A stretch of 64,000 nucleotides of DNA from Pectobacterium actinidiae (lineage in GTDB: Bacteria > Pseudomonadota > Gammaproteobacteria > Enterobacterales > Enterobacteriaceae), in NCBI RefSeq assembly GCF_000803315.1, contig NZ_JRMH01000001.1:620001-684000 (forward strand), in the 5' to 3' direction. Each line of letters begins with the position of its first letter. The stretch's first letter is position 1. Under the pieces are notes generated by a model. The model made no database searches and was not told where the DNA came from. It saw only the letters and a program-made list of their open reading frames with translations. This document shows positions 1 through 64,000 of the stretch, piece after piece. The translations under genes and the position numbers were made by a program.

Positions 1-472
1 CGATGAGATCCTGTTGAATAAGCTTATTGCTCCGATCCAGCTTGCCGCTCGTTCCGTCCATGCAATAGCCTTTTTCGGTAATCGTCAGGGAAACGATGGC
101 GGTTTCTGGCGCGGCGAGTTTCTCAATAATGGCAGCAATGCCTTCTATTTTTGCATGTAACGATTCACACACGGCACCAACGACAATCGGCTGATTGCCC
201 GTCGCCGCTTTTTCCAACACGGTAAACAGGTGATCCTGCTGGCGTAGCGAATTGATCATGGTGTCGTCGCTGAACAGCACGACTTCACAAATTCCCCAGT
301 CTCCTCCCACCATATTCAGCACGCGATCGGTGAGCAGTGCCTGATGAGCGCGATGAAAAGCACCGAAACCGATATGGACGATGCGCGGCTTCAGGGCCTT
401 ACGATCGTAGTAGGGAAATTGGACGCTGGCAGGCAATTCGCAGGTAGCGATATTTTTTATTTTATCAGTCAT
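1..472 (-). CDS. Mannitol dehydrogenase family oxidoreductase (fructuronate/mannonate-type), 3' part outside window
   Basis: About 157 N-terminal codons are present; the gene runs off the left edge. The ATG at 472 starts a protein with PRIVHIGFGAFHRAHQA, a glycine-rich dinucleotide-binding motif near residue 32, followed by DWGICEV and the strongly conserved VSLTITEKGYC segment near residue 125. These match long-chain polyol dehydrogenases such as UxuB (fructuronate reductase) and relatives acting on mannitol, arabinitol or altronate. The substrate cannot be chosen from this half alone. It is divergent from the metY-like gene at 791, with about 320 bp between them. Family assignment is firm, exact reaction is not. 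Confidence 0.8.
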   Translation of the reverse strand, partial: MTDKIKNIATCELPASVQFPYYDRKALKPRIVHIGFGAFHRAHQALLTDRVLNMVGGDWGICEVVLFSDDTMINSLRQQDHLFTVLEKAATGNQPIVVGAVCESLHAKIEGIAAIIEKLAAPETAIVSLTITEKGYCMDGTSGKLDRSNKLIQQDLI

Positions 473-790
473 TTATTGCGCTTCGGGTGGGGGGTCATAA
501 TGTTAAAAGTAGCTGTGATTTGCAGGCGGTGCAATACGTTACATGCAGATAGGTTACGGGGCGCACGTTTTTTCTCTGAGCAAATTTTATCGTTTTTTCA
601 GATTCTGTTCAGCGATGGATCTCGGTTGTGTGAGGGCGCTTCAGCGTAATAATGTAACGCTGAAATTTAGTCTTGTTTTTACTAACTTATCTCCATTTCT
701 TCTACACCATCAAGTGCTTTTCCCGATCGCTGTCTGCTATTTTGTCTGGATATTCTCTTCACTCCAACGATCAACAAAAAGGTCCGTAAG
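473..790. other. Intergenic region between divergent genes
   Basis: This stretch must hold the promoters of the divergent oxidoreductase and the metY-like gene. It is AT-richer than its flanks. I see no clear MetJ box array, riboswitch fold or palindromic operator. Two overlapping plus-strand open frames cross it, but both lack a ribosome-binding site and family resemblance, so I do not call them. Confidence 0.4.
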
Positions 791-2071
791 ATGAAACTTG
801 AATCCCTCGCGCTACATCATGGTTATGAATCTGAAGCGACAACGAAATCCGCTGCCGTGCCGATTTACCAGACGACCTCTTACACATTTGACGATACGCA
901 ACACGGTGCCGATTTGTTTGATCTTAAGGTGGCGGGCAATATCTATAGCCGTATCATGAACCCGACGAACGCGGGGCTGGAGCAGCGGCTTGCGGCTATT
1001 GAGGGCGGCATTGGCGCGCTGGTGCTTTCATCTGGTATGGCGGCGATTACCTATTCCCTTCAGGCGCTCACGCAGGTTGGGGACAATATCGTCAGCACCA
1101 GCCAGCTGTATGGCGGCACCTATAACCTGTTTGCCCACACTCTGCCGCGTCAGGGGGTTGAGGTGCGGATGTCCTCTTTCGATGACTTTACGACGCTGGA
1201 ATCGCTGATTGATGACCGCACTCGCGCCGTCTTTTGTGAATCGATAGGGAATCCGGCGGGAAATATCGTCGATATTGCTAAAATCGCGGAGATTGCGCAT
1301 CGCCACGGCGTTCCGGTGATTGTTGATAATACGGTAGCGACGCCCGTGCTGTGCCGACCTTTTGAGCACGGCGCAGATATCGTCGTCCATTCACTGACCA
1401 AATATATCGGCGGTCATGGCACTACCATCGGCGGCGCGATTATCGATTCTGGCAAGTTTGACTGGGTTGCGAATAAAGCGCGTTTCCCGTTACTGAATGA
1501 GCCCGATCCTTCTTACCACGGCGTGGTGTATACCGAGGCTTTCGGCCCGGCGGCTTATATTGGACGCTGCCGCGTGGTGCCGCTGCGCAATACCGGCGCG
1601 GCGCTTTCTCCGCACAGTACGTTCTTGCTGTTGCAGGGGCTGGAAACGCTCAGTCTACGCATCGAACGCCATTGCAGTAATGCCGAAGCGCTGGCTGGCT
1701 ATCTGAATCAGCATCCGCTGGTGACCTGGGTGAACTATGGCGCGTTGCCGGATAGCCCCTATAAAGCCAACTGCGACAAAATTACCTCGGGTAAAGCGTC
1801 TGGGATTATCAGTTTTGGCATTAAAGGCGGGAAAGCATCGGGAGGACATTTTATTGATGCGCTGAAGATGATCTTACGACTGGTGAATATTGGCGATGCT
1901 AAATCGCTTGCGTGCCATCCGGCAAGTACCACGCATCGGCAGTTAAATGCGGAAGAGCTGGCGAAAGCAGGAGTGAGTGAAGATTTGGTCAGAATTTCGG
2001 TCGGCATTGAGCATATTGACGACATCATCGCTGATGTGGCGCAGGCGCTGGAAGCCTCACAGAACAAGTAA
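791..2071 (+). CDS. O-acetylhomoserine aminocarboxypropyltransferase / cysteine synthase family (PLP enzyme)
   Basis: A 426-residue Cys/Met-metabolism PLP enzyme of fold type I. Visible marks are the SRIMNPTNAGLEQRLAAIEGG segment near residue 53, the SSGMAAI phosphate-binding turn, the D178-N179 pair in VIVDNTVATP, and the Schiff-base lysine in HSLTKYIGGHG near residue 204. Length and the extended FPLLNEPDPSYHGVVY insertion match O-acetylhomoserine sulfhydrylase (MetY type) better than MetB or MetC, which are about 40 residues shorter. It would make homocysteine from O-acetylhomoserine and sulfide in the cytoplasm. Enterobacteria usually use O-succinylhomoserine with MetB/MetC, so this is an alternative or recycling route. 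It appears monocistronic, with a hairpin just downstream. Confidence 0.85.
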   Translation: MKLESLALHHGYESEATTKSAAVPIYQTTSYTFDDTQHGADLFDLKVAGNIYSRIMNPTNAGLEQRLAAIEGGIGALVLSSGMAAITYSLQALTQVGDNIVSTSQLYGGTYNLFAHTLPRQGVEVRMSSFDDFTTLESLIDDRTRAVFCESIGNPAGNIVDIAKIAEIAHRHGVPVIVDNTVATPVLCRPFEHGADIVVHSLTKYIGGHGTTIGGAIIDSGKFDWVANKARFPLLNEPDPSYHGVVYTEAFGPAAYIGRCRVVPLRNTGAALSPHSTFLLLQGLETLSLRIERHCSNAEALAGYLNQHPLVTWVNYGALPDSPYKANCDKITSGKASGIISFGIKGGKASGGHFIDALKMILRLVNIGDAKSLACHPASTTHRQLNAEELAKAGVSEDLVRISVGIEHIDDIIADVAQALEASQNK

Positions 2072-2089
2072 ACGATAGGGACAGTAGAT

Positions 2090-2126
2090 AAACGCGTTGG
2101 AAACCGGTTCGGGTTTCCAACGCGCC
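2090..2126. terminator. Hairpin between convergent metY-like and L,D-transpeptidase genes
   Basis: Inverted repeat with arms GCGTTGGAAACC and GGTTTCCAACGC around a short loop, placed just after the stop at 2071 and before the convergent stop at 2135. No strong T run is seen on either side, so it may stop both transcripts weakly or protect 3' ends. Confidence 0.6.
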
Positions 2127-2134
2127 ATAGGCGA

Positions 2135-3202
2135 TTACGAACGGTTAGCGTCGGCTGCGGTCGTCGTCTGTGCTTCAACTGGTGCAGCATTTTGCACGGC
2201 ATTGAGGCTATCTTGCGGCTGTGCTTCTGGTGCGGCAGGCGCAGCAACAGATTCAACCGGAATGGCCGGCGTGGCTTGTTCGATCAGACCATTGATTTTG
2301 GTCGGCATACCAGAACGTCTCTGGATTGCCTGATCGACTTCGCTGGTGTTCACGCTGGCATCGGCCAAGACTTTGCTCACTTTTGGCGTCATGCTGATCG
2401 GTGCCGGAGAATCAGAATGGAATTCTTCTACCGTGCGAGACAGCGGATTGTGAACTTCAACATAGCGTGAACCATCTGGCTCAATGGTGGCTTTCACTGG
2501 CTCATTGATGAACTGAACGCGAGTACCGACCGGAACGTTGTTGAACAGATACTTGATATCATCGGCGCGCAGACGGACACAGCCGTGGCTGACGCGCAGG
2601 CCAATACCGAAGTTGGCATTGGTGCCGTGGATCGCGTACAGGTTACCGATGTACAGCGCGTACAGCCCCATTGGGTTATCTGGGCCTGCTGGGAAAACTT
2701 TTTGCAGGGTTTCACCGCGTGCCGCATATTCTGCGTGCATTTTCGCGGTTGGCGTCCAGGTTGGGCCCGCTTTCTTGCGCTGAACGGATGTTGTCCAGTT
2801 AATCGGCGTATCTTTACCTAACTCACCAATTCCGATTGGCAGCACGACCACGGTCTTGGAGCCTTTCGGGTAGTAGTACAGACGCATTTCTGCGCTGTTG
2901 ATGACAATGCCTTCACGCGGTGCATCTGGCAGAATCAACTGATGAGGAATGACCATTTTGCTGCCGGGAATAGGCAGGTAAACGTCCGCATCTGGATTGG
3001 CTTCCATCATGTTGCTCAGACCCATTTGGAACTGTGCTGCAAAATGTTCCAACGGCTGTGTGCTATCTTCCGGTACGGTGATTTCGATGTTCTCGCCTAC
3101 CAGTCGGCTGTTAGCCGCAGGCAGAGGATAAACAACGGCAAAAGCGGCCTGGCTGAACGCGGCGGCTGCAAGAACTAAAGTAAAGATCGCGCGAATACTC
3201 AT
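2135..3202 (-). CDS. L,D-transpeptidase (ErfK/YbiS/YcfS/YnhG family), exported
   Basis: A 355-residue periplasmic enzyme. The start at 3202 gives a signal peptide ([16 protein letters not shown], cleavage expected after AFA near residue 22); an upstream extension to 3337 would bury it and is rejected. A LysM-like region (residues 25-90) precedes the YkuD catalytic domain, with the hallmark IHGTN...[14 protein letters not shown], where Cys and His are catalytic. About 80 C-terminal residues are rich in Ala, Pro and Gln and of low complexity, longer than in E. coli ErfK/YbiS. Family members attach Braun lipoprotein to meso-DAP or form 3-3 cross-links. Which of these it does is not decided by sequence. 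Confidence 0.88.
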
Positions 3203-3388
3203 TTTCGTTTCTTTATTTGAGTGGTAAATGCACCCCCCCGAATCAGGAGGCTGGTCTGCTAGGGTCGCAATGACGACCGGATGCGCATTATATGTGCAGA
3301 AGGGCCTCCGAGGGAAACAACATGTGTAACTAATCACACTTTTTGGCGTCCGAATGAGATGAGGAAGCTGCGTAGAGTGAACTGCAAC

Positions 3389-4186
3389 TCAATTTTCCCC
3401 GTCTAACGTGGGTTTGTTAAAACGGCGATTAGCCAGTACTGGAAGAATCTGACGGGCATACGCCAGTCGTTCTGGGTCGATATCGGCATAGAGAAGAGCC
3501 GGTGTTTCCGGTGCCTGAACCACGACAACGCCTAAAGGATCGACCACCATGCTGTTGCCGATATTTTTGACGCCGCATTCGCCAACGGCAACGAGATAAG
3601 TGGTGTTTTCCAGCGCTCTGGCGCGCACCAGCAACTCCCAATGTGCTTCTTTCAGCGGCCCCTTAATCCAGGCTGACGGGAGAACGAGGACATCCGCGCC
3701 GTCCAGTACCAACCTGCGTGCAAGCTCAGGGAAGCGGATGTCATAGCAGGTCATCAGCCCGACGTTAAGCCCAGCGATGGTCAACAGCGGTGGAACGTCT
3801 TCGCCTGCCAGCACATTCTCCGATTCCTGTACGGAAAACGCATCGTACAGATGCAGCTTCCGGTATTGCGCGACGATCTCGCCGTTGCGCAGTGCCAGCA
3901 GCGTATTCCAGACTTTCCCTTCGCCGTTTGGGATATGCACACACAGCAGCGTCGTCAGATCGCTGCCTTTACTGGCTTCCAGCAGGTGTGAAATAAACGG
4001 GCCATCAAGCGGCTGAGCAGCGGTAAGCACCATGTTGGGATTGGTGATATCGCGAGCCAGCACACCTTCAGGCAGCACCAGCAGGTCGGCACCGTTTTGC
4101 TGGGCTGCCGACATAAATTCAGTGATGGTTGTGGCGTTTTGCTGCCACTCACGGTCAACGGCGAATTGTCCCAGTGCGACTTTCAT
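3389..4186 (-). CDS. Nitrilase-superfamily amidase, YbeM / deaminated glutathione amidase-like
   Basis: 265 residues from the ATG at 4186, which is preceded by AAGGAAC at good spacing; an upstream start at 4207 is less likely. The catalytic triad of carbon-nitrogen hydrolases is visible: Glu in LPEGV near residue 40, Lys in YRKLHLYD near 110, and Cys in MTCYDIRFPEL near 145. The FPEL and RARALEN segments fit the Nit1/YbeM clade, which hydrolyses deaminated glutathione, a metabolite-repair reaction. It lies 17 bp downstream of cybB on the same strand and is probably cotranscribed, with no evident functional link. Confidence 0.85.
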   Translation of the reverse strand: MKVALGQFAVDREWQQNATTITEFMSAAQQNGADLLVLPEGVLARDITNPNMVLTAAQPLDGPFISHLLEASKGSDLTTLLCVHIPNGEGKVWNTLLALRNGEIVAQYRKLHLYDAFSVQESENVLAGEDVPPLLTIAGLNVGLMTCYDIRFPELARRLVLDGADVLVLPSAWIKGPLKEAHWELLVRARALENTTYLVAVGECGVKNIGNSMVVDPLGVVVVQAPETPALLYADIDPERLAYARQILPVLANRRFNKPTLDGEN

Positions 4187-4203
4187 ACTTGTTCCTTCGT
4201 GGC

Positions 4204-4743
4204 TCAATTATCGCGCTTGGCTGGCATCATGCGCAGCAGCGTGTTGTCTTTCATGACATAGTGGTGGAACAGGGCAGCGGCGGTGTGCAGAGCAATGAGC
4301 CAGTACCCTAGCGGTGCCAGCGTTTCATGCCAGCCAATCAGCGTTTCAGCCAGGTCAAAATTCGGCGTAGCGGATGTTGGCATACCGATCCCAAAAAGCA
4401 TCCAGTCCCGACCGCTGTAATAGCGTGAGGCAACGCCCAGAATCGGCAGCGTGATAAACAGGAGATAAATAACGGCGTGGGTAAGTGAGCCCAGCGCACT
4501 TTGCCAACGTGACGGCGCTGGCGTAATGGCGGGTGAGGTATGGCGATGGCGTAGGAATAAGCGAGCCAGCATAAGAACCAGTATGGCTACGCCGCAGCTA
4601 AAGTGTGTCACGATCATCACGGTGCGCAGCAGCGAGCCGCGTTCAGCAAATCCGCGTAGCTCTATGGTGGCATAGGTCACAACGAGCAACAGAAAAACCA
4701 GCCAGTGCAATGCAATCTGCGATGGTGCGAACTTTCCTTTCAT
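4204..4743 (-). CDS. cybB: Cytochrome b561
   Basis: 179-residue integral membrane di-heme protein. Four hydrophobic helices are visible (about 10-27, 40-60, 88-105, 143-165). Histidines that could ligate heme are in LHWLVF, THFSCG, and the C-terminal WHETLAPLGYWLIALHTAAALFHH. This matches the bacterial CybB/YodB family, which passes electrons from quinol, in some members to superoxide. It is the first gene of a two-gene unit with the amidase at 3389-4186. Confidence 0.88.
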   Translation of the reverse strand: MKGKFAPSQIALHWLVFLLLVVTYATIELRGFAERGSLLRTVMIVTHFSCGVAILVLMLARLFLRHRHTSPAITPAPSRWQSALGSLTHAVIYLLFITLPILGVASRYYSGRDWMLFGIGMPTSATPNFDLAETLIGWHETLAPLGYWLIALHTAAALFHHYVMKDNTLLRMMPAKRDN

Positions 4744-4914
4744 GTTTCGTCCTCTGCGACGTTAAGAGCGGTTTTACACCGTAACGAGCGAATAATCTTA
4801 TAAAGTATAGGGTAACTCGTTTCTTGTCAGCCCATCTTTACCGTGCCTGACAAACTGGGTTATCGACGCTGGATGCTTCGGTATTCAACCTTGTTCGGAT
4901 AGAGAAAGACGCCA

Positions 4915-4940
4915 ATGAAAAACCGGCCGAAGCCGGTTTG
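4915..4940 (-). terminator. Rho-independent terminator of nifJ
   Basis: On the minus strand the sequence forms an AACCGGC / GCCGGTT stem with a short loop followed by a T run, about 12 nt after the nifJ stop codon. Confidence 0.85.
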
Positions 4941-4951
4941 GAGGGAGGTGG

Positions 4952-7900
4952 TTATTCCTGCGGGTTTTTCTCTGCCTTGCCTGCCATCATGGTCAGGAAA
5001 TCAAAGCGGCGGCGCAGATCCAGTTCTGCTTCTTCATAGAGCTGCGCAGTTTCCTCCGGCATCATGCTATTCAGGCGGCGGAAGCGTTGCTCTTTCATCA
5101 GCGTTTCGCTCAGGCTGTTGGATGGCGGACGAGAATCCGTCACCAGCGCGGCTTTCCCTTCCTCGGCGCGGCGTGGGTCGAAGCGGTAGAGCGGCCAGAA
5201 GCCGGTTGCCGTTAATTGACGCATCTGATCGTGGCTGAATGCCAGATCGTAGCCATGCTCTTCACACGGGCTGTACGCGATAATCAGCGACGGACCCGGC
5301 CAGGCTTCGGCTTCCTGAATCGCTTTCACCGTTTGGTTTAACTGTGCGCCCAGTGAGATCTGCGCGACATACACATGGCCGTACATCATGACGTTGATGC
5401 CGAGATCTTTACGCGCTTTGCGTTTGCCTTTCTCGCCAAACTTGGTGACGGCGCCCAGCGGTGTTGCTTTGGACTGCTGTCCACCGGTGTTGGAATAACA
5501 CTGGGTATCCAGCACCAGCACGTTGACGTTTTCGCTCAGGCTCATGACGTGATCCAGCCCGCCGTAGCCGATGTCGTACGCCCAGCCGTCACCGCCGATA
5601 AGCCAGATGGATTTATCGACAAAGTGGTCGGCTTCGCTCGCCAGCAGCTTGGCGTCAGTGTCATTGATGGCGGCCAGCAATCCACGTAGCTGTTCAATCT
5701 GCTGACGGCGCAGATCGGGCGCAATAGACTCTTCCTGCAACGCGTTAACCAGATCCGGCGGCAGTTGCGGTGCCAGCTTGTTGAGCAGGCGCACGGCACG
5801 CTGACGGTGCTGATCGACACTCAGGCGGAAGCCCAGACCGAATTCGGCATTATCCTCGAACAGTGAGTTAGCCCAGGCCGGGCCGCGACCGTTGGCATCT
5901 GTCGTCCACGGCGTCGTAGGCAGGTTACCGCCATAAATAGACGAACAACCTGTCGCATTCGCGACCAGCAGGCGATCGCCATAGAGCTGCGTCAACAGCT
6001 TGATGTACGGGGTTTCGCCACAGCCGGAGCAGGCACCGGAGTATTCGAACAGCGGCGAAATCAGCTGAGAAGTACGGATATCGATACGTTCCAGCGTGGA
6101 TTTGTCGATTTCCGGCAGTTGCAGGAAGAAATCGAAATTCTCTTTTTCCGCTGTCAGATTATCCAGACGGGATTCCATATTGATGGCTTTGATTTCTGGG
6201 TTCTGACGGTCTTTGGCTGGACAGACTTCCACACACAAATTGCAGCCGGTGCAGTCTTCAGGGGCGACCTGCAACACGTATTTCTGACCGCGCATATCGC
6301 GCGCTTTCACATCCAGAGATTGCAGCGAGGCTGGTGCATTTTCCATTGCGTCTGGCTGAACGACTTTGGCGCGGATAGCCGAGTGCGGGCAGGCGGCAAC
6401 ACAGTGGTTACACTGCGTACAGAGCTGCGGCTGCCATAGCGGAATTTCTTCCGCAATATTGCGTTTTTCCCACTTGGTGGTACCAGTCGGCCAGGTGCCA
6501 TCGGGCGGCAGGGCAGAAACGGGCAGCGTATCGCCCAAACCTGCCAGCATCGCGGCCGTGACGGTCTTGACGAAATCGGGTGCCGCGTCGGAAACCACCG
6601 GCGGCCACCGTGGGCTGTCTGGGTTGACGGCTTCCAGTTGCACCTCGGCCAGCGCTTCCAGTGTGGCGCTCAGCGCCTGCCAGTTGCGCTCAACCAGCTC
6701 CTGACCTTTACTGCCGTAGCTCTTCGCGATAGCAGTACGCAGTTTTTCTACCGCTACATCGGCTGGCAGAATCTGTGACAGGTGGAAGAACGCCATCTGC
6801 ATGACGGTATTAATACGCGCGCCCAGATGACACTCGCGGGCAATCTTGGCGGCATTGATGCAATAAACGCGGGCGTTGCGCTGATTCAGCCCTGCCTGTA
6901 CTTCCTGTGGTAAACGGTGCCACAGATCGTCGCTGGTATACGGCGAGTTGATCAGGAAAACGCCGCCGGGCTTCAGCCGTTCGACCATGCTGTACTTGTC
7001 GATAAACTGCCACTGATGGCAGGCGACGAAATCGGCCTGATCGATCAGGTAGGCTGCGTTGATCGGGTGTGGACCCACGCGCATGTGGGAAACGGTCAGG
7101 CTACCGGCTTTTTTCGAATCATAGACAAAGTAGCCTTGCACAAACATCGGGGTGGTTTCACCGACGATTTTGATCGCGTTCTTGGTCGCAGAAACGGTGC
7201 CGTCACTGCCCAGACCGTAGAACAGCGCTTCGAGCGACGCGCTGCTGGGAAAATGCTGTTCCGGCAGTGGCAGAGACAGGTTGGTGACATCGTCATAAAT
7301 CCCGACAGTGAAGCGCGGTCGTGGGTTAGCAAGTGCTAACTCATTAAAGATCGCCTGTATGCACTGCGGGGTAAACTCTTTGGAAGACAGCCCGTAACGA
7401 CCACCAATCACCCGTGGCATAAGTGAACGCTCACCTGCGGAGAACGCCTCGGCCAGCGCGGTCATTACATCGAGATACAGCGGTTCTGCCAGCGCACCCG
7501 GTTCTTTCGTGCGGTCCAGCACCGCGATGCTCTTCGCCGTTTGTGGAATGACGGCCAGCAGATGCTTGGCAGAGAACGGACGGTACAGGCGAATTTTCAC
7601 CACGCCGACTTTCTCGCCGCGCGTCAGCAGCGTATCGATCACTTCTTCGCAGGTGCCGACGCCAGAACCCATCAGGACGACGATTTTGGTCGCTTCTGGG
7701 TGGCCGTAGTATTCAAACGGCTGATACTGACGCCCTGTGGCCGCGGCGAAATCTTTCATCGTCTGCTCAACGTGCTCATACGCCGCGTCATACCAACGGT
7801 TGGTGGCTTCACGCGCCTGGAAGAAGGTATCTGGGTTCGAGGCGGTACCACGAATCACCGGGCGTTCCGGTGTGAGCGCTCGCTCACGGTGTGCATCAAT

Positions 7901-8485
7901 GGATTTCTGTGGCAGAAGCTGACGGATGACGTCATCGCTCAGCGGCTCAATCTTATTGATTTCGTGTGAGGTACGGAAACCGTCGAAGAAATGGATAAAC
8001 GGCAGGCGGCTGTTCAGACTGGCGATTTGCGAGATCAGCGCAAAGTCCTGTGCTTCCTGCACATTGCTGGCGCACAGCATGGCACACCCCGTCTGGCGCA
8101 CCGCCATGACGTCCGAATGATCGCAGAAGATGGAAAGCGCATGCGTCGCAACCGTACGGGCAGCGACATGCAGGACGAACGGGGTTAGCTCACCGGCCAG
8201 CTTATACAGCGTGGGGATCATCAGCAGCAGACCCTGCGATGAGGTAAACGTGGTGGCGAGTGTACCCGTCTGCAATGCGCCGTGGACGGTAGCGATCGCG
8301 CCGCCTTCCGATTGCATTTCAACAACGCGGGGCGTATCTCCCCATATATTCAGCCCACCGTCGCTAGACCAGGCGGCCGCGTGTTCAGCCATGCTGGAAC
8401 TGGGAGTAATCGGGTAGATGGCGATGACTTCATTGCTTCGCCAAGCCACAGAAGCGACTGCGTTATTACCGTCGGTGGTGATCAT
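4952..8485 (-). CDS. nifJ: Pyruvate:flavodoxin/ferredoxin oxidoreductase
   Basis: A complete single-chain PFOR of 1177 residues, the family's usual length. Domain order from the N terminus: pyruvate-binding domain with IYPITPSSSMAEHAA near residue 25, the gamma domain, two [4Fe-4S] clusters (CTQCNHCVAACPHS and CTGCNLCVEVCP, about residues 690-755), then the TPP domain with CSGCGETP and NATGCSSIYGGN supplying the proximal cluster cysteines, and a C-terminal Cys near CYSNTGGQQS. It decarboxylates pyruvate to acetyl-CoA and reduces flavodoxin or ferredoxin. The gene stands alone, with no nif genes nearby, so a role in redox or anaerobic metabolism like E. coli YdbK is likelier than nitrogen fixation. 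Confidence 0.95.
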   Translation of the reverse strand: MITTDGNNAVASVAWRSNEVIAIYPITPSSSMAEHAAAWSSDGGLNIWGDTPRVVEMQSEGGAIATVHGALQTGTLATTFTSSQGLLLMIPTLYKLAGELTPFVLHVAARTVATHALSIFCDHSDVMAVRQTGCAMLCASNVQEAQDFALISQIASLNSRLPFIHFFDGFRTSHEINKIEPLSDDVIRQLLPQKSIDAHRERALTPERPVIRGTASNPDTFFQAREATNRWYDAAYEHVEQTMKDFAAATGRQYQPFEYYGHPEATKIVVLMGSGVGTCEEVIDTLLTRGEKVGVVKIRLYRPFSAKHLLAVIPQTAKSIAVLDRTKEPGALAEPLYLDVMTALAEAFSAGERSLMPRVIGGRYGLSSKEFTPQCIQAIFNELALANPRPRFTVGIYDDVTNLSLPLPEQHFPSSASLEALFYGLGSDGTVSATKNAIKIVGETTPMFVQGYFVYDSKKAGSLTVSHMRVGPHPINAAYLIDQADFVACHQWQFIDKYSMVERLKPGGVFLINSPYTSDDLWHRLPQEVQAGLNQRNARVYCINAAKIARECHLGARINTVMQMAFFHLSQILPADVAVEKLRTAIAKSYGSKGQELVERNWQALSATLEALAEVQLEAVNPDSPRWPPVVSDAAPDFVKTVTAAMLAGLGDTLPVSALPPDGTWPTGTTKWEKRNIAEEIPLWQPQLCTQCNHCVAACPHSAIRAKVVQPDAMENAPASLQSLDVKARDMRGQKYVLQVAPEDCTGCNLCVEVCPAKDRQNPEIKAINMESRLDNLTAEKENFDFFLQLPEIDKSTLERIDIRTSQLISPLFEYSGACSGCGETPYIKLLTQLYGDRLLVANATGCSSIYGGNLPTTPWTTDANGRGPAWANSLFEDNAEFGLGFRLSVDQHRQRAVRLLNKLAPQLPPDLVNALQEESIAPDLRRQQIEQLRGLLAAINDTDAKLLASEADHFVDKSIWLIGGDGWAYDIGYGGLDHVMSLSENVNVLVLDTQCYSNTGGQQSKATPLGAVTKFGEKGKRKARKDLGINVMMYGHVYVAQISLGAQLNQTVKAIQEAEAWPGPSLIIAYSPCEEHGYDLAFSHDQMRQLTATGFWPLYRFDPRRAEEGKAALVTDSRPPSNSLSETLMKEQRFRRLNSMMPEETAQLYEEAELDLRRRFDFLTMMAGKAEKNPQE

Positions 8486-8870
8486 GACTTATAGCCTTAT
8501 TGCTCACTAAGCCTTTCATTTTTCATGGCCCTTTGGGGCGATGAAAATGATTAGGCATAAACGAAAATACGATTTTTATCGGAGGATTATCGCATTTCAG
8601 GAAAAAATAGGGTGGAACGATGTGTGCGGAGTTGTATCAAACTGTGTTTTATCCCCGTCACACTTCAAGCTGCATGTGCGTTGGCTTTCGTCTGAGGGAG
8701 AGCCTGAGTTTCCTAAAGTTGGACATATTATACACCGCTGAGCGGATTGATGTCTTTTTGTACCTATTGAAGGGTACCGATGCATGATTTTGTTTGCTCA
8801 TTAGTGCCATGACAGGTAGCGTGCTTATACTAAAATAACATTTTTAATGAATGTATGAAGGAACCGAACG
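8486..8870. other. Intergenic region with interspersed repeat
   Basis: This separates divergent nifJ and the gene at 8871. It contains a copy of the short interspersed repeat at 8651-8700. The rest is AT-rich and should contain both promoters. I could not identify a confident FNR or ArcA site by eye. Confidence 0.5.
8651..8700. repeat. Interspersed short repeat, copy 1
   Basis: Contains CCGTCACACTTCAAGCTGC followed by ATGTGCGTTGGCT. Related sequences occur at 27845-27887 and, inverted, at 43143-43179. All are intergenic. I recognise the core (cgtcataCTTCAAGCTGCatgtg) as a common intergenic repeat of Pectobacterium and relatives, but cannot measure its copy number here. Confidence 0.6.
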
Positions 8871-9296
8871 ATGGCAAATGATGAAATAAAAAATAAACTG
8901 GTTTCCGTACTGGCTTCACAACAGGCGCAGGGAAAAACGCCAGAACAGGCCGTCGAACACATCCTTCAGGCATTGGGTGGGCGAGCGGGCGATGTGTCCC
9001 GTATTTCAGTTTTGACATCGACATTAATTGCCGACGTGCTTTATACCGTGTATCAGGATGCGATAACACACCAGCAGATCGCGGTGATTTTACGCAAATT
9101 GGGTTACGCTGCTCGCGATATTGCCGTTGCATCACACGCCATCTACCCTCAGTTGACGGTTCAGGAAATAGCCCAACTTTTACAGAGCCCGGAGATTTAT
9201 CCAACGATCGATCGCACTGCGCTACTCGATGCGCTGACCTACGCAAAGTTTTCCACTGCGGAAAGCGAGCAGGCGGCTGACGATCTCGGCGTTTAA
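8871..9296 (+). CDS. Conserved-looking helical protein of unknown function
   Basis: 141 residues starting at an ATG preceded by GAAGGAACCGAACG. I do not recognise a family. The composition is Ala/Gln-rich with few aromatics, no signal peptide and no membrane segment, and the sequence reads as a row of short amphipathic helices separated by polar turns. Two regions look loosely repeated: TPEQAVEHILQALG near 22-35 and TVQEIAQLLQSP near 99-110, suggesting a helical-repeat or DNA-binding-like fold. It stands alone between divergent nifJ and the convergent LysR gene. Codon use resembles its neighbours, so it is probably a resident gene. Confidence 0.65.
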   Translation: MANDEIKNKLVSVLASQQAQGKTPEQAVEHILQALGGRAGDVSRISVLTSTLIADVLYTVYQDAITHQQIAVILRKLGYAARDIAVASHAIYPQLTVQEIAQLLQSPEIYPTIDRTALLDALTYAKFSTAESEQAADDLGV

Positions 9297-9369
9297 TACC
9301 AGAACAATTTGCTACCGGAACAGAACCGAAAATCAGACAGTCAGGCTTGTGATTTTCCTATCGCCGCTA

Positions 9370-10305
9370 TCAGTTCGTTATGGGATGTGTCACCAGCCTG
9401 TGTAACAGACTTTTAATCCACTGACTGGCTTCCGAACGGCTATTGCGGCGGTGACTGTATATCTTCACGCGATAGGGTGGCACCGTGAAAGGCAAGGCGT
9501 GAATCCGTAAGGGCAGGAATTGTGCAAAGATTGTCGCGACATTGCGGGGTAATGCCATGATCAGCGTTGAATCGGCGATGATAAACGGCGCACTCATCAT
9601 GGAAGGCGTCTTTAGTGCGATATGACGTTTCTTGTTGAGCTTATCCAGCGCGTAGTCAATCACCCCGCGGGACTCATTCCAGGGCGTTACGACAAGATGC
9701 CGGGCGGCTAGGTAATCATCCAGCGTAAGCGCCCTGCCTGACAGATAATCCGCGGCGGTGATGATGACATAGCTGTCTTCAATCCAGTCTATCTCCTCAA
9801 TTTCCCTGTTCTCCGATTGCGTCATGTCGGTGAACCCTAAAGCAAAATCGATTTTCCCTGCCAGTAAATCCGTAATCGCGACCTTTTGCGGCGAATAAAC
9901 CAGATTGAATTTGATATGGGGTGCCAGCTTTTCCATGTGCGCCATCAGGGTTGGAAACACCGAAAACGCGGTGTAATCGGTGATGGAAAAGGTGAAACTT
10001 TCCGTGCTGCGGGCGGGATTAAAGCGTGGACGCGGCGTCAGACCTTGCGTCAGTAGCGCCAGACTTTCCGCGATCGGCTCCGCAATATCGTCCGCCAATA
10101 CGGTCGGATGCATGGTGTTGCCTACGCGAAAAAACAGCTCATCGGAAAACGTATTGCGCAAGCGCGTCAGCGCGTGGCTCACCGCCGATGCGCTCATCGC
10201 CAGCTCTTTTGCCGCTGCGGCGACGGATCGATGCTGATACACGCTGTTAAATACCACCAGTAAATTTAAATCGATACGTCGCAAATCGAGATGCATGATG
10301 TTCAT
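9370..10305 (-). CDS. LysR-family transcriptional regulator
   Basis: 311 residues from the ATG at 10305, chosen because LDLRRIDLNLLVVFNSVYQHRSV is the canonical LysR N terminus; a longer frame to 10395 only adds unrelated residues. The winged helix-turn-helix (residues 8-65) has AAAKELAMSASAVSHALTRLR, then the co-inducer-binding domain (about 95-300). The pattern (DLNLL, SFTFSITDYTAFSVFPTL) resembles the NahR/LeuO/YbeF type. It is divergent from the GNAT gene at 10413, with 107 bp between, so that gene is the likeliest target. The ligand is unknown. Confidence 0.85.
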   Translation of the reverse strand: MNIMHLDLRRIDLNLLVVFNSVYQHRSVAAAAKELAMSASAVSHALTRLRNTFSDELFFRVGNTMHPTVLADDIAEPIAESLALLTQGLTPRPRFNPARSTESFTFSITDYTAFSVFPTLMAHMEKLAPHIKFNLVYSPQKVAITDLLAGKIDFALGFTDMTQSENREIEEIDWIEDSYVIITAADYLSGRALTLDDYLAARHLVVTPWNESRGVIDYALDKLNKKRHIALKTPSMMSAPFIIADSTLIMALPRNVATIFAQFLPLRIHALPFTVPPYRVKIYSHRRNSRSEASQWIKSLLHRLVTHPITN

Positions 10306-10412
10306 CAGTCGCTGTAGGAAATGCAGTTCATACAGTATTTTTAATCCGGTAGCATGGCAAGCCTTGGTTATTGTTGGCATTGGAAAAATTAGCACCGGAG
10401 AAGAAAGCCTTT

Positions 10413-10925
10413 ATGAACATTACCTCTACAAATATTGCCTCTATAAACATTGTCATCCGCCCCGCGCAGAAATCAGATGCGAGCGTGATTCTGGATTTAA
10501 TCATCGAACTTGCCGTGTATGAGAAAGCGCGCCACGAAGTCCTGGCTTCGCTTGAGGATATTGAGCGCTCGCTATTTGGCGAGGGGGCGACGGCTGAAAC
10601 GCTGATTTGCGAGATTGATGGCAAGCCCGTCGGCTATGCGATTTTCTTCATGAGCTACTCAACCTGGCTGGGGAAATATGGCATCTATCTGGAAGATCTC
10701 TACATCGCGCAGGCGTATCGTCAGGCGGGAGCGGGCAAAGCGCTGCTGAAACAGGTTGCGCGTCTTGCACAGGAAAGACAGTGCGGACGGTTGGAATGGA
10801 GCGTGCTGGACTGGAACCAACCCGCGATCGATTTCTATAAAAGCATTGGCGCAAAGCCGCAGGATGAGTGGGTTCGCTACCGGATGGACGAGAAGGGGAT
10901 TGCTGATTTTGTCACGGCATCGTAA
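10413..10925 (+). CDS. GNAT-family N-acetyltransferase
   Basis: 170 residues; the ATG at 10413 follows GGAGAAG at good distance. The N-acetyltransferase fold is evident: IVIRPAQKSDASVILDLI at the N terminus, then YLEDLYIAQAYRQAGAGKALLKQVARLA, in which Q/RxxGxGK/A binds acetyl-CoA, and LEWSVLDWNQPAIDFYKSIGAKP. The last segment and the FMSYSTWLGKYGIYLEDLYV-like stretch resemble the spermidine/diamine acetyltransferase and Rv-type GNAT group, so a small amine substrate is possible but unproven. It is followed by a hairpin terminator and is divergent from a LysR gene. Confidence 0.85.
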   Translation: MNITSTNIASINIVIRPAQKSDASVILDLIIELAVYEKARHEVLASLEDIERSLFGEGATAETLICEIDGKPVGYAIFFMSYSTWLGKYGIYLEDLYIAQAYRQAGAGKALLKQVARLAQERQCGRLEWSVLDWNQPAIDFYKSIGAKPQDEWVRYRMDEKGIADFVTAS

Positions 10926-10929
10926 CCGT

Positions 10930-10962
10930 ATGGCTCCTGTCGACCAGAAGGTAGCAGGAGCC
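10930..10962 (+). terminator. Terminator-like hairpin after the GNAT gene
   Basis: Arms GGCTCCTG and CAGGAGCC separated by about 15 nt, between the convergent GNAT and LysE genes. No long T run follows. Confidence 0.55.
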
Positions 10963-10970
10963 GCGTTTAA

Positions 10971-11597
10971 TTAACGCGTTGACGCGGCTAACGTCGTGCC
11001 TGCCAGAATAAATATCCCACCCGTCGAGCGATTAAACAGCTTAATGCGGCGTGGGCTGGAGAAAAGGCCCGACAAACGACGGCCCGTGCAGGCATAAATA
11101 AACATGATGCTGAAATCGAAGAAGGCCCAGGTTACCGCCAGAATAATGAGCTGCAAGGCGTGTGGGGCGCTGGTATCGATAAAATTTGGGAAGAGCGCGG
11201 CGAAAAACAACAGATCTTTCGGATTGCTGATCCCGACCAAAAAGCCTTTACGGAATAGCGGAAACCAGCCCGGAGCAGAGGCTTCCTGCACGTCCTGCTC
11301 CGTGGTGCTCATATCCTTAGAACGCCATGACGCGATGCCTAACCAGATGAGATAAACCGCACCAATAATTTTTAATGCGATAAATGCGGTGGTGGACGCA
11401 GCGAGGATGGCACCTAACCCCAATGCTGAACAGGACATCAATATCATTGCCGCGCTGACACCGCCGAGTACGGTTGCTGTTGCGCGTGAAGCACCGTAAC
11501 GTAAACCGTGCGACATGCTGATTAAGGCGGATGGGCCTGGAATGGCAATCAGAGCGATGATGATGCCTGTATAAGCCAGCCAGAGGTGAAGGCTCAT
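10971..11597 (-). CDS. LysE/RhtB-family amino-acid exporter
   Basis: 208 residues, about six hydrophobic helices. The N terminus LAYTGIIIALIAIPGPSALISMSHGLRYG carries the family's PGP signature, and NPKDLLFFAALFPNFID near residue 127 is the second conserved motif. An AGGAGAAACC ribosome-binding site precedes the ATG at 11597. Members export amino acids such as homoserine, threonine or leucine. The substrate is not readable here. A perfect AT-rich palindrome about 55 bp upstream (11652-11679) may control it. Confidence 0.87.
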   Translation of the reverse strand: MSLHLWLAYTGIIIALIAIPGPSALISMSHGLRYGASRATATVLGGVSAAMILMSCSALGLGAILAASTTAFIALKIIGAVYLIWLGIASWRSKDMSTTEQDVQEASAPGWFPLFRKGFLVGISNPKDLLFFAALFPNFIDTSAPHALQLIILAVTWAFFDFSIMFIYACTGRRLSGLFSSPRRIKLFNRSTGGIFILAGTTLAASTR

Positions 11598-11651
11598 GGT
11601 TTCTCCTGCGAATAGTTCACGGTAAAAGCGACATTGAGAATGGTGATGTGA

Positions 11652-11679
11652 AGCGATATATATTCACATATATATCGCT
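11652..11679. promoter_or_regulatory. AT-rich perfect palindrome upstream of the LysE-family gene
   Basis: Two perfectly complementary 12-nt arms, AGCGATATATAT and ATATATATCGCT, flank TCAC. It lies 55 bp upstream of the exporter start. A dimeric regulator site or a cruciform are both plausible. The T-rich arms are not typical of a terminator. Confidence 0.45.
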
Positions 11680-11830
11680 ATTTTCCAACGCGTGATAGTA
11701 ACAGAAAAGGGGGATGGCTGCGCGCGCCCTCTTTATTAACATGCTGTTGCCGACCTGGAAATTGAAGCGTGTTATCGCTTGGCTCGGGGACGCGAACCGT
11801 GGGGAATTCACGGTTATGCCATCTGAAACA

Positions 11831-12319
11831 TTAGTTCTTAAACATAACCTTTTGCTCATAGCCGTTTTCTTCTATCACATGGTACGTATGGCCTGACGGA
11901 GTGCTTAGCATTGCGCTCACGCGTGTCAGCGCACAGCTTTCCTGATAGCTGACCTGGTATTGCAACTGGTCAAAGAAATCTCGCAGCAATGGCCTGATTT
12001 TATCAATGACAAATTGATGGGGACATTGCAGATAGAAGGATGAAATATCCAACTGTTCCGTCATCCCAACATGAAAGTCGATAATAAAATAAGTGTCAGA
12101 GAGAGAGGTTGAACGGAATATCCAAATATCTCCCTGACCGCAGGCGACATCATCAATATAGTGATCGCACAGTTTGCATAGATCCACATCGATATCTAAT
12201 AAACGTAAAACGTCCTGCAAGATGGCATTAGGAACCGCAACATCGTCATCGTTTGGGTACGTGACGAGATCACAAATGCAGGTACTAATTGAAAAAACGG
12301 TGACGGGTATTGTTGGCAT
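11831..12319 (-). CDS. Hypothetical protein
   Basis: Start taken at 12319 (MPTIPVTVFSIS), giving 162 residues; 14 more codons are open upstream. I do not recognise the family. The sequence is acidic with several cysteines near the middle (DVDLCKLCDHYIDDVACG), has no signal peptide or membrane helix, and ends in a lysine-containing tail. The ribosome-binding site is weak. It sits in the low-information stretch between the LysE gene and the satellite and may belong to an older island. Confidence 0.5.
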   Translation of the reverse strand: MPTIPVTVFSISTCICDLVTYPNDDDVAVPNAILQDVLRLLDIDVDLCKLCDHYIDDVACGQGDIWIFRSTSLSDTYFIIDFHVGMTEQLDISSFYLQCPHQFVIDKIRPLLRDFFDQLQYQVSYQESCALTRVSAMLSTPSGHTYHVIEENGYEQKVMFKN

Positions 12320-12576
12320 TTTCCGACTTGGGTTAAGGTGTTTGGTTGTTGTTATCAGCAAGCGATTTCCATCTACGATCCGTTATATTTCAGGAGAGGT
12401 CGCTTATCCCAATTGACTTTAGTTACTTGTTTTTATCCCCTTGGCAACATTTCCTCGGCCGACTAGGGTGATGGTATACCGGAAACTGAATTAAACTGAT
12501 TTCCGACATCTTAAGCGTTTCACCGTTACTGAATGGGTCAGCGAATCTGTGGAATGGATGAGAGTCACGGCGAACT

Positions 12577-13155
12577 TTACTTGTAGGTAAAACGGTAATC
12601 AACGATATACGTGCCGAGTTTATTGATTCGCGCAGTGATCCATAGCTCATCCATTCCTTGCCGTCTTTTTTTAAACAACGTTTCTCTGTTGGTGCATAGT
12701 TGTTTAAACTGATTAGTATGGGCATCTCTAATCCATAAACCTGCTTCACAACGACTCGTTTTCCCTTTTGGTGGGCCAGGAAAGACAATCTTATAGTCGG
12801 ACGTGTAACGAATCTCGTCATCAGGAAACAGATAAACGTACACGTCAAAAATATTCACGATGGAAAGAAATCCCAACACAAAGCCGCCAAGGAACATTTC
12901 GATCATGTGTTTTAGTTTCTTCTTTGCCGATCGAGAGTAGAGCGCCCGACCGGCAAAGATAAGCCCCAGAACGACCCCAAAGGTAAGGTAGATAGTGAAA
13001 TCAGGAAGTGTCTCGATCAGTATCGTGCGACGCGACAAATTCGAGGCCCAAAGCATGTACCAGAAAATAGGTAACATGATGGATAAGACGAGGAGGATAA
13101 CGAGAAAATCCTTAGACAATAAATAGGTTATCGTTTTTTTATAAAGACGGAACAT
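12577..13155 (-). CDS. Hypothetical inner-membrane protein
   Basis: 192 residues. Three or four hydrophobic helices (about 13-37, 50-68, 86-110) are followed by a polar C-terminal domain of about 80 residues with KTSRCEAGLWIRDAHTNQFKQLC. The C-terminal part resembles small exported or periplasmic domains seen in uncharacterised enterobacterial membrane proteins, with two cysteines about 16 residues apart. No function can be given. It lies next to an integrase relic, which points to horizontal origin. Confidence 0.55.
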   Translation of the reverse strand: MFRLYKKTITYLLSKDFLVILLVLSIMLPIFWYMLWASNLSRRTILIETLPDFTIYLTFGVVLGLIFAGRALYSRSAKKKLKHMIEMFLGGFVLGFLSIVNIFDVYVYLFPDDEIRYTSDYKIVFPGPPKGKTSRCEAGLWIRDAHTNQFKQLCTNRETLFKKRRQGMDELWITARINKLGTYIVDYRFTYK

Positions 13156-13277
13156 CTATCCATGACCTTGTATTAACAGCTTGTTTTGTTGATATTTTAC
13201 ATGACTTCACGGAGCCACAGGAAGTGACTCTGAAACTTGAAAGTTGGATGGCGACCTATCGCTTTAACATGAAAGAG

Positions 13278-13400
13278 GAAGCGCTTGGCTTTCATTCGTT
13301 CAGCCGGAATGCTCCACGTTCCTTTCTCGATATCGATCTCTGCCAATACCGTGGCGGAGGTTTCTGCAAAGCTGTTCAGGAATAGCAACTGTGATTTCCG
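13278..13400 (-). pseudogene. Tyrosine integrase fragment (relic)
   Basis: About 40 codons closely match the intact integrase at 24577-25776. The minus strand reads ETSATVLAEIDIEKGTWSIPAERMKAKR, against EASATAWAEIDIEKRTWSIPAERMKAKR in the full gene, and the DNA is correspondingly similar. Upstream the match fades through SQLLFLNSF (LIRP, with the first catalytic Arg, is lost) and downstream the frame enters unrelated sequence. It lies just outside the att-like site, in the same orientation as the intact gene, as expected for the remains of an earlier island at the same ssrA target. Confidence 0.85.
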
Positions 13401-13451
13401 CAGCAGCGGGGTGCCCTGTAATGAAGAACGTTGTGGACAAATTGCAGACAT

Positions 13452-13488
13452 AAAAAAACCGCTGAACCTTGCGGTTAGCGGCTTTTTC
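13452..13488 (-). terminator. Terminator-like hairpin beside the distal att site
   Basis: Read on the minus strand, AAGCCGCTAACCGC and its GGTTCAGCGGTTT partner form a stem followed by a T run. Its place relative to the att-like site mirrors that of the ssrA terminator relative to ssrA (25905-25945). Confidence 0.55.
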
Positions 13489-13529
13489 ACGTTTCCGGCC
13501 TTATCTGGTAATAACCGGAGTCTAAATTG

Positions 13530-13547
13530 GCTGGGGGGAATCTGAAT
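13530..13547. other. Candidate distal attachment site of the satellite
   Basis: GCTGGGGGGA here is an exact 10-nt match to the T-arm region of ssrA (25982-25991), followed by the similar AATCTGAA against TTTGAAC. The identity is short and the rest is degenerate. The call is supported by the TTGGTATAC arm repeats that begin 50 bp inside it and also flank the int end. Confidence 0.55.
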
Positions 13548-13598
13548 ATCTATCGTAACATTATGATTTTTATGTTTTAAGTGTGAATTAAGACTTTG

Positions 13599-13622
13599 TT
13601 GGTATACCTAAGCGTATACCAA
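13599..13622. repeat. Integrase arm-site repeats, distal end
   Basis: TTGGTATAC and its inverse GTATACCAA lie 6 nt apart. The same nonamer occurs five times next to the integrase start (25794-25862). Presence at both ends of the element fits arm-type binding sites for Int or the AlpA/Vis-like excisionase. Confidence 0.65.
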
Positions 13623-13709
13623 TGCTGAAAAGTGATAGGGCTTTTTGCTCACGTTCTAACCCTGTGAAACCCACCTTTTTGTCACCTTAATCTATGACAA
13701 TCTTTTGAT

Positions 13710-13753
13710 AAGTACACGCGAATATCACTTATTAGTGTCATTCACGTGTACTT
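13710..13753. terminator. Long imperfect inverted repeat downstream of the GNAT toxin
   Basis: Arms of 20 nt (AAGTACACG... and ...CGTGTACTT), about 16 of 20 positions pairing, around TATT. It begins 19 nt after the toxin stop on the minus strand. It lacks a T run, so it may be a 3'-end stabiliser or boundary structure. Confidence 0.5.
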
Positions 13754-13771
13754 AATTCCTCTGGATGCTAT

Positions 13772-14287
13772 TCAGGCCAGTTCAAATGAAGCTAATTCTT
13801 TTAACAAGGTATTTGTGATAGGAAGATAGAGCGAATTAGGCTTACGTTGAAAGGCAACAAATCCATACTTCAGATAAAAGTTCTTTGCAGCCTGATCTTT
13901 GGCATCGACATGCAAAGCCCATATTCCTGTCGTCGAGCGTGATACATTGAGGATCGCATCAACGAGTAATGAACCGCCTATGCCTTTTCCTGCAAATTGA
14001 GAATCAACGGCAAGGCGACCAAGTAACGCCGCAGGTACAGAAGGATAACGCGGGAGTTTCTTGGTAATCGTATCGGGAAGGCCGCTGATGTCGATTGCAC
14101 TGGAAGATAACGTATAAAAGCCTGCTACGTTATTGTTTTCATCAACGGCAGCATAACATTTAGTAAAGCGTTCCCGGCTGTCCTGCCCAGCATACTTTTG
14201 CAGGTAGGTATTTAGTTCAGGAACGCCGCAATTAAAGTCTTTCTTGTTATGGTTTTTGGCAAGTAGCGTGTAGGTCAATAAGCTCAT
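13772..14287 (-). CDS. GNAT-type toxin (TacT-like) of a DUF1778 toxin-antitoxin pair
   Basis: 171 residues. The acetyltransferase fold is clear: SVPAALLGRLAVDSQFAGKGIGGSLLVDAI contains the acetyl-CoA loop QFAGKGIG, and KNFYLKYGFVAFQRKPNSLYLPI is the C-terminal beta-bulge region typical of TacT/AtaT-like toxins that acetylate aminoacyl-tRNA. The N terminus LLAKNHNKKDFNCGVPELNTYLQKYAGQD is the family's usual opening. The start lies 1 nt after the antitoxin stop, the arrangement of known DUF1778-GNAT modules. Both parts look complete, so the pair may be active and help maintain the island. Confidence 0.88.
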   Translation of the reverse strand: MSLLTYTLLAKNHNKKDFNCGVPELNTYLQKYAGQDSRERFTKCYAAVDENNNVAGFYTLSSSAIDISGLPDTITKKLPRYPSVPAALLGRLAVDSQFAGKGIGGSLLVDAILNVSRSTTGIWALHVDAKDQAAKNFYLKYGFVAFQRKPNSLYLPITNTLLKELASFELA

Positions 14288-14288
14288 T

Positions 14289-14555
14289 TTATCTTCCCAG
14301 CGCTTTACGCCTTTTCATTGCGCCTAGTAATGCAGGGGAAACCGGTGATTCAGACAGTAGCGAGTCAGCAAATTGCTTTTGGTCTTCCATTGCCAGTCTC
14401 AGGATTGCGGTTTCCTCTACGGCTCTCTTAGCGGCTTCCTGCGTTGCTGTGATAATAAAATCCGTCATTGTACGACCCTGTAACTCGGCGGCATGTTTGA
14501 TCAAGGCGTGGAGTTCCGAAGGGATGCGCGCTTCCAGTCTTGCGGTGGTAGGCAT
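14289..14555 (-). CDS. DUF1778 antitoxin (TacA-like), ribbon-helix-helix
   Basis: 88 residues from the ATG at 14555, which follows GAGGTGACT; an upstream in-frame start at 14642 has no such site and is rejected. The N terminus TARLEARIPSELHALIKHAAELQGRTMTDFIITA is a ribbon-helix-helix DNA-binding domain, and the C-terminal tail (EDQKQFADSLLSESPVSPALLGAMKR) is the toxin-neutralising region. It should bind its own promoter and autorepress. It is coupled with the GNAT toxin immediately downstream. Confidence 0.88.
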   Translation of the reverse strand: MPTTARLEARIPSELHALIKHAAELQGRTMTDFIITATQEAAKRAVEETAILRLAMEDQKQFADSLLSESPVSPALLGAMKRRKALGR

Positions 14556-14686
14556 AGTCACCTCATATATATTGTTCCGGCAAATTGCCGTACAAGTAGT
14601 ATATAAAAGACACATATCAAAAGATAGTCTGAGTATTTGCATTGAGGATGAGCGTGCTTACCGCAAAATAAAAAGATTTTGCACAA

Positions 14687-14800
14687 AACTGTTCACCCTC
14701 TTCACTAGAGGTTTTTATTTTTACTAATCAATAAATTAATGGGTGATGAGTTGGTGAACAGGTGACGAGTTACTCATCACCTTACAACTTTTGGTGAACT
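14687..14800. repeat. Iteron cluster A (candidate P4-type ori or crr)
   Basis: Within about 110 bp I see TGTTCACC (14690-14697), CTCTTCAC, GGTGATGAGTT (14742-14752), GGTGAACAG (14753-14761), GGTGACGAGTT (14761-14771), the inverse of GGTGATGAGTA (14771-14781) and GGTGAACT (14793-14800), beside an AT-rich tract. P4 alpha protein is known to bind GGTGAACAG-type iterons in ori1 and crr. The assignment here is inference from that resemblance and from the second cluster at 19803-19877. Confidence 0.5.
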
Positions 14801-14873
14801 GCTCCCGCATCGGAGCGCTCAGCTTCTTAAATTCTTTCAGCGCGTGCTCTTCAAACTCCAGCTTATAACTCAT
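14736..14873 (-). pseudogene. Truncated RelE/StbE-family toxin
   Basis: The ATG at 14873 overlaps the end of the antitoxin gene by 11 nt. It opens MSYKLEFEEHALKEFKKLSA followed by PMREQF, the standard N terminus of RelE/StbE mRNA interferases (about 90 residues). After QFTKS the sequence no longer resembles the family and a stop follows at codon 46. The C-terminal half, with the catalytic residues, is missing. The break falls exactly where iteron cluster A begins, so a recombination junction probably removed the rest. Confidence 0.8.
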
Positions 14874-15114
14874 CCAGATCGACCTTCACACGTTTACCCT
14901 TCATCCGGGAATGGGCAATTTTGGCAAGTTCGATATCTTCCTGATAGTCGGCCAGCGCTTCCCATGTTTCCGGGGAAAAATAATAGCCAGAGATACGCCC
15001 GTTGGTTAACACGGCTACAGGTTCGCCGTTAGCTTCTTTCAGCGCGGCATTGGGCGATTTTTTAAAGTCGCTGATGCTCACGACAGCATTGGCAAGGATA
15101 GGTTGTACGGACAT
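14863..15114 (-). CDS. Phd/YefM-type antitoxin (StbD-like), orphaned
   Basis: 83 residues from the ATG at 15114, preceded by AAGGGGTTGATT. SISDFKKSPNAALKEANGEPVAVLTNGRISGYYFSP is the typical Phd/YefM N-terminal DNA-binding fold, and the C-terminal helix DIELAKIAHSRMKGKRVKVDLDEL would wrap the toxin. The partner RelE/StbE gene just downstream is cut to 45 codons, so this antitoxin appears to have lost its target. It could still repress its promoter or neutralise related toxins elsewhere. Confidence 0.85.
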   Translation of the reverse strand: MSVQPILANAVVSISDFKKSPNAALKEANGEPVAVLTNGRISGYYFSPETWEALADYQEDIELAKIAHSRMKGKRVKVDLDEL

Positions 15115-15243
15115 AATCAACCCCTTTTAAGTATGATATTTGATACTAAATTTAGCACTTAATCAAAGAAGCAGCAACATCACGGTATAAATGTGACACC
15201 AAATAAAATAATATTGAAAATACATTAAAAACAGGGAAGTTTA

Positions 15244-15714
15244 ATGGATACTACTGAGGAACTCAATAATACATATTATTATCATGGGCATGGAAATTTA
15301 ACTGCTGGTGAGTTATTTAACCTGATCTTTCTTGAAAATTTTTCTTCTCGCACCGGTTTAGAGATTACAGCGGCGGCGCTGATCCTCTCAGGGCAACCTT
15401 ATCTAAAGGTATCAGGAAAACTATCCGCCGCCACTGCGACGCCCGGAACCAGTGTGGCTTCCAGAGTATCACGAGCATTGCTCAGAGATTTACGTTTTCC
15501 TTATGGGTTAAGACCGCTCACGCCTATGGGAAAGAATCTTGCGACATTGAAGATGGTTCCTACGAATAAGATTGCCTCTTTTGTTGGGCGTTATATTCCA
15601 TGGATAGGTTATGTCCAATTAATAGCTATAATGCAATTGGTAGCAAGAGATACCCGTCGACAATATAACCTGATCGCTAGGCCAGAAGACCGCATTGAAT
15701 GGACGTATTTCTGA
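15244..15714 (+). CDS. STM2901-family protein (function unknown)
   Basis: 156 residues, preceded by AGGGAAGTTTA. The sequence (YYYHGHGNLTAGELFNLIFLENFSSRTGLEITAAALILSGQPYLKVSGKL, read across residues 11-60) resembles the STM2901 family seen in enterobacterial islands. Two glycine- and alanine-rich hydrophobic stretches (about 41-60 and 115-135) suggest weak membrane association. It overlaps the DUF1493 gene by one nucleotide, and this pair recurs in Salmonella-type genomes, so they probably work together. No biochemical role is known to me. Confidence 0.65.
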   Translation: MDTTEELNNTYYYHGHGNLTAGELFNLIFLENFSSRTGLEITAAALILSGQPYLKVSGKLSAATATPGTSVASRVSRALLRDLRFPYGLRPLTPMGKNLATLKMVPTNKIASFVGRYIPWIGYVQLIAIMQLVARDTRRQYNLIARPEDRIEWTYF

Positions 15715-16043
15715 TGAACCAACGAGATATCGAAAATGAGGTTATTCAATACCTAATGCAACGTTACCCGATTAGGAAGCATTGGTTTAAATCCGGTATT
15801 AGACAAGTCACTAAAGATTGGACATTACAGGATGATTACCAGTTTCTGCCGGAGGATGCTCATGATTTCCTTCTTGATATATTCGGACATTTTAATATTG
15901 AGCACTCAAACTTTGATGGAAGAAATTATTTTGAATATGAGTATCCCATCTGGCAAAAGAAACCACTATCAAAAGCGTTAAAACCGCTCACGGTCGGGAT
16001 GATTATTGAGTCAGCTAAAGCAGGGAAATGGTTATACGATTAG
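15714..16043 (+). CDS. DUF1493-family protein
   Basis: 109 residues starting at the ATG at 15714, which shares its A with the stop codon of the preceding gene. The acidic N-terminal half (NEVIQYLMQRYP ... DDYQFLPEDAHDFLLDIFGHFNIEH) followed by PLTVGMIIESAKAGKW is the DUF1493 pattern, which has been compared with acyl-carrier-like folds, although I see no clear Ser attachment motif. Translational coupling with the STM2901-like gene implies a joint function, and the location in a satellite cargo region makes an anti-phage or fitness role conceivable. That last point is inference. Confidence 0.7.
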   Translation: MNQRDIENEVIQYLMQRYPIRKHWFKSGIRQVTKDWTLQDDYQFLPEDAHDFLLDIFGHFNIEHSNFDGRNYFEYEYPIWQKKPLSKALKPLTVGMIIESAKAGKWLYD

Positions 16044-16071
16044 AGGCACCTAATATTGAAGTATCTGGGCG

Positions 16072-16098
16072 TAAAAAAAACCGGCCGGAGCCGGTTTC
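16072..16098 (-). terminator. Terminator of the alpha operon
   Basis: On the minus strand AAACCGGC pairs with GCCGGTTT across a short loop, followed by a run of eight T. It lies just after the alpha stop at 16113. Confidence 0.85.
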
Positions 16099-16112
16099 GT
16101 CGCTTCTGGTGC

Positions 16113-18247
16113 CTACCTAGCCGATTCACATTTGGGCAGCCAGTCTGCGTCTGATTCGTCTTTCAGCTCAAGATTGGTCTGTATGCCCTGCTTGGTTCTG
16201 CCCTTAAGGTAACTTTGCCCGTATTCCGACATCATGTTCGGCAGCACCTTACCAAAGGCCGTCAGGCTGATCGGCTTCTGGTGGCCGTGCGATTCCATAA
16301 AGGATAGATAGGCGTGGTACAGGTACTTACGCGGGTTACGCGGTGTGATGTTGGCGTTGCCCATATACAGCCCGGTGGTGTCGCTGTGCGCCAGCAGGTA
16401 GCCGCAAAAATCAACCAGCGGGTCAGCCTGCCGCTTGATTTCCAGTGCCTCAGCGGAGTGTTGCTGTGCCTGTAACAGCGTCCGGGCGTCGTTTGGGTCA
16501 GCAAAGCGTTTCATCAGGTGACGCACTATTACCGCCAGCTCTGCGCGGATTTTCTCTTTCAGCTTGGGGTCGCGTTCGCTGGCCGGGATAGTTTCACCGA
16601 AGTGGATAATTACCCGGCGACGGGATACGCCTCCGCTGCGGTCACTAAAGCGCATTGGCGAGTTATTGACGGCCAGAATCACCGCCGGAATACGGGTGGA
16701 ATAGGCGTCACGGTATTTCGGGTCAACCATCACCGCATCGCCGCCGGTAATCGCCTTGATACCTGCACCGTCACCGCTCCATTTCTCTTGGTCAGGCAGT
16801 ACGATGAGTGAGAAGCCAATAATCGACGAGCGCTCACGGGATGATTCAATGGTGTTGATGGTCGCCGCCGTGGCGTTATCGTCCCCGGCCAGCATGGTGG
16901 CAATTTCCGCTAGAATACTTTTGCCGCTGCCACCGGGGCCGGTGACTTCAAGGAACAGCTGCCAGTCGTAGCAGTTCGCCAGCACCATAAACAACGCGGC
17001 CAGAATACGCTCCTGTTTATCAGGGTGGTTCCCGGCGGCACGGGTCAGCCAGCGCCAGAAGTGCGGCGCGTTGTCTGCAAGGTTTTCCCCGGCCTTAAAC
17101 GGGGTGTAATCCACGTCATTCACGGTATGCAACCAGTGCTCCCGGCGATGGGGTTTAAATTCCCCGTTTGCGGTATCAAACACGCCGTTACTAAAGCCGA
17201 TTAACCGGCGCTGGGGTTCAGCCTGCATAGGAACAATCAGTTTCAGCGTATTAATGACACTGTCTATACCGGACGCGGTAAAGGGTGCCTGTATCTTCTG
17301 AAACAGTGCGGCGATATCCCGGCTTAACAGACGATGGGGAAGGACTTTCCACGCGCCGTTCTGGTACTGGAAGAACGTTTCCCCGAACGCGTCAATCGCC
17401 AGCGTATCGCGGTAGTGTTCGCGTATCTTCTCCGCTTTCTCACTGGCGCTCATGGCCTTGAATTCGGCTTCGCCCAGCGACTTAAACGGGCTGGCTTTTT
17501 CCGGCAAGGTGAAGGCATGCAGATGCTGTCGGGTGGCGTCGGCACCCTCGGCACGATACACATCATTCCAGTCACCAAACACCGGCGGCAACGCGACACG
17601 GCCATTGACGGCAACGGCGGCCTGTTCGGCTTTGGTCTGGCCGGTGCCGTTCTCGTCCCGGTCAGCGGCTATCAGCAGCGTGACCGACGGGTGGCGGGTT
17701 TTCAGCTCGCGGGCAAGGGACGGCAGGTTGTTCGCGCTGAGCGCTACATACACGCTATCACCGGTTAACTGATGCAGCGTTAAGCCGGTAGCGTAGCCCT
17801 CGGCCAGCCAGATAACGCTGGCCTGTTTGCCGCTGAAACAGTGAAAGGCACCTTTGACCTGTCCGCCTTTTAACGTGCGCTTGTCACCCTGTGCGTTGAT
17901 AGGCTGGAGATTCACCACTTCACCCTCTGGTGTGGTCAGCGGCACCAGTACATCGCCGGGCTGTCCGGCAGGTCGCCCAGCCACGCGCTCACTTTCACAG
18001 CGGCTTCTGTCGGCGTCAGGTTCAGGGCTTTTTCCACCAGATTGAGGCCGTCACCCGCGCCGCACTGGTTACAAATCCATGTGCCGCGCCCCTCTTTGTT
18101 ATCGAAGCGAAAACGGTCTTTGCCCTCGCACATCGGGCAGGCGGTATGCTGCCCGGTGGCATCAATGCGAATACCCACTGCCGGGAGCAGTTGCGGCCAG
18201 TGGCCGCTGGCGCGTTTCACGGCCTGTGTCACGGTAAGGTGTGCCAT
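16113..18247 (-). pseudogene. P4 alpha-type primase-helicase, disrupted by frameshift/deletion
   Basis: Two pieces in different frames. The N-terminal piece (18247 down to 17936, ATG after AAGGGGCAATGC) has the zinc motif CPMC...CNQC of P4-family primases and stops soon after WLGDLPDSPA. The C-terminal piece (open from 17984 to 16113) resumes with GDVLVPLTTPEGEVVNLQ, then a Toprim domain (AEGYATG, AADRDENG), a D5/pox-helicase region and the Walker A GPGGSGKS with Walker B-like ILAVNNSP. Together about 711 codons, some 60 fewer than P4 alpha (about 777), and the linker between zinc and Toprim domains looks shortened. A small deletion with frame change is likelier than programmed shifting. Separate translation of the helicase half remains possible. 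Confidence 0.82.
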
Positions 18248-18257
18248 GCATTGCCCC

Positions 18258-18470
18258 TTAATGCAGTGTGGTGTCGGTGTAGTCAACGTCGCTCAGGTCG
18301 CCGAGCGCGTCGGGTGTATCCAGCGTGGCCGAGAGCACTTCCAGCCGTTCGGCCAGTACAAACAACAGCACCTCTTTTGCCATCGGGTTATCCAGCTCAA
18401 TCACGGCATGGGTTAAGGCGCGGCACTGGTCGGTCAGCTCTTCCGGGGTCAGGGGCGTATCATCAAACAT
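18258..18470 (-). CDS. Small P4-island protein, function unknown
   Basis: 70 acidic residues from the ATG at 18470 (MFDDTPLTPEELTDQCRALTH opening), overlapping the end of the Icd-like gene by 8 nt and stopping 10 nt before the alpha start. Small proteins of this kind sit just upstream of alpha in many P4-like islands. The helical content and absence of any motif leave the role open. It is probably translated by coupling within the leftward early operon. Confidence 0.65.
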   Translation of the reverse strand: MFDDTPLTPEELTDQCRALTHAVIELDNPMAKEVLLFVLAERLEVLSATLDTPDALGDLSDVDYTDTTLH

Positions 18471-19007
18471 GGCGTGTACTCCGCAGCGGCAGACGGCCAG
18501 CGAACGACAGCACATAGTCACGCGCCAGCAGACGGCGGGCGCTGATTTCATCCGGGGCGATAACGGCTTCACGGTGCGGCAAGGCGCGTAATTCAGCGCG
18601 GCGCACGGCCAGAAACAGAAAGGTAAATTGCGGGTGTGACTGGGTGGGGGTCGTAGCCATGTGGCAGTCTCCGTTGAGTAGCTAAGATAGCTACCACCAG
18701 AAACGCCAATTTCAAGGGTGGTAGCCCAGACGGGGTTGGCGTAACCGGCCTCAACGAACACCGGCCAGCCCGAAGGCTGCCCCGCCTGAGCCACCATTGT
18801 TTGGATGCAATAACGGCTAAAAAGCTGCCGCACATTATGCAGGTGTGCTAAGGCTGCGACGTAAAAAAAGACGCATGGCGCGTCTGGTGTCGCCGTTGAG
18901 TTGTTCAGGACGCCAATCCCGGCTACCGATTTTGCGGCAGCGACGAAACTATAACGCCAAAAAGCCCCGGCAGGCAAGCCGGGGAAACGGATAAATTGCG
19001 CAGTCAT
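18258..19007 (-). CDS. Ash-family ORF reading through the Icd-like gene
   Basis: Starts at the ATG at 19007 after GAGGCTGTCC. The first 110 or so codons (RYSFVAAAKSVAGIGVLN, ATPDAPCVFFYVAALAHL, QLFSRYCIQ, GYANPVWATTLEIGVSGGS) are the Ash-family pattern of P4-like islands, which overlaps the immunity region. No stop occurs after that part: the frame continues out of phase through the Icd-like gene and joins, in frame, the small gene ending at 18258, giving 249 codons. The functional product probably covers only the N-terminal part, or a read-through fusion is made. The role of Ash is poorly understood. Confidence 0.55.
   Translation of the reverse strand: MTAQFIRFPGLPAGAFWRYSFVAAAKSVAGIGVLNNSTATPDAPCVFFYVAALAHLHNVRQLFSRYCIQTMVAQAGQPSGWPVFVEAGYANPVWATTLEIGVSGGSYLSYSTETATWLRPPPSHTRNLPFCFWPCAALNYAPCRTVKPLSPRMKSAPAVCWRVTMCCRSLAVCRCGVHAMFDDTPLTPEELTDQCRALTHAVIELDNPMAKEVLLFVLAERLEVLSATLDTPDALGDLSDVDYTDTTLH
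18463..18660 (-). CDS. Icd-like protein (P4 host cell division inhibitor family)
   Basis: 65 residues from the ATG at 18660, preceded by GGAG. The sequence ATTPTQSHPQFTFLFLAVRR opens a short basic protein with APDEISARRLLARDYVLSFAGRLP, the pattern annotated as Icd-like in many enterobacterial P4-type islands. It lies in a different frame inside the longer Ash frame, as in P4 relatives. P4 Icd blocks host division, so if made in quantity this could be toxic. Activity here is inferred only from resemblance. Confidence 0.7.
   Translation of the reverse strand: MATTPTQSHPQFTFLFLAVRRAELRALPHREAVIAPDEISARRLLARDYVLSFAGRLPLRSTRHV
18955..18985 (-). terminator. Terminator in the early leader (immunity region)
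   Basis: On the minus strand CCCCGGC and GCCGGGG flank a 6-nt loop, followed by CTTTTT. In P4 the early leader is controlled by premature termination directed by the CI RNA. This hairpin lies inside the start of the Ash frame, the equivalent place. The RNA itself cannot be delimited by eye. Confidence 0.65.
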
Positions 19008-19015
19008 GGACAGCC

Positions 19016-19240
19016 TCAGCAGTTGGTCAGCGCATCACCGGCACGGGATGCGCAGTAACGCCGGGGAGAATCAGAAGCGGCGGGCGTTGGGGCAATGCTC
19101 AGCAGCAACGCGCCGAAACGCTGTTCACGGGCGGCAATGGTGGCCGGGTTACGAATGGCGGGCAGCAATTGGTCGCACAGGCTGAGGGCTTCCCGTTCAT
19201 CGAGTGTGACCGACTGCCCGGCGATAGTTAAGGTGATCAT
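19016..19240 (-). CDS. Small P4-island protein, function unknown
   Basis: 74 residues; its ATG at 19240 overlaps the AlpA gene stop by 4 nt (ATGA), so it is translationally coupled. The N-terminal half (MITLTIAGQSVTLDEREALSLC) looks like a small beta hairpin followed by helices; the tail is proline- and serine-rich with two cysteines. Similar short proteins occur between AlpA and Ash genes in related islands. No function is known. Confidence 0.6.
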   Translation of the reverse strand: MITLTIAGQSVTLDEREALSLCDQLLPAIRNPATIAAREQRFGALLLSIAPTPAASDSPRRYCASRAGDALTNC

Positions 19241-19497
19241 GCGTGGTTCTCCTGTTTACGGGCGGCGATACGTTCGGCCACCCAGTGATGAATTTCGGAC
19301 TCAACCCACGCGACGTTCTTCCCACCCAGTGGGACTCGGGCGGGAAAGGCCTTGCGGCCGCTCAGTTCATACAGCGTTGAGCGAGAAATGCCGGTGACGT
19401 GCAGCACTTCCGGTAAACGCATTAAGCGCTCTCTGACCGGATGCTGTGACATCGGGGGCATAGCAGGAATAGGCGTTGGGGGTGTGGCTGACAACAT
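19237..19497 (-). CDS. AlpA/Vis-type transcriptional regulator
   Basis: 86 residues, start at 19497 after GAGGTAGCGCCAC. The winged-helix core RLPEVLHVTGISRSTLYELSGRKAFPARVPLGGKNVAWVESEIHHWVAERI is the AlpA/MerR-like fold. In P4 the homologue Vis (88 residues, almost the same length) represses and activates early and late promoters and promotes excision. In E. coli, AlpA turns on the integrase of CP4-57, which also sits in ssrA. It heads the leftward early operon and faces the rightward late genes across the 19498-20030 region, where it probably binds. Confidence 0.88.
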   Translation of the reverse strand: MLSATPPTPIPAMPPMSQHPVRERLMRLPEVLHVTGISRSTLYELSGRKAFPARVPLGGKNVAWVESEIHHWVAERIAARKQENHA

Positions 19498-20030
19498 GTG
19501 GCGCTACCTCGTTAATGTCCGCCCGGCTCTGGCCGGATGGCGCTGGATTTCTCTGGTAGCTCGCTATTATGTGAATATTTTTGGAGGCCGCAACAAGGGG
19601 CTGTTGTGTGATGAATGAACAAAGTAAAGGCGGAAAGTTATGTTAATTCTGATAGTTATCGGTAGTTACTGAATATTGCTGAGTTGAAGAAAAGTACATT
19701 GCCCATCCCTATTAATCCTTACGATATTGATAGCAAAAAACATGGAAAAAACGGCTCGCCAGAAAAAAGGCTCAAAAAACCGAGTGAACGGTATGAACAC
19801 TCGGTGAAGAGTTCCTTATCAACTCTTCACCCCTTTATTTATTGATTTATCTATTCTTTTTTCTCAGGTGAAGAGTAGTGAATAGTTTTATAAAAGAGTT
19901 AGTCATCAATTGGGGGAAACGGCCTGCGGTAGAGATTGTTTTGTGTGGGAAGTGGCACAACCGGCTCAGATAGCGGGAGTTGTGTGGTGAATTGCACAAT
20001 AGCCACCAGACACTCACCCCATACAGAAAA
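19498..20030. other. Divergent control region with iteron cluster B
   Basis: No gene is called in these 530 bp. It separates the leftward AlpA operon from the rightward Psu-like/Delta-like unit and should hold both promoters. It contains the GGTGAAGAGT repeats of cluster B (19803-19877) in an AT-rich setting. Short open frames here have no ribosome-binding site or family match. Confidence 0.5.
19803..19877. repeat. Iteron cluster B (candidate P4-type ori or crr)
   Basis: GGTGAAGAGTT (19803-19813), its inverse AACTCTTCACC (19821-19831) and GGTGAAGAGTA (19867-19877) surround an AT-rich tract. They match the GGTGANGAGT repeats of cluster A about 5.1 kb away, on the other side of alpha. P4 needs two such regions, ori1 and crr, a few kb apart. 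Function here is inferred. Confidence 0.5.
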
Positions 20031-20792
20031 ATGACCATGAGCCAGAAAATAGAACAAACTGATAAGCCAGCAGTAGTGGATTATGTGAAAAAAACGGCGG
20101 ATGAATACCAGAAGAAACGAGCGGAACACTTTGCCAACGCTAGTGAACTGGACAACATCAATACCGCGATTGAGCGTGCCAAAGAGCAGAAAGCCAATAC
20201 GGAAGCGGAAAATCAGCTTTCTGACACCGACTGGCGAGCGCGTTTTCTTGCCGCTCGTGGCGAAATGACGGAAGAACTGAAAAATCAGCAGTTACAACGG
20301 CTAGCACAACGTGAACTGGCACAAGAATATGATGGGCTACTGGCACAATTGGAAATAGAGCAGCTTAGACAGAAAGCGAAGTGCTACGCCTCAGCAAAAG
20401 ATTGTTGCGATGCTCACGCCAGCGCCCTTCGAGACTATGCTGAATGGGAATTTAATCAGGCGTTAAATAACATCAGTACAAATCTGATCCGGGCGATTAA
20501 GTTAAAACGGCATATGCTGGATATCACCACCTCTGAATATAAACAAGGGATCGCCTATCAGAAACCCGAAAAAGTCGTAATGGATTTGGTTACTGAAAAT
20601 CTCAGAGTGAAAACGGATAACTACCGCTTTGATATGAGTAACGAGCTGGTGTTGTCATCGTTGGGACTGAATTCTCCTTCATTGCCGCATTCCTATTTTG
20701 AGCCTGTGGCAAGCCCGGCACAAAGAATGAAATTTTTCCGTGAATTAAAAGAAAAAGAGGAAGCGTTAAAAGTTCGGAGCCAGAAAGTATGA
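20031..20792 (+). CDS. Psu-like (polarity suppression / decoration) protein, tentative
   Basis: 253 residues from the ATG at 20031 (a second ATG lies two codons on). The protein is almost wholly helical and strongly charged with a coiled-coil-prone middle (EEL, QQLQRLAQRELAQEY, LAQLEIEQLRQKAKC). Its end, LVLSSLGLNSPS and SPAQRMKFFRELKEK, resembles the end of P4 Psu (ILTTIGFRPD and TPAQNMIFSRK). It is longer than P4 Psu (190). In P4, Psu inhibits Rho and decorates the capsid. The 4-nt overlap with an Ogr/Delta gene reproduces the P4 late operon. The function is a moderate-confidence inference. Confidence 0.6.
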   Translation: MTMSQKIEQTDKPAVVDYVKKTADEYQKKRAEHFANASELDNINTAIERAKEQKANTEAENQLSDTDWRARFLAARGEMTEELKNQQLQRLAQRELAQEYDGLLAQLEIEQLRQKAKCYASAKDCCDAHASALRDYAEWEFNQALNNISTNLIRAIKLKRHMLDITTSEYKQGIAYQKPEKVVMDLVTENLRVKTDNYRFDMSNELVLSSLGLNSPSLPHSYFEPVASPAQRMKFFRELKEKEEALKVRSQKV

Positions 20793-21037
20793 TGCACTGC
20801 CCGTTCTGTGGCCACGCAGCCCATGCACGCACGAGCCGATCGTTATCGGAGAACGTCAAGCAGCGTTATCACCAGTGCCGCAATATTGAATGCTCAGCAA
20901 CTTTCCGAACATTGGAATCGATAGAGGAAATTATTCAACCGTCGAATAGACGAGATTTGTCAGTGCCGGATATTCCGTTATCCCCGGCCATGCAGAAAAA
21001 ATATAAGGATTATCCGGCCTCAGCACTGCGGAATTAA
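20789..21037 (+). CDS. Ogr/Delta-family zinc-finger late activator
   Basis: 82 residues. The ATG at 20789 overlaps the preceding stop as ATGA. The zinc-binding pattern CPFCGHAAHARTSR ... YHQCRNIECSATFRTLESIEE has cysteines spaced C-x2-C-x22-C-x4-C, the signature of P2 Ogr and P4 Delta, which activate late promoters of the satellite and helper phage. Length matches P2 Ogr (72) rather than the doubled P4 Delta (166). It would switch on the satellite's late genes when a P2-like helper is present. Confidence 0.9.
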   Translation: MMHCPFCGHAAHARTSRSLSENVKQRYHQCRNIECSATFRTLESIEEIIQPSNRRDLSVPDIPLSPAMQKKYKDYPASALRN

Positions 21038-21078
21038 TTAGCCAGATTATAATTTCATTACCGTCAGTCTCAGGAAGT

Positions 21079-21103
21079 CGCCCGCCATTACGCGGGCTTT
21101 TTT
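21079..21103 (+). terminator. Terminator of the late operon
   Basis: GCCCGC and GCGGGC arms around a 6-nt loop followed by six T, 40 nt after the Ogr/Delta-like stop. Confidence 0.88.
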
Positions 21104-21139
21104 GCGTACTTTTTTCTCTGGCTAGCTATTTTTTGACCG

Positions 21140-21240
21140 TGCATGCATACGGTGCATGGAATTGCATGCAATACTTACCCCCGAATCTGCCCTATAGCGC
21201 CAGTACTGGCGCGGCCTGAACGCTTCCATGCAACTGCATG
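21140..21240. repeat. TGCATG repeats and palindrome next to the cos-like site
   Basis: At least five TGCATG or CATGCA motifs occur in this 100 bp, plus the perfect 16-nt palindrome GCGCCAGTACTGGCGC at 21197-21212. They lie directly before the cos-like core, where terminase-binding sites sit in P2-type phages. Their role is inferred. Confidence 0.5.
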
Positions 21241-21263
21241 AAAAGCGCTACATAAAGCGGGCA

Positions 21264-21282
21264 GGCGTGGCGGGGATAGCAT
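21264..21282. other. cos-like cohesive-end core (P2/P4 type)
   Basis: GGCGTGGCGGGGATAGCAT here differs at three positions from the 19-nt P2/P4 cohesive end GGCGAGGCGGGGAAAGCAC as I know it. It lies between the late genes and the cargo, where P4 has its cos. It would let a P2-like helper terminase package the satellite. Confidence 0.75.
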
Positions 21283-21289
21283 TGCACGC

Positions 21290-24200
21290 TTATGAGATTA
21301 ATTCATTCTTTTTCATTTTCTTTGGCTTTTTTAGTTTTGCTGCATTTTGAGGGAATTTATCTGGATTAGATAAAATTATGGACTGGACGGTTTCCTTGTC
21401 ATCAGATTTCCAACGAGTAAAGTTGAAATTCTGTTTATCAAGCCAACCAGAAAGGCTAATAGACTCTATCGCATATGGAAATAGCCGGATGATTGTTCTG
21501 TTGACTAATTTTTTATCTGTATCCTGTAAAGAAATAATATCGCCAAACTTTTCAATCAACAAAATTTGTTTTTTGATATCAAAATCTCTTTGGTAAATTA
21601 GATCGGTTAAGTTATCCAATGTCGATTTTTTTTCTCTTTCTGAAAGTATATCAAATATCAGGCGAGAATTAATGTCTTTAAGCATTTCATTGTATGGGGT
21701 CTCAGTAAACCACCATGTAAATACCTCACTGCCATTTTTCAATAGATTTATCGAGTTCTTAGAACAATATTCTATGACGATTTTAAGGTTGCTTTCAATT
21801 TTAATAAATAATGATTGAATATCCTTGGTTCCGGAAAGCTTATCTTTCGCTGCATCTATCAATTCCTTATGCGATAGTGGAAGTGCTTTAGATTCTAATA
21901 AATCATCAATGAATAATATATCCATGCTATCGATGCTGTTTTTTTGTTTGTCTTTTATTGCTTTAGCGAACGAATGATCCCATCCGCTGAAGAAAGATAA
22001 TGTGGTATCAAATTTGTAACAAGAAACTAAGATTGAGTAGTCTTTGTTTATAAAACTATTGATGCTTAGCCTTGCTACTTTACGATTTATTATAATTGAT
22101 TTAATGGACTCTGCAACGTAATTGGTTATTTCTGTGTCATTGAGAGATTGAATGATGTTCTCGAAAGAAGTACTAAATAATAAGTAATCACTAAGAGTTT
22201 TTTGGAACTTAGGTGACTCGAATATACTTTCATCAATTGAGTTATTAGTAATGATATTACTAATGTCGTAGGTTTTTGATTCGATAGAGTTCAAAATGAG
22301 TAAGCATAAAAAGTTTACGATATGCTCCTCTCTAAGTGTGTCTAAAGAAATAATTAGATTGGAAAGGTTTTTTTTATGGTATGCGTTTGATAGCACTAAT
22401 AGGTTTGCATCTCTTAAACTCATATCTTTTTCATCTTTTTCCAAAGATGTTGCAATTGCTTCTGCCTCTAGAAATGCCTTTGTGTTTATTTGTGTCGCTA
22501 ATGGTGCCATATCAACTCTTAACCTCGAAATAAAGAATTCATCGAATATGTCGAAGTTAGGATTTTTAGAGGTTAAGCAATTAAGTGAATTTATCAATTC
22601 ATTGTCATTTAGTTCTAATGTATTAATTTTTAAATTAGTATAATCTTCTATGTGTTCATAAAGAATGTTAGCGAAAAAATCACCTGATAAATTTTCAAGG
22701 TCGTTAAGGTAATTAGATACTAATTTATCTTCATCTAGGATGCAAAAACTGTTTGCAATTTTTATAATAGCTTCACATTTATCTAATTCAATTTCGCTTG
22801 TCTTGTTATTTAAATAAGATTCATTATAAAATGCTATAGCATCTATTATATATTGCCGAATGTTTGTGAAATATACCCCTCTAAAATTGATATTCCTTTT
22901 ATTCAATTTTTCTAATGACTGGATTAAGTCTAAATCAAGAGTATTTTTCTCAATAGTAAGTTCTTTTGTGTTTAACGCTTTAACAACATCGTTGATAATA
23001 TTTTGACTGATCCCAAGATGATTGTCATCGGCTTCTGAGAGAATCTTGATCCACTTAGTTGGTTCTGTTTTGTCTAATGTCGCTTTCCAAAGCGAATCAA
23101 ACCCAAAGGTATCAGTCAAACGGAAAAAATCAATAGTATTTCCTTGATTTATAGCGACTAATAATGGCTCAGAAATTAATTCACTTTTAGCTAAGTTTTC
23201 ATTTGTTTGAAAATGTAAGCATAAAATATCCTCGAGCCAGCTATTTTTATTGTTCTCATACAACCTTTGTAATTGAGGGAAGCTTAAAGAGTATTTTTTG
23301 TAGTATTCCTCAGAGATGTTGTGCAATTTTAGAAAATCGTTAATATTATCACTTTCATAATTTAAAGTTGCCCAAGAGAATGGATTAGTATTGTATCTGC
23401 AAGCGAGTATGTAGAAAGATGCTGCTATTGGAGAAACTATTTTAGGTGTTGTGAAAACACTAATATTTATATCATTGATAAGTCTTTTTAAAAGTCGAGG
23501 CGTAACTTGCTTGTAATTAGCGGGTAGCCAAGTTTCGATTAGTTGAGATATTTCTTTAGACTGATCGGTGTAATGATCGGAAAAGGTTTCTTTCCAAAAA
23601 TAATCGAAAGCGCTTCTCCAGCCAGTTGATATTATCGGGGGTACTCTAAAAGTCACCGGTAATCTTTTGGAGAGAAACTCCATCCCTTCATTGCCGTCAT
23701 TGTCTTTGTCTGAAAGGGATTTGGATAGATGCTCTGCTGAATATGGGATTATTATTTTTAATTTAGAGTTAGAGTTGTGTGTTATTAGTTCAATGTCGCT
23801 CCATATTTCCTTGACTTTCTCTTTCGAAACGCGATCAAGATTATCAATTATTAATATAAAAGTATGATCATCAACACACTTTAGAAAGCCATTCAAAGCG
23901 CTCTTAAGTTCTAAAGCACCAACTTCTTTAGATATAAGTACAGTCTCTGTTATCGTATCTAGGCTATTCTTTTTTATAATGTCTGAGAAATTTATAGAAT
24001 TATTTCTGTCTCTAAAGAGAAAGAAAAGTAAGAGTACGGCTAATGGAGATACAAGCAGCAATGATTCAACAAATAATGTGATTTTACTATAAGATTCGTT
24101 ATTGAAAAGCTTAGAAAGATCTAGGAGGAAAAATCTGAAGCTTTGAAGAGAAAGTAGGCTAGTAAAAATAAACGAAAAAGTCCAGGCGCTCATGGAACTT

Positions 24201-24574
24201 TTCTGATGTTTTTCATATGAGAATTTATTACCTAACGCAAAGTTTTTATAGTCAACAAATGCCTTAAGAATATAATCTTTAACTTTTGGTTTCATTCCGT
24301 CATAGAGAACATTTATTAAGGCTTTTTTAGTAGAGCCATGATGATAGAGCTCTACGTCGAAATCGATGAATGTAATTTTAGTGTTTTCTTTTAATTTTTT
24401 CTTTATAAGAGTTAATACGGTGGATTTACCTGAACCTAGACAACCATCAAGACCAATTGTATTGATATCTTTCATTAACAAAATAGATGATATTTTGTCA
24501 GCTAAATTTGAATGGTTCTGTCCATCAAAAAGATCTTGTTGAGAAGGTGTTTCATCATAAAGTTTGAATTCCAT
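21290..24574 (-). CDS. KAP-family P-loop NTPase with membrane segments; putative anti-phage cargo
   Basis: About 1094 residues. Of three adjacent ATGs (24580, 24577, 24574), the last is best spaced from AAGGG. Walker A GCLGSGKST (about 44-52) and Walker B FILIIDNLDRVS (about 239-250) carry the KAP signature. Two strong hydrophobic helices (about 130-151 and 165-187) lie between them, as in KAP proteins whose NTPase domain is threaded through the membrane. Residues 330-1090 are a long, Asn/Asp/Ile/Leu-rich helical region without recognised domain. Base composition is far more AT-rich than neighbouring genes, a sign of transfer. The family includes PifA, which excludes T7. The position between cos and int is the P4 defence slot. 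Defence function is inferred, not shown. Confidence 0.8.
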   Translation of the reverse strand: MEFKLYDETPSQQDLFDGQNHSNLADKISSILLMKDINTIGLDGCLGSGKSTVLTLIKKKLKENTKITFIDFDVELYHHGSTKKALINVLYDGMKPKVKDYILKAFVDYKNFALGNKFSYEKHQKSSMSAWTFSFIFTSLLSLQSFRFFLLDLSKLFNNESYSKITLFVESLLLVSPLAVLLLFFLFRDRNNSINFSDIIKKNSLDTITETVLISKEVGALELKSALNGFLKCVDDHTFILIIDNLDRVSKEKVKEIWSDIELITHNSNSKLKIIIPYSAEHLSKSLSDKDNDGNEGMEFLSKRLPVTFRVPPIISTGWRSAFDYFWKETFSDHYTDQSKEISQLIETWLPANYKQVTPRLLKRLINDINISVFTTPKIVSPIAASFYILACRYNTNPFSWATLNYESDNINDFLKLHNISEEYYKKYSLSFPQLQRLYENNKNSWLEDILCLHFQTNENLAKSELISEPLLVAINQGNTIDFFRLTDTFGFDSLWKATLDKTEPTKWIKILSEADDNHLGISQNIINDVVKALNTKELTIEKNTLDLDLIQSLEKLNKRNINFRGVYFTNIRQYIIDAIAFYNESYLNNKTSEIELDKCEAIIKIANSFCILDEDKLVSNYLNDLENLSGDFFANILYEHIEDYTNLKINTLELNDNELINSLNCLTSKNPNFDIFDEFFISRLRVDMAPLATQINTKAFLEAEAIATSLEKDEKDMSLRDANLLVLSNAYHKKNLSNLIISLDTLREEHIVNFLCLLILNSIESKTYDISNIITNNSIDESIFESPKFQKTLSDYLLFSTSFENIIQSLNDTEITNYVAESIKSIIINRKVARLSINSFINKDYSILVSCYKFDTTLSFFSGWDHSFAKAIKDKQKNSIDSMDILFIDDLLESKALPLSHKELIDAAKDKLSGTKDIQSLFIKIESNLKIVIEYCSKNSINLLKNGSEVFTWWFTETPYNEMLKDINSRLIFDILSEREKKSTLDNLTDLIYQRDFDIKKQILLIEKFGDIISLQDTDKKLVNRTIIRLFPYAIESISLSGWLDKQNFNFTRWKSDDKETVQSIILSNPDKFPQNAAKLKKPKKMKKNELIS

Positions 24575-24576
24575 CA

Positions 24577-25776
24577 TCATCCCTTATTTCTTATATATAC
24601 AAAGTTTCCCCACCAATCCATCAACTCTTTCCGCTGTTCAAGATAGGTAGAACGGTTATAAGCTCGTCGAACTTCATTCTTATCGCAATGTGCTAACGCC
24701 GCTTCAATAACATCAGGATTAAAACCCGCCTCATTCATGGCGGTACTGGCTATCGAGCGTAAACCATGCGCGACCAGTTTGCCACCGTAGCCGATGCGTT
24801 TTAATGCGGCGTTTGCGGTCTGACTGTTCATGGGTTTTTTAGGATCGTTACGGCTGGGAAATACGTGTTCGCGGTTGCCGCTGATAGGGCGCATGATGTC
24901 GAGCAGTTCCAGTGCCTGATCGGAGAGCGGCACGATATGATCGCGCTTGGCTTTCATTCGTTCAGCCGGAATGCTCCACGTTCTTTTCTCTATATCGATC
25001 TCTGCCCATGCGGTGGCGGAGGCTTCTGCCGGGCGAATCAGCGTCAATAACTGCCATTCTAATAAGCAACGGGTCGGAATTGACAGGTTAGACATAGCAA
25101 TGGTGCGCATCAGCTTGGGGAGTTCTTCTGGCCGGATAGTTGGCATATGCTGCTTTTTAGGGCGCTCAAAGGCCATACCAATGCCAGAAGCGGGGTTAGC
25201 GTCAATCAGCCCCGTATTGACCGCGTAAACCATGATTTCGTTAATGCGCTGTACCAAGCGTCTGACGGTTTCTAGTGCGCCACGGGCTTTAATCGGTTCT
25301 AGCGCCTGTATCAACGTGCGGGCTTTGATTTCCTGTACCGGGATATTCTCAATTGCTGGGAGCACGTCTTTTTCCAATGAACGCCAAATGTCTTTAGCGT
25401 GATCGGCGCTGACATTCGTCTGTTTCAAGGTGAACCAGCTACGCGCCACGTTAATAAAGATGCTTTCCACCGCGATTTGCGCTTCTTCCTCTTCTTTAGC
25501 CACTTTTTCCTGTGGATCGATACCGTTGGCTAACAAAGAGAGTTTCTCGTCTCTCATTGCGCGAGCGTCAGCTAACGACAACGCCGGGTAAGCGCCAAAC
25601 CCAATCATGGTGCGTTGGCCGGTTGTTGGTTTCTGGTAACGGAACCGCCATAGCTTTTTCCCGGTAGTTTTGACTAAGAGAAATAACCCGTTGCCGTCAT
25701 GCAAAGTCAGATCTTTGTCTGTCGCTTTGGCCTTTTGTACTTCAGTGTGGGTGAGGGGGCGGGTTGTCCGTGCCAT
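24577..25776 (-). CDS. Tyrosine integrase, P4/CP4-57 type
   Basis: 399 residues from the ATG at 25776 (AAGGA upstream). An N-terminal DUF4102-type domain (RPLTHTEVQKAKATDKDLTLHDGNGLFL... across residues 6-90) precedes the core-binding and catalytic domains. Catalytic residues seen: Arg in LTLIRPAEAS, His-x-x-Arg in AHGLRSIAS, and Tyr in YNRSTYLEQR near the end. Its position directly downstream of ssrA fits integration at the tmRNA gene. Five TTGGTATAC arm repeats overlap its start. The stop is adjacent to the KAP gene start, so integrase and cargo may be cotranscribed. Confidence 0.95.
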   Translation of the reverse strand: MARTTRPLTHTEVQKAKATDKDLTLHDGNGLFLLVKTTGKKLWRFRYQKPTTGQRTMIGFGAYPALSLADARAMRDEKLSLLANGIDPQEKVAKEEEEAQIAVESIFINVARSWFTLKQTNVSADHAKDIWRSLEKDVLPAIENIPVQEIKARTLIQALEPIKARGALETVRRLVQRINEIMVYAVNTGLIDANPASGIGMAFERPKKQHMPTIRPEELPKLMRTIAMSNLSIPTRCLLEWQLLTLIRPAEASATAWAEIDIEKRTWSIPAERMKAKRDHIVPLSDQALELLDIMRPISGNREHVFPSRNDPKKPMNSQTANAALKRIGYGGKLVAHGLRSIASTAMNEAGFNPDVIEAALAHCDKNEVRRAYNRSTYLEQRKELMDWWGNFVYIRNKG

Positions 25777-25793
25777 GAGGGAATCCTTTGTCA

Positions 25794-25862
25794 TTGGTAT
25801 ACACATGCAATTGGTATACGCCTTTTGGTATATATCCTACCGTATACCAATTCGTATACCAA
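25794..25862. repeat. Integrase arm-site repeats, int end
   Basis: Five copies of the nonamer TTGGTATAC or its inverse: 25794-25802, 25811-25819, 25825-25833 (last base differs), 25842-25850 and 25854-25862. They lie between the integrase start and ssrA. Two more sit at the other end (13599-13622). They probably bind Int or the AlpA-like factor and overlap the int promoter, so binding could also control int. Confidence 0.7.
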
Positions 25863-25904
25863 TAATCTCTGGATTCAGGCGAATATCGTCGGACAATAAC
25901 GGAC

Positions 25905-25945
25905 ACAAAAAAGCCCGCAGGGCTTGTGCCGTGCGGGCTTTCTGG
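25905..25945 (-). terminator. Terminator of ssrA (or of the int-proximal region)
   Basis: On the minus strand AAAGCCCGCACGGC pairs with GCCCTGCGGGCTTT, followed by TTTTTT, 30 nt past the CCA end of tmRNA. Confidence 0.85.
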
Positions 25946-25974
25946 ATTTCACCGGACGTATCCGGATCATAATG

Positions 25975-26337
25975 TGGTGGAGCTGGGGGGATTTGAACCC
26001 CCGTCCGGAACCACTCTACCGTCGGTACTACATGCTTAGTCTATCTTTACATTCGCTTGCCAGCTGCGAATAGACACGCCACTAACAAACTAGCCTGATT
26101 AGATTTAGTGCTTCAACCCCAGGCAAGGCATCCACACGATCTCTTTTGGGTTTGACCTCTCTTGATCCCCGTCCTAAGAGCGGAGGCTAGGGAGAGAGGG
26201 CTCAGAGCAGGTTATTAAGCTGCTAAAGCGTAGTTTTCGTCGTTTGCGACTATTTTTTTGCGGCTTTTTACGAGGCAAACCGCCCCTCGGCATGCACCTT
26301 GGGCTTTGCAAATCCCGTCGAATCCAGAATCAGCCCC
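25975..26337 (-). ncRNA. ssrA: tmRNA
   Basis: The 363-nt minus-strand sequence begins GGGGCTGATTCTGGATTCGA and ends in the tRNA-like AGCTCCACCA with T-arm GGTTCAAATCC. The tag frame, 26247 down to 26218, encodes ANDENYALAA followed by two tandem stop codons, the enterobacterial proteolysis tag. Together with SmpB, encoded just upstream, it rescues stalled ribosomes. Its 3' end is the attachment site of the satellite: the island begins immediately past the CCA and the 3' end remains functional in sequence. Confidence 0.98.
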
Positions 26338-26387
26338 CAAGAAACTGTCACCAGTATACCAGAACTTACCGTTGTTAAGCCAGTGGC

Positions 26388-26870
26388 TTAGCGATTGGCG
26401 TTCTTCATGATACGGGCTTTGTCTAACTTCCATTCACGTTCTTTGATGTCATCACGCTTGTCGTGATCTTTTTTACCTTTCGCCACGCCGATTTTGACTT
26501 TGCTCCAGGCATTTTTCCAATACATGGACAGCGCAACGACCGTATAGCCATCGCGACTGACGCGGCCAAACAGCGAATCCAGCTCGCGTTTGTTGAGCAG
26601 GAGTTTGCGCGTGCGTGTGGGATCGCACACAACGTGTGATGAAGCCACGTTCAGCGGCGTGATCGTGGCGCCAAACAGGTAAGCTTCACCGTTCATGAAG
26701 GTGACATAGCTGTCGCTGAGGTTTGCTTTGCCTGCGCGCAGTGATTTGACTTCCCATCCTTGCAGCGCAAGGCCTGCCTCAAATTCTTCCTCAATGAAGT
26801 ATTCGTGACGGGCGCGCTTGTTCTGCGCAATGGTGGCGGAACCGGGTTTGTATGCTTTTTTCTTTGTCAT
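26388..26870 (-). CDS. smpB: SsrA-binding protein SmpB
   Basis: 160 residues, complete. Family landmarks: [40 protein letters not shown] near the N terminus, [20 protein letters not shown] at the C terminus. The oligonucleotide-binding barrel holds the tRNA-like domain of tmRNA, and the tail enters the empty mRNA channel of stalled ribosomes. It sits 50 bp upstream of ssrA on the same strand and is divergent from ratA, the usual enterobacterial order. Confidence 0.97.
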
Positions 26871-27025
26871 AGTGCCGTCATTATACTGGATGTCATGGGG
26901 AATGAAATCCCCGCCGTGCGTCCGTGTCGTGGTTAATGATATCGTGCGATAAGCTTCGCAGAATTTTTGTCTGTCGGGCTATCAATGCTATTATTTTGCG
27001 CGTTTTATGAATCACGGAAAAGAGT

Positions 27026-27472
27026 ATGCCAAAGATAAGTCGTTCCGCACTGGTGCCGTTCAGTGCTGAACAGATGTACAAGCTGGTGAATGATGTCGCT
27101 TCATACCCCGCGTTTTTACCGGGCTGTACGGGGAGCCGCGTGCTTTCCTCCTCAGAAGGGGAGATGACCGCCGCAGTCGATGTTTCCAAAGCTGGTATCA
27201 GCAAGACCTTTACCACCCGCAATACGCTGACGCATAACCAGAATATCAATATGCAGTTGGTTGATGGCCCGTTCCGTCAGTTGGGTGGCGACTGGCGTTT
27301 TACACCGCTGAGCGCTGATGCTTGTAAAGTCGAGCTGCATCTGGAATTTGAATTCACCAATGCCTTGATTGAACTCGCTTTTGGCAAAGTATTCAAGGAG
27401 CTGGCCGGAAATATGGTGCAGGCTTTCACGCAGCGAGCCAAAGAGGTCTACAGTGTCCGCAATGCAGGTTGA
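27026..27472 (+). CDS. ratA: RatA (START-domain, ribosome-association toxin / coenzyme Q-binding family)
   Basis: 148 residues of the START/polyketide-cyclase fold: [31 protein letters not shown] at the N terminus and the long C-terminal helix [25 protein letters not shown]. coli RatA is reported to block 50S-30S association. Homologues in other organisms (Coq10) bind ubiquinone, so the native role is debated. It overlaps ratB by 20 nt. Confidence 0.93.
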
Positions 27473-27743
27473 TGTGGTCTACGCGCTGCCGGAACGCCAG
27501 TATCTGCGCACGGTGAAGCTGGAAGAGGGCAGCACGGTTGAGCAGGCGATTATGGCATCGGGTCTGCTGGAGCTGCGTCATGACATCGATTTACAGGTGA
27601 ATAAAGTCGGTATCTACAGCCGTGCGGCGAAGCTGGCCGATGTGGTACAGGATGGTGACCGCGTGGAAATTTATCGCCCGCTGATTGCCGATCCGAAAGA
27701 GTTACGCCGTCAGCGTGCAGAGCGTTCTAAGAGCAAATCCTGA
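27453..27743 (+). CDS. ratB: RatB family protein (UPF0125, ubiquitin-like fold)
   Basis: 96 residues. I take the GTG at 27453 as start because AGAGG lies at the right distance; the ATG at 27462 is the alternative. It overlaps ratA. The sequence [42 protein letters not shown] and the [18 protein letters not shown] tail are typical of RatB. It was proposed as partner of RatA, but an antitoxin effect is not established. Confidence 0.9.
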
Positions 27744-27799
27744 ATCATATCGCTAAACGGCATATGACGTTTTCCTTAACGTTCTTACCTTAATGCCTT

Positions 27800-27840
27800 T
27801 ACAAAAAACACAGGCAAACCTGAAGTGTTCAGATTTGCCT
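27800..27840 (-). terminator. Terminator downstream of bamE
   Basis: Minus-strand arms AGGCAAATCTGAA and TTCAGGTTTGCCT (12 of 13 pairing) are followed by TGTTTTTTG. It lies about 140 nt past the bamE stop, between the convergent ratB and bamE. Confidence 0.7.
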
Positions 27841-27844
27841 GCTG

Positions 27845-27887
27845 TTATACCCGCCATACATCAAGCCGCGTGTGTGTTAGCTTTCTT
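27845..27887. repeat. Interspersed short repeat, copy 2 (degenerate)
   Basis: TATACCCGCCATACATCAAG followed by CCGCGTGTGTGTTAGCT is a diverged version of the repeat at 8651 and 43143, again between genes. Confidence 0.5.
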
Positions 27888-27980
27888 CAAGGACTCTGCC
27901 CATTTTTGGGGTCGTCTTAACGTGCTGCTTCTGGTTGCCGGGATCGTTAATCCTGATTCAGCCGAGCGGCATTAAAAGCA

Positions 27981-28316
27981 TTAATTCAGCGCAGGCTTGT
28001 TGTTGATATTGGTTAACACGCCACTGCCGCTGAAGGTCAGCGTCAGCGTCTGCTGTTTTACCGACTCATGGCCAGGCTGTTGGCGGAAGACATAAAACCA
28101 GGTATCGCTGCCAAACGGATCCTGCATCATAGGCGTACCCAGCGTATAAGCGACCTGTTGTTTGGTCATGCCGGTGTGAATTTTCGCAACGTCAGCCGGT
28201 GCCAGATAGTTTCCCTGATTGATGTCCGGCCGATAGACCACCTTTTCCAGTGTGGAACAACCGGCAGTCAGCATAACAACCACCGCGGCGACGACAGTCA
28301 GCGTTTTACAGCGCAT
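27981..28316 (-). CDS. bamE: Outer-membrane assembly lipoprotein BamE
   Basis: 111 residues from the ATG at 28316. The lipobox LTAG-Cys20 follows a short hydrophobic signal. The mature part ([52 protein letters not shown] across residues 26-77) is the SmpA/OmlA domain. BamE is a lipoprotein of the BAM complex that inserts beta-barrel proteins in the outer membrane. It lies downstream of recN on the same strand, as in E. coli. Confidence 0.95.
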
Positions 28317-28469
28317 AGTGATTACATTCCTTAAGGGCATAGGTTGCCGATGATAATAGACCTTGCAGGACTTGGAAACCTGCAAGGCGATTGTATGACC
28401 TCAGGAAGGTAAAAAAGTTGAGCTTTTTTACCAGTAATGCACCTTTCTGGCCTTTGCCAGCGGTGGATT

Positions 28470-30131
28470 TTAGGCTGCCAGCAATTCTTTGGCATTTGCC
28501 AGCGTGTTTTTGGTTACGGCGCTGCCGCCCAAGAGACGAGCCAGTTCCTGTAGCCGAGCGCGCTTGTCTAATGGCTGCATCAGGGTTTCTGTTTCAGCAC
28601 CGTCCGTTTGTTTGCTCACGAAAAAGTGCTGGTGTCCACAGCCTGCAACCTGCGGCAGGTGCGTCACACACATCACCTGCGTAGATTCGCCGAGTTGGCG
28701 CAACATTCTGCCGACGATGGCGGCGGTTGGTCCGCTAATACCCACATCGACCTCATCGAAGATCATCGCTGGCGTGTCCATTTTCTGTGCGGTGATCACC
28801 TGAATAATCAGTGCAATACGCGACAGTTCACCGCCCGAAGCTACTTTCGCCAGCGTCTGATGCGGCTGGCCGGGGTTGGTAGTCACGCGAAATTCGATAC
28901 TGTCGGCGCCGGTGGCGGTCAGGCTGTCTGGCGTAAACTTCACATCAATCGTGAAGTGGCCATGTGGCATCGCCAGCTCACGCATATTGGTGGTGATAAG
29001 CTGCGCCAGCTCGCTGGCGTGGTACTGACGACGTACGTGCAGTTGTTCTGCAAGGTGTAACGCCTGCTGATGATATTCACCGACCGAAGCGCTAAGCGCA
29101 TCATGATCGCTTTCCTGCTGTTCCAACTGTTGCTGTTCTTCCAGTAGTTGCTGATGGAACGCCGGGAGCGCTTCTGGAGCAACATGGTGTTTGCGTGCCA
29201 GCGCGAGCTGACGCGACAGGCGTTGTTCCAGTTCATACAGCCGAATTGGGTCGAGATCCATTTGTTCGCTGTAGTGGCGCAGTTCATCGCTAGCTTCGCT
29301 AAGTTGAATGCCTGCTTCTTCGAGCATGGACAGCACGCCAGACAGCTTGTCATCCATGCTGATGAGCTCGCCAAGCTGATGTTTTACGCTGTGCAGCATA
29401 CTGATGATGTTCTGCTCTTCATCTTCGCTCAGCAGTTGCATAGCCTGTTGGCTCATCGTCAGTAGCTGGCCGCTATTCGCCAGGCGTTTATATTCAACGT
29501 CAATTTGTTCGTATTCGCCGGGCTGTGGGGCGAATTCATTCAGCTCTTTTAATTGGTATTGCAGCAGTTCCCGGCGGGCTTCGCGCTCAATCGCCGCCTG
29601 TTGCAACTGTGCCAGCGCGCGGCAACTTTGATGCCACTGATGCCAAACCTGCTGCATCGCAACCAGCAGTTTCGGTTCATCGGCATAGGCATCCAGCAGG
29701 TGTTTTTGATGATCGGGGCGCAGCAGTAGCTGATGCGCATGCTGGCCATGTACCTGAATCAGATGCTGGCCGAGTTCACGCAGTTGAGAGAGCGGCACGG
29801 CGGTGCCGTTAATAAAGCCGCGTGAACGACCATCGGCGCTAATCACGCGGCGTAGCAGGCACTCGTTGCTGTCATCCAACTGGTTTTCTTCCAGCCACTG
29901 ACGTGCCGTCGGCGTATCCGCCAGCGCAAAGCGGGCGCAAATGTCGGCGCGGGCAGCACCCGGCCTGACCATGCTGGCGTCAGAACGAATTCCCAGACAT
30001 AAACCGAGGGCATCAATCGCAATCGATTTCCCCGCACCGGTTTCCCCGGTGATCACGCTCATCCCTGACTGAAAATCGATTTCTAATTCGCGCACGATAG
30101 CGAAGTTACTGATAGTGAGTTGCGCCAGCAT
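28470..30131 (-). CDS. recN: DNA repair ATPase RecN
   Basis: 553 residues, full length. An SMC-like protein: Walker A GETGAGKS at residues 29-36, a long coiled-coil middle, the ABC signature [12 protein letters not shown], and Walker [13 protein letters not shown] near 460. It acts in double-strand break repair with RecA. Two LexA boxes and a 30-bp perfect palindrome lie in its leader (30141-30194), so it is a strongly SOS-induced gene as in E. coli. Confidence 0.97.
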
Positions 30132-30140
30132 GATAAACCC

Positions 30141-30170
30141 CTGTATGTAATCACATGTGATTACATACAG
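30141..30170. promoter_or_regulatory. Perfect 30-bp palindrome in the recN leader
   Basis: Each arm is 15 nt, CTGTATGTAATCACA and its exact complement. It ends 9 nt before the recN start codon and abuts the AGGGG ribosome-binding site. It overlaps LexA box 2, so it may be a double LexA site, and in RNA it would form a long hairpin next to the ribosome-binding site. Confidence 0.7.
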
Positions 30171-30172
30171 TA
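30155..30172 (-). promoter_or_regulatory. LexA box 2 upstream of recN
   Basis: TACTGTATGTAATCACAT on the minus strand keeps the CTGT-N8-ACA core of the SOS box. Confidence 0.75.
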
Positions 30173-30176
30173 TAAA

Positions 30177-30194
30177 CTGGTTTTATATACAGTA
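30177..30194 (-). promoter_or_regulatory. LexA box 1 upstream of recN
   Basis: TACTGTATATAAAACCAG on the minus strand is the same as the first LexA site of E. coli recN as I know it, and fits the consensus CTGT-N8-mCAG. Confidence 0.9.
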
Positions 30195-30212
30195 AAGTAG
30201 CTGGATAGAATT

Positions 30213-31091
30213 TTAGAATAATTTTTTTGACCAGCCGAGTTTTGAACTTAGTGTGTTGAAATAGCTGTAATTTTTAGGATGAATCAGATTCAGATAATGC
30301 TCGCTGCGGCGAATCAGTACTTCTTCGCCCTCTTGCACTGGCAGCGCAATCTGGCTGTCACAGCTGATCTCCAGATCGTTGGTAATGCAGGAAAATTTCA
30401 GCCGAATTGTACTGCTGCTGTTAATGACCAGCGGGCGGGCGGACAGCGTATGCGGGAACATGGGCACCAGCGCAATGGCATCCAGCGACGGCGTCAGGAT
30501 TGGGCCACCAGCGGAAAGTGAATAGGCGGTGGAGCCGGTAGGCGTGGCGATAATCAGGCCGTCTGAACGCTGGGAGAAGGCGAATTTGTCGTCAATATAG
30601 ACTTCAAATTCAATCATATGGGCAACCTTGCCGGGGTGAAGCACCACTTCGTTAATGGCGGTACTGATGCTGTCTGGCTGGTTTGCACGGCAAACGTGCG
30701 CTTCCAGCATGAAGCGCTGCTCGCTCAGGTAATGGCCGTCGAGCACGTCAGAAAGTTGTTGCTGCGCCTGATCAGGGTCGAGATCGGTTAGAAAACCGAG
30801 GTTGCCACGGTTCACGCCGATCACCTTGATGTCATAGCGTGACAGCACGCGCGCTGCGCCGAGCATGTTACCGTCACCGCCAACAACAACAGCCAAATCC
30901 GCCTGTTGACCGATGTCAGCAAGGCTACCCGTCGGCGCGTCTTTCAGGTTCAATTCGCGGGCGATCTGTTGCTCGATCAGAACCGCGTAACCTTTGTCGG
31001 TGAGCCAGTGGTAAAGCATCTCATGCGTTGCCAATGCCGTTGGGTGACGCGGATGGCCGACAATGCCAATACAATTAAACGGCCTGTTCAT
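30213..31091 (-). CDS. nadK: NAD kinase
   Basis: 292 residues from the ATG at 31091, the length of E. coli NadK; an in-frame ATG at 31109 would add six residues. Motifs: [14 protein letters not shown] near 70 (GGDG phosphate loop), [14 protein letters not shown] near 99, and [16 protein letters not shown] near 188. It makes NADP from NAD and ATP. It is divergent from grpE, as in E. coli, and followed by recN on the same strand after 80 bp. Confidence 0.96.
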
Positions 31092-31170
31092 TGTAAGCGG
31101 TGTGTTCATTGCTGTTTTTGTCCTCAGCGTGGTGTATCGGCAGCGGCTGGAACCAATATGTGACTGGTTC

Positions 31171-31200
31171 CCTTGAATCCCCGATTTTGATCCCCATAAT
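31171..31200 (+). promoter_or_regulatory. Heat-shock (sigma-32) promoter of grpE
   Basis: CTTGAA (31172-31177) and CCCCATAAT (31192-31200) with 14 nt between match the sigma-32 consensus and closely resemble the E. coli grpE promoter. It lies about 40 bp upstream of the start. Confidence 0.88.
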
Positions 31201-31240
31201 AAGCAACTAGCGAGATTAATGCTAAACCGCGGAGAATTTC

Positions 31241-31828
31241 ATGAGTAGTAAAGAACAGAAAACGCCTGACGAGCAAGTCCTGGATCAAAAGGAAGCAGCA
31301 AAAGGGCAGCAAACGGATGCCACGCCAGAGACGGCAGACGTAGCTGACCCGCGTGATGCGCGCATCGCCGAACTGGAAGCCCAGTTGAGCGAACTGCAAC
31401 AGCGTGAACGTGACAATATGCTTCGCGTCCGTGCTGAAGCCGATAACATTCGCCGCCGTGCGGAAATGGATGTTGAGAAAGCGCATAAATTTGCGGTAGA
31501 AAAATTTGCCAGCGAAATGCTGCCAGTTATCGACAATCTGGAACGTGCGCTGGATACGGCGGACAAGGCCAATGAATCACTGGCTGCAATGATTGAAGGT
31601 GTCGAACTGACGCTGAAATCGTTGCTGGATGCCGTGCGTAAGTTCGGTATCGAGATTGTGGGTGATGTGGGTGTACCGTTTAACCCAGAAGTGCATCAGG
31701 CGATGACGATGCTGCCTTCGGCCGATCACCAGCCGAACCACGTCATGATGGTAATGCAAAAAGGCTATACGCTGAACGGCCGTTTGCTGCGCCCGGCGAT
31801 GGTTGCGGTATCAAAAGCACAAGACTGA
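31241..31828 (+). CDS. grpE: Nucleotide exchange factor GrpE
   Basis: 195 residues. An acidic, disordered N terminus is followed by the long dimerising helix ([20 protein letters not shown]...[16 protein letters not shown] across 50-90) and the C-terminal beta domain ending [16 protein letters not shown]. It releases ADP from DnaK in the DnaK-DnaJ-GrpE chaperone cycle. A sigma-32 promoter precedes it and a terminator follows. Confidence 0.97.
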
Positions 31829-31875
31829 TAGTTTTTGCTTTTAAGACTGTATTTACAACGCATCTTCATTCCGAA

Positions 31876-31903
31876 CCCCGTGCCATCGCATGGGGTTTTT
31901 TGT
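31876..31903 (+). terminator. Terminator of grpE
   Basis: CCCCGTGC and GCATGGGG (one G-U pair) around a 4-nt loop, followed by TTTTTT. Confidence 0.88.
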
Positions 31904-32005
31904 TTATATCTTGTTAAGATTTGTTTGATAAAAAAGATATTTTTTAGGTTTTGAATGGCTCATCATCATTAACTATTAAAAGAATTGGTATTACCACTCT
32001 AAATG

Positions 32006-32028
32006 CACTTGATAATCATTATCGTTTC
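32006..32028 (+). promoter_or_regulatory. Fur box upstream of mntH
   Basis: GATAATCATTATC (32011-32023) is a close match to the Fur site core GATAATGATAATCATTATC. It is 45 bp before the mntH start. Fur repression of mntH is known in enterobacteria. Confidence 0.7.
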
Positions 32029-32068
32029 TGTGAGAGTAATAAAACACCAGTGTTAGAAGGGTCATACT

Positions 32069-33307
32069 ATGCCGGGTAACCGTGTTATTGAGTCAACAAG
32101 CCGCACATCAAGGAAGATCAAACTTTCTCTGATGGGCCCGGCGTTTATTGCGGCGATTGGTTATATCGATCCGGGTAACTTTGCCACAAATATCCAATCT
32201 GGCGCGGCTTATGGCTATACGCTGCTGTGGGTGGTGGTGTGGGCTAACCTGATGGCGATGCTGATCCAACTGTTGTCCGCCAAATTGGGGATCGCAACGG
32301 GTAAGAATCTGGCGGAGCACATCCGCGATCGCTTTCCGCGCCCGGCGGTTTGGGCATATTGGGTGCAGGCCGAAATTATTGCGATGGCGACCGATCTGGC
32401 CGAATTTATCGGTGCGGCGATTGGTTTTAAATTACTCTTGGGCGTGTCGCTGCTGGAAGGCGCGATCCTCACTGCCATTGCGACTTTCCTAATCCTTATG
32501 CTGCAACAGCGTGGGCAGAAGCCGCTGGAGATGGTCATCGGCGGCCTGCTGTTGTTTGTGGCGGCGGCATATATTGTCGAACTGGTCTTTTCTCAGCCGG
32601 AACTGTCCGCGTTAGCCAAAGGCATGGCAATCCCCAGTCTACCGACTTCCGATGCCGTGTTGCTGGCTGCGGGTGTGCTGGGGGCGACCATTATGCCGCA
32701 TGTGATTTACCTGCATTCTTCTCTGACGCAGCATGAAGGTTCTCATACTCGTGCCGAGCGCTATTCTGCAACGAAAGTCGATGTTGCGATTGCGATGACT
32801 ATCGCCGGATTCGTCAATCTGGCGATGATGGCAACGGCGGCAGCGGCATTCCATTTCAGCGGCAATCAGGATATTGCCGATCTGGATAAAGCCTACCTCA
32901 CGCTGGAGCCGCTGTTGGGTAAAGCCGCCGCAGTGATTTTTGGCCTGAGTCTGGTGGCGGCGGGTCTGTCTTCTACCGTCGTCGGTACGCTGGCGGGTCA
33001 GGTGGTAATGCAAGGATTCGTGCGTTTCCATATCCCGCTTTGGGTGCGCCGCACTGTAACGATGCTGCCGTCATTTATCGTGATCCTGTCCGGTATGGAT
33101 CCGACGCGGGTGCTGGTATTGAGCCAGGTCGTGCTGAGCTTCGGGATTGCGCTGGCGCTGGTTCCTTTGCTGTCCTTCACCGGCAACCGTGAATTAATGG
33201 GGACGATGGTGAACGGAAAGTGGGTACAGCGTATCGGGCAACTCATTGTAGTGCTTGTGGTTTCTCTCAATATGTATCTGCTGATTGATACGATGTTGGG
33301 GATATAA
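32069..33307 (+). CDS. mntH: Mn2+/H+ symporter of the Nramp family
   Basis: 412 residues with about 11 hydrophobic helices. The metal-binding motifs are present: DPGN at residues 34-37 in helix 1 and [11 protein letters not shown] in helix 6. Length and sequence match E. coli MntH. It imports Mn2+ (and Fe2+) with protons across the inner membrane and helps oxidative stress resistance. A Fur box lies in the promoter. I did not find an unambiguous MntR or OxyR site by eye. Confidence 0.95.
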
Positions 33308-33337
33308 TACGGGTGCCACACAGGTGGCACCGTTTCA

Positions 33338-33541
33338 CTATTGACTGGCCTTTCTCAGCTCCGTCACGGGCACGCCGCCGATCCCCCAGTTGTCCGTTTC
33401 GACTTCATCAATCACGACCACGGTGGTTTTCGGGTTCTTATTTAGCACATCGACCAGCAACTGTGTGACGCCTTCAATCAACTGACGCTTTTGTTCAGCA
33501 GTGACGCCTTCATTGGTGATCTTGATGTTTACGTACGGCAT
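33338..33541 (-). CDS. 4-oxalocrotonate tautomerase-family protein
   Basis: 67 residues. After Met removal it begins with the catalytic proline (PYVNIKITNEGVTAEQKRQLIEG), and Arg/Lys residues follow as in small tautomerases. The VVVIDEVETDNWGIGG segment resembles the PptA/YdcE branch. The enzyme class interconverts 2-hydroxydienoates and 2-oxoenoates. The natural substrate is unknown. It follows an MFS transporter gene by 13 nt and is probably cotranscribed. Confidence 0.88.
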   Translation of the reverse strand: MPYVNIKITNEGVTAEQKRQLIEGVTQLLVDVLNKNPKTTVVVIDEVETDNWGIGGVPVTELRKASQ

Positions 33542-33554
33542 AGATTCTCCGGGG

Positions 33555-34721
33555 TTAGGGTAGTGGTCGGCAGTAGGGGGAGCAGAGCCCTGCCGCGATG
33601 AAAAGTGCTGCTGCGCTACATAGAATCGTTAGTGCGACAGCATTCGCATTCGTCAGAGCGCTGGCGAGCAGTGGGCCAAGAATCTGACCTATTCCGTAAG
33701 TGAGTGTCACCAACCCAAGCAGGTTGATGCCGTGCGGTGCACGTAGCCGTTTGGCTAAGGGCATCACCAGCGAGGTGGTTCCCATAAAAGTAGCACCAAA
33801 GCCAAGACAGCTGAATATCAATGCCACAGGGGAGTGGCTGAATAGCGTCAGTAGGACGCAGCTTCCCTGAATCAACAGATTTGCCGTCAGGCAGGGCAAG
33901 GTTCCCCAACGGCTGGCGGCCCATAGCCAGAAAAAACAGCCGGGAATAACTGCCAGTCCAAGCAGCGACCATAAATGTAGGGATAAACGCGGTATGCCAA
34001 GTGATGTCACCATCAACGGCAGATAAGTGGCGATGATGATATACCCGAAGCCTGCAAGGCCATACAACAACGCAAGCCGCCGCCAGCCAAGCTGAGGGGG
34101 TTCATCGACATTGACCATGTGTTGTTGCACTACGGTGGATTTATGCGGTGAAAGAGTGAGTAGAGCGAGTAGAAGTAGCGCGGCGATCAGCGCCGACCCC
34201 CACCACAATAGCTCGGCGGTGAGAGCGTAATGTCGTCCGATGATGATGTATTCATTGCCTAACACAATTCCCACGCCAACCCCGGCATAGAGCGAAGCGA
34301 TAACGCGAGGATGCTTTGTGTGATGCAAAATAGTCAACGAACCGAAGATCATCATCGCCGCACTGGCGATCCCGGCAATGAAGCGAACGATCATGACCAG
34401 CGTTGTATGGGTGGTCAACGCCATCGCGATGAGCAAAATGCTCGTTGCAGCTGCGGCGATAAACAGCAGAAACGTCGGTTGAGCGGTTGAGGCGCGTCGG
34501 CTGAAAGAGAAAAACAGGCTACCGAACAGATAGCCTGCGTAGTTTGCGCTGGCGATATAGGAAAGCTGGCCAAAGGTGAAGCTGCCTTCTTCTAACATCA
34601 CCGGTAGCATCGGTGTATACAAAAAGCGCCCCAGCCCCATGCCTAATGCCAGCACGATAGTCCCGAAAAGGGCAAGCGTCAGCGTATCCGATAGCGCGAT
34701 TGGGAGAGGGCGTTTCGTCAT
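33555..34721 (-). CDS. YbfB/YjiJ-family MFS transporter
   Basis: 388 residues with 12 hydrophobic helices. The opening LALFGTIVLALGMGLGRFLYTPMLPVMLEEGSFTFGQLSYIASANYAGYLFGSL (residues 17-69) is the hallmark of the YbfB/YjiJ group, with GxGRF in helix 1. Substrates of this group are unknown. It probably forms a two-gene unit with the tautomerase downstream. Confidence 0.87.
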   Translation of the reverse strand: MTKRPLPIALSDTLTLALFGTIVLALGMGLGRFLYTPMLPVMLEEGSFTFGQLSYIASANYAGYLFGSLFFSFSRRASTAQPTFLLFIAAAATSILLIAMALTTHTTLVMIVRFIAGIASAAMMIFGSLTILHHTKHPRVIASLYAGVGVGIVLGNEYIIIGRHYALTAELLWWGSALIAALLLLALLTLSPHKSTVVQQHMVNVDEPPQLGWRRLALLYGLAGFGYIIIATYLPLMVTSLGIPRLSLHLWSLLGLAVIPGCFFWLWAASRWGTLPCLTANLLIQGSCVLLTLFSHSPVALIFSCLGFGATFMGTTSLVMPLAKRLRAPHGINLLGLVTLTYGIGQILGPLLASALTNANAVALTILCSAAALFIAAGLCSPYCRPLP

Positions 34722-34952
34722 TCGATGGCTCAGGGTCGAGAGAGTATGTCGTTATCCTGCCCGTTTTCTCATCGAATGAAAGTGAATAGTAATGAGTAGA
34801 TTGATGACGCAGAGAGAACAGATTGTGGTAAGGCATTGGCGCACAGAAGACAGAGCCTGTAACCCGTTTATGCTGCGGTTAAAAGGGGATATGATAAATT
34901 CGCGAGTTATATAAACGAGCCTTCCCTCCACATCGATCACCGAGGTGTTTGC

Positions 34953-35528
34953 ATGTCGTCTCCCATTGATATCGTCGAAAAAAAACTGCTATCCGATAAC
35001 TGGTATATTCTGAATAGGTATACTTTTGATTTAAAAAGAAATAATGGCGGCATCGTTCGCCAGGTTCGTGAAGTTTACGATCGTGGTGATGGCGCGACGA
35101 TTCTGCTGTACAACCGGGCAAAAGGCACGGTGATTCTGACACGACAATTCCGCATTCCCACCTACGTAAACGGCAACGAAAGCGGCATGCTGTTGGAAAC
35201 CTGCGCCGGTTTGCTGGACGATCATTCGCCCGAAGAGTGCATCCGTAATGAAGCAATCGAAGAAACCGGCTATGCGATCGGCAACGTGGAAAAGCTGTTC
35301 TATGCCTACATGTCGCCGGGTAGCGTGACGGAGCGAGTGTACTTTTTCGCTGCGGAATACGATGAGTCGCTGCGGGACAATCCGGGCGGCGGCGTGGAAG
35401 ATGAAGACATCGAGGTACTGGAGCTGCCATTTAGCGAAGCCGTTGCGATGATGAACGATGGCCGGATTAAAGATGGCAAGACCATCATGCTATTACAGCA
35501 CGCGATCATTCACGGCTGGTTTGCCTAA
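34953..35528 (+). CDS. nudK: GDP-mannose pyrophosphatase NudK
   Basis: 191 residues, Nudix hydrolase. The Nudix box reads [20 protein letters not shown], with the usual Arg before Glu replaced by Asn (E. coli NudK has Lys there), and is preceded by the [11 protein letters not shown] segment. [18 protein letters not shown] and [16 protein letters not shown] are specific to NudK/YffH. It hydrolyses GDP-mannose to GMP and mannose-1-phosphate. It is a single gene, divergent from the MFS transporter. Confidence 0.93.
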
Positions 35529-35928
35529 GCGTCAGTGTATTTTATGGCACACGGGCATCTCCGTGTGTCGCTTGATTTGCCGTGGTAACGTTTTCATTTT
35601 TGGGTAATTCCGTGATGGCTGTGTGATTATGGCTAATACTATCGGAGTAAATTTTTTATTTATTTTCCTATGATGGTTTTTTTACTTAAGTTTCAATGTA
35701 ATAAATTTATTTTAGGTTGTTTTTTAATCTATTTTATCGATCGGATAGGGGTTTTTTCTAAGGAAATTTTTCCTAAATTTTTTGTATTGAGATCGAATAT
35801 TTAATTATTTCTCTCCTTGTTGTGTGAGCCGTATCACTGGATTAAAGAATGTAAGCGGTGTAACTCGTTGCTTCATTATGCAGTAACTCATATTCTCTCT
35901 TTACAAAAAGTAAAGAAGGACTGCTCTG
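35529..35928. other. Promoter region of the galactan operon
   Basis: A 400-bp AT-rich stretch upstream of the binding-protein gene. It contains a CRP-like site at 35823 and a LacI-type core, GGTAACGTTTTC, at about 35583-35594, which is a possible but distant operator for the regulator at 41895. No gene is seen. Confidence 0.5.
35823..35838 (+). promoter_or_regulatory. CRP-binding site
   Basis: TGTGAGCCGTATCACT fits TGTGA-N6-TCACA with one mismatch, about 90 bp upstream of the binding-protein start. It fits catabolite control of galactan use. Confidence 0.75.
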
Positions 35929-37194
35929 ATGAAGATCAAGAATAAAGTATCTACCCTATTTGCAGTTTCATTCCTCACGTTGGGCTTATCGAGTCAAAGC
36001 CTGGCTGCTGAAGTCACCGTATGGGCCTGGGATCCTAACTTCAATGTTGCGGCAATGCATGAAGCCTCTTCGATATATACAAAAGCCGATCCAAGTTTTA
36101 GTCTGAAAGTGATCGACTCAGGTAAAGAAGATATTGAACAGAAACTCAATACGATGCTGGCTTCTGGTGTTAAGAATGCGCTGCCTGATATTGTGCTCAT
36201 TGAGGATTATAATGCGCAGAAATATCTTCAGGCCTATCCTGACTCGTTTATCCCATTGCAGGATGCCATCGATTATAGTCAGTTTGCGCCTTATAAAACG
36301 AAAGTGATGACGGTGGGGGATAAGGTTTATGGTATTCCCTTTGATTCCGGCGTGGCGGGAATGTTCTATCGACTCGATTATCTGGAAGCTGCCGGATATA
36401 AAGAGAGCGATATGGTGAACATTACCTGGGATAAATATATTGAAATCGGCAAGCAGGTAAAAGCGAAAACCGGTGTCGATATGCTGACCTATGATATGAA
36501 TGATGTGGTGCTTCCCCATATTATGATGCAGTCCGGCGGAGAATGGTTCTTCGATAATCAAGGTCAGCTCAATCTCACCAAAAACAATGCACTGAAAGAA
36601 ACATTAAAAACGATTAAGGCGATTAACGACGCTAAGATTGCACGTCCTATCTCTGGCTGGTCGAGTTTTGTTGGTAGCTTTAATGCCGGGAAATCGGCGA
36701 GTGTGGTTTCCGGCGTGTGGGTAATTGGCTCAATTAAAAGCGCCGACGATCAGAAAGGAAAATGGCGTGTTGCGCCGATCCCACGGCTGAATCTCGACAA
36801 AGCAGTACACGCTTCCAACCAGGGTGGATCAAGCTGGTATGTCTTAAAAGGTGGCAAAAATACCCAACAGGCGATTGAGTTTTTGAAAAAAACCTTTGCG
36901 GCGGATAGCAATATGTATCAAACCCTTTTGGTTGATCGCGGTGCGCTTGCAACTTTCCTTCCTGCTACTTCCGGCCCGGCTTACGCAGTAAAAGATCCGT
37001 TTTTCGGTGGGCAGCCTGTGTTTGCTGACTTCTCTAAATGGGTGACAGAAATCCCGCAGGTCTCCTATGGTATGTATACCCAGGAAGTTGATAACGCGAT
37101 TGCTGCTGAAATACCTGCACTACTGAAAGGCGATTCTGTTGATGACGTTTTAAAACGCGCCGAAACTGCATTAAAAAACCAGATTATGCAGTAA
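35929..37194 (+). CDS. ganE: Sugar ABC transporter substrate-binding protein (galactan oligosaccharides)
   Basis: 421 residues with a clear signal peptide (MKIKNKVSTLFAVSFLTLGL, cleavage after SLAA near 27). The mature part is a type-1 extracellular solute-binding protein: WAWDPNF, the LPDIVLIEDYNAQKYL and GIPFDSGVAGMFYRLDYLEAAGY segments are typical of oligosaccharide binders of the MalE/UgpB class. It is the first gene of an operon with two permeases, an ATPase and a galactanase, so galacto-oligosaccharides are the likely ligand. The symbol follows the gan nomenclature of Dickeya and is tentative. Confidence 0.85.
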   Translation: MKIKNKVSTLFAVSFLTLGLSSQSLAAEVTVWAWDPNFNVAAMHEASSIYTKADPSFSLKVIDSGKEDIEQKLNTMLASGVKNALPDIVLIEDYNAQKYLQAYPDSFIPLQDAIDYSQFAPYKTKVMTVGDKVYGIPFDSGVAGMFYRLDYLEAAGYKESDMVNITWDKYIEIGKQVKAKTGVDMLTYDMNDVVLPHIMMQSGGEWFFDNQGQLNLTKNNALKETLKTIKAINDAKIARPISGWSSFVGSFNAGKSASVVSGVWVIGSIKSADDQKGKWRVAPIPRLNLDKAVHASNQGGSSWYVLKGGKNTQQAIEFLKKTFAADSNMYQTLLVDRGALATFLPATSGPAYAVKDPFFGGQPVFADFSKWVTEIPQVSYGMYTQEVDNAIAAEIPALLKGDSVDDVLKRAETALKNQIMQ

Positions 37195-37203
37195 TGAGTG
37201 TGA

Positions 37204-37228
37204 GCCTGGGGGCGGTAAGCCCTCAGGC
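37204..37228 (+). other. Intercistronic hairpin after the binding-protein gene
   Basis: GCCTGGGGGC and GCCCTCAGGC-type arms pair imperfectly, with no T run. Hairpins at this place in ABC operons often protect the abundant binding-protein mRNA from decay. Confidence 0.6.
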
Positions 37229-37257
37229 ACTTCTCTCCAGAAATCTATGGTGTGATA

Positions 37258-38139
37258 ATGATGTATAAACCTAAAATGAATAGGCTTTATAACATCAACG
37301 GCTGGGCTTTTGTCGCTACCGCTGTTGGGTTAATTGCCCTAATGACGATATATCCTATTTTCAAATCACTTTGGCTTTCCTTTCAGTCTGGCCGTGGTGT
37401 GGTTACGCAATTTGTTGGCTTGGGAAATATCATTCGTTTATTTAATGACCCAATGTTTAAAACGGCGCTTTGGAATACCTTGACGTTTCTGGTTATCCAG
37501 GTGCCTATTATGATTTTGCTATCATTAGCGATATCTTCTTGCTTAAATTCGTCTCAGCTTAAATATCGTCAATGGTTTAGAATAGCTATATTCTTACCCT
37601 GTGTAACCTCGCTGGTTGCCTACTCTATTCTGTTTAAAAGTATGTTTGAGTTGGACGGCGTGATTAACTCATTCTTGATGTTTATTCATGTTATTGACGA
37701 CCCGATTCCGTGGCTGTCTGATCCTTTCTGGGCAAAGGTGACGATTATTATTGCGATCACATGGCGTTGGACGGGGTATAATATGATCTTTTACCTTTCC
37801 GCTATGCAGAATATTGATAAGTCAATTTATGAGGCCGCCAGAGTTGATGGTGTTAGCCCCATTAAGCAGTTTTTCTTTATCACTATACCCTTACTGAAAC
37901 CGGTTATTCTTTTTACCAGTGTGACATCAACCATTGGCACATTGCAGTTGTTTGATGAAGCGATGAATATCACGAATGGTGGTCCGGCAAATGCGACGCT
38001 GACGTTATCGCTTTATATTTACAACTTGTCGTTCAAATTTGTACCTAACTTTGGTTATGCGGCAACGGTTTCGTACGTGATTGTTGTTTTCTCAGCAATA
38101 CTGGCGCTGATTCAATTTAAAGCGGCACGGAAGGGATAA
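37258..38139 (+). CDS. ganF: Sugar ABC transporter permease (MalF type)
   Basis: About 293 residues from the ATG at 37258 (another ATG is adjacent). Six hydrophobic helices are evident. The EAA cytoplasmic loop reads IYEAARVDGVSPIKQFFFITIPLLKP, the site that contacts the ATPase. It belongs to the MalF-like group of the carbohydrate uptake-1 family and pairs with the next permease, whose ATG comes 1 nt after this stop. Confidence 0.88.
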   Translation: MMYKPKMNRLYNINGWAFVATAVGLIALMTIYPIFKSLWLSFQSGRGVVTQFVGLGNIIRLFNDPMFKTALWNTLTFLVIQVPIMILLSLAISSCLNSSQLKYRQWFRIAIFLPCVTSLVAYSILFKSMFELDGVINSFLMFIHVIDDPIPWLSDPFWAKVTIIIAITWRWTGYNMIFYLSAMQNIDKSIYEAARVDGVSPIKQFFFITIPLLKPVILFTSVTSTIGTLQLFDEAMNITNGGPANATLTLSLYIYNLSFKFVPNFGYAATVSYVIVVFSAILALIQFKAARKG

Positions 38140-38140
38140 T

Positions 38141-38953
38141 ATGAGAAAAAGTAAAATTAACAGCATACTGATGCATGTTTTTCTCGTGTTGATGAGCATT
38201 TTTTCGCTTTTCCCTTTCTACTGGATGGTGGTATCGAGTACGAATAGCACCAGTCAAATCAACATGGGGAAATTCACGTTTGGCGATCAGCTATTGGTGA
38301 ACTTTACCAATCTGACGAGCCAGGTGGATCTATCATTAATATTTTGGAATACATCAAAAATTGCGTTGATCAGCACGGTGTCAACGCTTGTGGTGTGCTC
38401 TATCGCAGGCTATGCGTTTGAGATTTATTCCAGTAAAAACCGCGAGCGTGTCTATGTCGCACTATTAACGACGATGATGATTCCGTTTGCAGCCTTAATG
38501 ATCCCACTCTTCACCATGTTTGGTAAGGCTGGCTTACTGGATACACACTTTGCCGTTATTATGCCAACGGTGGCTGGGGCATTTATTATTTTCTACTTTA
38601 GACAGTGTACTAAAACGTTTCCGAGGGAGCTGATAGACGCTGCGCGCGTGGAAAGCGTCGCTGAGTGGAAAATTTTCCTTTATGTCTACGTGCCGATTAT
38701 GCGTGCCAGTTATTCTGCCGCTTTTATCATTGTTTTTATGACGTCATGGAATGCCTTTCTCTGGCCGCTTATTGTCCTTCAGTCTAATGAATTAAAGACG
38801 ATTAATCTGGTGCTATCCAGTTTTGCTTCTGCCTACTCGCCAGACTTTGGGCTTATTATGGTTGGAACGGTTATCTCCACACTTCCTAGTTTAATTATCT
38901 TCTTCGCCATGCAAAAGCAATTTATCGCGAGTATGACGGGCGCGGTAAAATAA
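38141..38953 (+). CDS. ganG: Sugar ABC transporter permease (MalG type)
   Basis: 270 residues, six hydrophobic helices. The EAA loop reads ELIDAARVESVAEWKIFLYVYVPIMR. It forms the heterodimeric inner-membrane pore with the MalF-type permease. It begins one nucleotide after the previous stop, so they are translationally coupled. Confidence 0.88.
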   Translation: MRKSKINSILMHVFLVLMSIFSLFPFYWMVVSSTNSTSQINMGKFTFGDQLLVNFTNLTSQVDLSLIFWNTSKIALISTVSTLVVCSIAGYAFEIYSSKNRERVYVALLTTMMIPFAALMIPLFTMFGKAGLLDTHFAVIMPTVAGAFIIFYFRQCTKTFPRELIDAARVESVAEWKIFLYVYVPIMRASYSAAFIIVFMTSWNAFLWPLIVLQSNELKTINLVLSSFASAYSPDFGLIMVGTVISTLPSLIIFFAMQKQFIASMTGAVK

Positions 38954-38989
38954 TTCGCGCTCAATGGCAAGTTAAAGTTTGAGGTTCAC

Positions 38990-40075
38990 ATGGCTGATAT
39001 TTTACTAAAAAATATAGTGAAGCGTTACGATAAGACGGAAACGATCCATCGTATCAATCTTGAAATTAATTCTGGCGAGTTTGTGGTCTTCGTCGGCCCG
39101 TCGGGATGTGGTAAATCGACATTGCTGAGAATGATCGCTGGGTTGGAGGAGATAACGGATGGCGAAATTCATATTGATAACCGTTTAGTTAACCATTTCG
39201 ATCCCGCAGAGCGAGGGATTGCGATGGTATTCCAGTCTTACGCGCTGTACCCGCATATGACAGTGGCTGAAAATATGGGGTTTGGCCTAAGGATGAATGG
39301 GCGCCCTAAAGCTGAAGTAGAACAAATGGTGCGAAAGGCGGCCATGACGCTTCAGCTCGAAGCATTGCTGGATCGCACACCGAAACAGCTCTCTGGCGGT
39401 CAGCGGCAGCGCGTTGCGATTGGGCGAGCTATTGTGCGCGATCCTAAAGTGTTCTTATTCGATGAACCTTTATCAAACCTCGACGCTGAATTACGCGTGG
39501 AAATGCGTTTACAGATCGCCCGGCTGCACCAGGAAATGCGTAATACCATGATTTATGTAACGCACGATCAAGTGGAAGCCATGACGCTGGCGGATAAAAT
39601 CGTGGTACTAAACAAAGGTTATATTGAGCAGGTAGGCACGCCAATGGAGTTATACCATAAGCCAGAAAATCTTTTTGTCGCTGGCTTTATCGGTTCGCCG
39701 AATATGAATTTTCTACCCGGTGAAGTGATGCAGGTTGAAGGAAATAACGTGAGTATATTGATCAATACGCTCAATACACTTTCCGTTAATGTTGCCGATC
39801 ACGGGCTGCAAATCGGACAAAAGATTACCGTGGGTATTCGGCCTGAACACCTGAGTATTGATCCAAATGGTGGCGATGTCAGCCTGTCAATCAATAGTGA
39901 GGTAACTGAAAGACTGGGTAATGCCACCTATATTTTTGGTGCTTTTTCTGGCGTTAATCATTTCAAGGTACATTTGTCGGGTGACAACAGTATTGTACCC
40001 TACTCAACGATTCCACTTACGTGCCGTAGTGAACATCTGCACTTTTTTGATGAAAATGGAAAACGAATTAATTAA
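38990..40075 (+). CDS. ganK: Sugar ABC transporter ATPase (MalK/UgpC type)
   Basis: 361 residues, ATG after GAGGTTCAC. Walker A GPSGCGKST near 37, Q-loop VFQSYALYPHMTV, signature LSGGQRQRVAIGRA, Walker B VFLFDEPLSNLDAELR and switch His in YVTHDQVEAM. The C-terminal OB-fold (240-361) with VGIRPEHL is the regulatory domain of the MalK class. It energises the import of the oligosaccharide bound by the operon's binding protein. A hairpin (about 40097-40121) follows the gene. Confidence 0.92.
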   Translation: MADILLKNIVKRYDKTETIHRINLEINSGEFVVFVGPSGCGKSTLLRMIAGLEEITDGEIHIDNRLVNHFDPAERGIAMVFQSYALYPHMTVAENMGFGLRMNGRPKAEVEQMVRKAAMTLQLEALLDRTPKQLSGGQRQRVAIGRAIVRDPKVFLFDEPLSNLDAELRVEMRLQIARLHQEMRNTMIYVTHDQVEAMTLADKIVVLNKGYIEQVGTPMELYHKPENLFVAGFIGSPNMNFLPGEVMQVEGNNVSILINTLNTLSVNVADHGLQIGQKITVGIRPEHLSIDPNGGDVSLSINSEVTERLGNATYIFGAFSGVNHFKVHLSGDNSIVPYSTIPLTCRSEHLHFFDENGKRIN

Positions 40076-40096
40076 AAATAACGTTCTGTAATTCTG

Positions 40097-40121
40097 GAAA
40101 TAGCGTCACAAAAGACGCTAT
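40097..40121 (+). terminator. Hairpin between transporter ATPase and galactanase genes
   Basis: AATAGCGTC and GACGCTATT flank ACAAAA. There is no T run, so it may attenuate rather than end transcription. A second inverted repeat (AACCAAGCA ... TGCTTGGTT, about 40149-40180) and a 9-bp-arm palindrome (GGTATTTAT ... ATAAATACC, 40236-40256) follow before the galactanase, which may therefore have its own promoter. Confidence 0.5.
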
Positions 40122-40286
40122 TGCGTAAAGTGAAAAGCATAAATTTAACCAAGCAGCGATTAAAATTGGTTGCTTGGTTTCTTGTATGAAATTTATTTTT
40201 ATAAATATCGCCCTCTATTTTTTAATCTGTACCTGGGTATTTATGTAATAAATACCTTTTAAGCGTGTTACCTCAAGGAGAAATGA

Positions 40287-41810
40287 ATGAAAAAGAATAA
40301 TTATTCAGGAATCATCTCTATATTGTTAATGCTGTTTATCGGGTTTATGTCAGCCAATCTGGCGAAAGCCGCACAGCCGTTTGCTTATGGCGCGGATATT
40401 GGCTGGGTAAAGCAATTGGAAGATCGCGGTGTCACCTGGCGTGACGATGCAGGTACTCAGCGTGATGTATTGCAGATATTGCGCGATCACGGCATAAACG
40501 CGGTGCGGCTACGCATTTTCGTTAATCCCGATCCCAGTGCGTTATGGCATAAAGATAATACGACTTGGACGATGCTTGGCTATACGGATAAAACCCGCGT
40601 GGTGGATGCCGCGCAGCGTGCCAAAGCGATGGGAATGCGCGTCATGGTGGATTTCCACTACAGCGATGTTTTCGCAGATCCAGGTCATCAAATAAAACCC
40701 GCCGCGTGGGCGAATTATAATCTTAGTCAATTAACGACGGCCGTTTATAACCATACACATGAGGTGATGACGGCGCTCATTGCCGCTGGCGTAACGCCGG
40801 AATGGGTTCAGGTCGGCAACGAAATGAACCCCGGCATTTTACTACCGGAAGGTAGTACAAGTCGTTTTGCCAATTTAACGCAGCTACTGAACGCTGGCTA
40901 TGATGCGGTTAAAGCAGTCAGCCCTTCGTCCAAAGTGATCAGCCATTTGGCGCATGGGGATAATAATTCGAACGCTCGCTGGTTTTTTGATAATTTCCTC
41001 ACCACGTATGGTGGGAAAACCGATGTGATTGGTTTTTCATTCTATCCCTATTGGGAGGGGAAAAACTATTGGGAGCTCACTGGGGCTCTAGCCAGCAATC
41101 TTAATGATATGGCGAGCCGGTATGGTAAGGAAGTCATGGTTGTTGAAGTCGGCGGTTTGGAGACCAACCCGACAGACAGCTACTGGACTATCAAAGATAC
41201 CATTAATCTTGTTAAAGCCGTGCCGGGAAATAAGGGGATTGGGGTTTTTTATTGGGAGCCTGCGGGTAATGCCAGTGTGTTGCCGGATGGCTACGCATTA
41301 GGGGCGACAACGCGTGTTTCAGCGAATGTATTACAATTTACCCGCGCATTGGACGCGTTTGCTGAATCGCAAATCAATTTCGTCAATGGAACGCGCTATA
41401 AAATCGTTAATCGACATAGTAGTAAATCGCTGAATATCGTGAGTGGTTCGCACGAAGACGGCGCATTTGTTGAGCAATACAGTGATGGCAACTGGGACAG
41501 CCAGCGTTTTTATTTTAACGCGATTGGCAATGGTTATTTTAATCTGGTGAATGTTAATAGTGGAAAATACGTCGATGTTGCTTCCAGTGCCGATGAAGAT
41601 GGCGCACAAATTCTCCAAATGTATAACACCGGTCATTTTAGTCAGCAATGGCTGATTTTGGATGCTGGAGATGGCTATTATAAAATTCTGAATAGAAATA
41701 GCGGAAAGCTACTGGATATCAGTAGTCGTTCGACAGAGAACGGCGCGTCAGGTATTCAATGGCATGATAATGGGGGATGGAATCAACTATGGCAAATTAC
41801 GGCTAATTGA
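40287..41810 (+). CDS. ganA: Secreted GH53 arabinogalactan endo-beta-1,4-galactanase with C-terminal ricin-type lectin domain
   Basis: 507 residues, ATG after CAAGGAG. A signal peptide ends near LAKA-A29. Residues 32-345 are the GH53 barrel: YGADIGWVKQLEDRG, VDFHYSDVFADPGHQ, acid/base Glu179 in VQVGNEMNPG, and likely nucleophile Glu287 in VMVVEVGG. Residues 355-505 form a ricin B-type domain with three repeats, each with a Q-x-W-like motif (SQRF, SQQWLI, NQLWQI). It cleaves the beta-1,4-galactan side chains of pectin. No beta-galactosidase gene (GH42 ganB) follows, unlike typical gan loci, so oligomers must be processed by an enzyme elsewhere. Confidence 0.92.
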   Translation: MKKNNYSGIISILLMLFIGFMSANLAKAAQPFAYGADIGWVKQLEDRGVTWRDDAGTQRDVLQILRDHGINAVRLRIFVNPDPSALWHKDNTTWTMLGYTDKTRVVDAAQRAKAMGMRVMVDFHYSDVFADPGHQIKPAAWANYNLSQLTTAVYNHTHEVMTALIAAGVTPEWVQVGNEMNPGILLPEGSTSRFANLTQLLNAGYDAVKAVSPSSKVISHLAHGDNNSNARWFFDNFLTTYGGKTDVIGFSFYPYWEGKNYWELTGALASNLNDMASRYGKEVMVVEVGGLETNPTDSYWTIKDTINLVKAVPGNKGIGVFYWEPAGNASVLPDGYALGATTRVSANVLQFTRALDAFAESQINFVNGTRYKIVNRHSSKSLNIVSGSHEDGAFVEQYSDGNWDSQRFYFNAIGNGYFNLVNVNSGKYVDVASSADEDGAQILQMYNTGHFSQQWLILDAGDGYYKILNRNSGKLLDISSRSTENGASGIQWHDNGGWNQLWQITAN

Positions 41811-41817
41811 CTCTTGC

Positions 41818-41852
41818 CGGCCGCGTCATTTCTTTGCGTGGCCGTTTTATTT
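41818..41852 (+). terminator. Terminator of the galactanase gene
   Basis: GGCCGCG and CGTGGCC (with a G-U pair) surround a short loop and are followed by GTTTTATTTG. Confidence 0.6.
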
Positions 41853-41894
41853 GTAAAAATAATAAATAGTAGGGCGGTATTATGAACGGCATTG

Positions 41895-42926
41895 CTACGG
41901 ATTGCTGAGCGTAAAACTTTCACGCCAGACCATCTCATAGCCCAGTTCTACATGTTTCTTGTAATAGCGCCCCGCAACCAATTCTAAAAACAGATCGACA
42001 GCCGCTTCGCCCATTTCAGTGGGGTAGAGTCGCATGGTGGTCAGGCTTGGGTTGAGGTGTTGGGCGGTAGGAATATCATTCATTCCAATCACTTTTATTT
42101 GTCTGGGAATGGAAATGCCTTTTTCTTGCAGCGCGCGGTAGACACCTATCGCGATAATATCTGTTGCCGCGAACACAACATCGGGCCACTCTTTTTGTTG
42201 CAGCAATTCATTCATCGCCTGATAGCCGGACTCAATACAGAATAGCTGACTCACCTTACATCGTGATTCGTGATAGATACCGTGTTCTTTTGTTATTTCT
42301 TGAAATACATGCAACCGACTCTCATTATTGCCGATAAATGCAGGGCGTTGAGCACCGCTATTAACGATGTAATGCAATACCTCGCGTGCAGCCGCTTCCC
42401 GGTCGAAAAGCACGGCGTCACATTTCTTATCGAGGGGAGCCGAATCGATAAAAATCAGGTTCTTATTTAATGAGTAAATTAAGGCAGTATCGTTATCGCT
42501 AAAGTGGCCAACACAAATGATGGCCTGTGCCTGAGCTAAGGTGTTGCTATTGGATGATAAATTTGTGGTGAATATATTTCGCAATGAAACATTAAAGTGG
42601 TGACAGCGGTTTTCAATCCCAATGCGTATTGCGGTGAAATAAGGGTCGTTGAGTTCTTCTGAAGGCGTAAGAAAGTGGACGACGGCGAGATGTAATAAAT
42701 TATCGTTATCTATTTTAAAATGGGATCGTACAACAATCGCGTTCTCTGATCTCTTTTTCTGCTGTTTACGCTGTGTGGGCGATAAATATTCCAGTTCGTG
42801 AGCAATTTTCTTGATGAGTTGACGTTTTTCTTTCGTTACCGACAGACTGGGATCGTTATTAAGCACACGAGAAACGGTTGATGCTGCCACCCCGGCTTTT
42901 TGGGCGATATCTCTAATCGTTGTCAC
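41895..42926 (-). CDS. ganR: LacI-family transcriptional regulator (GanR-like)
   Basis: 343 residues, starting with a GTG at 42926 (GGAAAA upstream). The N-terminal helix-turn-helix TTIRDIAQKAGVAASTVSRV with hinge sequence VLNNDPSLSV is classical LacI. The periplasmic-binding-like effector domain contains the conserved VVFAATDIIAIGVYRALQEKGISIPRQIKVIGMND. It is convergent to the galactanase gene and the only regulator of the locus, so it probably represses the galactan genes until a galacto-oligosaccharide binds. The closest family members include EbgR/GalR-type proteins. Confidence 0.88.
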   Translation of the reverse strand: MTTIRDIAQKAGVAASTVSRVLNNDPSLSVTKEKRQLIKKIAHELEYLSPTQRKQQKKRSENAIVVRSHFKIDNDNLLHLAVVHFLTPSEELNDPYFTAIRIGIENRCHHFNVSLRNIFTTNLSSNSNTLAQAQAIICVGHFSDNDTALIYSLNKNLIFIDSAPLDKKCDAVLFDREAAAREVLHYIVNSGAQRPAFIGNNESRLHVFQEITKEHGIYHESRCKVSQLFCIESGYQAMNELLQQKEWPDVVFAATDIIAIGVYRALQEKGISIPRQIKVIGMNDIPTAQHLNPSLTTMRLYPTEMGEAAVDLFLELVAGRYYKKHVELGYEMVWRESFTLSNP

Positions 42927-43142
42927 AAAAAATTTTCCATAATTTTTCTATGAGGCTGATAGTAGCGAATGCTTAATTAATTTAAAACGCTAATTATTCA
43001 AAAGTACGCTTAAATCTTCAGAAGTGCGACGAGTTCACTGACCCGTAGCCGTAATATCCTAAATTATTCGAGTGGCGTGAAAAAACGAGTTCGTTTTGAA
43101 CGCCGCTTGCGGCAGCCTTTTAGGGGGAAGCTCAGACATGAG

Positions 43143-43179
43143 CCGAGCACAAGCAGCTTGAAGTATGACGGGCATAAAT
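43143..43179. repeat. Interspersed short repeat, copy 3 (inverted)
   Basis: CAAGCAGCTTGAAGTATGAC and the following GGGCATA are the reverse complement of the repeat core at 8651. It lies between the divergently arranged regulator and the end of the amino-acid ABC operon. Confidence 0.65.
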
Positions 43180-43196
43180 AGCAGAACATGCACTAA

Positions 43197-43958
43197 TCAC
43201 AGCACGGTTGAGAAAAAGGCCTGCGTGCGGCGGTTCTGTGGGGCGTCCAGCACCTGTCTGGCTGGGCCGGTTTCGACAATTCGACCGTTTTCCATAAACA
43301 CGATGTTATCGGCGATCTCACGGGCGAAGCCGATCTCGTGCGTGACGATGACCATCGTGATACCGGAATGTGCCAGCTTCTTAATGACCTGAAGCACTTC
43401 GCCGACCAGTTCTGGGTCTAATGCCGAAGTGGGTTCATCAAAGAGCATCACCTGCGGATTCATGGCGAGGGCGCGGGCAATCGCGACCCGCTGCTGTTGG
43501 CCGCCAGAAAGCTGGTGCGGCCAATCGTCGGCTTTCTCCGCGAGTCCAACCTGTCGCAGCAGCGAATACGCCTGATCGAGTACCTCCTGCCGTTCGCATT
43601 TTTTGACGCGCAGCGGGGCATCGCTCACGTTTTGCAGCACGGTACGGTGAGGGAACAGGTTAAAGTGCTGAAACACCATACCCATCTTGCTGCGCTGGGC
43701 TGCGACCTGTTTGTCACTCAATTCATAGAGCCGATAGCCTTTCTGCCGATAGCCAACCAGCGTGTCACCAACGCAAATGGTGCCGCCATCGAGTTTTTCC
43801 AGGTGGTTAATACAGCGCAGCAGCGTGGATTTACCTGCACCGGATGGACCCAGAATAGCAGTGACCGATCCAGCCTCCATCTGCAAATCGATGTCATCTA
43901 AAATCAGGTTTCCCGACAGAAATTTACGTACGTTTCGCAGTGTGATGGGCTCACCCAT
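43197..43958 (-). CDS. Polar amino-acid ABC transporter ATPase
   Basis: 253 residues from the ATG at 43958 with an excellent AAGGAAAGGAAACT leader; an earlier start at 43991 is rejected. Walker [11 protein letters not shown]-loop [13 protein letters not shown], signature [14 protein letters not shown], Walker [15 protein letters not shown]. It belongs to the GlnQ/HisP group. An insertion between Walker A and Q-loop ([22 protein letters not shown]) is longer than in GlnQ and resembles opine/lysine-type or cystine-type ATPases. It is the last gene of the operon permease order SBP-permease-ATPase. Confidence 0.88.
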
Positions 43959-44011
43959 AGTTTCCTTTCCTTCATCATTGATTGAGATCACGACTTTGGT
44001 CGCCCGCCGAT

Positions 44012-44956
44012 TCAGGTGCCAGGGGACTCGCTGGGCTGTTGCCGGTTTGCTGGCTGGGTGAGTTGGGTAAGCCTTGCAGCGCGTGGTTTACGGCTTCTGC
44101 CTGGCTTGCTGCGTTTGAGCGTGGAACGGCCGAAATAGCGTTCAACATAGTATTGGCCGACAGACAGCACAGAGGTCAGCAGCAGATACCAGATAGTGGC
44201 AACCAGCAGTAGCGGGATGACTTCATAGGTCCGCTGATAAATGATCTGTGCCGAATACAGCACATCCTGAAGCGAAATCACGGAAACTACCGCCGTGGTT
44301 TTCAGTTGGCCGATGACCTCGTTGCCCGCAGGAGGCAGGATGGCGCGCATCGCCTGCGGCAGAACGGTGTAGAAGAATATTTGCGGTTTACGGTATCCCA
44401 GCGCGCGGGCTGCTTCTAACTGACCGGGGTTGACGCTTTGAATGCCCGCGCGAACGATTTCTGCCGCATAGGCAGACTGGTGCATGACCAGCGCCAGCAC
44501 GGCGGCATTAAACGGGCTGATGAGTGTATTGCCGGGAACGCTGAAAAGTTCGCCAACAAACGGCAGCGAGAGCGAAATCGTTGGGTAGAGTGCCGCGATG
44601 TTATACCAGAGAAACAGTTGCACCAGCGTCGGGACGCCACGGAAGAACCAGGTGTAGCCCCAACTGACCGCCACCAATACGGGGTTGCTGGATAGTCGCA
44701 TCAGCGCCAGTATCGTGCCACCGCCAAAGCCCAACACCACCGAAATGGCGGTCAGTTTCAGCGTCATGATGACGCCCTGAAGAATGGAGTCCTCTGTAAA
44801 ACTGTCCACAACGACCCGCCATTCGAAACGGGGATTGTTCAGCACGGAATGGGCGATAGCGCCTAACAGCAGCAGAACCAGCAGGGCGCTGATCCAGCGC
44901 CCGTAGTGTCGGTTGGCAACGATGTGCAGTTCCTGCTGCGGCGAGGAAGTACTCAT
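44012..44956 (-). CDS. Polar amino-acid ABC transporter permease
   Basis: 314 residues; HisM/GlnP-type permease. About five helices, with the EAA loop QLEAARALGYRKPQIFFYTVLPQAMR. The N terminus has an extra soluble stretch of about 20 residues and the C terminus a basic, proline-rich tail of about 40 residues (KRSKPGRSRKPRAARLTQ...). The start overlaps the binding-protein stop by 4 nt (ATGA). Only one permease is present, so it would act as a homodimer. Confidence 0.88.
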   Translation of the reverse strand: MSTSSPQQELHIVANRHYGRWISALLVLLLLGAIAHSVLNNPRFEWRVVVDSFTEDSILQGVIMTLKLTAISVVLGFGGGTILALMRLSSNPVLVAVSWGYTWFFRGVPTLVQLFLWYNIAALYPTISLSLPFVGELFSVPGNTLISPFNAAVLALVMHQSAYAAEIVRAGIQSVNPGQLEAARALGYRKPQIFFYTVLPQAMRAILPPAGNEVIGQLKTTAVVSVISLQDVLYSAQIIYQRTYEVIPLLLVATIWYLLLTSVLSVGQYYVERYFGRSTLKRSKPGRSRKPRAARLTQLTQPANRQQPSESPGT

Positions 44957-45849
44957 CCGAAGATCTCTGCGTTACGTTTCGCTTCGGGGACTGCGCCGTA
45001 GCCGATGTCCCATTTATCCAAAATCTTCTGGTAGGTGCCATCTTTAATCAGCGAATTCAGCGCCGCCTGAACCGCGTCTTCCAGAGCCGAGTCTTTAGGG
45101 AACGCAATGGAAACTGGCGCATCGTTAACGGCGATATCACCGCTGATGGTCAGCCGTTTTACCTGACTCACCTGGTAGCGTAGTCCTTCATAAGGGCCGA
45201 AGAACAACGGTACGCGCCCGCTGATCACCGCCTGTACGCCAGACGGACGATCTGGGAAGATCGCGATTTTGATCGCGTCTTTCTGCTCTGCGACACACTG
45301 CTTGTCGGCTTCCTGTAAACGCAATAGCTGAGTGGTACCGGCTCCCGCCCCAACTTCTTTCCCGCACAGCACGCTGAGGGAGGTAAAAGGCGCGACGTTA
45401 GCGTCTTTCAGGGAAATGATGGCCAGTTTTGACGCGTTGAAATAGCCGATGAAATCGATTTGCTCAAGGCGCTTTGGCGTCGCATTGATATTCGACAGCG
45501 CCACATCGTAACGGCCTGATTTCAGACCGGGGATTATGTTGTCGAACCCGCCGGTATCGTTCCAGTTCACCGACACGCCCAACCGGTCGCCAATCGCATT
45601 CATGATATCGATCTCGCGGCCTGCCAGCGTTTTATTATCTTCCTGATAAAAGGTGGTTGGTGGCGTATTGGGGTTGGTGCCCGCAACGATAAAGCCTTTT
45701 TGCAGGACGGCCTCTGGCACTTTGGCTTTTAAGGCCGCATCGGACTGAACCTGAAAGGTGCGAGTGGTGGGGACATTTTGATCGGCAGAAAAGGCCGGCG
45801 GCAATACGCCAAGCATAAGTAACGGAAAGGCAAGCAGAGTTTTTTTCAT
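44953..45849 (-). CDS. Polar amino-acid ABC transporter substrate-binding protein
   Basis: 298 residues, signal peptide MKKTLLAFPLLMLGVLPPAF with cleavage after FSA near 22. Type-3 solute-binding protein: KGFIVAGTNPNTPPTTFYQEDNKTLAGREIDIMNAIGDRLG and DVALSNINATPKRLEQIDFIGYF are typical. The insertion VLCGKEVGAGAGTTQLLRLQEADKQC has two cysteines about 27 residues apart that may form a disulphide. The first gene of a three-gene operon. The ligand is not predictable. Confidence 0.88.
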   Translation of the reverse strand: MKKTLLAFPLLMLGVLPPAFSADQNVPTTRTFQVQSDAALKAKVPEAVLQKGFIVAGTNPNTPPTTFYQEDNKTLAGREIDIMNAIGDRLGVSVNWNDTGGFDNIIPGLKSGRYDVALSNINATPKRLEQIDFIGYFNASKLAIISLKDANVAPFTSLSVLCGKEVGAGAGTTQLLRLQEADKQCVAEQKDAIKIAIFPDRPSGVQAVISGRVPLFFGPYEGLRYQVSQVKRLTISGDIAVNDAPVSIAFPKDSALEDAVQAALNSLIKDGTYQKILDKWDIGYGAVPEAKRNAEIFG

Positions 45850-46261
45850 TGTTTTTACCTGGGTTAACTAACATGCCTTTCTTCATAAGACATGAAAAAA
45901 TAAATGGGTTTTTCTTATCAAAAGAAAAGGGCTTATGCGGTATGTGATTTGCCAAACGGCATTTTTTGACACCTTTTCTCTTTTAATCGTCAGGGTAAAA
46001 CAGGACAAATAAAAAAAGGTTATAAGTTATAAGCGAGCGATTTTGTTACTTTTGTTATTGGATTACGGGAGTGTGAAATGGGTTTTTTACTATGATAAAC
46101 ATAACGATAGCGTTTATTTCGTTATTAGCTTGACTGGGTTGAATGCTAAAGAATAAATATCGAAAAGCAAAGGCAATCAGAACATATACCCGAAAAGGGA
46201 CCGGTGATAATGGCAGAAATCTTGCCCAATAGCGGCGTTTCGCCTGGCTATTGGGAAGGGG
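45850..46261. other. Intergenic region, promoter of amino-acid ABC operon and end of bgl operon
   Basis: AT-rich, about 410 bp. It contains the hairpin at 46224-46256 after bglG and the promoter for the binding-protein gene. No further gene or clear regulator site is seen. Confidence 0.45.
46224..46256 (-). terminator. Hairpin at the end of the bgl operon
   Basis: CCCAATAGC and GCTATTGGG arms extended by GGCG/CGCC form a strong stem 5 nt past the bglG stop. The T run is poor. Confidence 0.65.
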
Positions 46262-47113
46262 TTATTTTTCCGGTGTGATGCGGACGATATGAATAATCAG
46301 GTACAGCATTTCATCGTTAGAAATGTCGATGTTGAGCAGGTTGTGAATATAGTCTTTGATCAGTCGACTGCATTTATAGGCATCAGGGTATTCTTTGGTG
46401 ACCTGCTCAAAAATAAAGTCATCATTTGAATGGATCAGGCTATTTTCCAACAGACGTTGAATAAAGAATTGCATATGCGTCAGGAAGCGGGAGTAGTTAA
46501 TCGACTCTTTATCAATCACGATATGGAAGTTGTACTGGATGATATTAAAGATATCTTTCAGCATCTTGACCGACTGGAGCGTGTTTTCCATATTCTGGAC
46601 GTCGGTTTGGGCATTGACTAAATGAAACGCGATATTGCCTGCTTCCTCTTCGGGTAATTCCAGCTTCATCTGTTGGTTAATGTCGTTGAGCGCCCGCGAG
46701 GCAATCGCGAATTCCTGCGGATAAAACCGCTTTACCTCATAAAGCAGACGATTTTGTATGCTGATGCCTTTGCGATAGCGCGCAATCGCAAAGCTGATAT
46801 GGTCGATCAGCGTAAAAAAGACCTGTTCGCTCAAGCGACCATGAAGCTGCCGGTTCGCATCATCAATAATCTTATTCACGATGTGAACATATTCTTCCCC
46901 AACGTGCTCAATCAGACGAGCAAATTCGCGTGGCGATGTACCATCCTTGAGAATAAAGGTCTTCTCAATTTTGGCCGGATCGAGAATATCCCCGGTCTTG
47001 CTGTTAAAGCCGATTCCTTTCCCCATAACAATGATTTCGTTGTTATCTGCATCGGAAGATAACACCAGGCTATTGTTCAGTATTTTTATTGCTTTTATCG
47101 GTTCAGCCATCAT
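46262..47113 (-). CDS. bglG: BglG-family transcriptional antiterminator
   Basis: About 283 residues from the ATG at 47113 (47110 also possible); the frame is open to 47164 but the N terminus there is not family-like. CAT RNA-binding domain: AIKILNNSLVLSSDADNNEIIVMGKGIGF (residues 8-36). PRD1 and PRD2 carry conserved histidines, for example in LIEHVGEEY, LIDHISFAI, IAFHLVNAQ and THMQFF. Unphosphorylated or EIIB-controlled BglG dimers bind the RAT sequence at 50757-50786 and prevent termination. It lies last in the operon, unlike the E. coli bglG-F-B order. Confidence 0.93.
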   Translation of the reverse strand: MMAEPIKAIKILNNSLVLSSDADNNEIIVMGKGIGFNSKTGDILDPAKIEKTFILKDGTSPREFARLIEHVGEEYVHIVNKIIDDANRQLHGRLSEQVFFTLIDHISFAIARYRKGISIQNRLLYEVKRFYPQEFAIASRALNDINQQMKLELPEEEAGNIAFHLVNAQTDVQNMENTLQSVKMLKDIFNIIQYNFHIVIDKESINYSRFLTHMQFFIQRLLENSLIHSNDDFIFEQVTKEYPDAYKCSRLIKDYIHNLLNIDISNDEMLYLIIHIVRITPEK

Positions 47114-47164
47114 GCGTTTCTTGAGTGATTCAGTGGGAAAGCCAGTGAGATAAGCCTGCTTCAT

Positions 47165-47211
47165 GATGTGTCACGTTGCGGGAAAATAGGCTTCCTGCAA
47201 CGTGACACATC
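47165..47211. other. Strong hairpin between bglA and bglG
   Basis: Arms of 20 nt pair at 19 positions (GATGTGTCACGTTGCGGGAA on the left) with a 7-nt loop. No T run follows. It lies in the leader of bglG and would be a very stable structure in the bgl mRNA. Confidence 0.75.
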
Positions 47212-47259
47212 CGGCGTCGTACTTATCCCCGTTTTAACAACGTGTACTGGATATCTGTA

Positions 47260-48687
47260 TCACGGGACGCTGGGAAATAAGCGCGCTCCATTTGATTCTA
47301 TGACACCTTGATACCAGTAAAAACTTTTCTTTTTGATGCGGCGCAGATCTTTCAGATCGAATTCGTCACGGTTCACGTAAATAAACCCGTAGCGTTTACC
47401 GTAGCCCTGATGGGTGCTGACCACATCGATCGCCGACCACGGACAATAGCCAATAAGATCAACGCCATCGCTGATGGCGAGCTGCATCTGTTCAATATGG
47501 CGAGCAATAAAATCGATGCGATATTGATCGTCGATTGTACCGTCGGCCTCAAGCTTATCCGGCGCGCCCATGCCGTTTTCCGTAATCAGGAGCGGCAGAT
47601 GATAGCGCTCGTAGGTTTTCCGCAGTGTTAAGCGTAAGCCAATAGGATCGATCACCCAGCCATAAGGCGTTTTATCAACGTGCGGGTTTTCCGCTGCGCG
47701 ATAGACGCCGGGTTCGCCCAGCATGATTTGCTGATCGCCCGCGCGGGCGCTGACATCCGACGCATCGCCTTTGCTGGCGGCAATGGTGGCGGTGGAGTAG
47801 TAGTTGATCGCCACGTAGTCGGGCTTTCCTGACTGTAGGATATCGTCATCGCCGGGTAATTTTTCCGGTGCCAGACCGCGATCTTCCAGATAACGCCAGG
47901 CCAGCGCGTTGTAGCGGCCATGCACGGCAACATCCAGAAAACTCCAACAGCGCAGCGTTTCCCAGTTGTGTGCGGCGATAGCATCTTCCGGTTTGCTGGT
48001 GGCCTGATACATAGACGTGGTGTTGATCGCCGGACCAATCAGGCCATTGGGCGCGAGTTCGTGACACAAGGCCATGACCTGAGCCTGCGCCAACATCATG
48101 TGGTGGTTTTGCTGATATAGCACTTTTTTAGACGGTAAAACTCCACCTTCCGGCAGGCCAATCGCGCCGGGATGCAGAATCATGGTGTTCTGCTCATTGA
48201 TTGTCAGCCAATATTTTACCTTATCGCCGAAATGCGTAAACAGCGTGCGGGCGTAGTGAACAAAGGCATCAATCGTGGCGCGATTCTGCCAGCCGCCTTG
48301 TTCTTCAAGGCAATAAGGCAAGTCGAAATGGTAGAGCGTGACGACTGGTTCGATATTGTGCGCGTTCAACTCATCAATCAGATTGTTGTAAAACGCGATA
48401 CCCAGCGGATTGATGGCACCAGTGCCATCGGGAAGAATACGTGTCCAGGCGATAGAGAAGCGATAGGCCTTTAAGCCCAGCTCCGCGAAAAGCTGCACAT
48501 CTTCTTTAAACCGATGGTAGTGATCGCTGGCGACGGTGAAGTCGGCAGTGTTTTCCGGGTGCTGGCATTGATCAATGATCGACGGGCTTTTCCCATCGGC
48601 CTGCCAGCCACCTTCTACCTGATAAGCCGACGTCGACGCTCCCCACAGAAAACCTGCCGGGAAGTGTTTTTGCTGTTGATAGTGCAT
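47260..48687 (-). CDS. bglA: 6-phospho-beta-glucosidase (GH1)
   Basis: 475 residues from the ATG at 48687 (family-like start, HFPAGFLWGASTSAYQVEGG). Acid/base Glu is in LTINEQNT near 170 and nucleophile Glu in LLITENGMGAPD near 375. KKSFYWYQGVIESNG at the C terminus contains the residues that bind the 6-phosphate. It splits phosphorylated beta-glucosides (arbutin, salicin, cellobiose) delivered by BglF. It lies 64 bp downstream of bglF. A strong hairpin (48713-48743) separates them. Confidence 0.94.
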   Translation of the reverse strand: MHYQQQKHFPAGFLWGASTSAYQVEGGWQADGKSPSIIDQCQHPENTADFTVASDHYHRFKEDVQLFAELGLKAYRFSIAWTRILPDGTGAINPLGIAFYNNLIDELNAHNIEPVVTLYHFDLPYCLEEQGGWQNRATIDAFVHYARTLFTHFGDKVKYWLTINEQNTMILHPGAIGLPEGGVLPSKKVLYQQNHHMMLAQAQVMALCHELAPNGLIGPAINTTSMYQATSKPEDAIAAHNWETLRCWSFLDVAVHGRYNALAWRYLEDRGLAPEKLPGDDDILQSGKPDYVAINYYSTATIAASKGDASDVSARAGDQQIMLGEPGVYRAAENPHVDKTPYGWVIDPIGLRLTLRKTYERYHLPLLITENGMGAPDKLEADGTIDDQYRIDFIARHIEQMQLAISDGVDLIGYCPWSAIDVVSTHQGYGKRYGFIYVNRDEFDLKDLRRIKKKSFYWYQGVIESNGARLFPSVP

Positions 48688-48712
48688 ATTTTTCTCACAT
48701 ACAGGGAGACTG

Positions 48713-48743
48713 AAAAGCATTGGGCAGGGTGCCCAATGCTTTT
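48713..48743. other. Hairpin between bglF and bglA
   Basis: Perfect 13-bp arms AAAAGCATTGGGC and GCCCAATGCTTTT with loop AGGGT. On the minus strand the right arm is followed by CAGTC, not T, so read-through is expected and the structure may set mRNA stability. Confidence 0.75.
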
Positions 48744-48751
48744 ATGGATCG

Positions 48752-50668
48752 TCAGGCATTCACTTTAATGATGGTATCCATCGGGGCGATCGGCTGTGGT
48801 GCGGTGCAGACGACGCTGGCGTACTCATCGCTATTGATAATCACGACTGGCGTAACCGGGTCATAACCCAGACGCGTGATTTCATGCAGATCGAAGCTAA
48901 TTAGCCTGTCGCCAGCGATGACACGGTCGCCCGGTTTGATATAGCCGGTAAAGTGCTTGCCGTTGAGGTTCACCGTGTCCAGACCGACGTGAATCAGCAA
49001 TTCCAAACCGTTGTCAGCCCGGATGCCGATGGCGTGTTTAGACTCAAGGAACGTGATGATTTCGCCACTGACTGGCGCGACCACTTCACCGTTGTCAGGA
49101 ATAATCGCCACGCCTTGCCCCAGTAATCCCTGTGAGAATACGTCATCGTTGATGTCGCTCAGCGCGACCAATTTGCCGGACAGGGGACTCATAATCGCTT
49201 GCTGTTCCGCGTGGCCTTCTGCGGCCTGCGTTTTTTGCGCGGTATCGGCTACCGGTGCGGCTTGACGTTGGTTTGCCTGAGCCGAGTCGGTTTGGGCACT
49301 GTCCGTTTCATCCACTGGATCGTCGAATCCCATGATCCAGGTGAGAGCAAACGTGACGACAATCGCAATGGCGCAGGTGATCAGCGCATGGACGATGTTC
49401 ATCGGGTTTTCACCAATGAAAGCAGGCAGCGCTGCCAGCCCCGGCGAGACGAAGGCGTAGCGAACCAGCCCAGCCAGCCCGGCATAAATCCCCGCACAGC
49501 CCCCACCAATCATGGCGGCAATCAGCGGTTTCTTCAGTTTCAGCGTCACCCCGTACAGAGAAGGTTCGGTGATACCCAGCAGCGCGGTGAAGCCCGCCGA
49601 AGAAGCCAGCTGTTTCAGATTCTTGTTCTTGGTTTTAAACGCGACGCACAGTGTGGCGGCACCCTGAGCAATGTTGGAAGCCAGCATACCGGGCCCGTTG
49701 ATCATTTCGAAGCCGTTATGGGTAAGCTGTGAGGTGGCAATCGGCGTCATCGCCCAGGCCGTACCGGTGATCACCAGGAACGGTTGCAGGCCACCCATCA
49801 GCATCGGGATTAACCAGCTTGCCTTGCCGTCAATGATGGCCGCGCCGCTGGCGACCAGATCGTTGAGGAAAATACCGAAAGGCCCAATCACCACTAACGC
49901 CAATGGCGCGGTAAACAGCAGTACGATCATCGGTTTGGTGAAGAAGGTGATCATCGATGGCGAGACTTTTTCAGCGAATCTCTCGATGTAAGACATGATC
50001 CACACGGTGAGAATGATCGGTAACACCGATCCGGCATAGTCCGCTAGCCGTACCGGAATACCGATAAAGCTGATTGGCCCGCCTGATGCTAACAGCTGAG
50101 CCAGATTCGGGTGCAGCAGTGCGCCAGCAATTGTCATCGCCAGAATCGGGTTACAGGCGAACTTGATGGAGGCACCGTAAGCCAGCAGCACGGGCAGGAA
50201 GAAAAAGGCCGCATCGGAGATGGTATCCAGCAAGCGATAGGTCGTGCTGTCGGCAGAAATTAAACCAGTCAGCTTGAGGATTGCCAGCAGTGCTTTGATC
50301 ATCCCTGCGCCGGTAATTGCTGGAATGACGGGGGTAAAGGTGGTGGAAATCACGCTGATGATTTGCGTGAAAATGCCGCCTTTTTTCTGCTGCTTGTTGC
50401 CAGCATTGCGCTGGCTGTTCATCTCGCCAATCTCATTCAAAATCGCCCGGTAGGTGACTTGAACGTCGTTGCCGATCACCACCTGAAACTGGCCGCCGCG
50501 ATCGACCACGCTGATGACGCCGGGAAGTTTAGCAATCGCCTCTACCTGTACGGCATGGCTGTCGTTGAACTCGAAACGTAAACGGGTGGCGCAGTGGGTC
50601 AGTTTGCTGATGTTCTGCTTGCCGCCGCTCAACGCGAGGATGTCGACTCCAAGTTTTTGATAATTCAT
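48752..50668 (-). CDS. bglF: Beta-glucoside PTS transporter, EIIBCA
   Basis: 638 residues from the ATG at 50668 (AGGGTAAAACT upstream). Order B-C-A: EIIB with phospho-Cys26 in THCATRLRF; EIIC membrane domain, about residues 100-460; a Gln/Ala-rich linker; EIIA of the glucose type with the phospho-His in LELLIHVGLDTVNLNG near 555. It imports and phosphorylates beta-glucosides and also phosphorylates BglG to switch it off without substrate. It heads the bgl operon. Confidence 0.95.
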   Translation of the reverse strand: MNYQKLGVDILALSGGKQNISKLTHCATRLRFEFNDSHAVQVEAIAKLPGVISVVDRGGQFQVVIGNDVQVTYRAILNEIGEMNSQRNAGNKQQKKGGIFTQIISVISTTFTPVIPAITGAGMIKALLAILKLTGLISADSTTYRLLDTISDAAFFFLPVLLAYGASIKFACNPILAMTIAGALLHPNLAQLLASGGPISFIGIPVRLADYAGSVLPIILTVWIMSYIERFAEKVSPSMITFFTKPMIVLLFTAPLALVVIGPFGIFLNDLVASGAAIIDGKASWLIPMLMGGLQPFLVITGTAWAMTPIATSQLTHNGFEMINGPGMLASNIAQGAATLCVAFKTKNKNLKQLASSAGFTALLGITEPSLYGVTLKLKKPLIAAMIGGGCAGIYAGLAGLVRYAFVSPGLAALPAFIGENPMNIVHALITCAIAIVVTFALTWIMGFDDPVDETDSAQTDSAQANQRQAAPVADTAQKTQAAEGHAEQQAIMSPLSGKLVALSDINDDVFSQGLLGQGVAIIPDNGEVVAPVSGEIITFLESKHAIGIRADNGLELLIHVGLDTVNLNGKHFTGYIKPGDRVIAGDRLISFDLHEITRLGYDPVTPVVIINSDEYASVVCTAPQPIAPMDTIIKVNA

Positions 50669-50699
50669 AGTTTTACCCTGTGTTGACGCCAATTAGGCC

Positions 50700-50763
50700 A
50701 AAAAAAAAGACCAAAATAAAAATGCACCTCTTAAAAAGAGGAAATGCATTTTTACTTTGGTCT
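50700..50763 (-). terminator. Leader terminator of the bgl operon
   Basis: Minus strand: AAGACCAAAGTAAAAATGCA pairs with a TGCATTTTTATTTTGGTCTT-like arm over nearly 25 bp, followed by nine T. It sits between the promoter and bglF and is overlapped at its 5' edge by the RAT. Confidence 0.92.
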
Positions 50764-50786
50764 TGCCTGCCGAAGCAGTAGCACGC
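50757..50786 (-). promoter_or_regulatory. RAT (ribonucleic antiterminator) for BglG
   Basis: The minus strand reads GCGTGCTACTGCTTCGGCAG followed by GCAAGACCAA. This shows the RAT pattern (GnTTACTGC...GCAGGCAAAACC) and its 3' end forms the start of the terminator stem. BglG binding would prevent the terminator. Confidence 0.9.
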
Positions 50787-50876
50787 CGCGATAAAAATAG
50801 GCTGGTGCAACTTGTGGTGTTGCGCCGCAATATCAGCATGCGGCGCTGGAGTCATGCAATGTACTCAGGTGAATTA

Positions 50877-50892
50877 ATTGATCTTGATCACA
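50877..50892 (-). promoter_or_regulatory. CRP-binding site for bglF
   Basis: TGTGATCAAGATCAAT on the minus strand fits TGTGA-N6-TCACA with two mismatches, about 90 bp upstream of the RAT. Confidence 0.6.
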
Positions 50893-50982
50893 AACAATAG
50901 CGCGGTTTGCGATCCTTTTGCGCACGGTATCGCAGTCTGCTATCGGTGTTTTACTGCATCGTCAATTTACCGAACCGCCGCT

Positions 50983-52977
50983 TTACTTCAGCAGCGCCTG
51001 CGCTTTTTCGACCACATTATCGACGGTGAAGCCGAATTCTTCGAACAGCAGTTCAGCCGGAGCCGATTCGCCGAAGCTCGTCATGCCGACAATCGCACCG
51101 TTCAGGCCGACGTACTTGAACCAGTAGTCTGCAATACCCGCTTCAATCGCCACGCGTGCCGATACCGCTTTCGGCAGCACCGCTTCACGGTAGGCCGCAT
51201 CCTGCTTGTCAAACGTATCCGTTGACGGCATGGATACCACGCGTACCTTGCGGCCTGCGGTAGTCAGCTTGTCATACGCACCGACAGCCAGCTCGACTTC
51301 AGAGCCGGTGGCGATCAGGATCAGCTCAGGCTGGCCGTCGCTGTCTTTCAGCACGTAACCGCCTTTCGCCACGTTCGCCAGCTGTTCAGCCGTACGTGAC
51401 TGCTGTGCCAGATTCTGACGAGACAGGATCAGCGACGTAGGGCCGTCCTGACGCTCAATGGCGTATTTCCACGCCACCGCGGTTTCTACCTGATCCGCCG
51501 GACGCCAGTTGCTCATGTTCGGCGTCACGCGCAGGCTGGCCAGCTGTTCAACTGGCTGGTGTGTCGGGCCGTCTTCGCCCAGACCGATAGAGTCGTGGGT
51601 GTAAACGTAGATGCTGCGGATTTTCATCAGTGCAGCCATACGCACCGCATTACGCGCATATTCCACAAACATCAGGAAGGTCGCGGTGTACGGCACAAAA
51701 CCACCGTGCAGCGCAATCCCGTTGGCAATCGCCGTCATGCCGAATTCGCGCACGCCGTAGTGGATATAGTTGCCCGCGTGGTCTTTATCCAGCGAGACCG
51801 AGCCGGACCAGATGGTCAGGTTGCTCGGTGCCAGGTCGGCAGAGCCGCCCAGGAATTCCGGCAGCAGTTTGCCGTAGGCTTCCAGCGCGTTCTGTGAGGC
51901 TTTGCGGCTGGCGATTTTCGCCGGATTGGCCTGCAAATCGTCGATAAATTTCTGTGCGTCGGCCTGCCAGTTGGCTGGCAGTTCACCGCTGGTGCGGCGA
52001 GTGAATTCGGCAGCCAGTTCAGGATACGCGCTGGCATAGGCGGCAAACGCCTCATCCCAGGCTGCTTCCTTACGCTGACCGGCCGGTTTCGCATCCCAGG
52101 CAGCATAAATGTCAGCCGGGATATCAAACGGCGCGTGCGTCCAGCCCAGCTGTTCGCGGGAAGCCGCGACTTCCGCCTCACCCAGCGGGGCACCGTGGGA
52201 GTCGTGCGTACCGGCCTTGTTCGGTGAACCGAAGCCAATCACGGTTTTGCACATCAGCAGCGACGGCTTGTCAGTGACAAGCTGAGCTTCGCCGATGGCG
52301 CGTTTGATGGCGTCCGCATCGTGACCGTCCACGCCGCGCACCACGTGCCAGCCGTAGGCTTCAAAGCGGGCCGCAGTATCATCGGTAAACCAGCCTTCAA
52401 CGTGACCGTCGATGGAGATGCCGTTGTCATCATAAAACGCGGTCAGTTTGCCGAGCTTCATGGTGCCGGCCAGCGAACAGACTTCGTGGGAAATCCCTTC
52501 CATCATGCAGCCGTCACCGAGGAAGGTGTAGGTGTGATGATTAACAATCTCGTGGCCCGGACGGTTGAACTGCGCGGCCAGCGTGCGCTCGGCAATCGCC
52601 ATGCCGACCGCGTTGGCAATCCCCTGACCCAGCGGGCCGGTGGTGGTTTCGACGCCGGCGGTGTAGCCGTATTCAGGGTGACCCGGAGTTTTGGAGTGCA
52701 ACTGACGGAAATTTTTCAGTTCTTCAATCGGCAGGTCGTAGCCGGAGAGATGCAGCAGGCTGTAAATCAGCATGGACGCGTGGCCGTTGGACAGCACAAA
52801 GCGGTCGCGGTTGGCCCAGTTAGGGTTGGCCGGATTATGGTTGAGATAATCGCGCCACAGCACTTCGGCGATATCGGCCATGCCCATCGGTGCGCCCGGG
52901 TGACCGGATTTGGCTTTCTGCACCCCATCCATGCTCAGCGCGCGGATAGCATTGGCAAGTTCTTTACGAGAGGACAT
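50983..52977 (-). CDS. tkt: Transketolase
   Basis: 664 residues, full length. TPP-binding motif [38 protein letters not shown], substrate His residues in SGHPGAPMG and [12 protein letters not shown], and [16 protein letters not shown]. It moves C2 units among pentose phosphates. The gene is 15 nt downstream of talA and ends the acid-sugar gene series, like the talA-tktB pair of E. coli. The main housekeeping tktA is presumably elsewhere. Confidence 0.95.
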
Positions 52978-52992
52978 GCTTGACTCCAGACG

Positions 52993-53943
52993 TTACAGCT
53001 TGGCCGCCAACAGCGCTTCCAGCTTTTGTTGATCGGCAGCGAACAGGCGAATGCCTTCCGCCAGTTTATCGACGGCCATCGGATCCTGATGGTGCTCCCA
53101 GCGGAATTCGGCTTCAGACAGCGGCGAAGGATGATGGAACGCTTCGGTTGACGGCGTCAGTTGACGTTCGACCGGAGCATTACTGTTTTTCAACTGTTCC
53201 AGCAGCGCGGGGGAAATCGTCAGGCGATCGCATCCCGCCAGCGCCAGAATCTGTTCCACTTTGCGGAAGCTGGCGCCCATGATGACGGTTTGGTAGCGGT
53301 GGCGTTTGTAGTAGTCGTAAATATTACGTACAGAAATGACGCCGGGATCGTTTTCTGCCTGATAGTCGCGGGTGGGCTGTTTTTCCTGATACCAGTCATA
53401 AATCCGGCCGACAAACGGGGAGATCAGAAAGACGCCCGCTTCAGCGCAGGCGCGCGCCTGTGCAAACGAGAACAGCAGCGTCAGGTTACAGTTGATCCCT
53501 TCTTTTTCCAGCTCTTCAGCCGCGCGAATGCCTTCCCAGGTGGCGGCGAGTTTGATCAGAATGCGCGAGCGCGGAATGTCTTTTTCCTGATACATCCCAA
53601 TGAGTTTGCGCGCTTTCGCTACGCACATACCGCGATCGAACGAGAGGCGGGCATCCACTTCAGTGGAGATGCGCCCCGGAATACTTTTCAGCACTTCTGC
53701 ACCGATATTCACGGCCAGTCGGTCACTGGCGTTGATGAGCCGCGTTTCCGGGCTACCACCTTGCTGGTTTGCATAGGCAATCGCGTCATCAAACAGCGGT
53801 TGATACTGGGGCAGGGTGGCGGCTTTCAGAATCAGAGACGGATTTGTGGTGGCATCTTGCGGTGAAAATTGACGAATAGAGTCGATATCGCCGCTGTCGG
53901 CGACCACCACGGTAAACTGCTTAAGGGCTTCTAATTGATTCAT
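52993..53943 (-). CDS. talA: Transaldolase A
   Basis: 316 residues from the ATG at 53943 (AAGGAGCTCAAGC upstream); a longer frame to 54009 is not supported. The Schiff-base Lys lies in [24 protein letters not shown] at the N terminus and VDARLSFD are conserved. It transfers dihydroxyacetone between sugar phosphates. It forms an operon pair with tkt. The 170-nt gap to the rpiB-like gene holds a hairpin (54078-54102), so the pair may also have its own promoter. Confidence 0.95.
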
Positions 53944-54077
53944 GCTTGAGCTCCTTGGCATAGCAAAGAAAGTAATCAGCGGAATCGTATCCGCCGCGGC
54001 ATGCCACACTGCCCCATTGCTGGGTAGAATGACATGCGCTTTTTCTGATTACTGCGATTGGAAAAGAATCTGAAGAG

Positions 54078-54102
54078 AGGGATTCGCCACTGGAGAATCC
54101 CT
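54078..54102 (-). terminator. Hairpin after the rpiB-like gene
   Basis: Arms AGGGATTC and GAATCCCT with a 9-nt loop, 12 nt after the rpiB-like stop. Weak T tail. It may reduce read-through into talA-tkt. Confidence 0.5.
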
Positions 54103-54113
54103 GAGCGTTATAA

Positions 54114-54572
54114 TTAACGAGCGTTTTCCTGATGCTCGTAATAGCCGATCTTTTCGACTTTTGATGCGGAGCCACCGCCTTCAAATTCAGACTCCAGCCA
54201 GGCGCTTATAATCTCTTTTGCCAGCTCTGGACCAATGACCCGCGCACCCAGCGCGATAATCTGCGCGTTGTTACTTTTTCTGGCTCGCTGAGCGGAATAA
54301 GTGTCATGGCACTGAGCGGCACGAATGCCATTGACCTTGTTAGCCACGATACTCATGCCAATCCCAGTGCCACATAGCAGAATCCCGCGTTCGTACGTTC
54401 CCGCCTTAATCGACACCGCTACCGTATGGGCAACGTCGGGATAGATGGCGTTATCCTGATTTTTGTCGCTGCTAAAATCGACCCAGGGAATAGCGATCGA
54501 GTCCAGATGGCGGGTGATAATATCGCGTAAACTCCAGGCTGCATCGTCTGCGCCAATAGCGATTGGTTTCAT
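54114..54572 (-). CDS. RpiB/LacAB-family sugar-phosphate isomerase
   Basis: 152 residues. AIGADDAAWSLRDIITRHL opens the fold and ERGILLCGTGIGMSIVANKVNGIRAAQCHDTYSAQRARKSNNAQIIALG carries the active-site Cys (LLCGTG), the nucleotide-fold GTGIG and the His/Arg pair. Family members isomerise ribose-5-phosphate, allose-6-phosphate or, in erythritol pathways, tetrulose-4-phosphate to erythrose-4-phosphate. The tpiA-like and four-carbon kinase neighbours favour the last option, which is inference. Confidence 0.85.
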   Translation of the reverse strand: MKPIAIGADDAAWSLRDIITRHLDSIAIPWVDFSSDKNQDNAIYPDVAHTVAVSIKAGTYERGILLCGTGIGMSIVANKVNGIRAAQCHDTYSAQRARKSNNAQIIALGARVIGPELAKEIISAWLESEFEGGGSASKVEKIGYYEHQENAR

Positions 54573-54658
54573 GGTGATTGTCCTTACATTTTATTAAAAC
54601 AGTGATATTTAAAAGTTTGTTATTAAAAAGCGTGTGATATTAATAACCGAATTATTTA

Positions 54659-55027
54659 TTACTCTTCGAAGAACGTAATCTTTCCTTGCGCTGATAGGGC
54701 CTTGGGTATCTGTCCTGTCAGATGAAGGGTGCCGGGGAGTTCTGCCTTTTCTGCTCCATCAAATAACAGCGTAATGTGTCCCAGTTCTTTCAGGTTTTTG
54801 TTTGCAACATCACCAATTGCGCTAATCGAATACGTGATGCCAAATAATTCCATTTTATGATGAACAGAAAGCGGTTTAATTAACTCGCCATCATGGTGGG
54901 TAATGCAATAATCTCTGATGTCTTTAGGCGCATTATCACTGAAAAGAATGAGGCGTTTCTCAGCCAGAAATAATGCAGCATTTTCACCCACCGAGCTTAT
55001 GACCGCCTGCCAGATAATATGCCTCAT
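54659..55027 (-). CDS. Stand-alone PTS glucitol/sorbitol-type EIIA
   Basis: 122 residues, matching SrlB/GutB in length and pattern: EYC-like DYCITHHDGELI with phospho-His44 (equivalent to His43 of SrlB), GITYSISAIGDVANKNLKELGHITLLFDGAEKAELPGTLHL (residues 64-104). No EIIC gene is present in the window. An EIIB-Gut domain is found instead fused to the DUF1537 kinase at 56185. Its start lies 11 nt downstream of the KdgT-type permease gene. A phosphoryl relay HPr-EIIA-EIIB(kinase) is suggested. Confidence 0.87.
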   Translation of the reverse strand: MRHIIWQAVISSVGENAALFLAEKRLILFSDNAPKDIRDYCITHHDGELIKPLSVHHKMELFGITYSISAIGDVANKNLKELGHITLLFDGAEKAELPGTLHLTGQIPKALSAQGKITFFEE

Positions 55028-55038
55028 GTTTCTTTCCC

Positions 55039-56064
55039 TTATTTTTGCTTATCTGTTTGTGTATTGAGCGCATGGGAAGTGGCGGTTGGTAACGTGTTCT
55101 TTTCTTCCCCTGATGGAATAATGCCTTTTTTCTTCAGTCGATTATCAAACCAGGCAACGAGCACGGGCGCGGTAAGCATGGTAATAATGCTGGCCGTTGC
55201 CAGCTGTGCGGTGGCGGAATCAACAAAAACCTGAAGGCTGGGGTCAGCTTGTGCCACCATGGCAGGCGTGAGGGCTGAGCTAGCAGCGGTGGTACCCAAC
55301 GCGGCACCCAGCGCCGTTTTTCGTTTCAGGAATAGGTTGTACAGGAAGTAGAAAACCAGCCCGGTTATGGCGGAAATGATACCCAGAACAATGCCGGATA
55401 AGCCCGCAGTAAAAACGGTGTGCATACTGGAATTGGCACCGATGGCGAAGGACATGATAATAATCACCAGCGGTTGAGCCGCAGCACAGAGCTGCTTGAA
55501 CTTCTCATCAAGGTTACCCCACATCATGCCGATGAGTAGTGGGATGAGCATAGAGAGCAGGGCTGCGAACGGGATATTGGCTAAACCGCTGACGCCGAGA
55601 ACCACCATCGTGACGAAGGGGCCATCCTTAATACAGAAAACGGAGATGGCGCCGGCATCGCTGGCATCACCGTAGTTACTGCACAGGGCGATATATAATG
55701 AGCTGTTTGAGCTGGTGATACAGGCAATAAATGCCAACGTTGAAATCCCAAAAAAGCCAGCGGGGCCAAAAAAGGTACCCATTCCCCATACGGCCAGTGC
55801 ACCCGCACTGAATTTCAGCATCAGTAGAATAGTGCCTTTATAGAGCGGAAGCCCTGCCTGGCGAATATTAATTGACGAACCACAGATGAGAAGAAATATC
55901 CCCATCATCGCGCTAGAACCCGCCTTAAATAATGCCGTTGTAGGGCCGCCTATTTGTAATAATGATGGTGCGAAGGTATTCATCATTATCGCCGCCAGCA
56001 GGGGGATAATGATCAGTCCGCCAGGGACTTTATTCATTTTCTCAAGAATGTTTATATTTTTCAT
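55039..56064 (-). CDS. KdgT-family (2-keto-3-deoxygluconate permease-like) transporter
   Basis: 341 residues with about ten hydrophobic helices. The openings MNKVPGGLIIIPLLAAIMMNTFAP and TTAASSALTPAMVAQADPSL are typical of the KdgT family of acid-sugar/H+ symporters. Here it probably takes up the four-carbon acid sugar used by the neighbouring kinase and dehydrogenase (for example threonate or erythronate), not KDG, because no KDG genes are nearby. That is inference from the neighbourhood. Confidence 0.87.
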   Translation of the reverse strand: MKNINILEKMNKVPGGLIIIPLLAAIMMNTFAPSLLQIGGPTTALFKAGSSAMMGIFLLICGSSINIRQAGLPLYKGTILLMLKFSAGALAVWGMGTFFGPAGFFGISTLAFIACITSSNSSLYIALCSNYGDASDAGAISVFCIKDGPFVTMVVLGVSGLANIPFAALLSMLIPLLIGMMWGNLDEKFKQLCAAAQPLVIIIMSFAIGANSSMHTVFTAGLSGIVLGIISAITGLVFYFLYNLFLKRKTALGAALGTTAASSALTPAMVAQADPSLQVFVDSATAQLATASIITMLTAPVLVAWFDNRLKKKGIIPSGEEKNTLPTATSHALNTQTDKQK

Positions 56065-56184
56065 GGTGTTTCTCTCGTGTAGGGTAGAGCAACATCCAGG
56101 TCTGTTAATCAGACCTATGCAATACGTCAGATTTATTATTTATATCGACTTTCTTTTTTGCTCTTTTTTACCGTTTTTTATTTA

Positions 56185-57900
56185 TTACATCGTTTCCCGG
56201 TGAATATGATGAATAATGGTATGGATGATATCTTCCGGTCCGGTTAGGCCACCTTTCCCGACACAAATTAGCCCTTCATAATCACCACCAATAATTTTGA
56301 CCAGATCGGTTTGGGGAATAACGTAATCCACCATTTCAATGCCGTTAGCACCGAGCTGCTTGAGCACGTTGACCATCGTGTCCCCGCCCGTCATATACAG
56401 CCCTTTAATCTCAGAGGCGGCGGCATCAAGCACCGTTTTGACGATATTTCCCAGACCCTGATTGATATTTTCTGCTGCCTGACCGTGCGCCAGCCCAAAG
56501 CGCTGCTCTTCCTCATTAAGATCGAGCAGACGGCCTGTTAATGCGGATTCAAATACGAAGATGGCATTGGCGTGAGTTTTCACGCACTCCAGCGCCTGCT
56601 TGACGACTCTTTCTACTTCGATATCCGCCGAATGTTCTTTATCAATCAGCAATTCGGCATCGATAGGAATATGGCAAACGCGTGGGTCGGTTTCAATCAG
56701 TGCGGTAAGCTGCTTTTTGGTGACCGGAGTTGCGCTGCCTGCTACGACAATAATGGAACCCTGTTGTTGTTCCTGAGGAATGAGCGCTTTCTCTTTGCGT
56801 TCCTCGTCGCGGATCATTTCTCGGGTGAAGGCCAGACGCTCGGTGAAGGGGCCAGGGTCGACGGCCAGCACATTCCAGTTCAGCTTGGTGACTGCGCGAG
56901 CAATATTCTCTACATCGGCGAGTGAAATCGCATCGACGACAATCACGCGAGCGCCTTCCCGCTGCTGCTGAACCAGCGCATCGCTGATGGCGTGATAGCC
57001 TTTTAGCACGCAAGAAAGGGGAATATGTTTCACCTGATGATGGGTTTGCTCACTAAGCAGCCCAGGAACAAAGGTTTCCGTCACCGGCGTACGAACATCT
57101 TTAGCGACATCGGTGCAGGATAGGGCAACGGAATCAATCACCGAGTAGCCGCCGACGACAATACGGCGTGACTGTGGCATGGCAGGCACCACCACAGCGA
57201 CAGTTTCCTGCGGCAGTACTTCCAGCATGGCATCAATTTCATAGCCAATACCGCCGCGCAGCGTAGTATCAACCCGTTTGGTGAAATACACCGCACCGCG
57301 TTCCAACAGGGCTTGCGTCGCGTTTCTTACGCGATTTTTTGCTTCTGCTTTGGGTAGCGGTCGGCTATCGCTGCTGATCACCATGGCCTGCCAGTCTGAT
57401 TCACAGTCCGTAAACGACGTGGTATTAAAAAAGGCCGCGGTTTTCATGCCGCTGCGTGCCAAGAGAACGCCAATCGTTGTCGCGCCAGTGAGATCGTCAG
57501 CGACGATGCCGAGTTTATCTCCTTGTTTCCCCTCTGCCCGTAATCGAATTCCGGCTGGCGTGACATCCGAGACGTAGATCTCTTCCCGAATGTATTCCGC
57601 CAGCGGCCCCGTTTTTGCCGTTGGATGGAGATTGATTGTCGGGATCCCACGTTTGGGATAAAGACCGCAGCGCAGCGTACCGCCGCAGTCGATGACCACT
57701 AAGCCGATCTCCTGTTCATCCGGTTCGCCGTGTTTGAAGACATCCACAGATTCCCAGCCAGTGAGTTCCATTAACCGATCGACTACGGTGGGGCGAATGC
57801 CCCCGGTGATGTAGGCAATCTTTTTCCCTGGTGTGACATTAATAAGCAGTGGTCCGCCCCAGCCTTTACCGCCTCTAATAATTTCCAAATATCGCGTCAT
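56185..57900 (-). CDS. PTS EIIB-Gut domain fused to DUF1537 four-carbon acid-sugar kinase
   Basis: 571 residues, two domains. Residues 1-115 match the N-terminal EIIB domain of Srl[44 protein letters not shown] and [20 protein letters not shown], with candidate phospho-Cys72 or Cys78. Residues 128-571 are a DUF1537 (OtnK/DtnK) kinase: [23 protein letters not shown] at its start, then [19 protein letters not shown], and near the C terminus MTGGDTM and [12 protein letters not shown] in place of the more usual GGETS and KSGNFG. Kinases of this family phosphorylate 3-oxo-tetronate, threonate or erythronate at C4 with ATP. The fused EIIB has no EIIC; it probably controls, or phosphorylates through, the kinase. 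Start ATG at 57900. Confidence 0.88.
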
Positions 57901-57933
57901 GGCATGTTCTCCGTCAGTGATCTGAAACCTGCA

Positions 57934-58938
57934 TTAGTGCTTCATTTTCCAGTAACGTGCGGCAACCAGCGTCGATTCCAACATGCTGACCGTGCCCGCT
58001 TTACCCGTTCCCGCAATATCAAAAGCCGTGCCGTGGTCGACAGAACTACGCATAAACGGTAAACCGAAAGTGATGGTGATAGAGCGCTCGAAATCGAGTG
58101 TTTTGCAGGCGATATGCCCCTGATCGTGGTAGAGCGACAGAATGGCGTCGTAATGCCCTTGTTTTCCGAGGTGGAAAACCGAATCCGCCGGAATCGGGCC
58201 TATCGCGTTGATGCCCATCTCCTGAGCGGCTTTGACGGCAGGAATCAGGTTGTCTTTCTCTTCATGACCAAATAGGCCGTTATCTGAGGCGTGCGGGTTG
58301 AGGGCGGCAACGGCGATACGCGGATTGTTGATATTGAGTGCGGTGAATTCATGATGGATTTGCTGAACGCAAGCGAGGACACGTTCTTTGTTGGCGTAGT
58401 CGCAGGCTTCTTTCAGGGCGATATGGCGGCTGACAAAAAACACCCGCAGTTTTTGCACATGAAACATTGTCAGGCCGTAATCTGAACCGGTTTCGACCTG
58501 ATAAATTTCGGTGTGGCCTGGTAATTTACAGCCCGCGAGTTTTATCGCTTCTTTATGAATCGGAGCGGTAGAGACGACATCGATGTCACCGGCCATACCT
58601 AATTCAATGGATTTCATCACGTAATCAAGAGACATCTTCCCAGCCAACTGCTGGACCTTACCCCATTCGATGCTATCGCAATCATATTCACCGGTTTCCA
58701 ATACATCCAACGTGCCCCAGGTGAATTTGGCCTCGGCGGGAGAGGTGATGACATTGATCGAAAAATCACAGTGTTTGATGGTCATCGCGCGGCGGATGAT
58801 GGGGACCGAACCGATGAGGAAAGGGCGGCACTCTTCATACACGTCTTTATCCATCATGGTCGCTACTGAGATTTCAGGGCCAATCCCTGCTGGATCGCCG
58901 ATAGTCAGAGCAACAACAGGTTTTTTTGCGGTCGACAT
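57934..58938 (-). CDS. pdxA2: PdxA2-type 4-phospho-threonate/erythronate dehydrogenase
   Basis: 334 residues. PdxA family: TIGDPAGIGPEIS at the N terminus, metal-ligand His in LPGHTEIYQ, substrate region AALNPHASDNGLFG and YHDQGHIACKTLDFE. The VVSTAPIHKEAIKLAG segment is typical. Next to a DUF1537 kinase it most likely oxidises 4-phospho-D-threonate (or erythronate), which decarboxylates to dihydroxyacetone phosphate, rather than acting in pyridoxal synthesis. First gene of the leftward unit, divergent from tpiA. Confidence 0.88.
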   Translation of the reverse strand: MSTAKKPVVALTIGDPAGIGPEISVATMMDKDVYEECRPFLIGSVPIIRRAMTIKHCDFSINVITSPAEAKFTWGTLDVLETGEYDCDSIEWGKVQQLAGKMSLDYVMKSIELGMAGDIDVVSTAPIHKEAIKLAGCKLPGHTEIYQVETGSDYGLTMFHVQKLRVFFVSRHIALKEACDYANKERVLACVQQIHHEFTALNINNPRIAVAALNPHASDNGLFGHEEKDNLIPAVKAAQEMGINAIGPIPADSVFHLGKQGHYDAILSLYHDQGHIACKTLDFERSITITFGLPFMRSSVDHGTAFDIAGTGKAGTVSMLESTLVAARYWKMKH

Positions 58939-58982
58939 AATTTCCCCTTTTTATCGTAAACCGATGTGGTTTTTGTTCATTT

Positions 58983-58997
58983 GTTCATGTATTGAAC
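58983..58997. promoter_or_regulatory. Candidate operator for the SorC-family regulator
   Basis: GTTCATGTATTGAAC is a perfect GTTCA-N5-TGAAC palindrome between the divergent pdxA2 and tpiA units. Another GTTCA half-site lies 8 nt away at 58975-58979. Assignment to the SorC regulator is inference. Confidence 0.45.
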
Positions 58998-59182
58998 TTT
59001 TGTTTTATGGGATTTTACGGTTTAATTAAGAAATAGCTTTGAATTCGATCACATTAAAGACAATTTATTTCTTTTTTATACGTTTTAGTGATCGAGCATT
59101 TGTTTGTTGTGTGAATATAAGTTTGGTGTCAGGACTTTTGTTACGCTACGGCGAAAGGCACAGTGTGAAAGGAGGAGATGAC

Positions 59183-59977
59183 ATGAAAAAAGTGATGATA
59201 GGCACGAGCTGGAAAATGAATAAAACCCGACAGGAAGCAATAGACTACTGCGCGGTGTTATCCCGACAGCTTAATTCTGTGGCGGGTGAATGCATTCAAC
59301 CCTTTGTGATTCCCCCCTTTATGTTGATAAGGGAAGTAACCGAGTACCTGTCTGCGCACAAGGTGAATTGCCTGACAGGGGCGCAAAATATGCACTATGC
59401 TGACAGCGGCGCGTGGACGGGAGAGGTTTCTCCGGTGATGGTATGTGATTGCGGTGCGACGCTTGTCGAGCTGGGGCATTCCGAACGGCGGCAACACTTT
59501 GCGGAAAATGATGCGGATATCCAGAAAAAAGTGCAGGCGGCACTGCGCTATTCGTTACGTCCGCTGGTTTGCGTGGGGGACAGCGCACAGGAGAAGGCGT
59601 GGGGTGTTTCCAGAGAAACTGTTATTCGGCAAATGAAAATTGCGCTTGCAGGTTTACATGCAGAGCAGGCGGAAAACGTCATCATCGCGTATGAGCCTAT
59701 CTGGGCTATTGGCGAAGGGGGAACGCCTGCCACCGCACAGGAAGCGCAAGCTATTCACGCTGCTCTGCGTCAGGCGTTGGTTGCCCTGTATGACGAAGAC
59801 ATTGCTTCTCGAATGACGCTTCTGTACGGCGGCAGTGTGAATCCGCATAATACGAGCGAACTTATTCAATGCGTCGATATTGACGGATTATTTATTGGCA
59901 GGTCTGCATGGGATGCGGAGCATTTCTGCCAGCTGGTACGCAGTGTTTCAGCATTGTTGAATGAACAGGGTGAGTGA
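59183..59977 (+). CDS. Triose-phosphate isomerase paralogue (TpiA2-like)
   Basis: 264 residues from the ATG at 59183 with a near-ideal AAAGGAGGAGATGAC leader; a longer frame from 59039 is rejected. TIM barrel catalysis: Lys in GTSWKMNKTR, His in ELGHSERRQHF, Glu in IIAYEPIWAIGEGG and phosphate loop LLYGGSVNPHN. The sequence differs from housekeeping TpiA (for example SWKMNK with CAVLSRQLNS). In erythritol pathways such paralogues isomerise tetrulose phosphates. Here it could also convert the dihydroxyacetone phosphate made by PdxA2. It is followed by the SorC regulator. Confidence 0.87.
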   Translation: MKKVMIGTSWKMNKTRQEAIDYCAVLSRQLNSVAGECIQPFVIPPFMLIREVTEYLSAHKVNCLTGAQNMHYADSGAWTGEVSPVMVCDCGATLVELGHSERRQHFAENDADIQKKVQAALRYSLRPLVCVGDSAQEKAWGVSRETVIRQMKIALAGLHAEQAENVIIAYEPIWAIGEGGTPATAQEAQAIHAALRQALVALYDEDIASRMTLLYGGSVNPHNTSELIQCVDIDGLFIGRSAWDAEHFCQLVRSVSALLNEQGE

Positions 59978-60010
59978 GTGACCCTAAGCGAAACCAAAAT
60001 GGGTTAAGCC

Positions 60011-60976
60011 ATGAGTGAATTTGATTCAGACAGTGAATTACTAACGGAAATAGCCGTCGCGTATTATGAAAATCAACAAACTCAGGAAGAGATAGCCAGC
60101 CGTTTTGGTATCTCTCGTATTAAAGTTGGACGTTTGTTGAAGCGTGCGCGGGCGGAAGGGATCGTGGAAATCAATGTCCGTTATCATCCGGTATTTAGTT
60201 CTCAGCTCGAACAACAATTTATTAAGAGCTTCGGCATCAAACGTGCGCTTATTGCTATTGACCACCACGATGAAGACGAACAACGCCAGCAGGTGGCCTC
60301 GCTGGTGTCCACTTACTTGTCCAGCATTTTGAAAAATGGCATGTCCGTGGCAGTTGGGCAGGGGCGTAACGTGGCGGCTGTCGCCAGTCACGTGGGCGTT
60401 TTTCCAGAACGACACTGCAAATTTATCTGTGGTATTGGCGGTACGCAGCGCGATGGCGAGCTGATTGATGCCGATCATATCAGCCGTCATCTGGCGCGAA
60501 AATTCAATGCCACAAGCGAAACGCTGTACGCCCCTGCTTATGTTGAAAATCCGGCGCTGAAATCTTCCTTTATGCAAAACCGTTTGATTAATGACACGCT
60601 TGAACGTGCAAGCAAAGCGGATATTGCGCTGGTGGGATTAGGCGATATGAACGAAAACAGCTTCATGGTTCAACTCGGCTGGTTCACCTCACAGGAAATC
60701 ATCACGGCGCGTCAGGATGAGGGGGTTGTCGGTGATATCGCTGGCTATGCTTTCTTGGATATTCAGGGGCGACCTGTCGATACGGTGATGAATGACAGAG
60801 TGATTGGCCTGAGTCTTGATCAGCTTCGCAAAATCCCTTACGTGATCGCTATCGCCTCTGAGAACACTAAAGCAACGGCGATTCTGGCTGCGTTACGCTC
60901 CGGTATTGTGGATGTTATTGCCACCAGTGCTAGCAACGCGCGTACGGTGTTGAGTTTGATCTCCGCCAAACACTAG
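60011..60976 (+). CDS. SorC/DeoR-type sugar-binding transcriptional regulator
   Basis: 321 residues. The helix-turn-helix near the N terminus is in AVAYYENQQTQEEIASRFGISRIKVGRLLKRARAEGIVEI (20-60), followed by the sugar-binding domain with KFICGIGGTQRDGELIDADHISRHLA and ALVGLGDMNENSFMVQLG, ending VDVIATSASNARTVLSL. It lies 33 nt after the tpiA-like gene and most likely controls both divergent units through the 58939-59182 region, with a phosphorylated sugar as effector. A hairpin terminator follows. Confidence 0.9.
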   Translation: MSEFDSDSELLTEIAVAYYENQQTQEEIASRFGISRIKVGRLLKRARAEGIVEINVRYHPVFSSQLEQQFIKSFGIKRALIAIDHHDEDEQRQQVASLVSTYLSSILKNGMSVAVGQGRNVAAVASHVGVFPERHCKFICGIGGTQRDGELIDADHISRHLARKFNATSETLYAPAYVENPALKSSFMQNRLINDTLERASKADIALVGLGDMNENSFMVQLGWFTSQEIITARQDEGVVGDIAGYAFLDIQGRPVDTVMNDRVIGLSLDQLRKIPYVIAIASENTKATAILAALRSGIVDVIATSASNARTVLSLISAKH

Positions 60977-61028
60977 TTTTGCCCTATCTTTTCTCGTCGC
61001 CCATCTGTTTTATCGACTCTCTGCTTTA

Positions 61029-61062
61029 TCGCGTGGTGCATCAGCACCGCGCGATTTTTTCT
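61029..61062 (+). terminator. Terminator of the tpiA-sorC unit
   Basis: CGCGTGGTGC and GCACCGCGCG around ATCA, followed by ATTTTTTC. Confidence 0.85.
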
Positions 61063-61230
61063 TGTTGCGCAACTGGCCGATGAACAAAAAACCGTCAAAT
61101 AAAATAACTATATTAACCAGCATTCCCCCGCAGTTTTTGCCATCCTCGGTAGTTTCGTCATTCGCAAACACTATACTGGGTACTCTTGACCCTACAGACA
61201 CAACACAACAAAACCGAAAAGGTACATAAA

Positions 61231-63510
61231 ATGGATGAACAGCTAAAGCAAAGCGCCCTTGATTTCCACCAGTATCCGATTCCCGGAAAAATTCAGGTTT
61301 CCCCGACGAAACCGCTGGCGACACAGCGCGATCTGGCGCTGGCCTATTCTCCTGGTGTTGCCGCTCCCTGTCTGGAAATTGCGGCAGATCCGCTGGCTGC
61401 CTACAAATACACCGCGCGCGGCAATCTGGTTGCCGTTATCTCTAACGGGACGGCTGTTCTGGGTCTCGGCAATATCGGCGCACTGGCCGGTAAACCGGTG
61501 ATGGAAGGCAAAGGCGTCCTGTTTAAAAAATTCTCCGGCATTGATGTTTTCGATATCGAAGTCGACGAGCTGGATCCAGACAAACTGATCGATGTGATCG
61601 CCGCGCTGGAACCGACGTTCGGCGGTATCAATCTGGAAGACATCAAGGCACCTGAGTGCTTCTACATTGAGAAGAAACTGCGTGAGCGCATGAAGATTCC
61701 GGTCTTCCACGACGATCAACATGGCACCGCGATCATCTGTACCGCCGCCGTTCTGAACGGCCTGCGCGTAGTCGAAAAAAATATCTCCGATGTGCGTCTG
61801 GTGGTGTCCGGTGCGGGCGCGGCGTCTATCGCCTGTCTGAACCTGCTGGTGGCGCTGGGTCTTCAGAAGCACAACATCGTGGTATGTGATTCACGCGGCG
61901 TGATTTTCCACGGCCGTGACGAAAATATGGAAGAAACCAAAGCCGCTTACGCGATTGACGATAACGGTGCCCGTAAGCTGGCAGACGTGATCCCTAATGC
62001 GGATATCTTCCTCGGCTGTTCCGGTCCCGGCGTACTGACGCCAGAGATGGTGAAAACCATGGCTCCGCGTCCGCTGATCATGGCGCTGGCGAACCCAGAG
62101 CCGGAAATTCTGCCGCCGCTGGCGAAAGAAGTGCGCCCGGATGCGATTATCTGTACCGGCCGTTCGGACTACCCAAACCAGGTGAACAACGTGCTGTGCT
62201 TCCCGTTCATCTTCCGTGGTGCATTGGATGTCGGTGCGACGACGATTAACGAAGAGATGAAGCTGGCTTGCGTGCATGCGATTGCCGATCTGGCGCTGGC
62301 GGAGCAGAGCGAAGTGGTTGCCTCTGCTTACGGCGACCAGGAGCTGTCGTTTGGCCCGGATTATCTGATTCCAAAACCATTCGATCCGCGTTTGATCATC
62401 AAGATCGCACCGGCGGTGGCGAAGGCGGCGATGGATTCCGGCGTAGCGACGCGTCCGATCGAGGATTTCGATGCCTATATCGAAAAACTGACCCAGTTCG
62501 TCTACAAAACCAACCTGTTCATGAAACCGATCTTCGCACAGGCGCGCCAGCAGCCGAAGCGTGTCGTCTTCGCCGAAGGTGAAGATGCGCGCGTGCTGCA
62601 TGCTACGCAGGAGCTAGTGACGCTGGGGCTGGCGTTCCCGATTCTGATTGGTCGTCCGAGCGTTATCGAAATGCGTCTGCAAAAGCTGGGGCTGCAATTG
62701 ACCATCGGTAAAGATTTCGAAGTGGTCAACAATGAATCCGATCCGCGCTTTAAAGAATACTGGAGCGAGTATTTTGAGCTGATGAAGCGTCGCGGCGTGT
62801 CACAGGAGAAAGCGCAGCGTGCGGTGATCGGCAACCCAACGCTGATTGGTTCTATCATGGTTCATCGTGGCGAAGCAGACGCGCTGATTTGTGGCACGAT
62901 TGGCACGTATGAAGAACACTTCGATGTGGTTGAGAAAGTCTTCGGCTACCGCGAGGGCGTACATGCGGCGGGGGCGATGAACGCCTTGATGCTGCCGAGC
63001 GGCAACACCTTTATCGCTGATACCTACGTCAACGCGGATCCGACGCCGGAACAGCTGGCGGAAATCACGCTGATGGCGGCAGAAAGCGTACGTCGTTTTG
63101 GTATCGAACCGAAAGTCGCATTGCTGTCGCACTCCAGCTTCGGCACCTCGGACTCGCCAACAGCACAGAAGATGCGGGAAACGCTGGCGCTGGTCAACAA
63201 GCTGGCTCCTGAACTGGAGATCGACGGCGAGATGCACGGCGACGCCGCGCTGGTGGAAGCGATCCGTCGCGAGCAAATGCCGGACAGCCCGCTGAAAGGC
63301 TCGGCGAACATCCTGATCATGCCGAACATGGAGTCTGCGCGTATCAGCTATAACCTGCTACGCGTGTCTTCTTCAGAAGGCGTGACGGTTGGGCCGGTGC
63401 TGATGGGGATCTCGAAACCCGTACACATCCTGACGCCAATTGCCTCTGTGCGCCGGATCGTGAACATGGTGGCGCTGGCGGTGGTAGAAGCACAAACTCA
63501 GCCGCTGTAA
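61231..63510 (+). CDS. maeB: NADP-dependent malic enzyme with phosphotransacetylase-like C-terminal domain
   Basis: 759 residues from the ATG at 61231 (AAAAGG upstream; the frame is open from 61186). Residues 1-430 form the malic enzyme: [15 protein letters not shown] with the catalytic Tyr, [11 protein letters not shown], and the NADP-binding [15 protein letters not shown]. Residues 431-759 are the PTA-type domain ([37 protein letters not shown]), which regulates the enzyme by acetyl-CoA. It makes pyruvate, CO2 and NADPH from malate. A terminator follows. Confidence 0.96.
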
Positions 63511-63537
63511 GGGATTTTCAGCTCTCGCAATAAAGAC

Positions 63538-63567
63538 AAACCCAGCCGATTTCTGGCTGGGTTTTTT
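63538..63567. terminator. Bidirectional terminator between maeB and the small membrane gene
   Basis: AACCCAGCC and GGCTGGGTT around a short loop with T runs on both sides. Confidence 0.85.
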
Positions 63568-63754
63568 ACTTTCTCAGCTTATCGACCAAATAGTCGCTTA
63601 AGAACATAGAACCGATAAAGCACAGCGCAAAGGCGGGGAACATGAGGTTCTCTGGGAATAAATACCAGACCATGAGAAACGAGATCACCCAGAAAATAAA
63701 TCTCAGTATCCTAGAGAGAATATCGAATAAAACAGACTTCACTGCTTTTAGCAT
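63566..63754 (-). CDS. Small inner-membrane protein, unknown function
   Basis: 62 residues from the ATG at 63754 (an earlier ATG at 63775 is possible). Two hydrophobic helices, about residues 10-30 and 35-52, are linked by a short polar turn (FPENLMFP), and the C terminus is basic (DYLVDKLRK). No family is recognised. It stands alone beyond the maeB terminator. Confidence 0.55.
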   Translation of the reverse strand: MLKAVKSVLFDILSRILRFIFWVISFLMVWYLFPENLMFPAFALCFIGSMFLSDYLVDKLRK

Positions 63755-63951
63755 TACCGCATCATCCTTAAACAACTTTTCCCTTTAGTCGCTTACAACA
63801 TAACACACCATTTTGGGCAGAACCTGAGGTTTTCCATACCGTATAATACGCTAAATCAATGGAATAATTTTCGTTTTATGCCATGATCCAGCTTCATCTA
63901 TAGAACTTGGTTCCCCGGACTTGATAAAAATCCAATGAGCGACTATCGGTT

Positions 63952-64000
63952 ATGGCAACTCGCGCAGTGAACGAAAATACAGTAGAAAAAAGCGGTACAG
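63952..64000 (+). CDS. Start of a gene cut by the window edge
   Basis: An ATG at 63952 opens a frame (MATRAVNENTVEKSGT) that runs to the right edge. Sixteen codons are too few to identify a family, and the ribosome-binding site is weak, so this is only a possible gene start. Confidence 0.3.
   Translation, partial: MATRAVNENTVEKSGT

Follow-up and report, generated by a model that had tools for sequence, protein, structure and literature searches.

We show that the stretch of Pectobacterium actinidiae DNA analysed here (the window, 64,000 nucleotides in all) encodes a 571-residue protein (56185..57900, minus strand) in which a glucitol-type (Gut) PTS EIIB domain is fused to an acid-sugar kinase of the DUF1537 family, in an operon that has its own EIIA and no Gut-type EIIC. 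The domains, gene content, conservation, co-occurrence, retained kinase residues and fold described below suggest that phosphorylation of this EIIB by EI, HPr and EIIA probably regulates the ATP-dependent kinase, a reading in which phosphotransfer, the direction of control and the substrate are all predicted from sequence.

An earlier sequence-only reading of this DNA had placed a Gut EIIB and a DUF1537 kinase in one protein, and Pfam finds all three domains in the same frame: EIIBC-GUT_N at residues 6-125 (57526..57885, minus strand; 161.1 bits against a cut-off of 22.8), followed by the kinase at residues 130-558, made up of SBD_N at 130-355 (197.8 bits) and NBD_C at 384-558 (106.2 bits), both above their cut-offs. 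The EIIB matches 9x2m, a solved glucitol EIIB chain, with an E-value of 7.6e-47, and the kinase part has the fold of solved DUF1537 members. Both cysteines singled out by that reading, Cys72 and Cys78, are present, and the combination of an EIIBC-GUT_N domain with Cys72 places the domain among glucitol-type EIIBs; Cys72 is the candidate phospho-acceptor, a role we assume from E. coli SrlE. The glucitol PTS permease model EIIBC-GUT TIGR00825 is matched over profile positions 3-122 of 331 only (170.9 of 458.7 bits). Among curated kinase models, D-threonate kinase (DtnK, NF047819; 206.9 of 450 bits) scores best and 3-oxo-tetronate kinase (OtnK, NF043035; 158.9 of 350 bits) second, and the fusion falls far under both equivalog cut-offs.

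The minus-strand genes run in the order pdxA2, fusion, KdgT-type permease, EIIA, RpiB-type isomerase, transaldolase and transketolase, with a triose-phosphate isomerase gene and a SorC/DeoR-type regulator gene lying divergently. Upstream of the fusion, the PdxA2-type protein (57934..58938, minus strand; PRK03743, 592 bits, cut-off 470) would act as a dehydrogenase/decarboxylase of a phosphorylated acid sugar. The permease expected between fusion and EIIA is indeed of the KdgT family (55039..56064, minus strand; Pfam, 364 bits) and probably takes up the acid sugar, although at 161.5 of 453.8 bits it stays below the equivalog cut-off for KdgT. The stand-alone EIIA, 122 residues long and two genes downstream of the fusion as had been proposed (54659..55027, minus strand), begins 11 nt past the permease gene. 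Its PTSIIA_gutA domain (109.4 bits) and the presence of His44, presumably the phosphorylated active-site residue as in E. coli SrlB, mark it as a glucitol-type EIIA, and it misses the sorbitol-transporter EIIA models TIGR00849 (108.3 of 189.55 bits) and PRK10377 (121.4 of 165 bits). The RpiB-type isomerase (54114..54572, minus strand) reaches 188.9 bits with the RpiB subfamily model (cut-off 135) and has as its second-best model D-erythrulose-4-phosphate isomerase, under cut-off at 173.8 of 240 bits. Curated models identify transaldolase A (52993..54009, minus strand) and transketolase (50983..52977, minus strand), and profile matches identify the triose-phosphate-isomerase-type enzyme (59183..59977, plus strand), whose ATG at 59183 stands behind AGGAGGAGA, and the SorC/DeoR-type sugar-binding regulator (60011..60976, plus strand).

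In the pathway that we propose, KdgT-type uptake of an acid sugar would be followed by its phosphorylation by the kinase and by PdxA2 oxidative decarboxylation. A four-carbon acid processed by PdxA2 chemistry gives DHAP, for which transaldolase and transketolase are unneeded. Because TPI-type and RpiB-type genes and a transaldolase/transketolase pair are present, the product might instead be a tetrulose phosphate leading to erythrose 4-phosphate, and the substrate perhaps a five-carbon acid, a suggestion that we put forward tentatively; it is countered by the fact that both isomerases pass plain triose-phosphate isomerase and RpiB models.

The missing EIIC, noted earlier for the locus, extends to the entire source genome (4.92 Mb in 3 contigs, completeness given as 100). 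A genome-wide search with PF03608, the Gut-type EIIC family, returned no match and hence no Gut-type candidate for a partner encoded elsewhere, while the fusion is the sole match to PF03612 (Gut EIIB) and the operon EIIA the sole match to PF03829 (Gut EIIA). E. coli was the single positive among the control genomes in each of these family searches.

The sequence-only reading had suggested looking for further EIIB-Gut and DUF1537 architectures, and we found the arrangement conserved in 26 distinct genomes, three of which hold broken copies (PL152, EA-1 and G504). Since the fusion recurs in this way, full-length in other genomes at 57-99% identity, a product of chance or assembly error is ruled out. 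A collection scan recovered full-length fusions at 12 loci (two frameshifted) and one truncated copy in a MAG; the order, family and genus samples contained the fusion in 2 of 394, 12 of 392 (one with an internal stop) and 8 of 25 genomes (one frameshifted), respectively. These four samples overlap, and entries agreeing in contig and coordinates were counted as one genome (G354 = G403, G435 = G397, G1143 = G394, G1145 = G399 and G1148 = G404). Fusions occur in Pectobacterium, Kosakonia, Intestinirhabdus, Mixta, Pantoea, Serratia, Enterobacter, Gilliamella, Zophobihabitans and Tolumonas; their distribution inside Pectobacterium is patchy, and the source protein is 97-99% identical to those of P. 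fontis and P. polonicum. Among 72,556 plasmid records, a single one, from K. pneumoniae and filed as a plasmid, covers at least 80% of the query and carries the fusion. The query matched 261 of 5426 E. coli genomes, none over 80% of its length, and the matches listed are srlE. Among 369 genomes sampled across the class, the source genome itself was the only one with a PF03612 match.

All three Gut families were searched in 23 of the 26 fusion genomes, and a Gut EIIA is present in every one of the 23. Gut EIIC is absent from 13, and in each of these the fusion is the single Gut EIIB and the operon EIIA the single Gut EIIA; EIIA-Gut thus accompanies the fusion without EIIC, a co-occurrence that had been singled out for checking. 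Seven of the ten genomes with an EIIC hold an Srl-operon EIIA as well as the linked one, and three (Tolumonas G400, Zophobihabitans G401 and Gilliamella G403) hold Srl-operon EIIAs only; the genome with the truncated Tolumonas MAG copy (G405) has one unlinked EIIA. These ten genomes would allow the fused EIIB to feed a membrane EIIC encoded elsewhere, for example SrlA/SrlE, with the kinase as a passenger, but the other 13, the source genome among them, lack a Gut EIIC in a search that covered the Gut family only, and we regard this explanation as very improbable. A linked EIIA is found in 23 of all 26 fusion genomes, including three further Pectobacterium genomes (G1149, G1140 and G1135 were examined for linked EIIA only); in Serratia H1w the operon is split over two contigs, the second of which (L115) holds the permease with the EIIA next to it. 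In a midpoint-rooted kinase tree, the three genomes without a linked EIIA branch off deepest within the fusion clade, and because a linked EIIA marks essentially one clade of that tree, the linked and unlinked pattern amounts to few independent events. Operon EIIAs lie apart from SrlB, as one or two groups, in an EIIA tree whose 23 rows represent 21 genes (there are two rows each for the source and Kosakonia EIIAs, and the gene of L070 is broken); the broken rows L070 and S_L057 were kept in the EIIA and EIIB trees as long branches.

The fusion alignments, the kinase and EIIB trees and the dN/dS estimates left out the broken fusions L012, L020 and G504 and the truncated L013. All 21 fusions that can be read, 20 from genomes and one from the K. 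pneumoniae record, have Cys72 and Cys78. Judged by pairwise dN/dS, the fused EIIB is under selection, its values (0.014-0.045 in four pairs) being similar to those of NBD_C (0.009-0.036) and mostly above those of SBD_N (0.003-0.029). The span from Tyr109 to Asp136 measures 28 residues in 21 of 21 fusions, although residues 119-129 are only 9-64% identical to the source fusion outside Pectobacterium; the stretch of SrlE that starts at the equivalent point and runs to the C-terminus has 10 different lengths among 13 proteins, a rough comparison that uses 13 of 15 loci and takes in the whole C-terminal part. The fixed interdomain spacing therefore suggests that EIIB has a defined position relative to the kinase, to which it is joined directly before the strand carrying the conserved DDxTG motif (residues 135-139). 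The active site of the kinase looks intact from its residues: of 49 columns that are invariant in EIIB-free relatives across both kinase domains, 47 have the majority residue, the exceptions being 534 and 566, and the nucleotide-domain invariants G505, G506, D507, K549, G550, G551 and G554 are kept in 21 of 21 fusions.

Of 20 operon EIIA genes that can be read at the active-site histidine position, PL152 included, 19 retain the residue. Pantoea sp. A4 has an isoleucine there, no other Gut EIIA in its genome, and an intact EIIB. In B. subtilis, EIIBs can receive phosphate from EIIAs that are not their cognates, according to the accessible part of PMC6148471, and by analogy such cross-talk could explain Pantoea sp. 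A4. The case still counts against a phosphate relay, as do the faster change of the operon EIIA relative to the adjacent genes (two pairs give dN/dS of 0.077 and 0.093) and the comparison of EIIB with SBD_N given above. It would also suit an EIIB that serves as a docking or assembly module, with EIIA or unphosphorylated EIIB as the binding partner of the kinase, permease or regulator and phosphotransfer as a side effect, inasmuch as the domain pair persists in Pantoea sp. A4 next to an EIIA that has lost its histidine; we think this unlikely, given that retention of both cysteines in every readable fusion and of the histidine in nearly every EIIA argues for selected chemistry.

A natural control is provided by G425, a genome of the family sample that encodes a 475-residue kinase, 67% identical and without EIIB, and whose single contig has no match to Gut EIIA, EIIB or EIIC. 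The kinase tree nests it among the fusions: the group of 11 to which it belongs has 100/98 support, and a tree constrained to unite the fusions and exclude G425 is worse by 19.7 log-likelihood units (AU p 0.018). Of 19 kinase residues characteristic of the fusions, G425 has 17. Because of this nested position and these shared residues, EIIB was most likely lost in the G425 lineage, in which EIIA is absent as well. The G425 kinase still lies beside pdxA2 and the permease. Against the relay, the joint absence of EIIB and EIIA is one event, other genes (RpiB-type, isomerase and regulator) are missing from the locus too, and G425 is among several long branches flagged by the tree program. The kinase tree requires two changes, which we read as one gain of the fusion and one loss in G425, and independent fusion events are not favoured; in the EIIB tree, the fused EIIBs are set apart by a weakly supported branch (54/73). 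G206, a more distant EIIB-free relative at about 50% identity, has no Gut EIIA, EIIB or EIIC, and in Clostridiales and Actinotignum-type loci the available DNA has a kinase beside pdxA2 and neither EIIB nor EIIA (L017 has little flanking DNA). The flanks of L025-L036 extend for only about 1.5 kb. The contention that the locus is unlike known DUF1537 loci therefore holds for its PTS parts and fails for the rest, as loci with pdxA2, kinase and KdgT and no EIIB exist.

The sequence-only reading had the relay end on the soluble kinase, either regulating it or supplying it with phosphate. The first proposition gains comparative support from the Gut EIIA in all 23 fusion genomes searched, the absence of Gut EIIC from 13 of them, the retained cysteines and the double absence in G425; for the second, regulation is favoured. 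A PTS that acts as the phosphate source would have phospho-Cys72 phosphorylate either the bound acid sugar or ADP in the kinase, forming a soluble PEP-driven kinase akin to DhaKLM. The position of EIIB directly before the DDxTG strand at fixed spacing would suit such a transfer, and there is precedent for a PTS phosphoprotein as kinase donor (Gutknecht 2001, cited in the accessible part of PMC2405797). We nevertheless find it improbable, because residues that do not vary among EIIB-free relatives are retained in the kinase, those of the nucleotide domain in all readable fusions, and because such relatives, G425 from inside the fusion clade included, keep kinase, pdxA2 and permease without EIIB. 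Quite improbable, too, is a membrane-free PTS "enzyme II" with the kinase in place of the transporter, in which phospho-Cys72 would feed the kinase site, PEP or ATP would drive the reaction and PTS load would set the donor. Finally, the relay could serve another target, phospho-EIIA or EIIB controlling KdgT uptake (inducer exclusion) or the SorC-type regulator; the EIIA gene follows the permease gene directly, and EIIB-like domains control PRD regulators (PMC6148471, accessible part), but EIIB is physically fused to the kinase and a Pfam scan of the regulator detected no PRD domain, so that we consider this doubtful at best.

Under the favoured regulatory reading, EI and HPr would phosphorylate the operon EIIA, or SrlB in species without a linked EIIA, and phospho-EIIA would pass the phosphate to Cys72 of the fused EIIB. 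When preferred PTS sugars are absent, EIIB would remain phosphorylated, with no EIIC to drain the phosphate; when they are consumed, it would be dephosphorylated backwards through EIIA and HPr. The phosphorylation state of EIIB would then alter the kinase through the linker of fixed length. CRP reads PTS state via EIIA-Glc and adenylate cyclase, and the divergent promoter region contains a CRP-like site (59038..59053, plus strand; consensus scan) with 9 of 10 consensus positions. Sites of this quality occur in 12 of 16 divergent regions, hand-picked for a clear divergent layout, against 0.8% of single-base shuffled controls, and the remaining four regions score 7 or 8; since the window holds three such matches against 1.6 expected, the weight of the site comes from its conservation. 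The fused EIIB would add fast, enzyme-level control with the same input as this site, and our guess is that the phosphorylated form is the active kinase, giving control of the same sign.

The DUF1537 or four-carbon acid-sugar kinases (DtnK, OtnK; solved as 3dqq, 5dmh, 1yzy, 4xgj, 4xg0 and 4xfr) share with the fusion SBD_N, NBD_C, the conserved residues, the fold and the pdxA2 and permease neighbours, whereas the fusion differs from DtnK and OtnK in its additional N-terminal EIIB and its scores under both equivalog cut-offs. Compared with the glucitol PTS (SrlA-SrlE-SrlB), the EIIB is about 55-68% identical to SrlE-type EIIBs and the EIIA belongs to the Pfam family of SrlB, with cysteine and histidine kept, but there is no EIIC and no membrane half of SrlE, and EIIB is joined to a kinase instead. 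In DhaKLM, a PTS chain without EIIC ends on a soluble kinase to which a PTS subunit supplies phosphate; the layout is alike, but the nucleotide domain of the fusion looks intact and EIIB-free relatives exist. The triosephosphate isomerase/PTS EIIB fusion (NCBIfam PRK14905, compared by model name) likewise joins a soluble enzyme to an EIIB, there of glucose/sucrose type and with an unrelated enzyme. PRD regulators such as MtlR also use an EIIB-type domain as a control receiver rather than for transport (PMC6148471, accessible part), but the target of the fused EIIB is a metabolic enzyme and not a transcription factor. PTS chains ending on soluble proteins are thus known in kind from DhaKLM, PRD regulators and the TIM-EIIB model; what is apparently new is an acid-sugar kinase equipped with a transport-type EIIB as receiver and accompanied by its own EIIA and no EIIC, an arrangement of which we found no description in the open-licence literature (a body that misses most subscription papers), including the accessible parts of PMC4921024, PMC12506659, PMC12928451, PMC2405797 and PMC6148471. 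If confirmed, our reading would mean that the PTS directly switches the enzyme at the entry step of an enterobacterial acid-sugar pathway, and it would call for caution in annotation, as genes labelled "sorbitol PTS EIIA/EIIB" in fusion genomes need not signify sorbitol uptake. PTS control of metabolism is known to operate through EIIA-Glc binding, HPr phosphorylation and the receiver domains of regulators. In the fusion, a transport EIIB seems to have been turned into a permanent built-in receiver on a catabolic enzyme; most fusion species have a dedicated EIIA for it, and about half of the fusion species are without any Gut transporter.

Among the relatives of the fusion, the locus of genome G425 (L113) encodes a 67% identical kinase (7923-9350) that lacks the EIIB domain and is nested among the fusions in the kinase tree. 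No EIIB match was found in the 27 N-terminal residues of this kinase, and a search of the G425 genome returned no Gut PTS matches. Judged from sequence, G425 most likely represents a natural case of EIIB loss.

In Pantoea sp. A4, the conserved active-site histidine of the operon EIIA (L010, 10814-11170) is replaced by isoleucine, the fused EIIB is intact, and a search of the genome found no second Gut EIIA.

Three copies of the locus are broken. In L112, from genome G504, both the fusion gene (7995-9713) and the RpiB-type gene (6091-6566) are disrupted, while the reading frames of pdxA2, the permease and the EIIA are still open; this could be either a decaying copy or a sequence error. The frameshifts in most locus genes of Pectobacterium sp. 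PL152 (L012) and Enterobacter sp. EA-1 (L020) look like sequencing error. A Klebsiella pneumoniae record filed as a plasmid (NZ_CP098173.1, 170274-187944) carries the operon together with lolCDE, nagK and cobB, and because of this company the stretch looks like chromosomal DNA bearing a plasmid label.

Within the window, past the transketolase end of the operon, lie a GH1-type glycosidase gene and a beta-glucoside-type PTS EIIBCA gene (47260-50692), both assigned by eye from their translations. Besides the fusion, the window's own genome encodes two more DUF1537 kinases, which are 28-30% identical.
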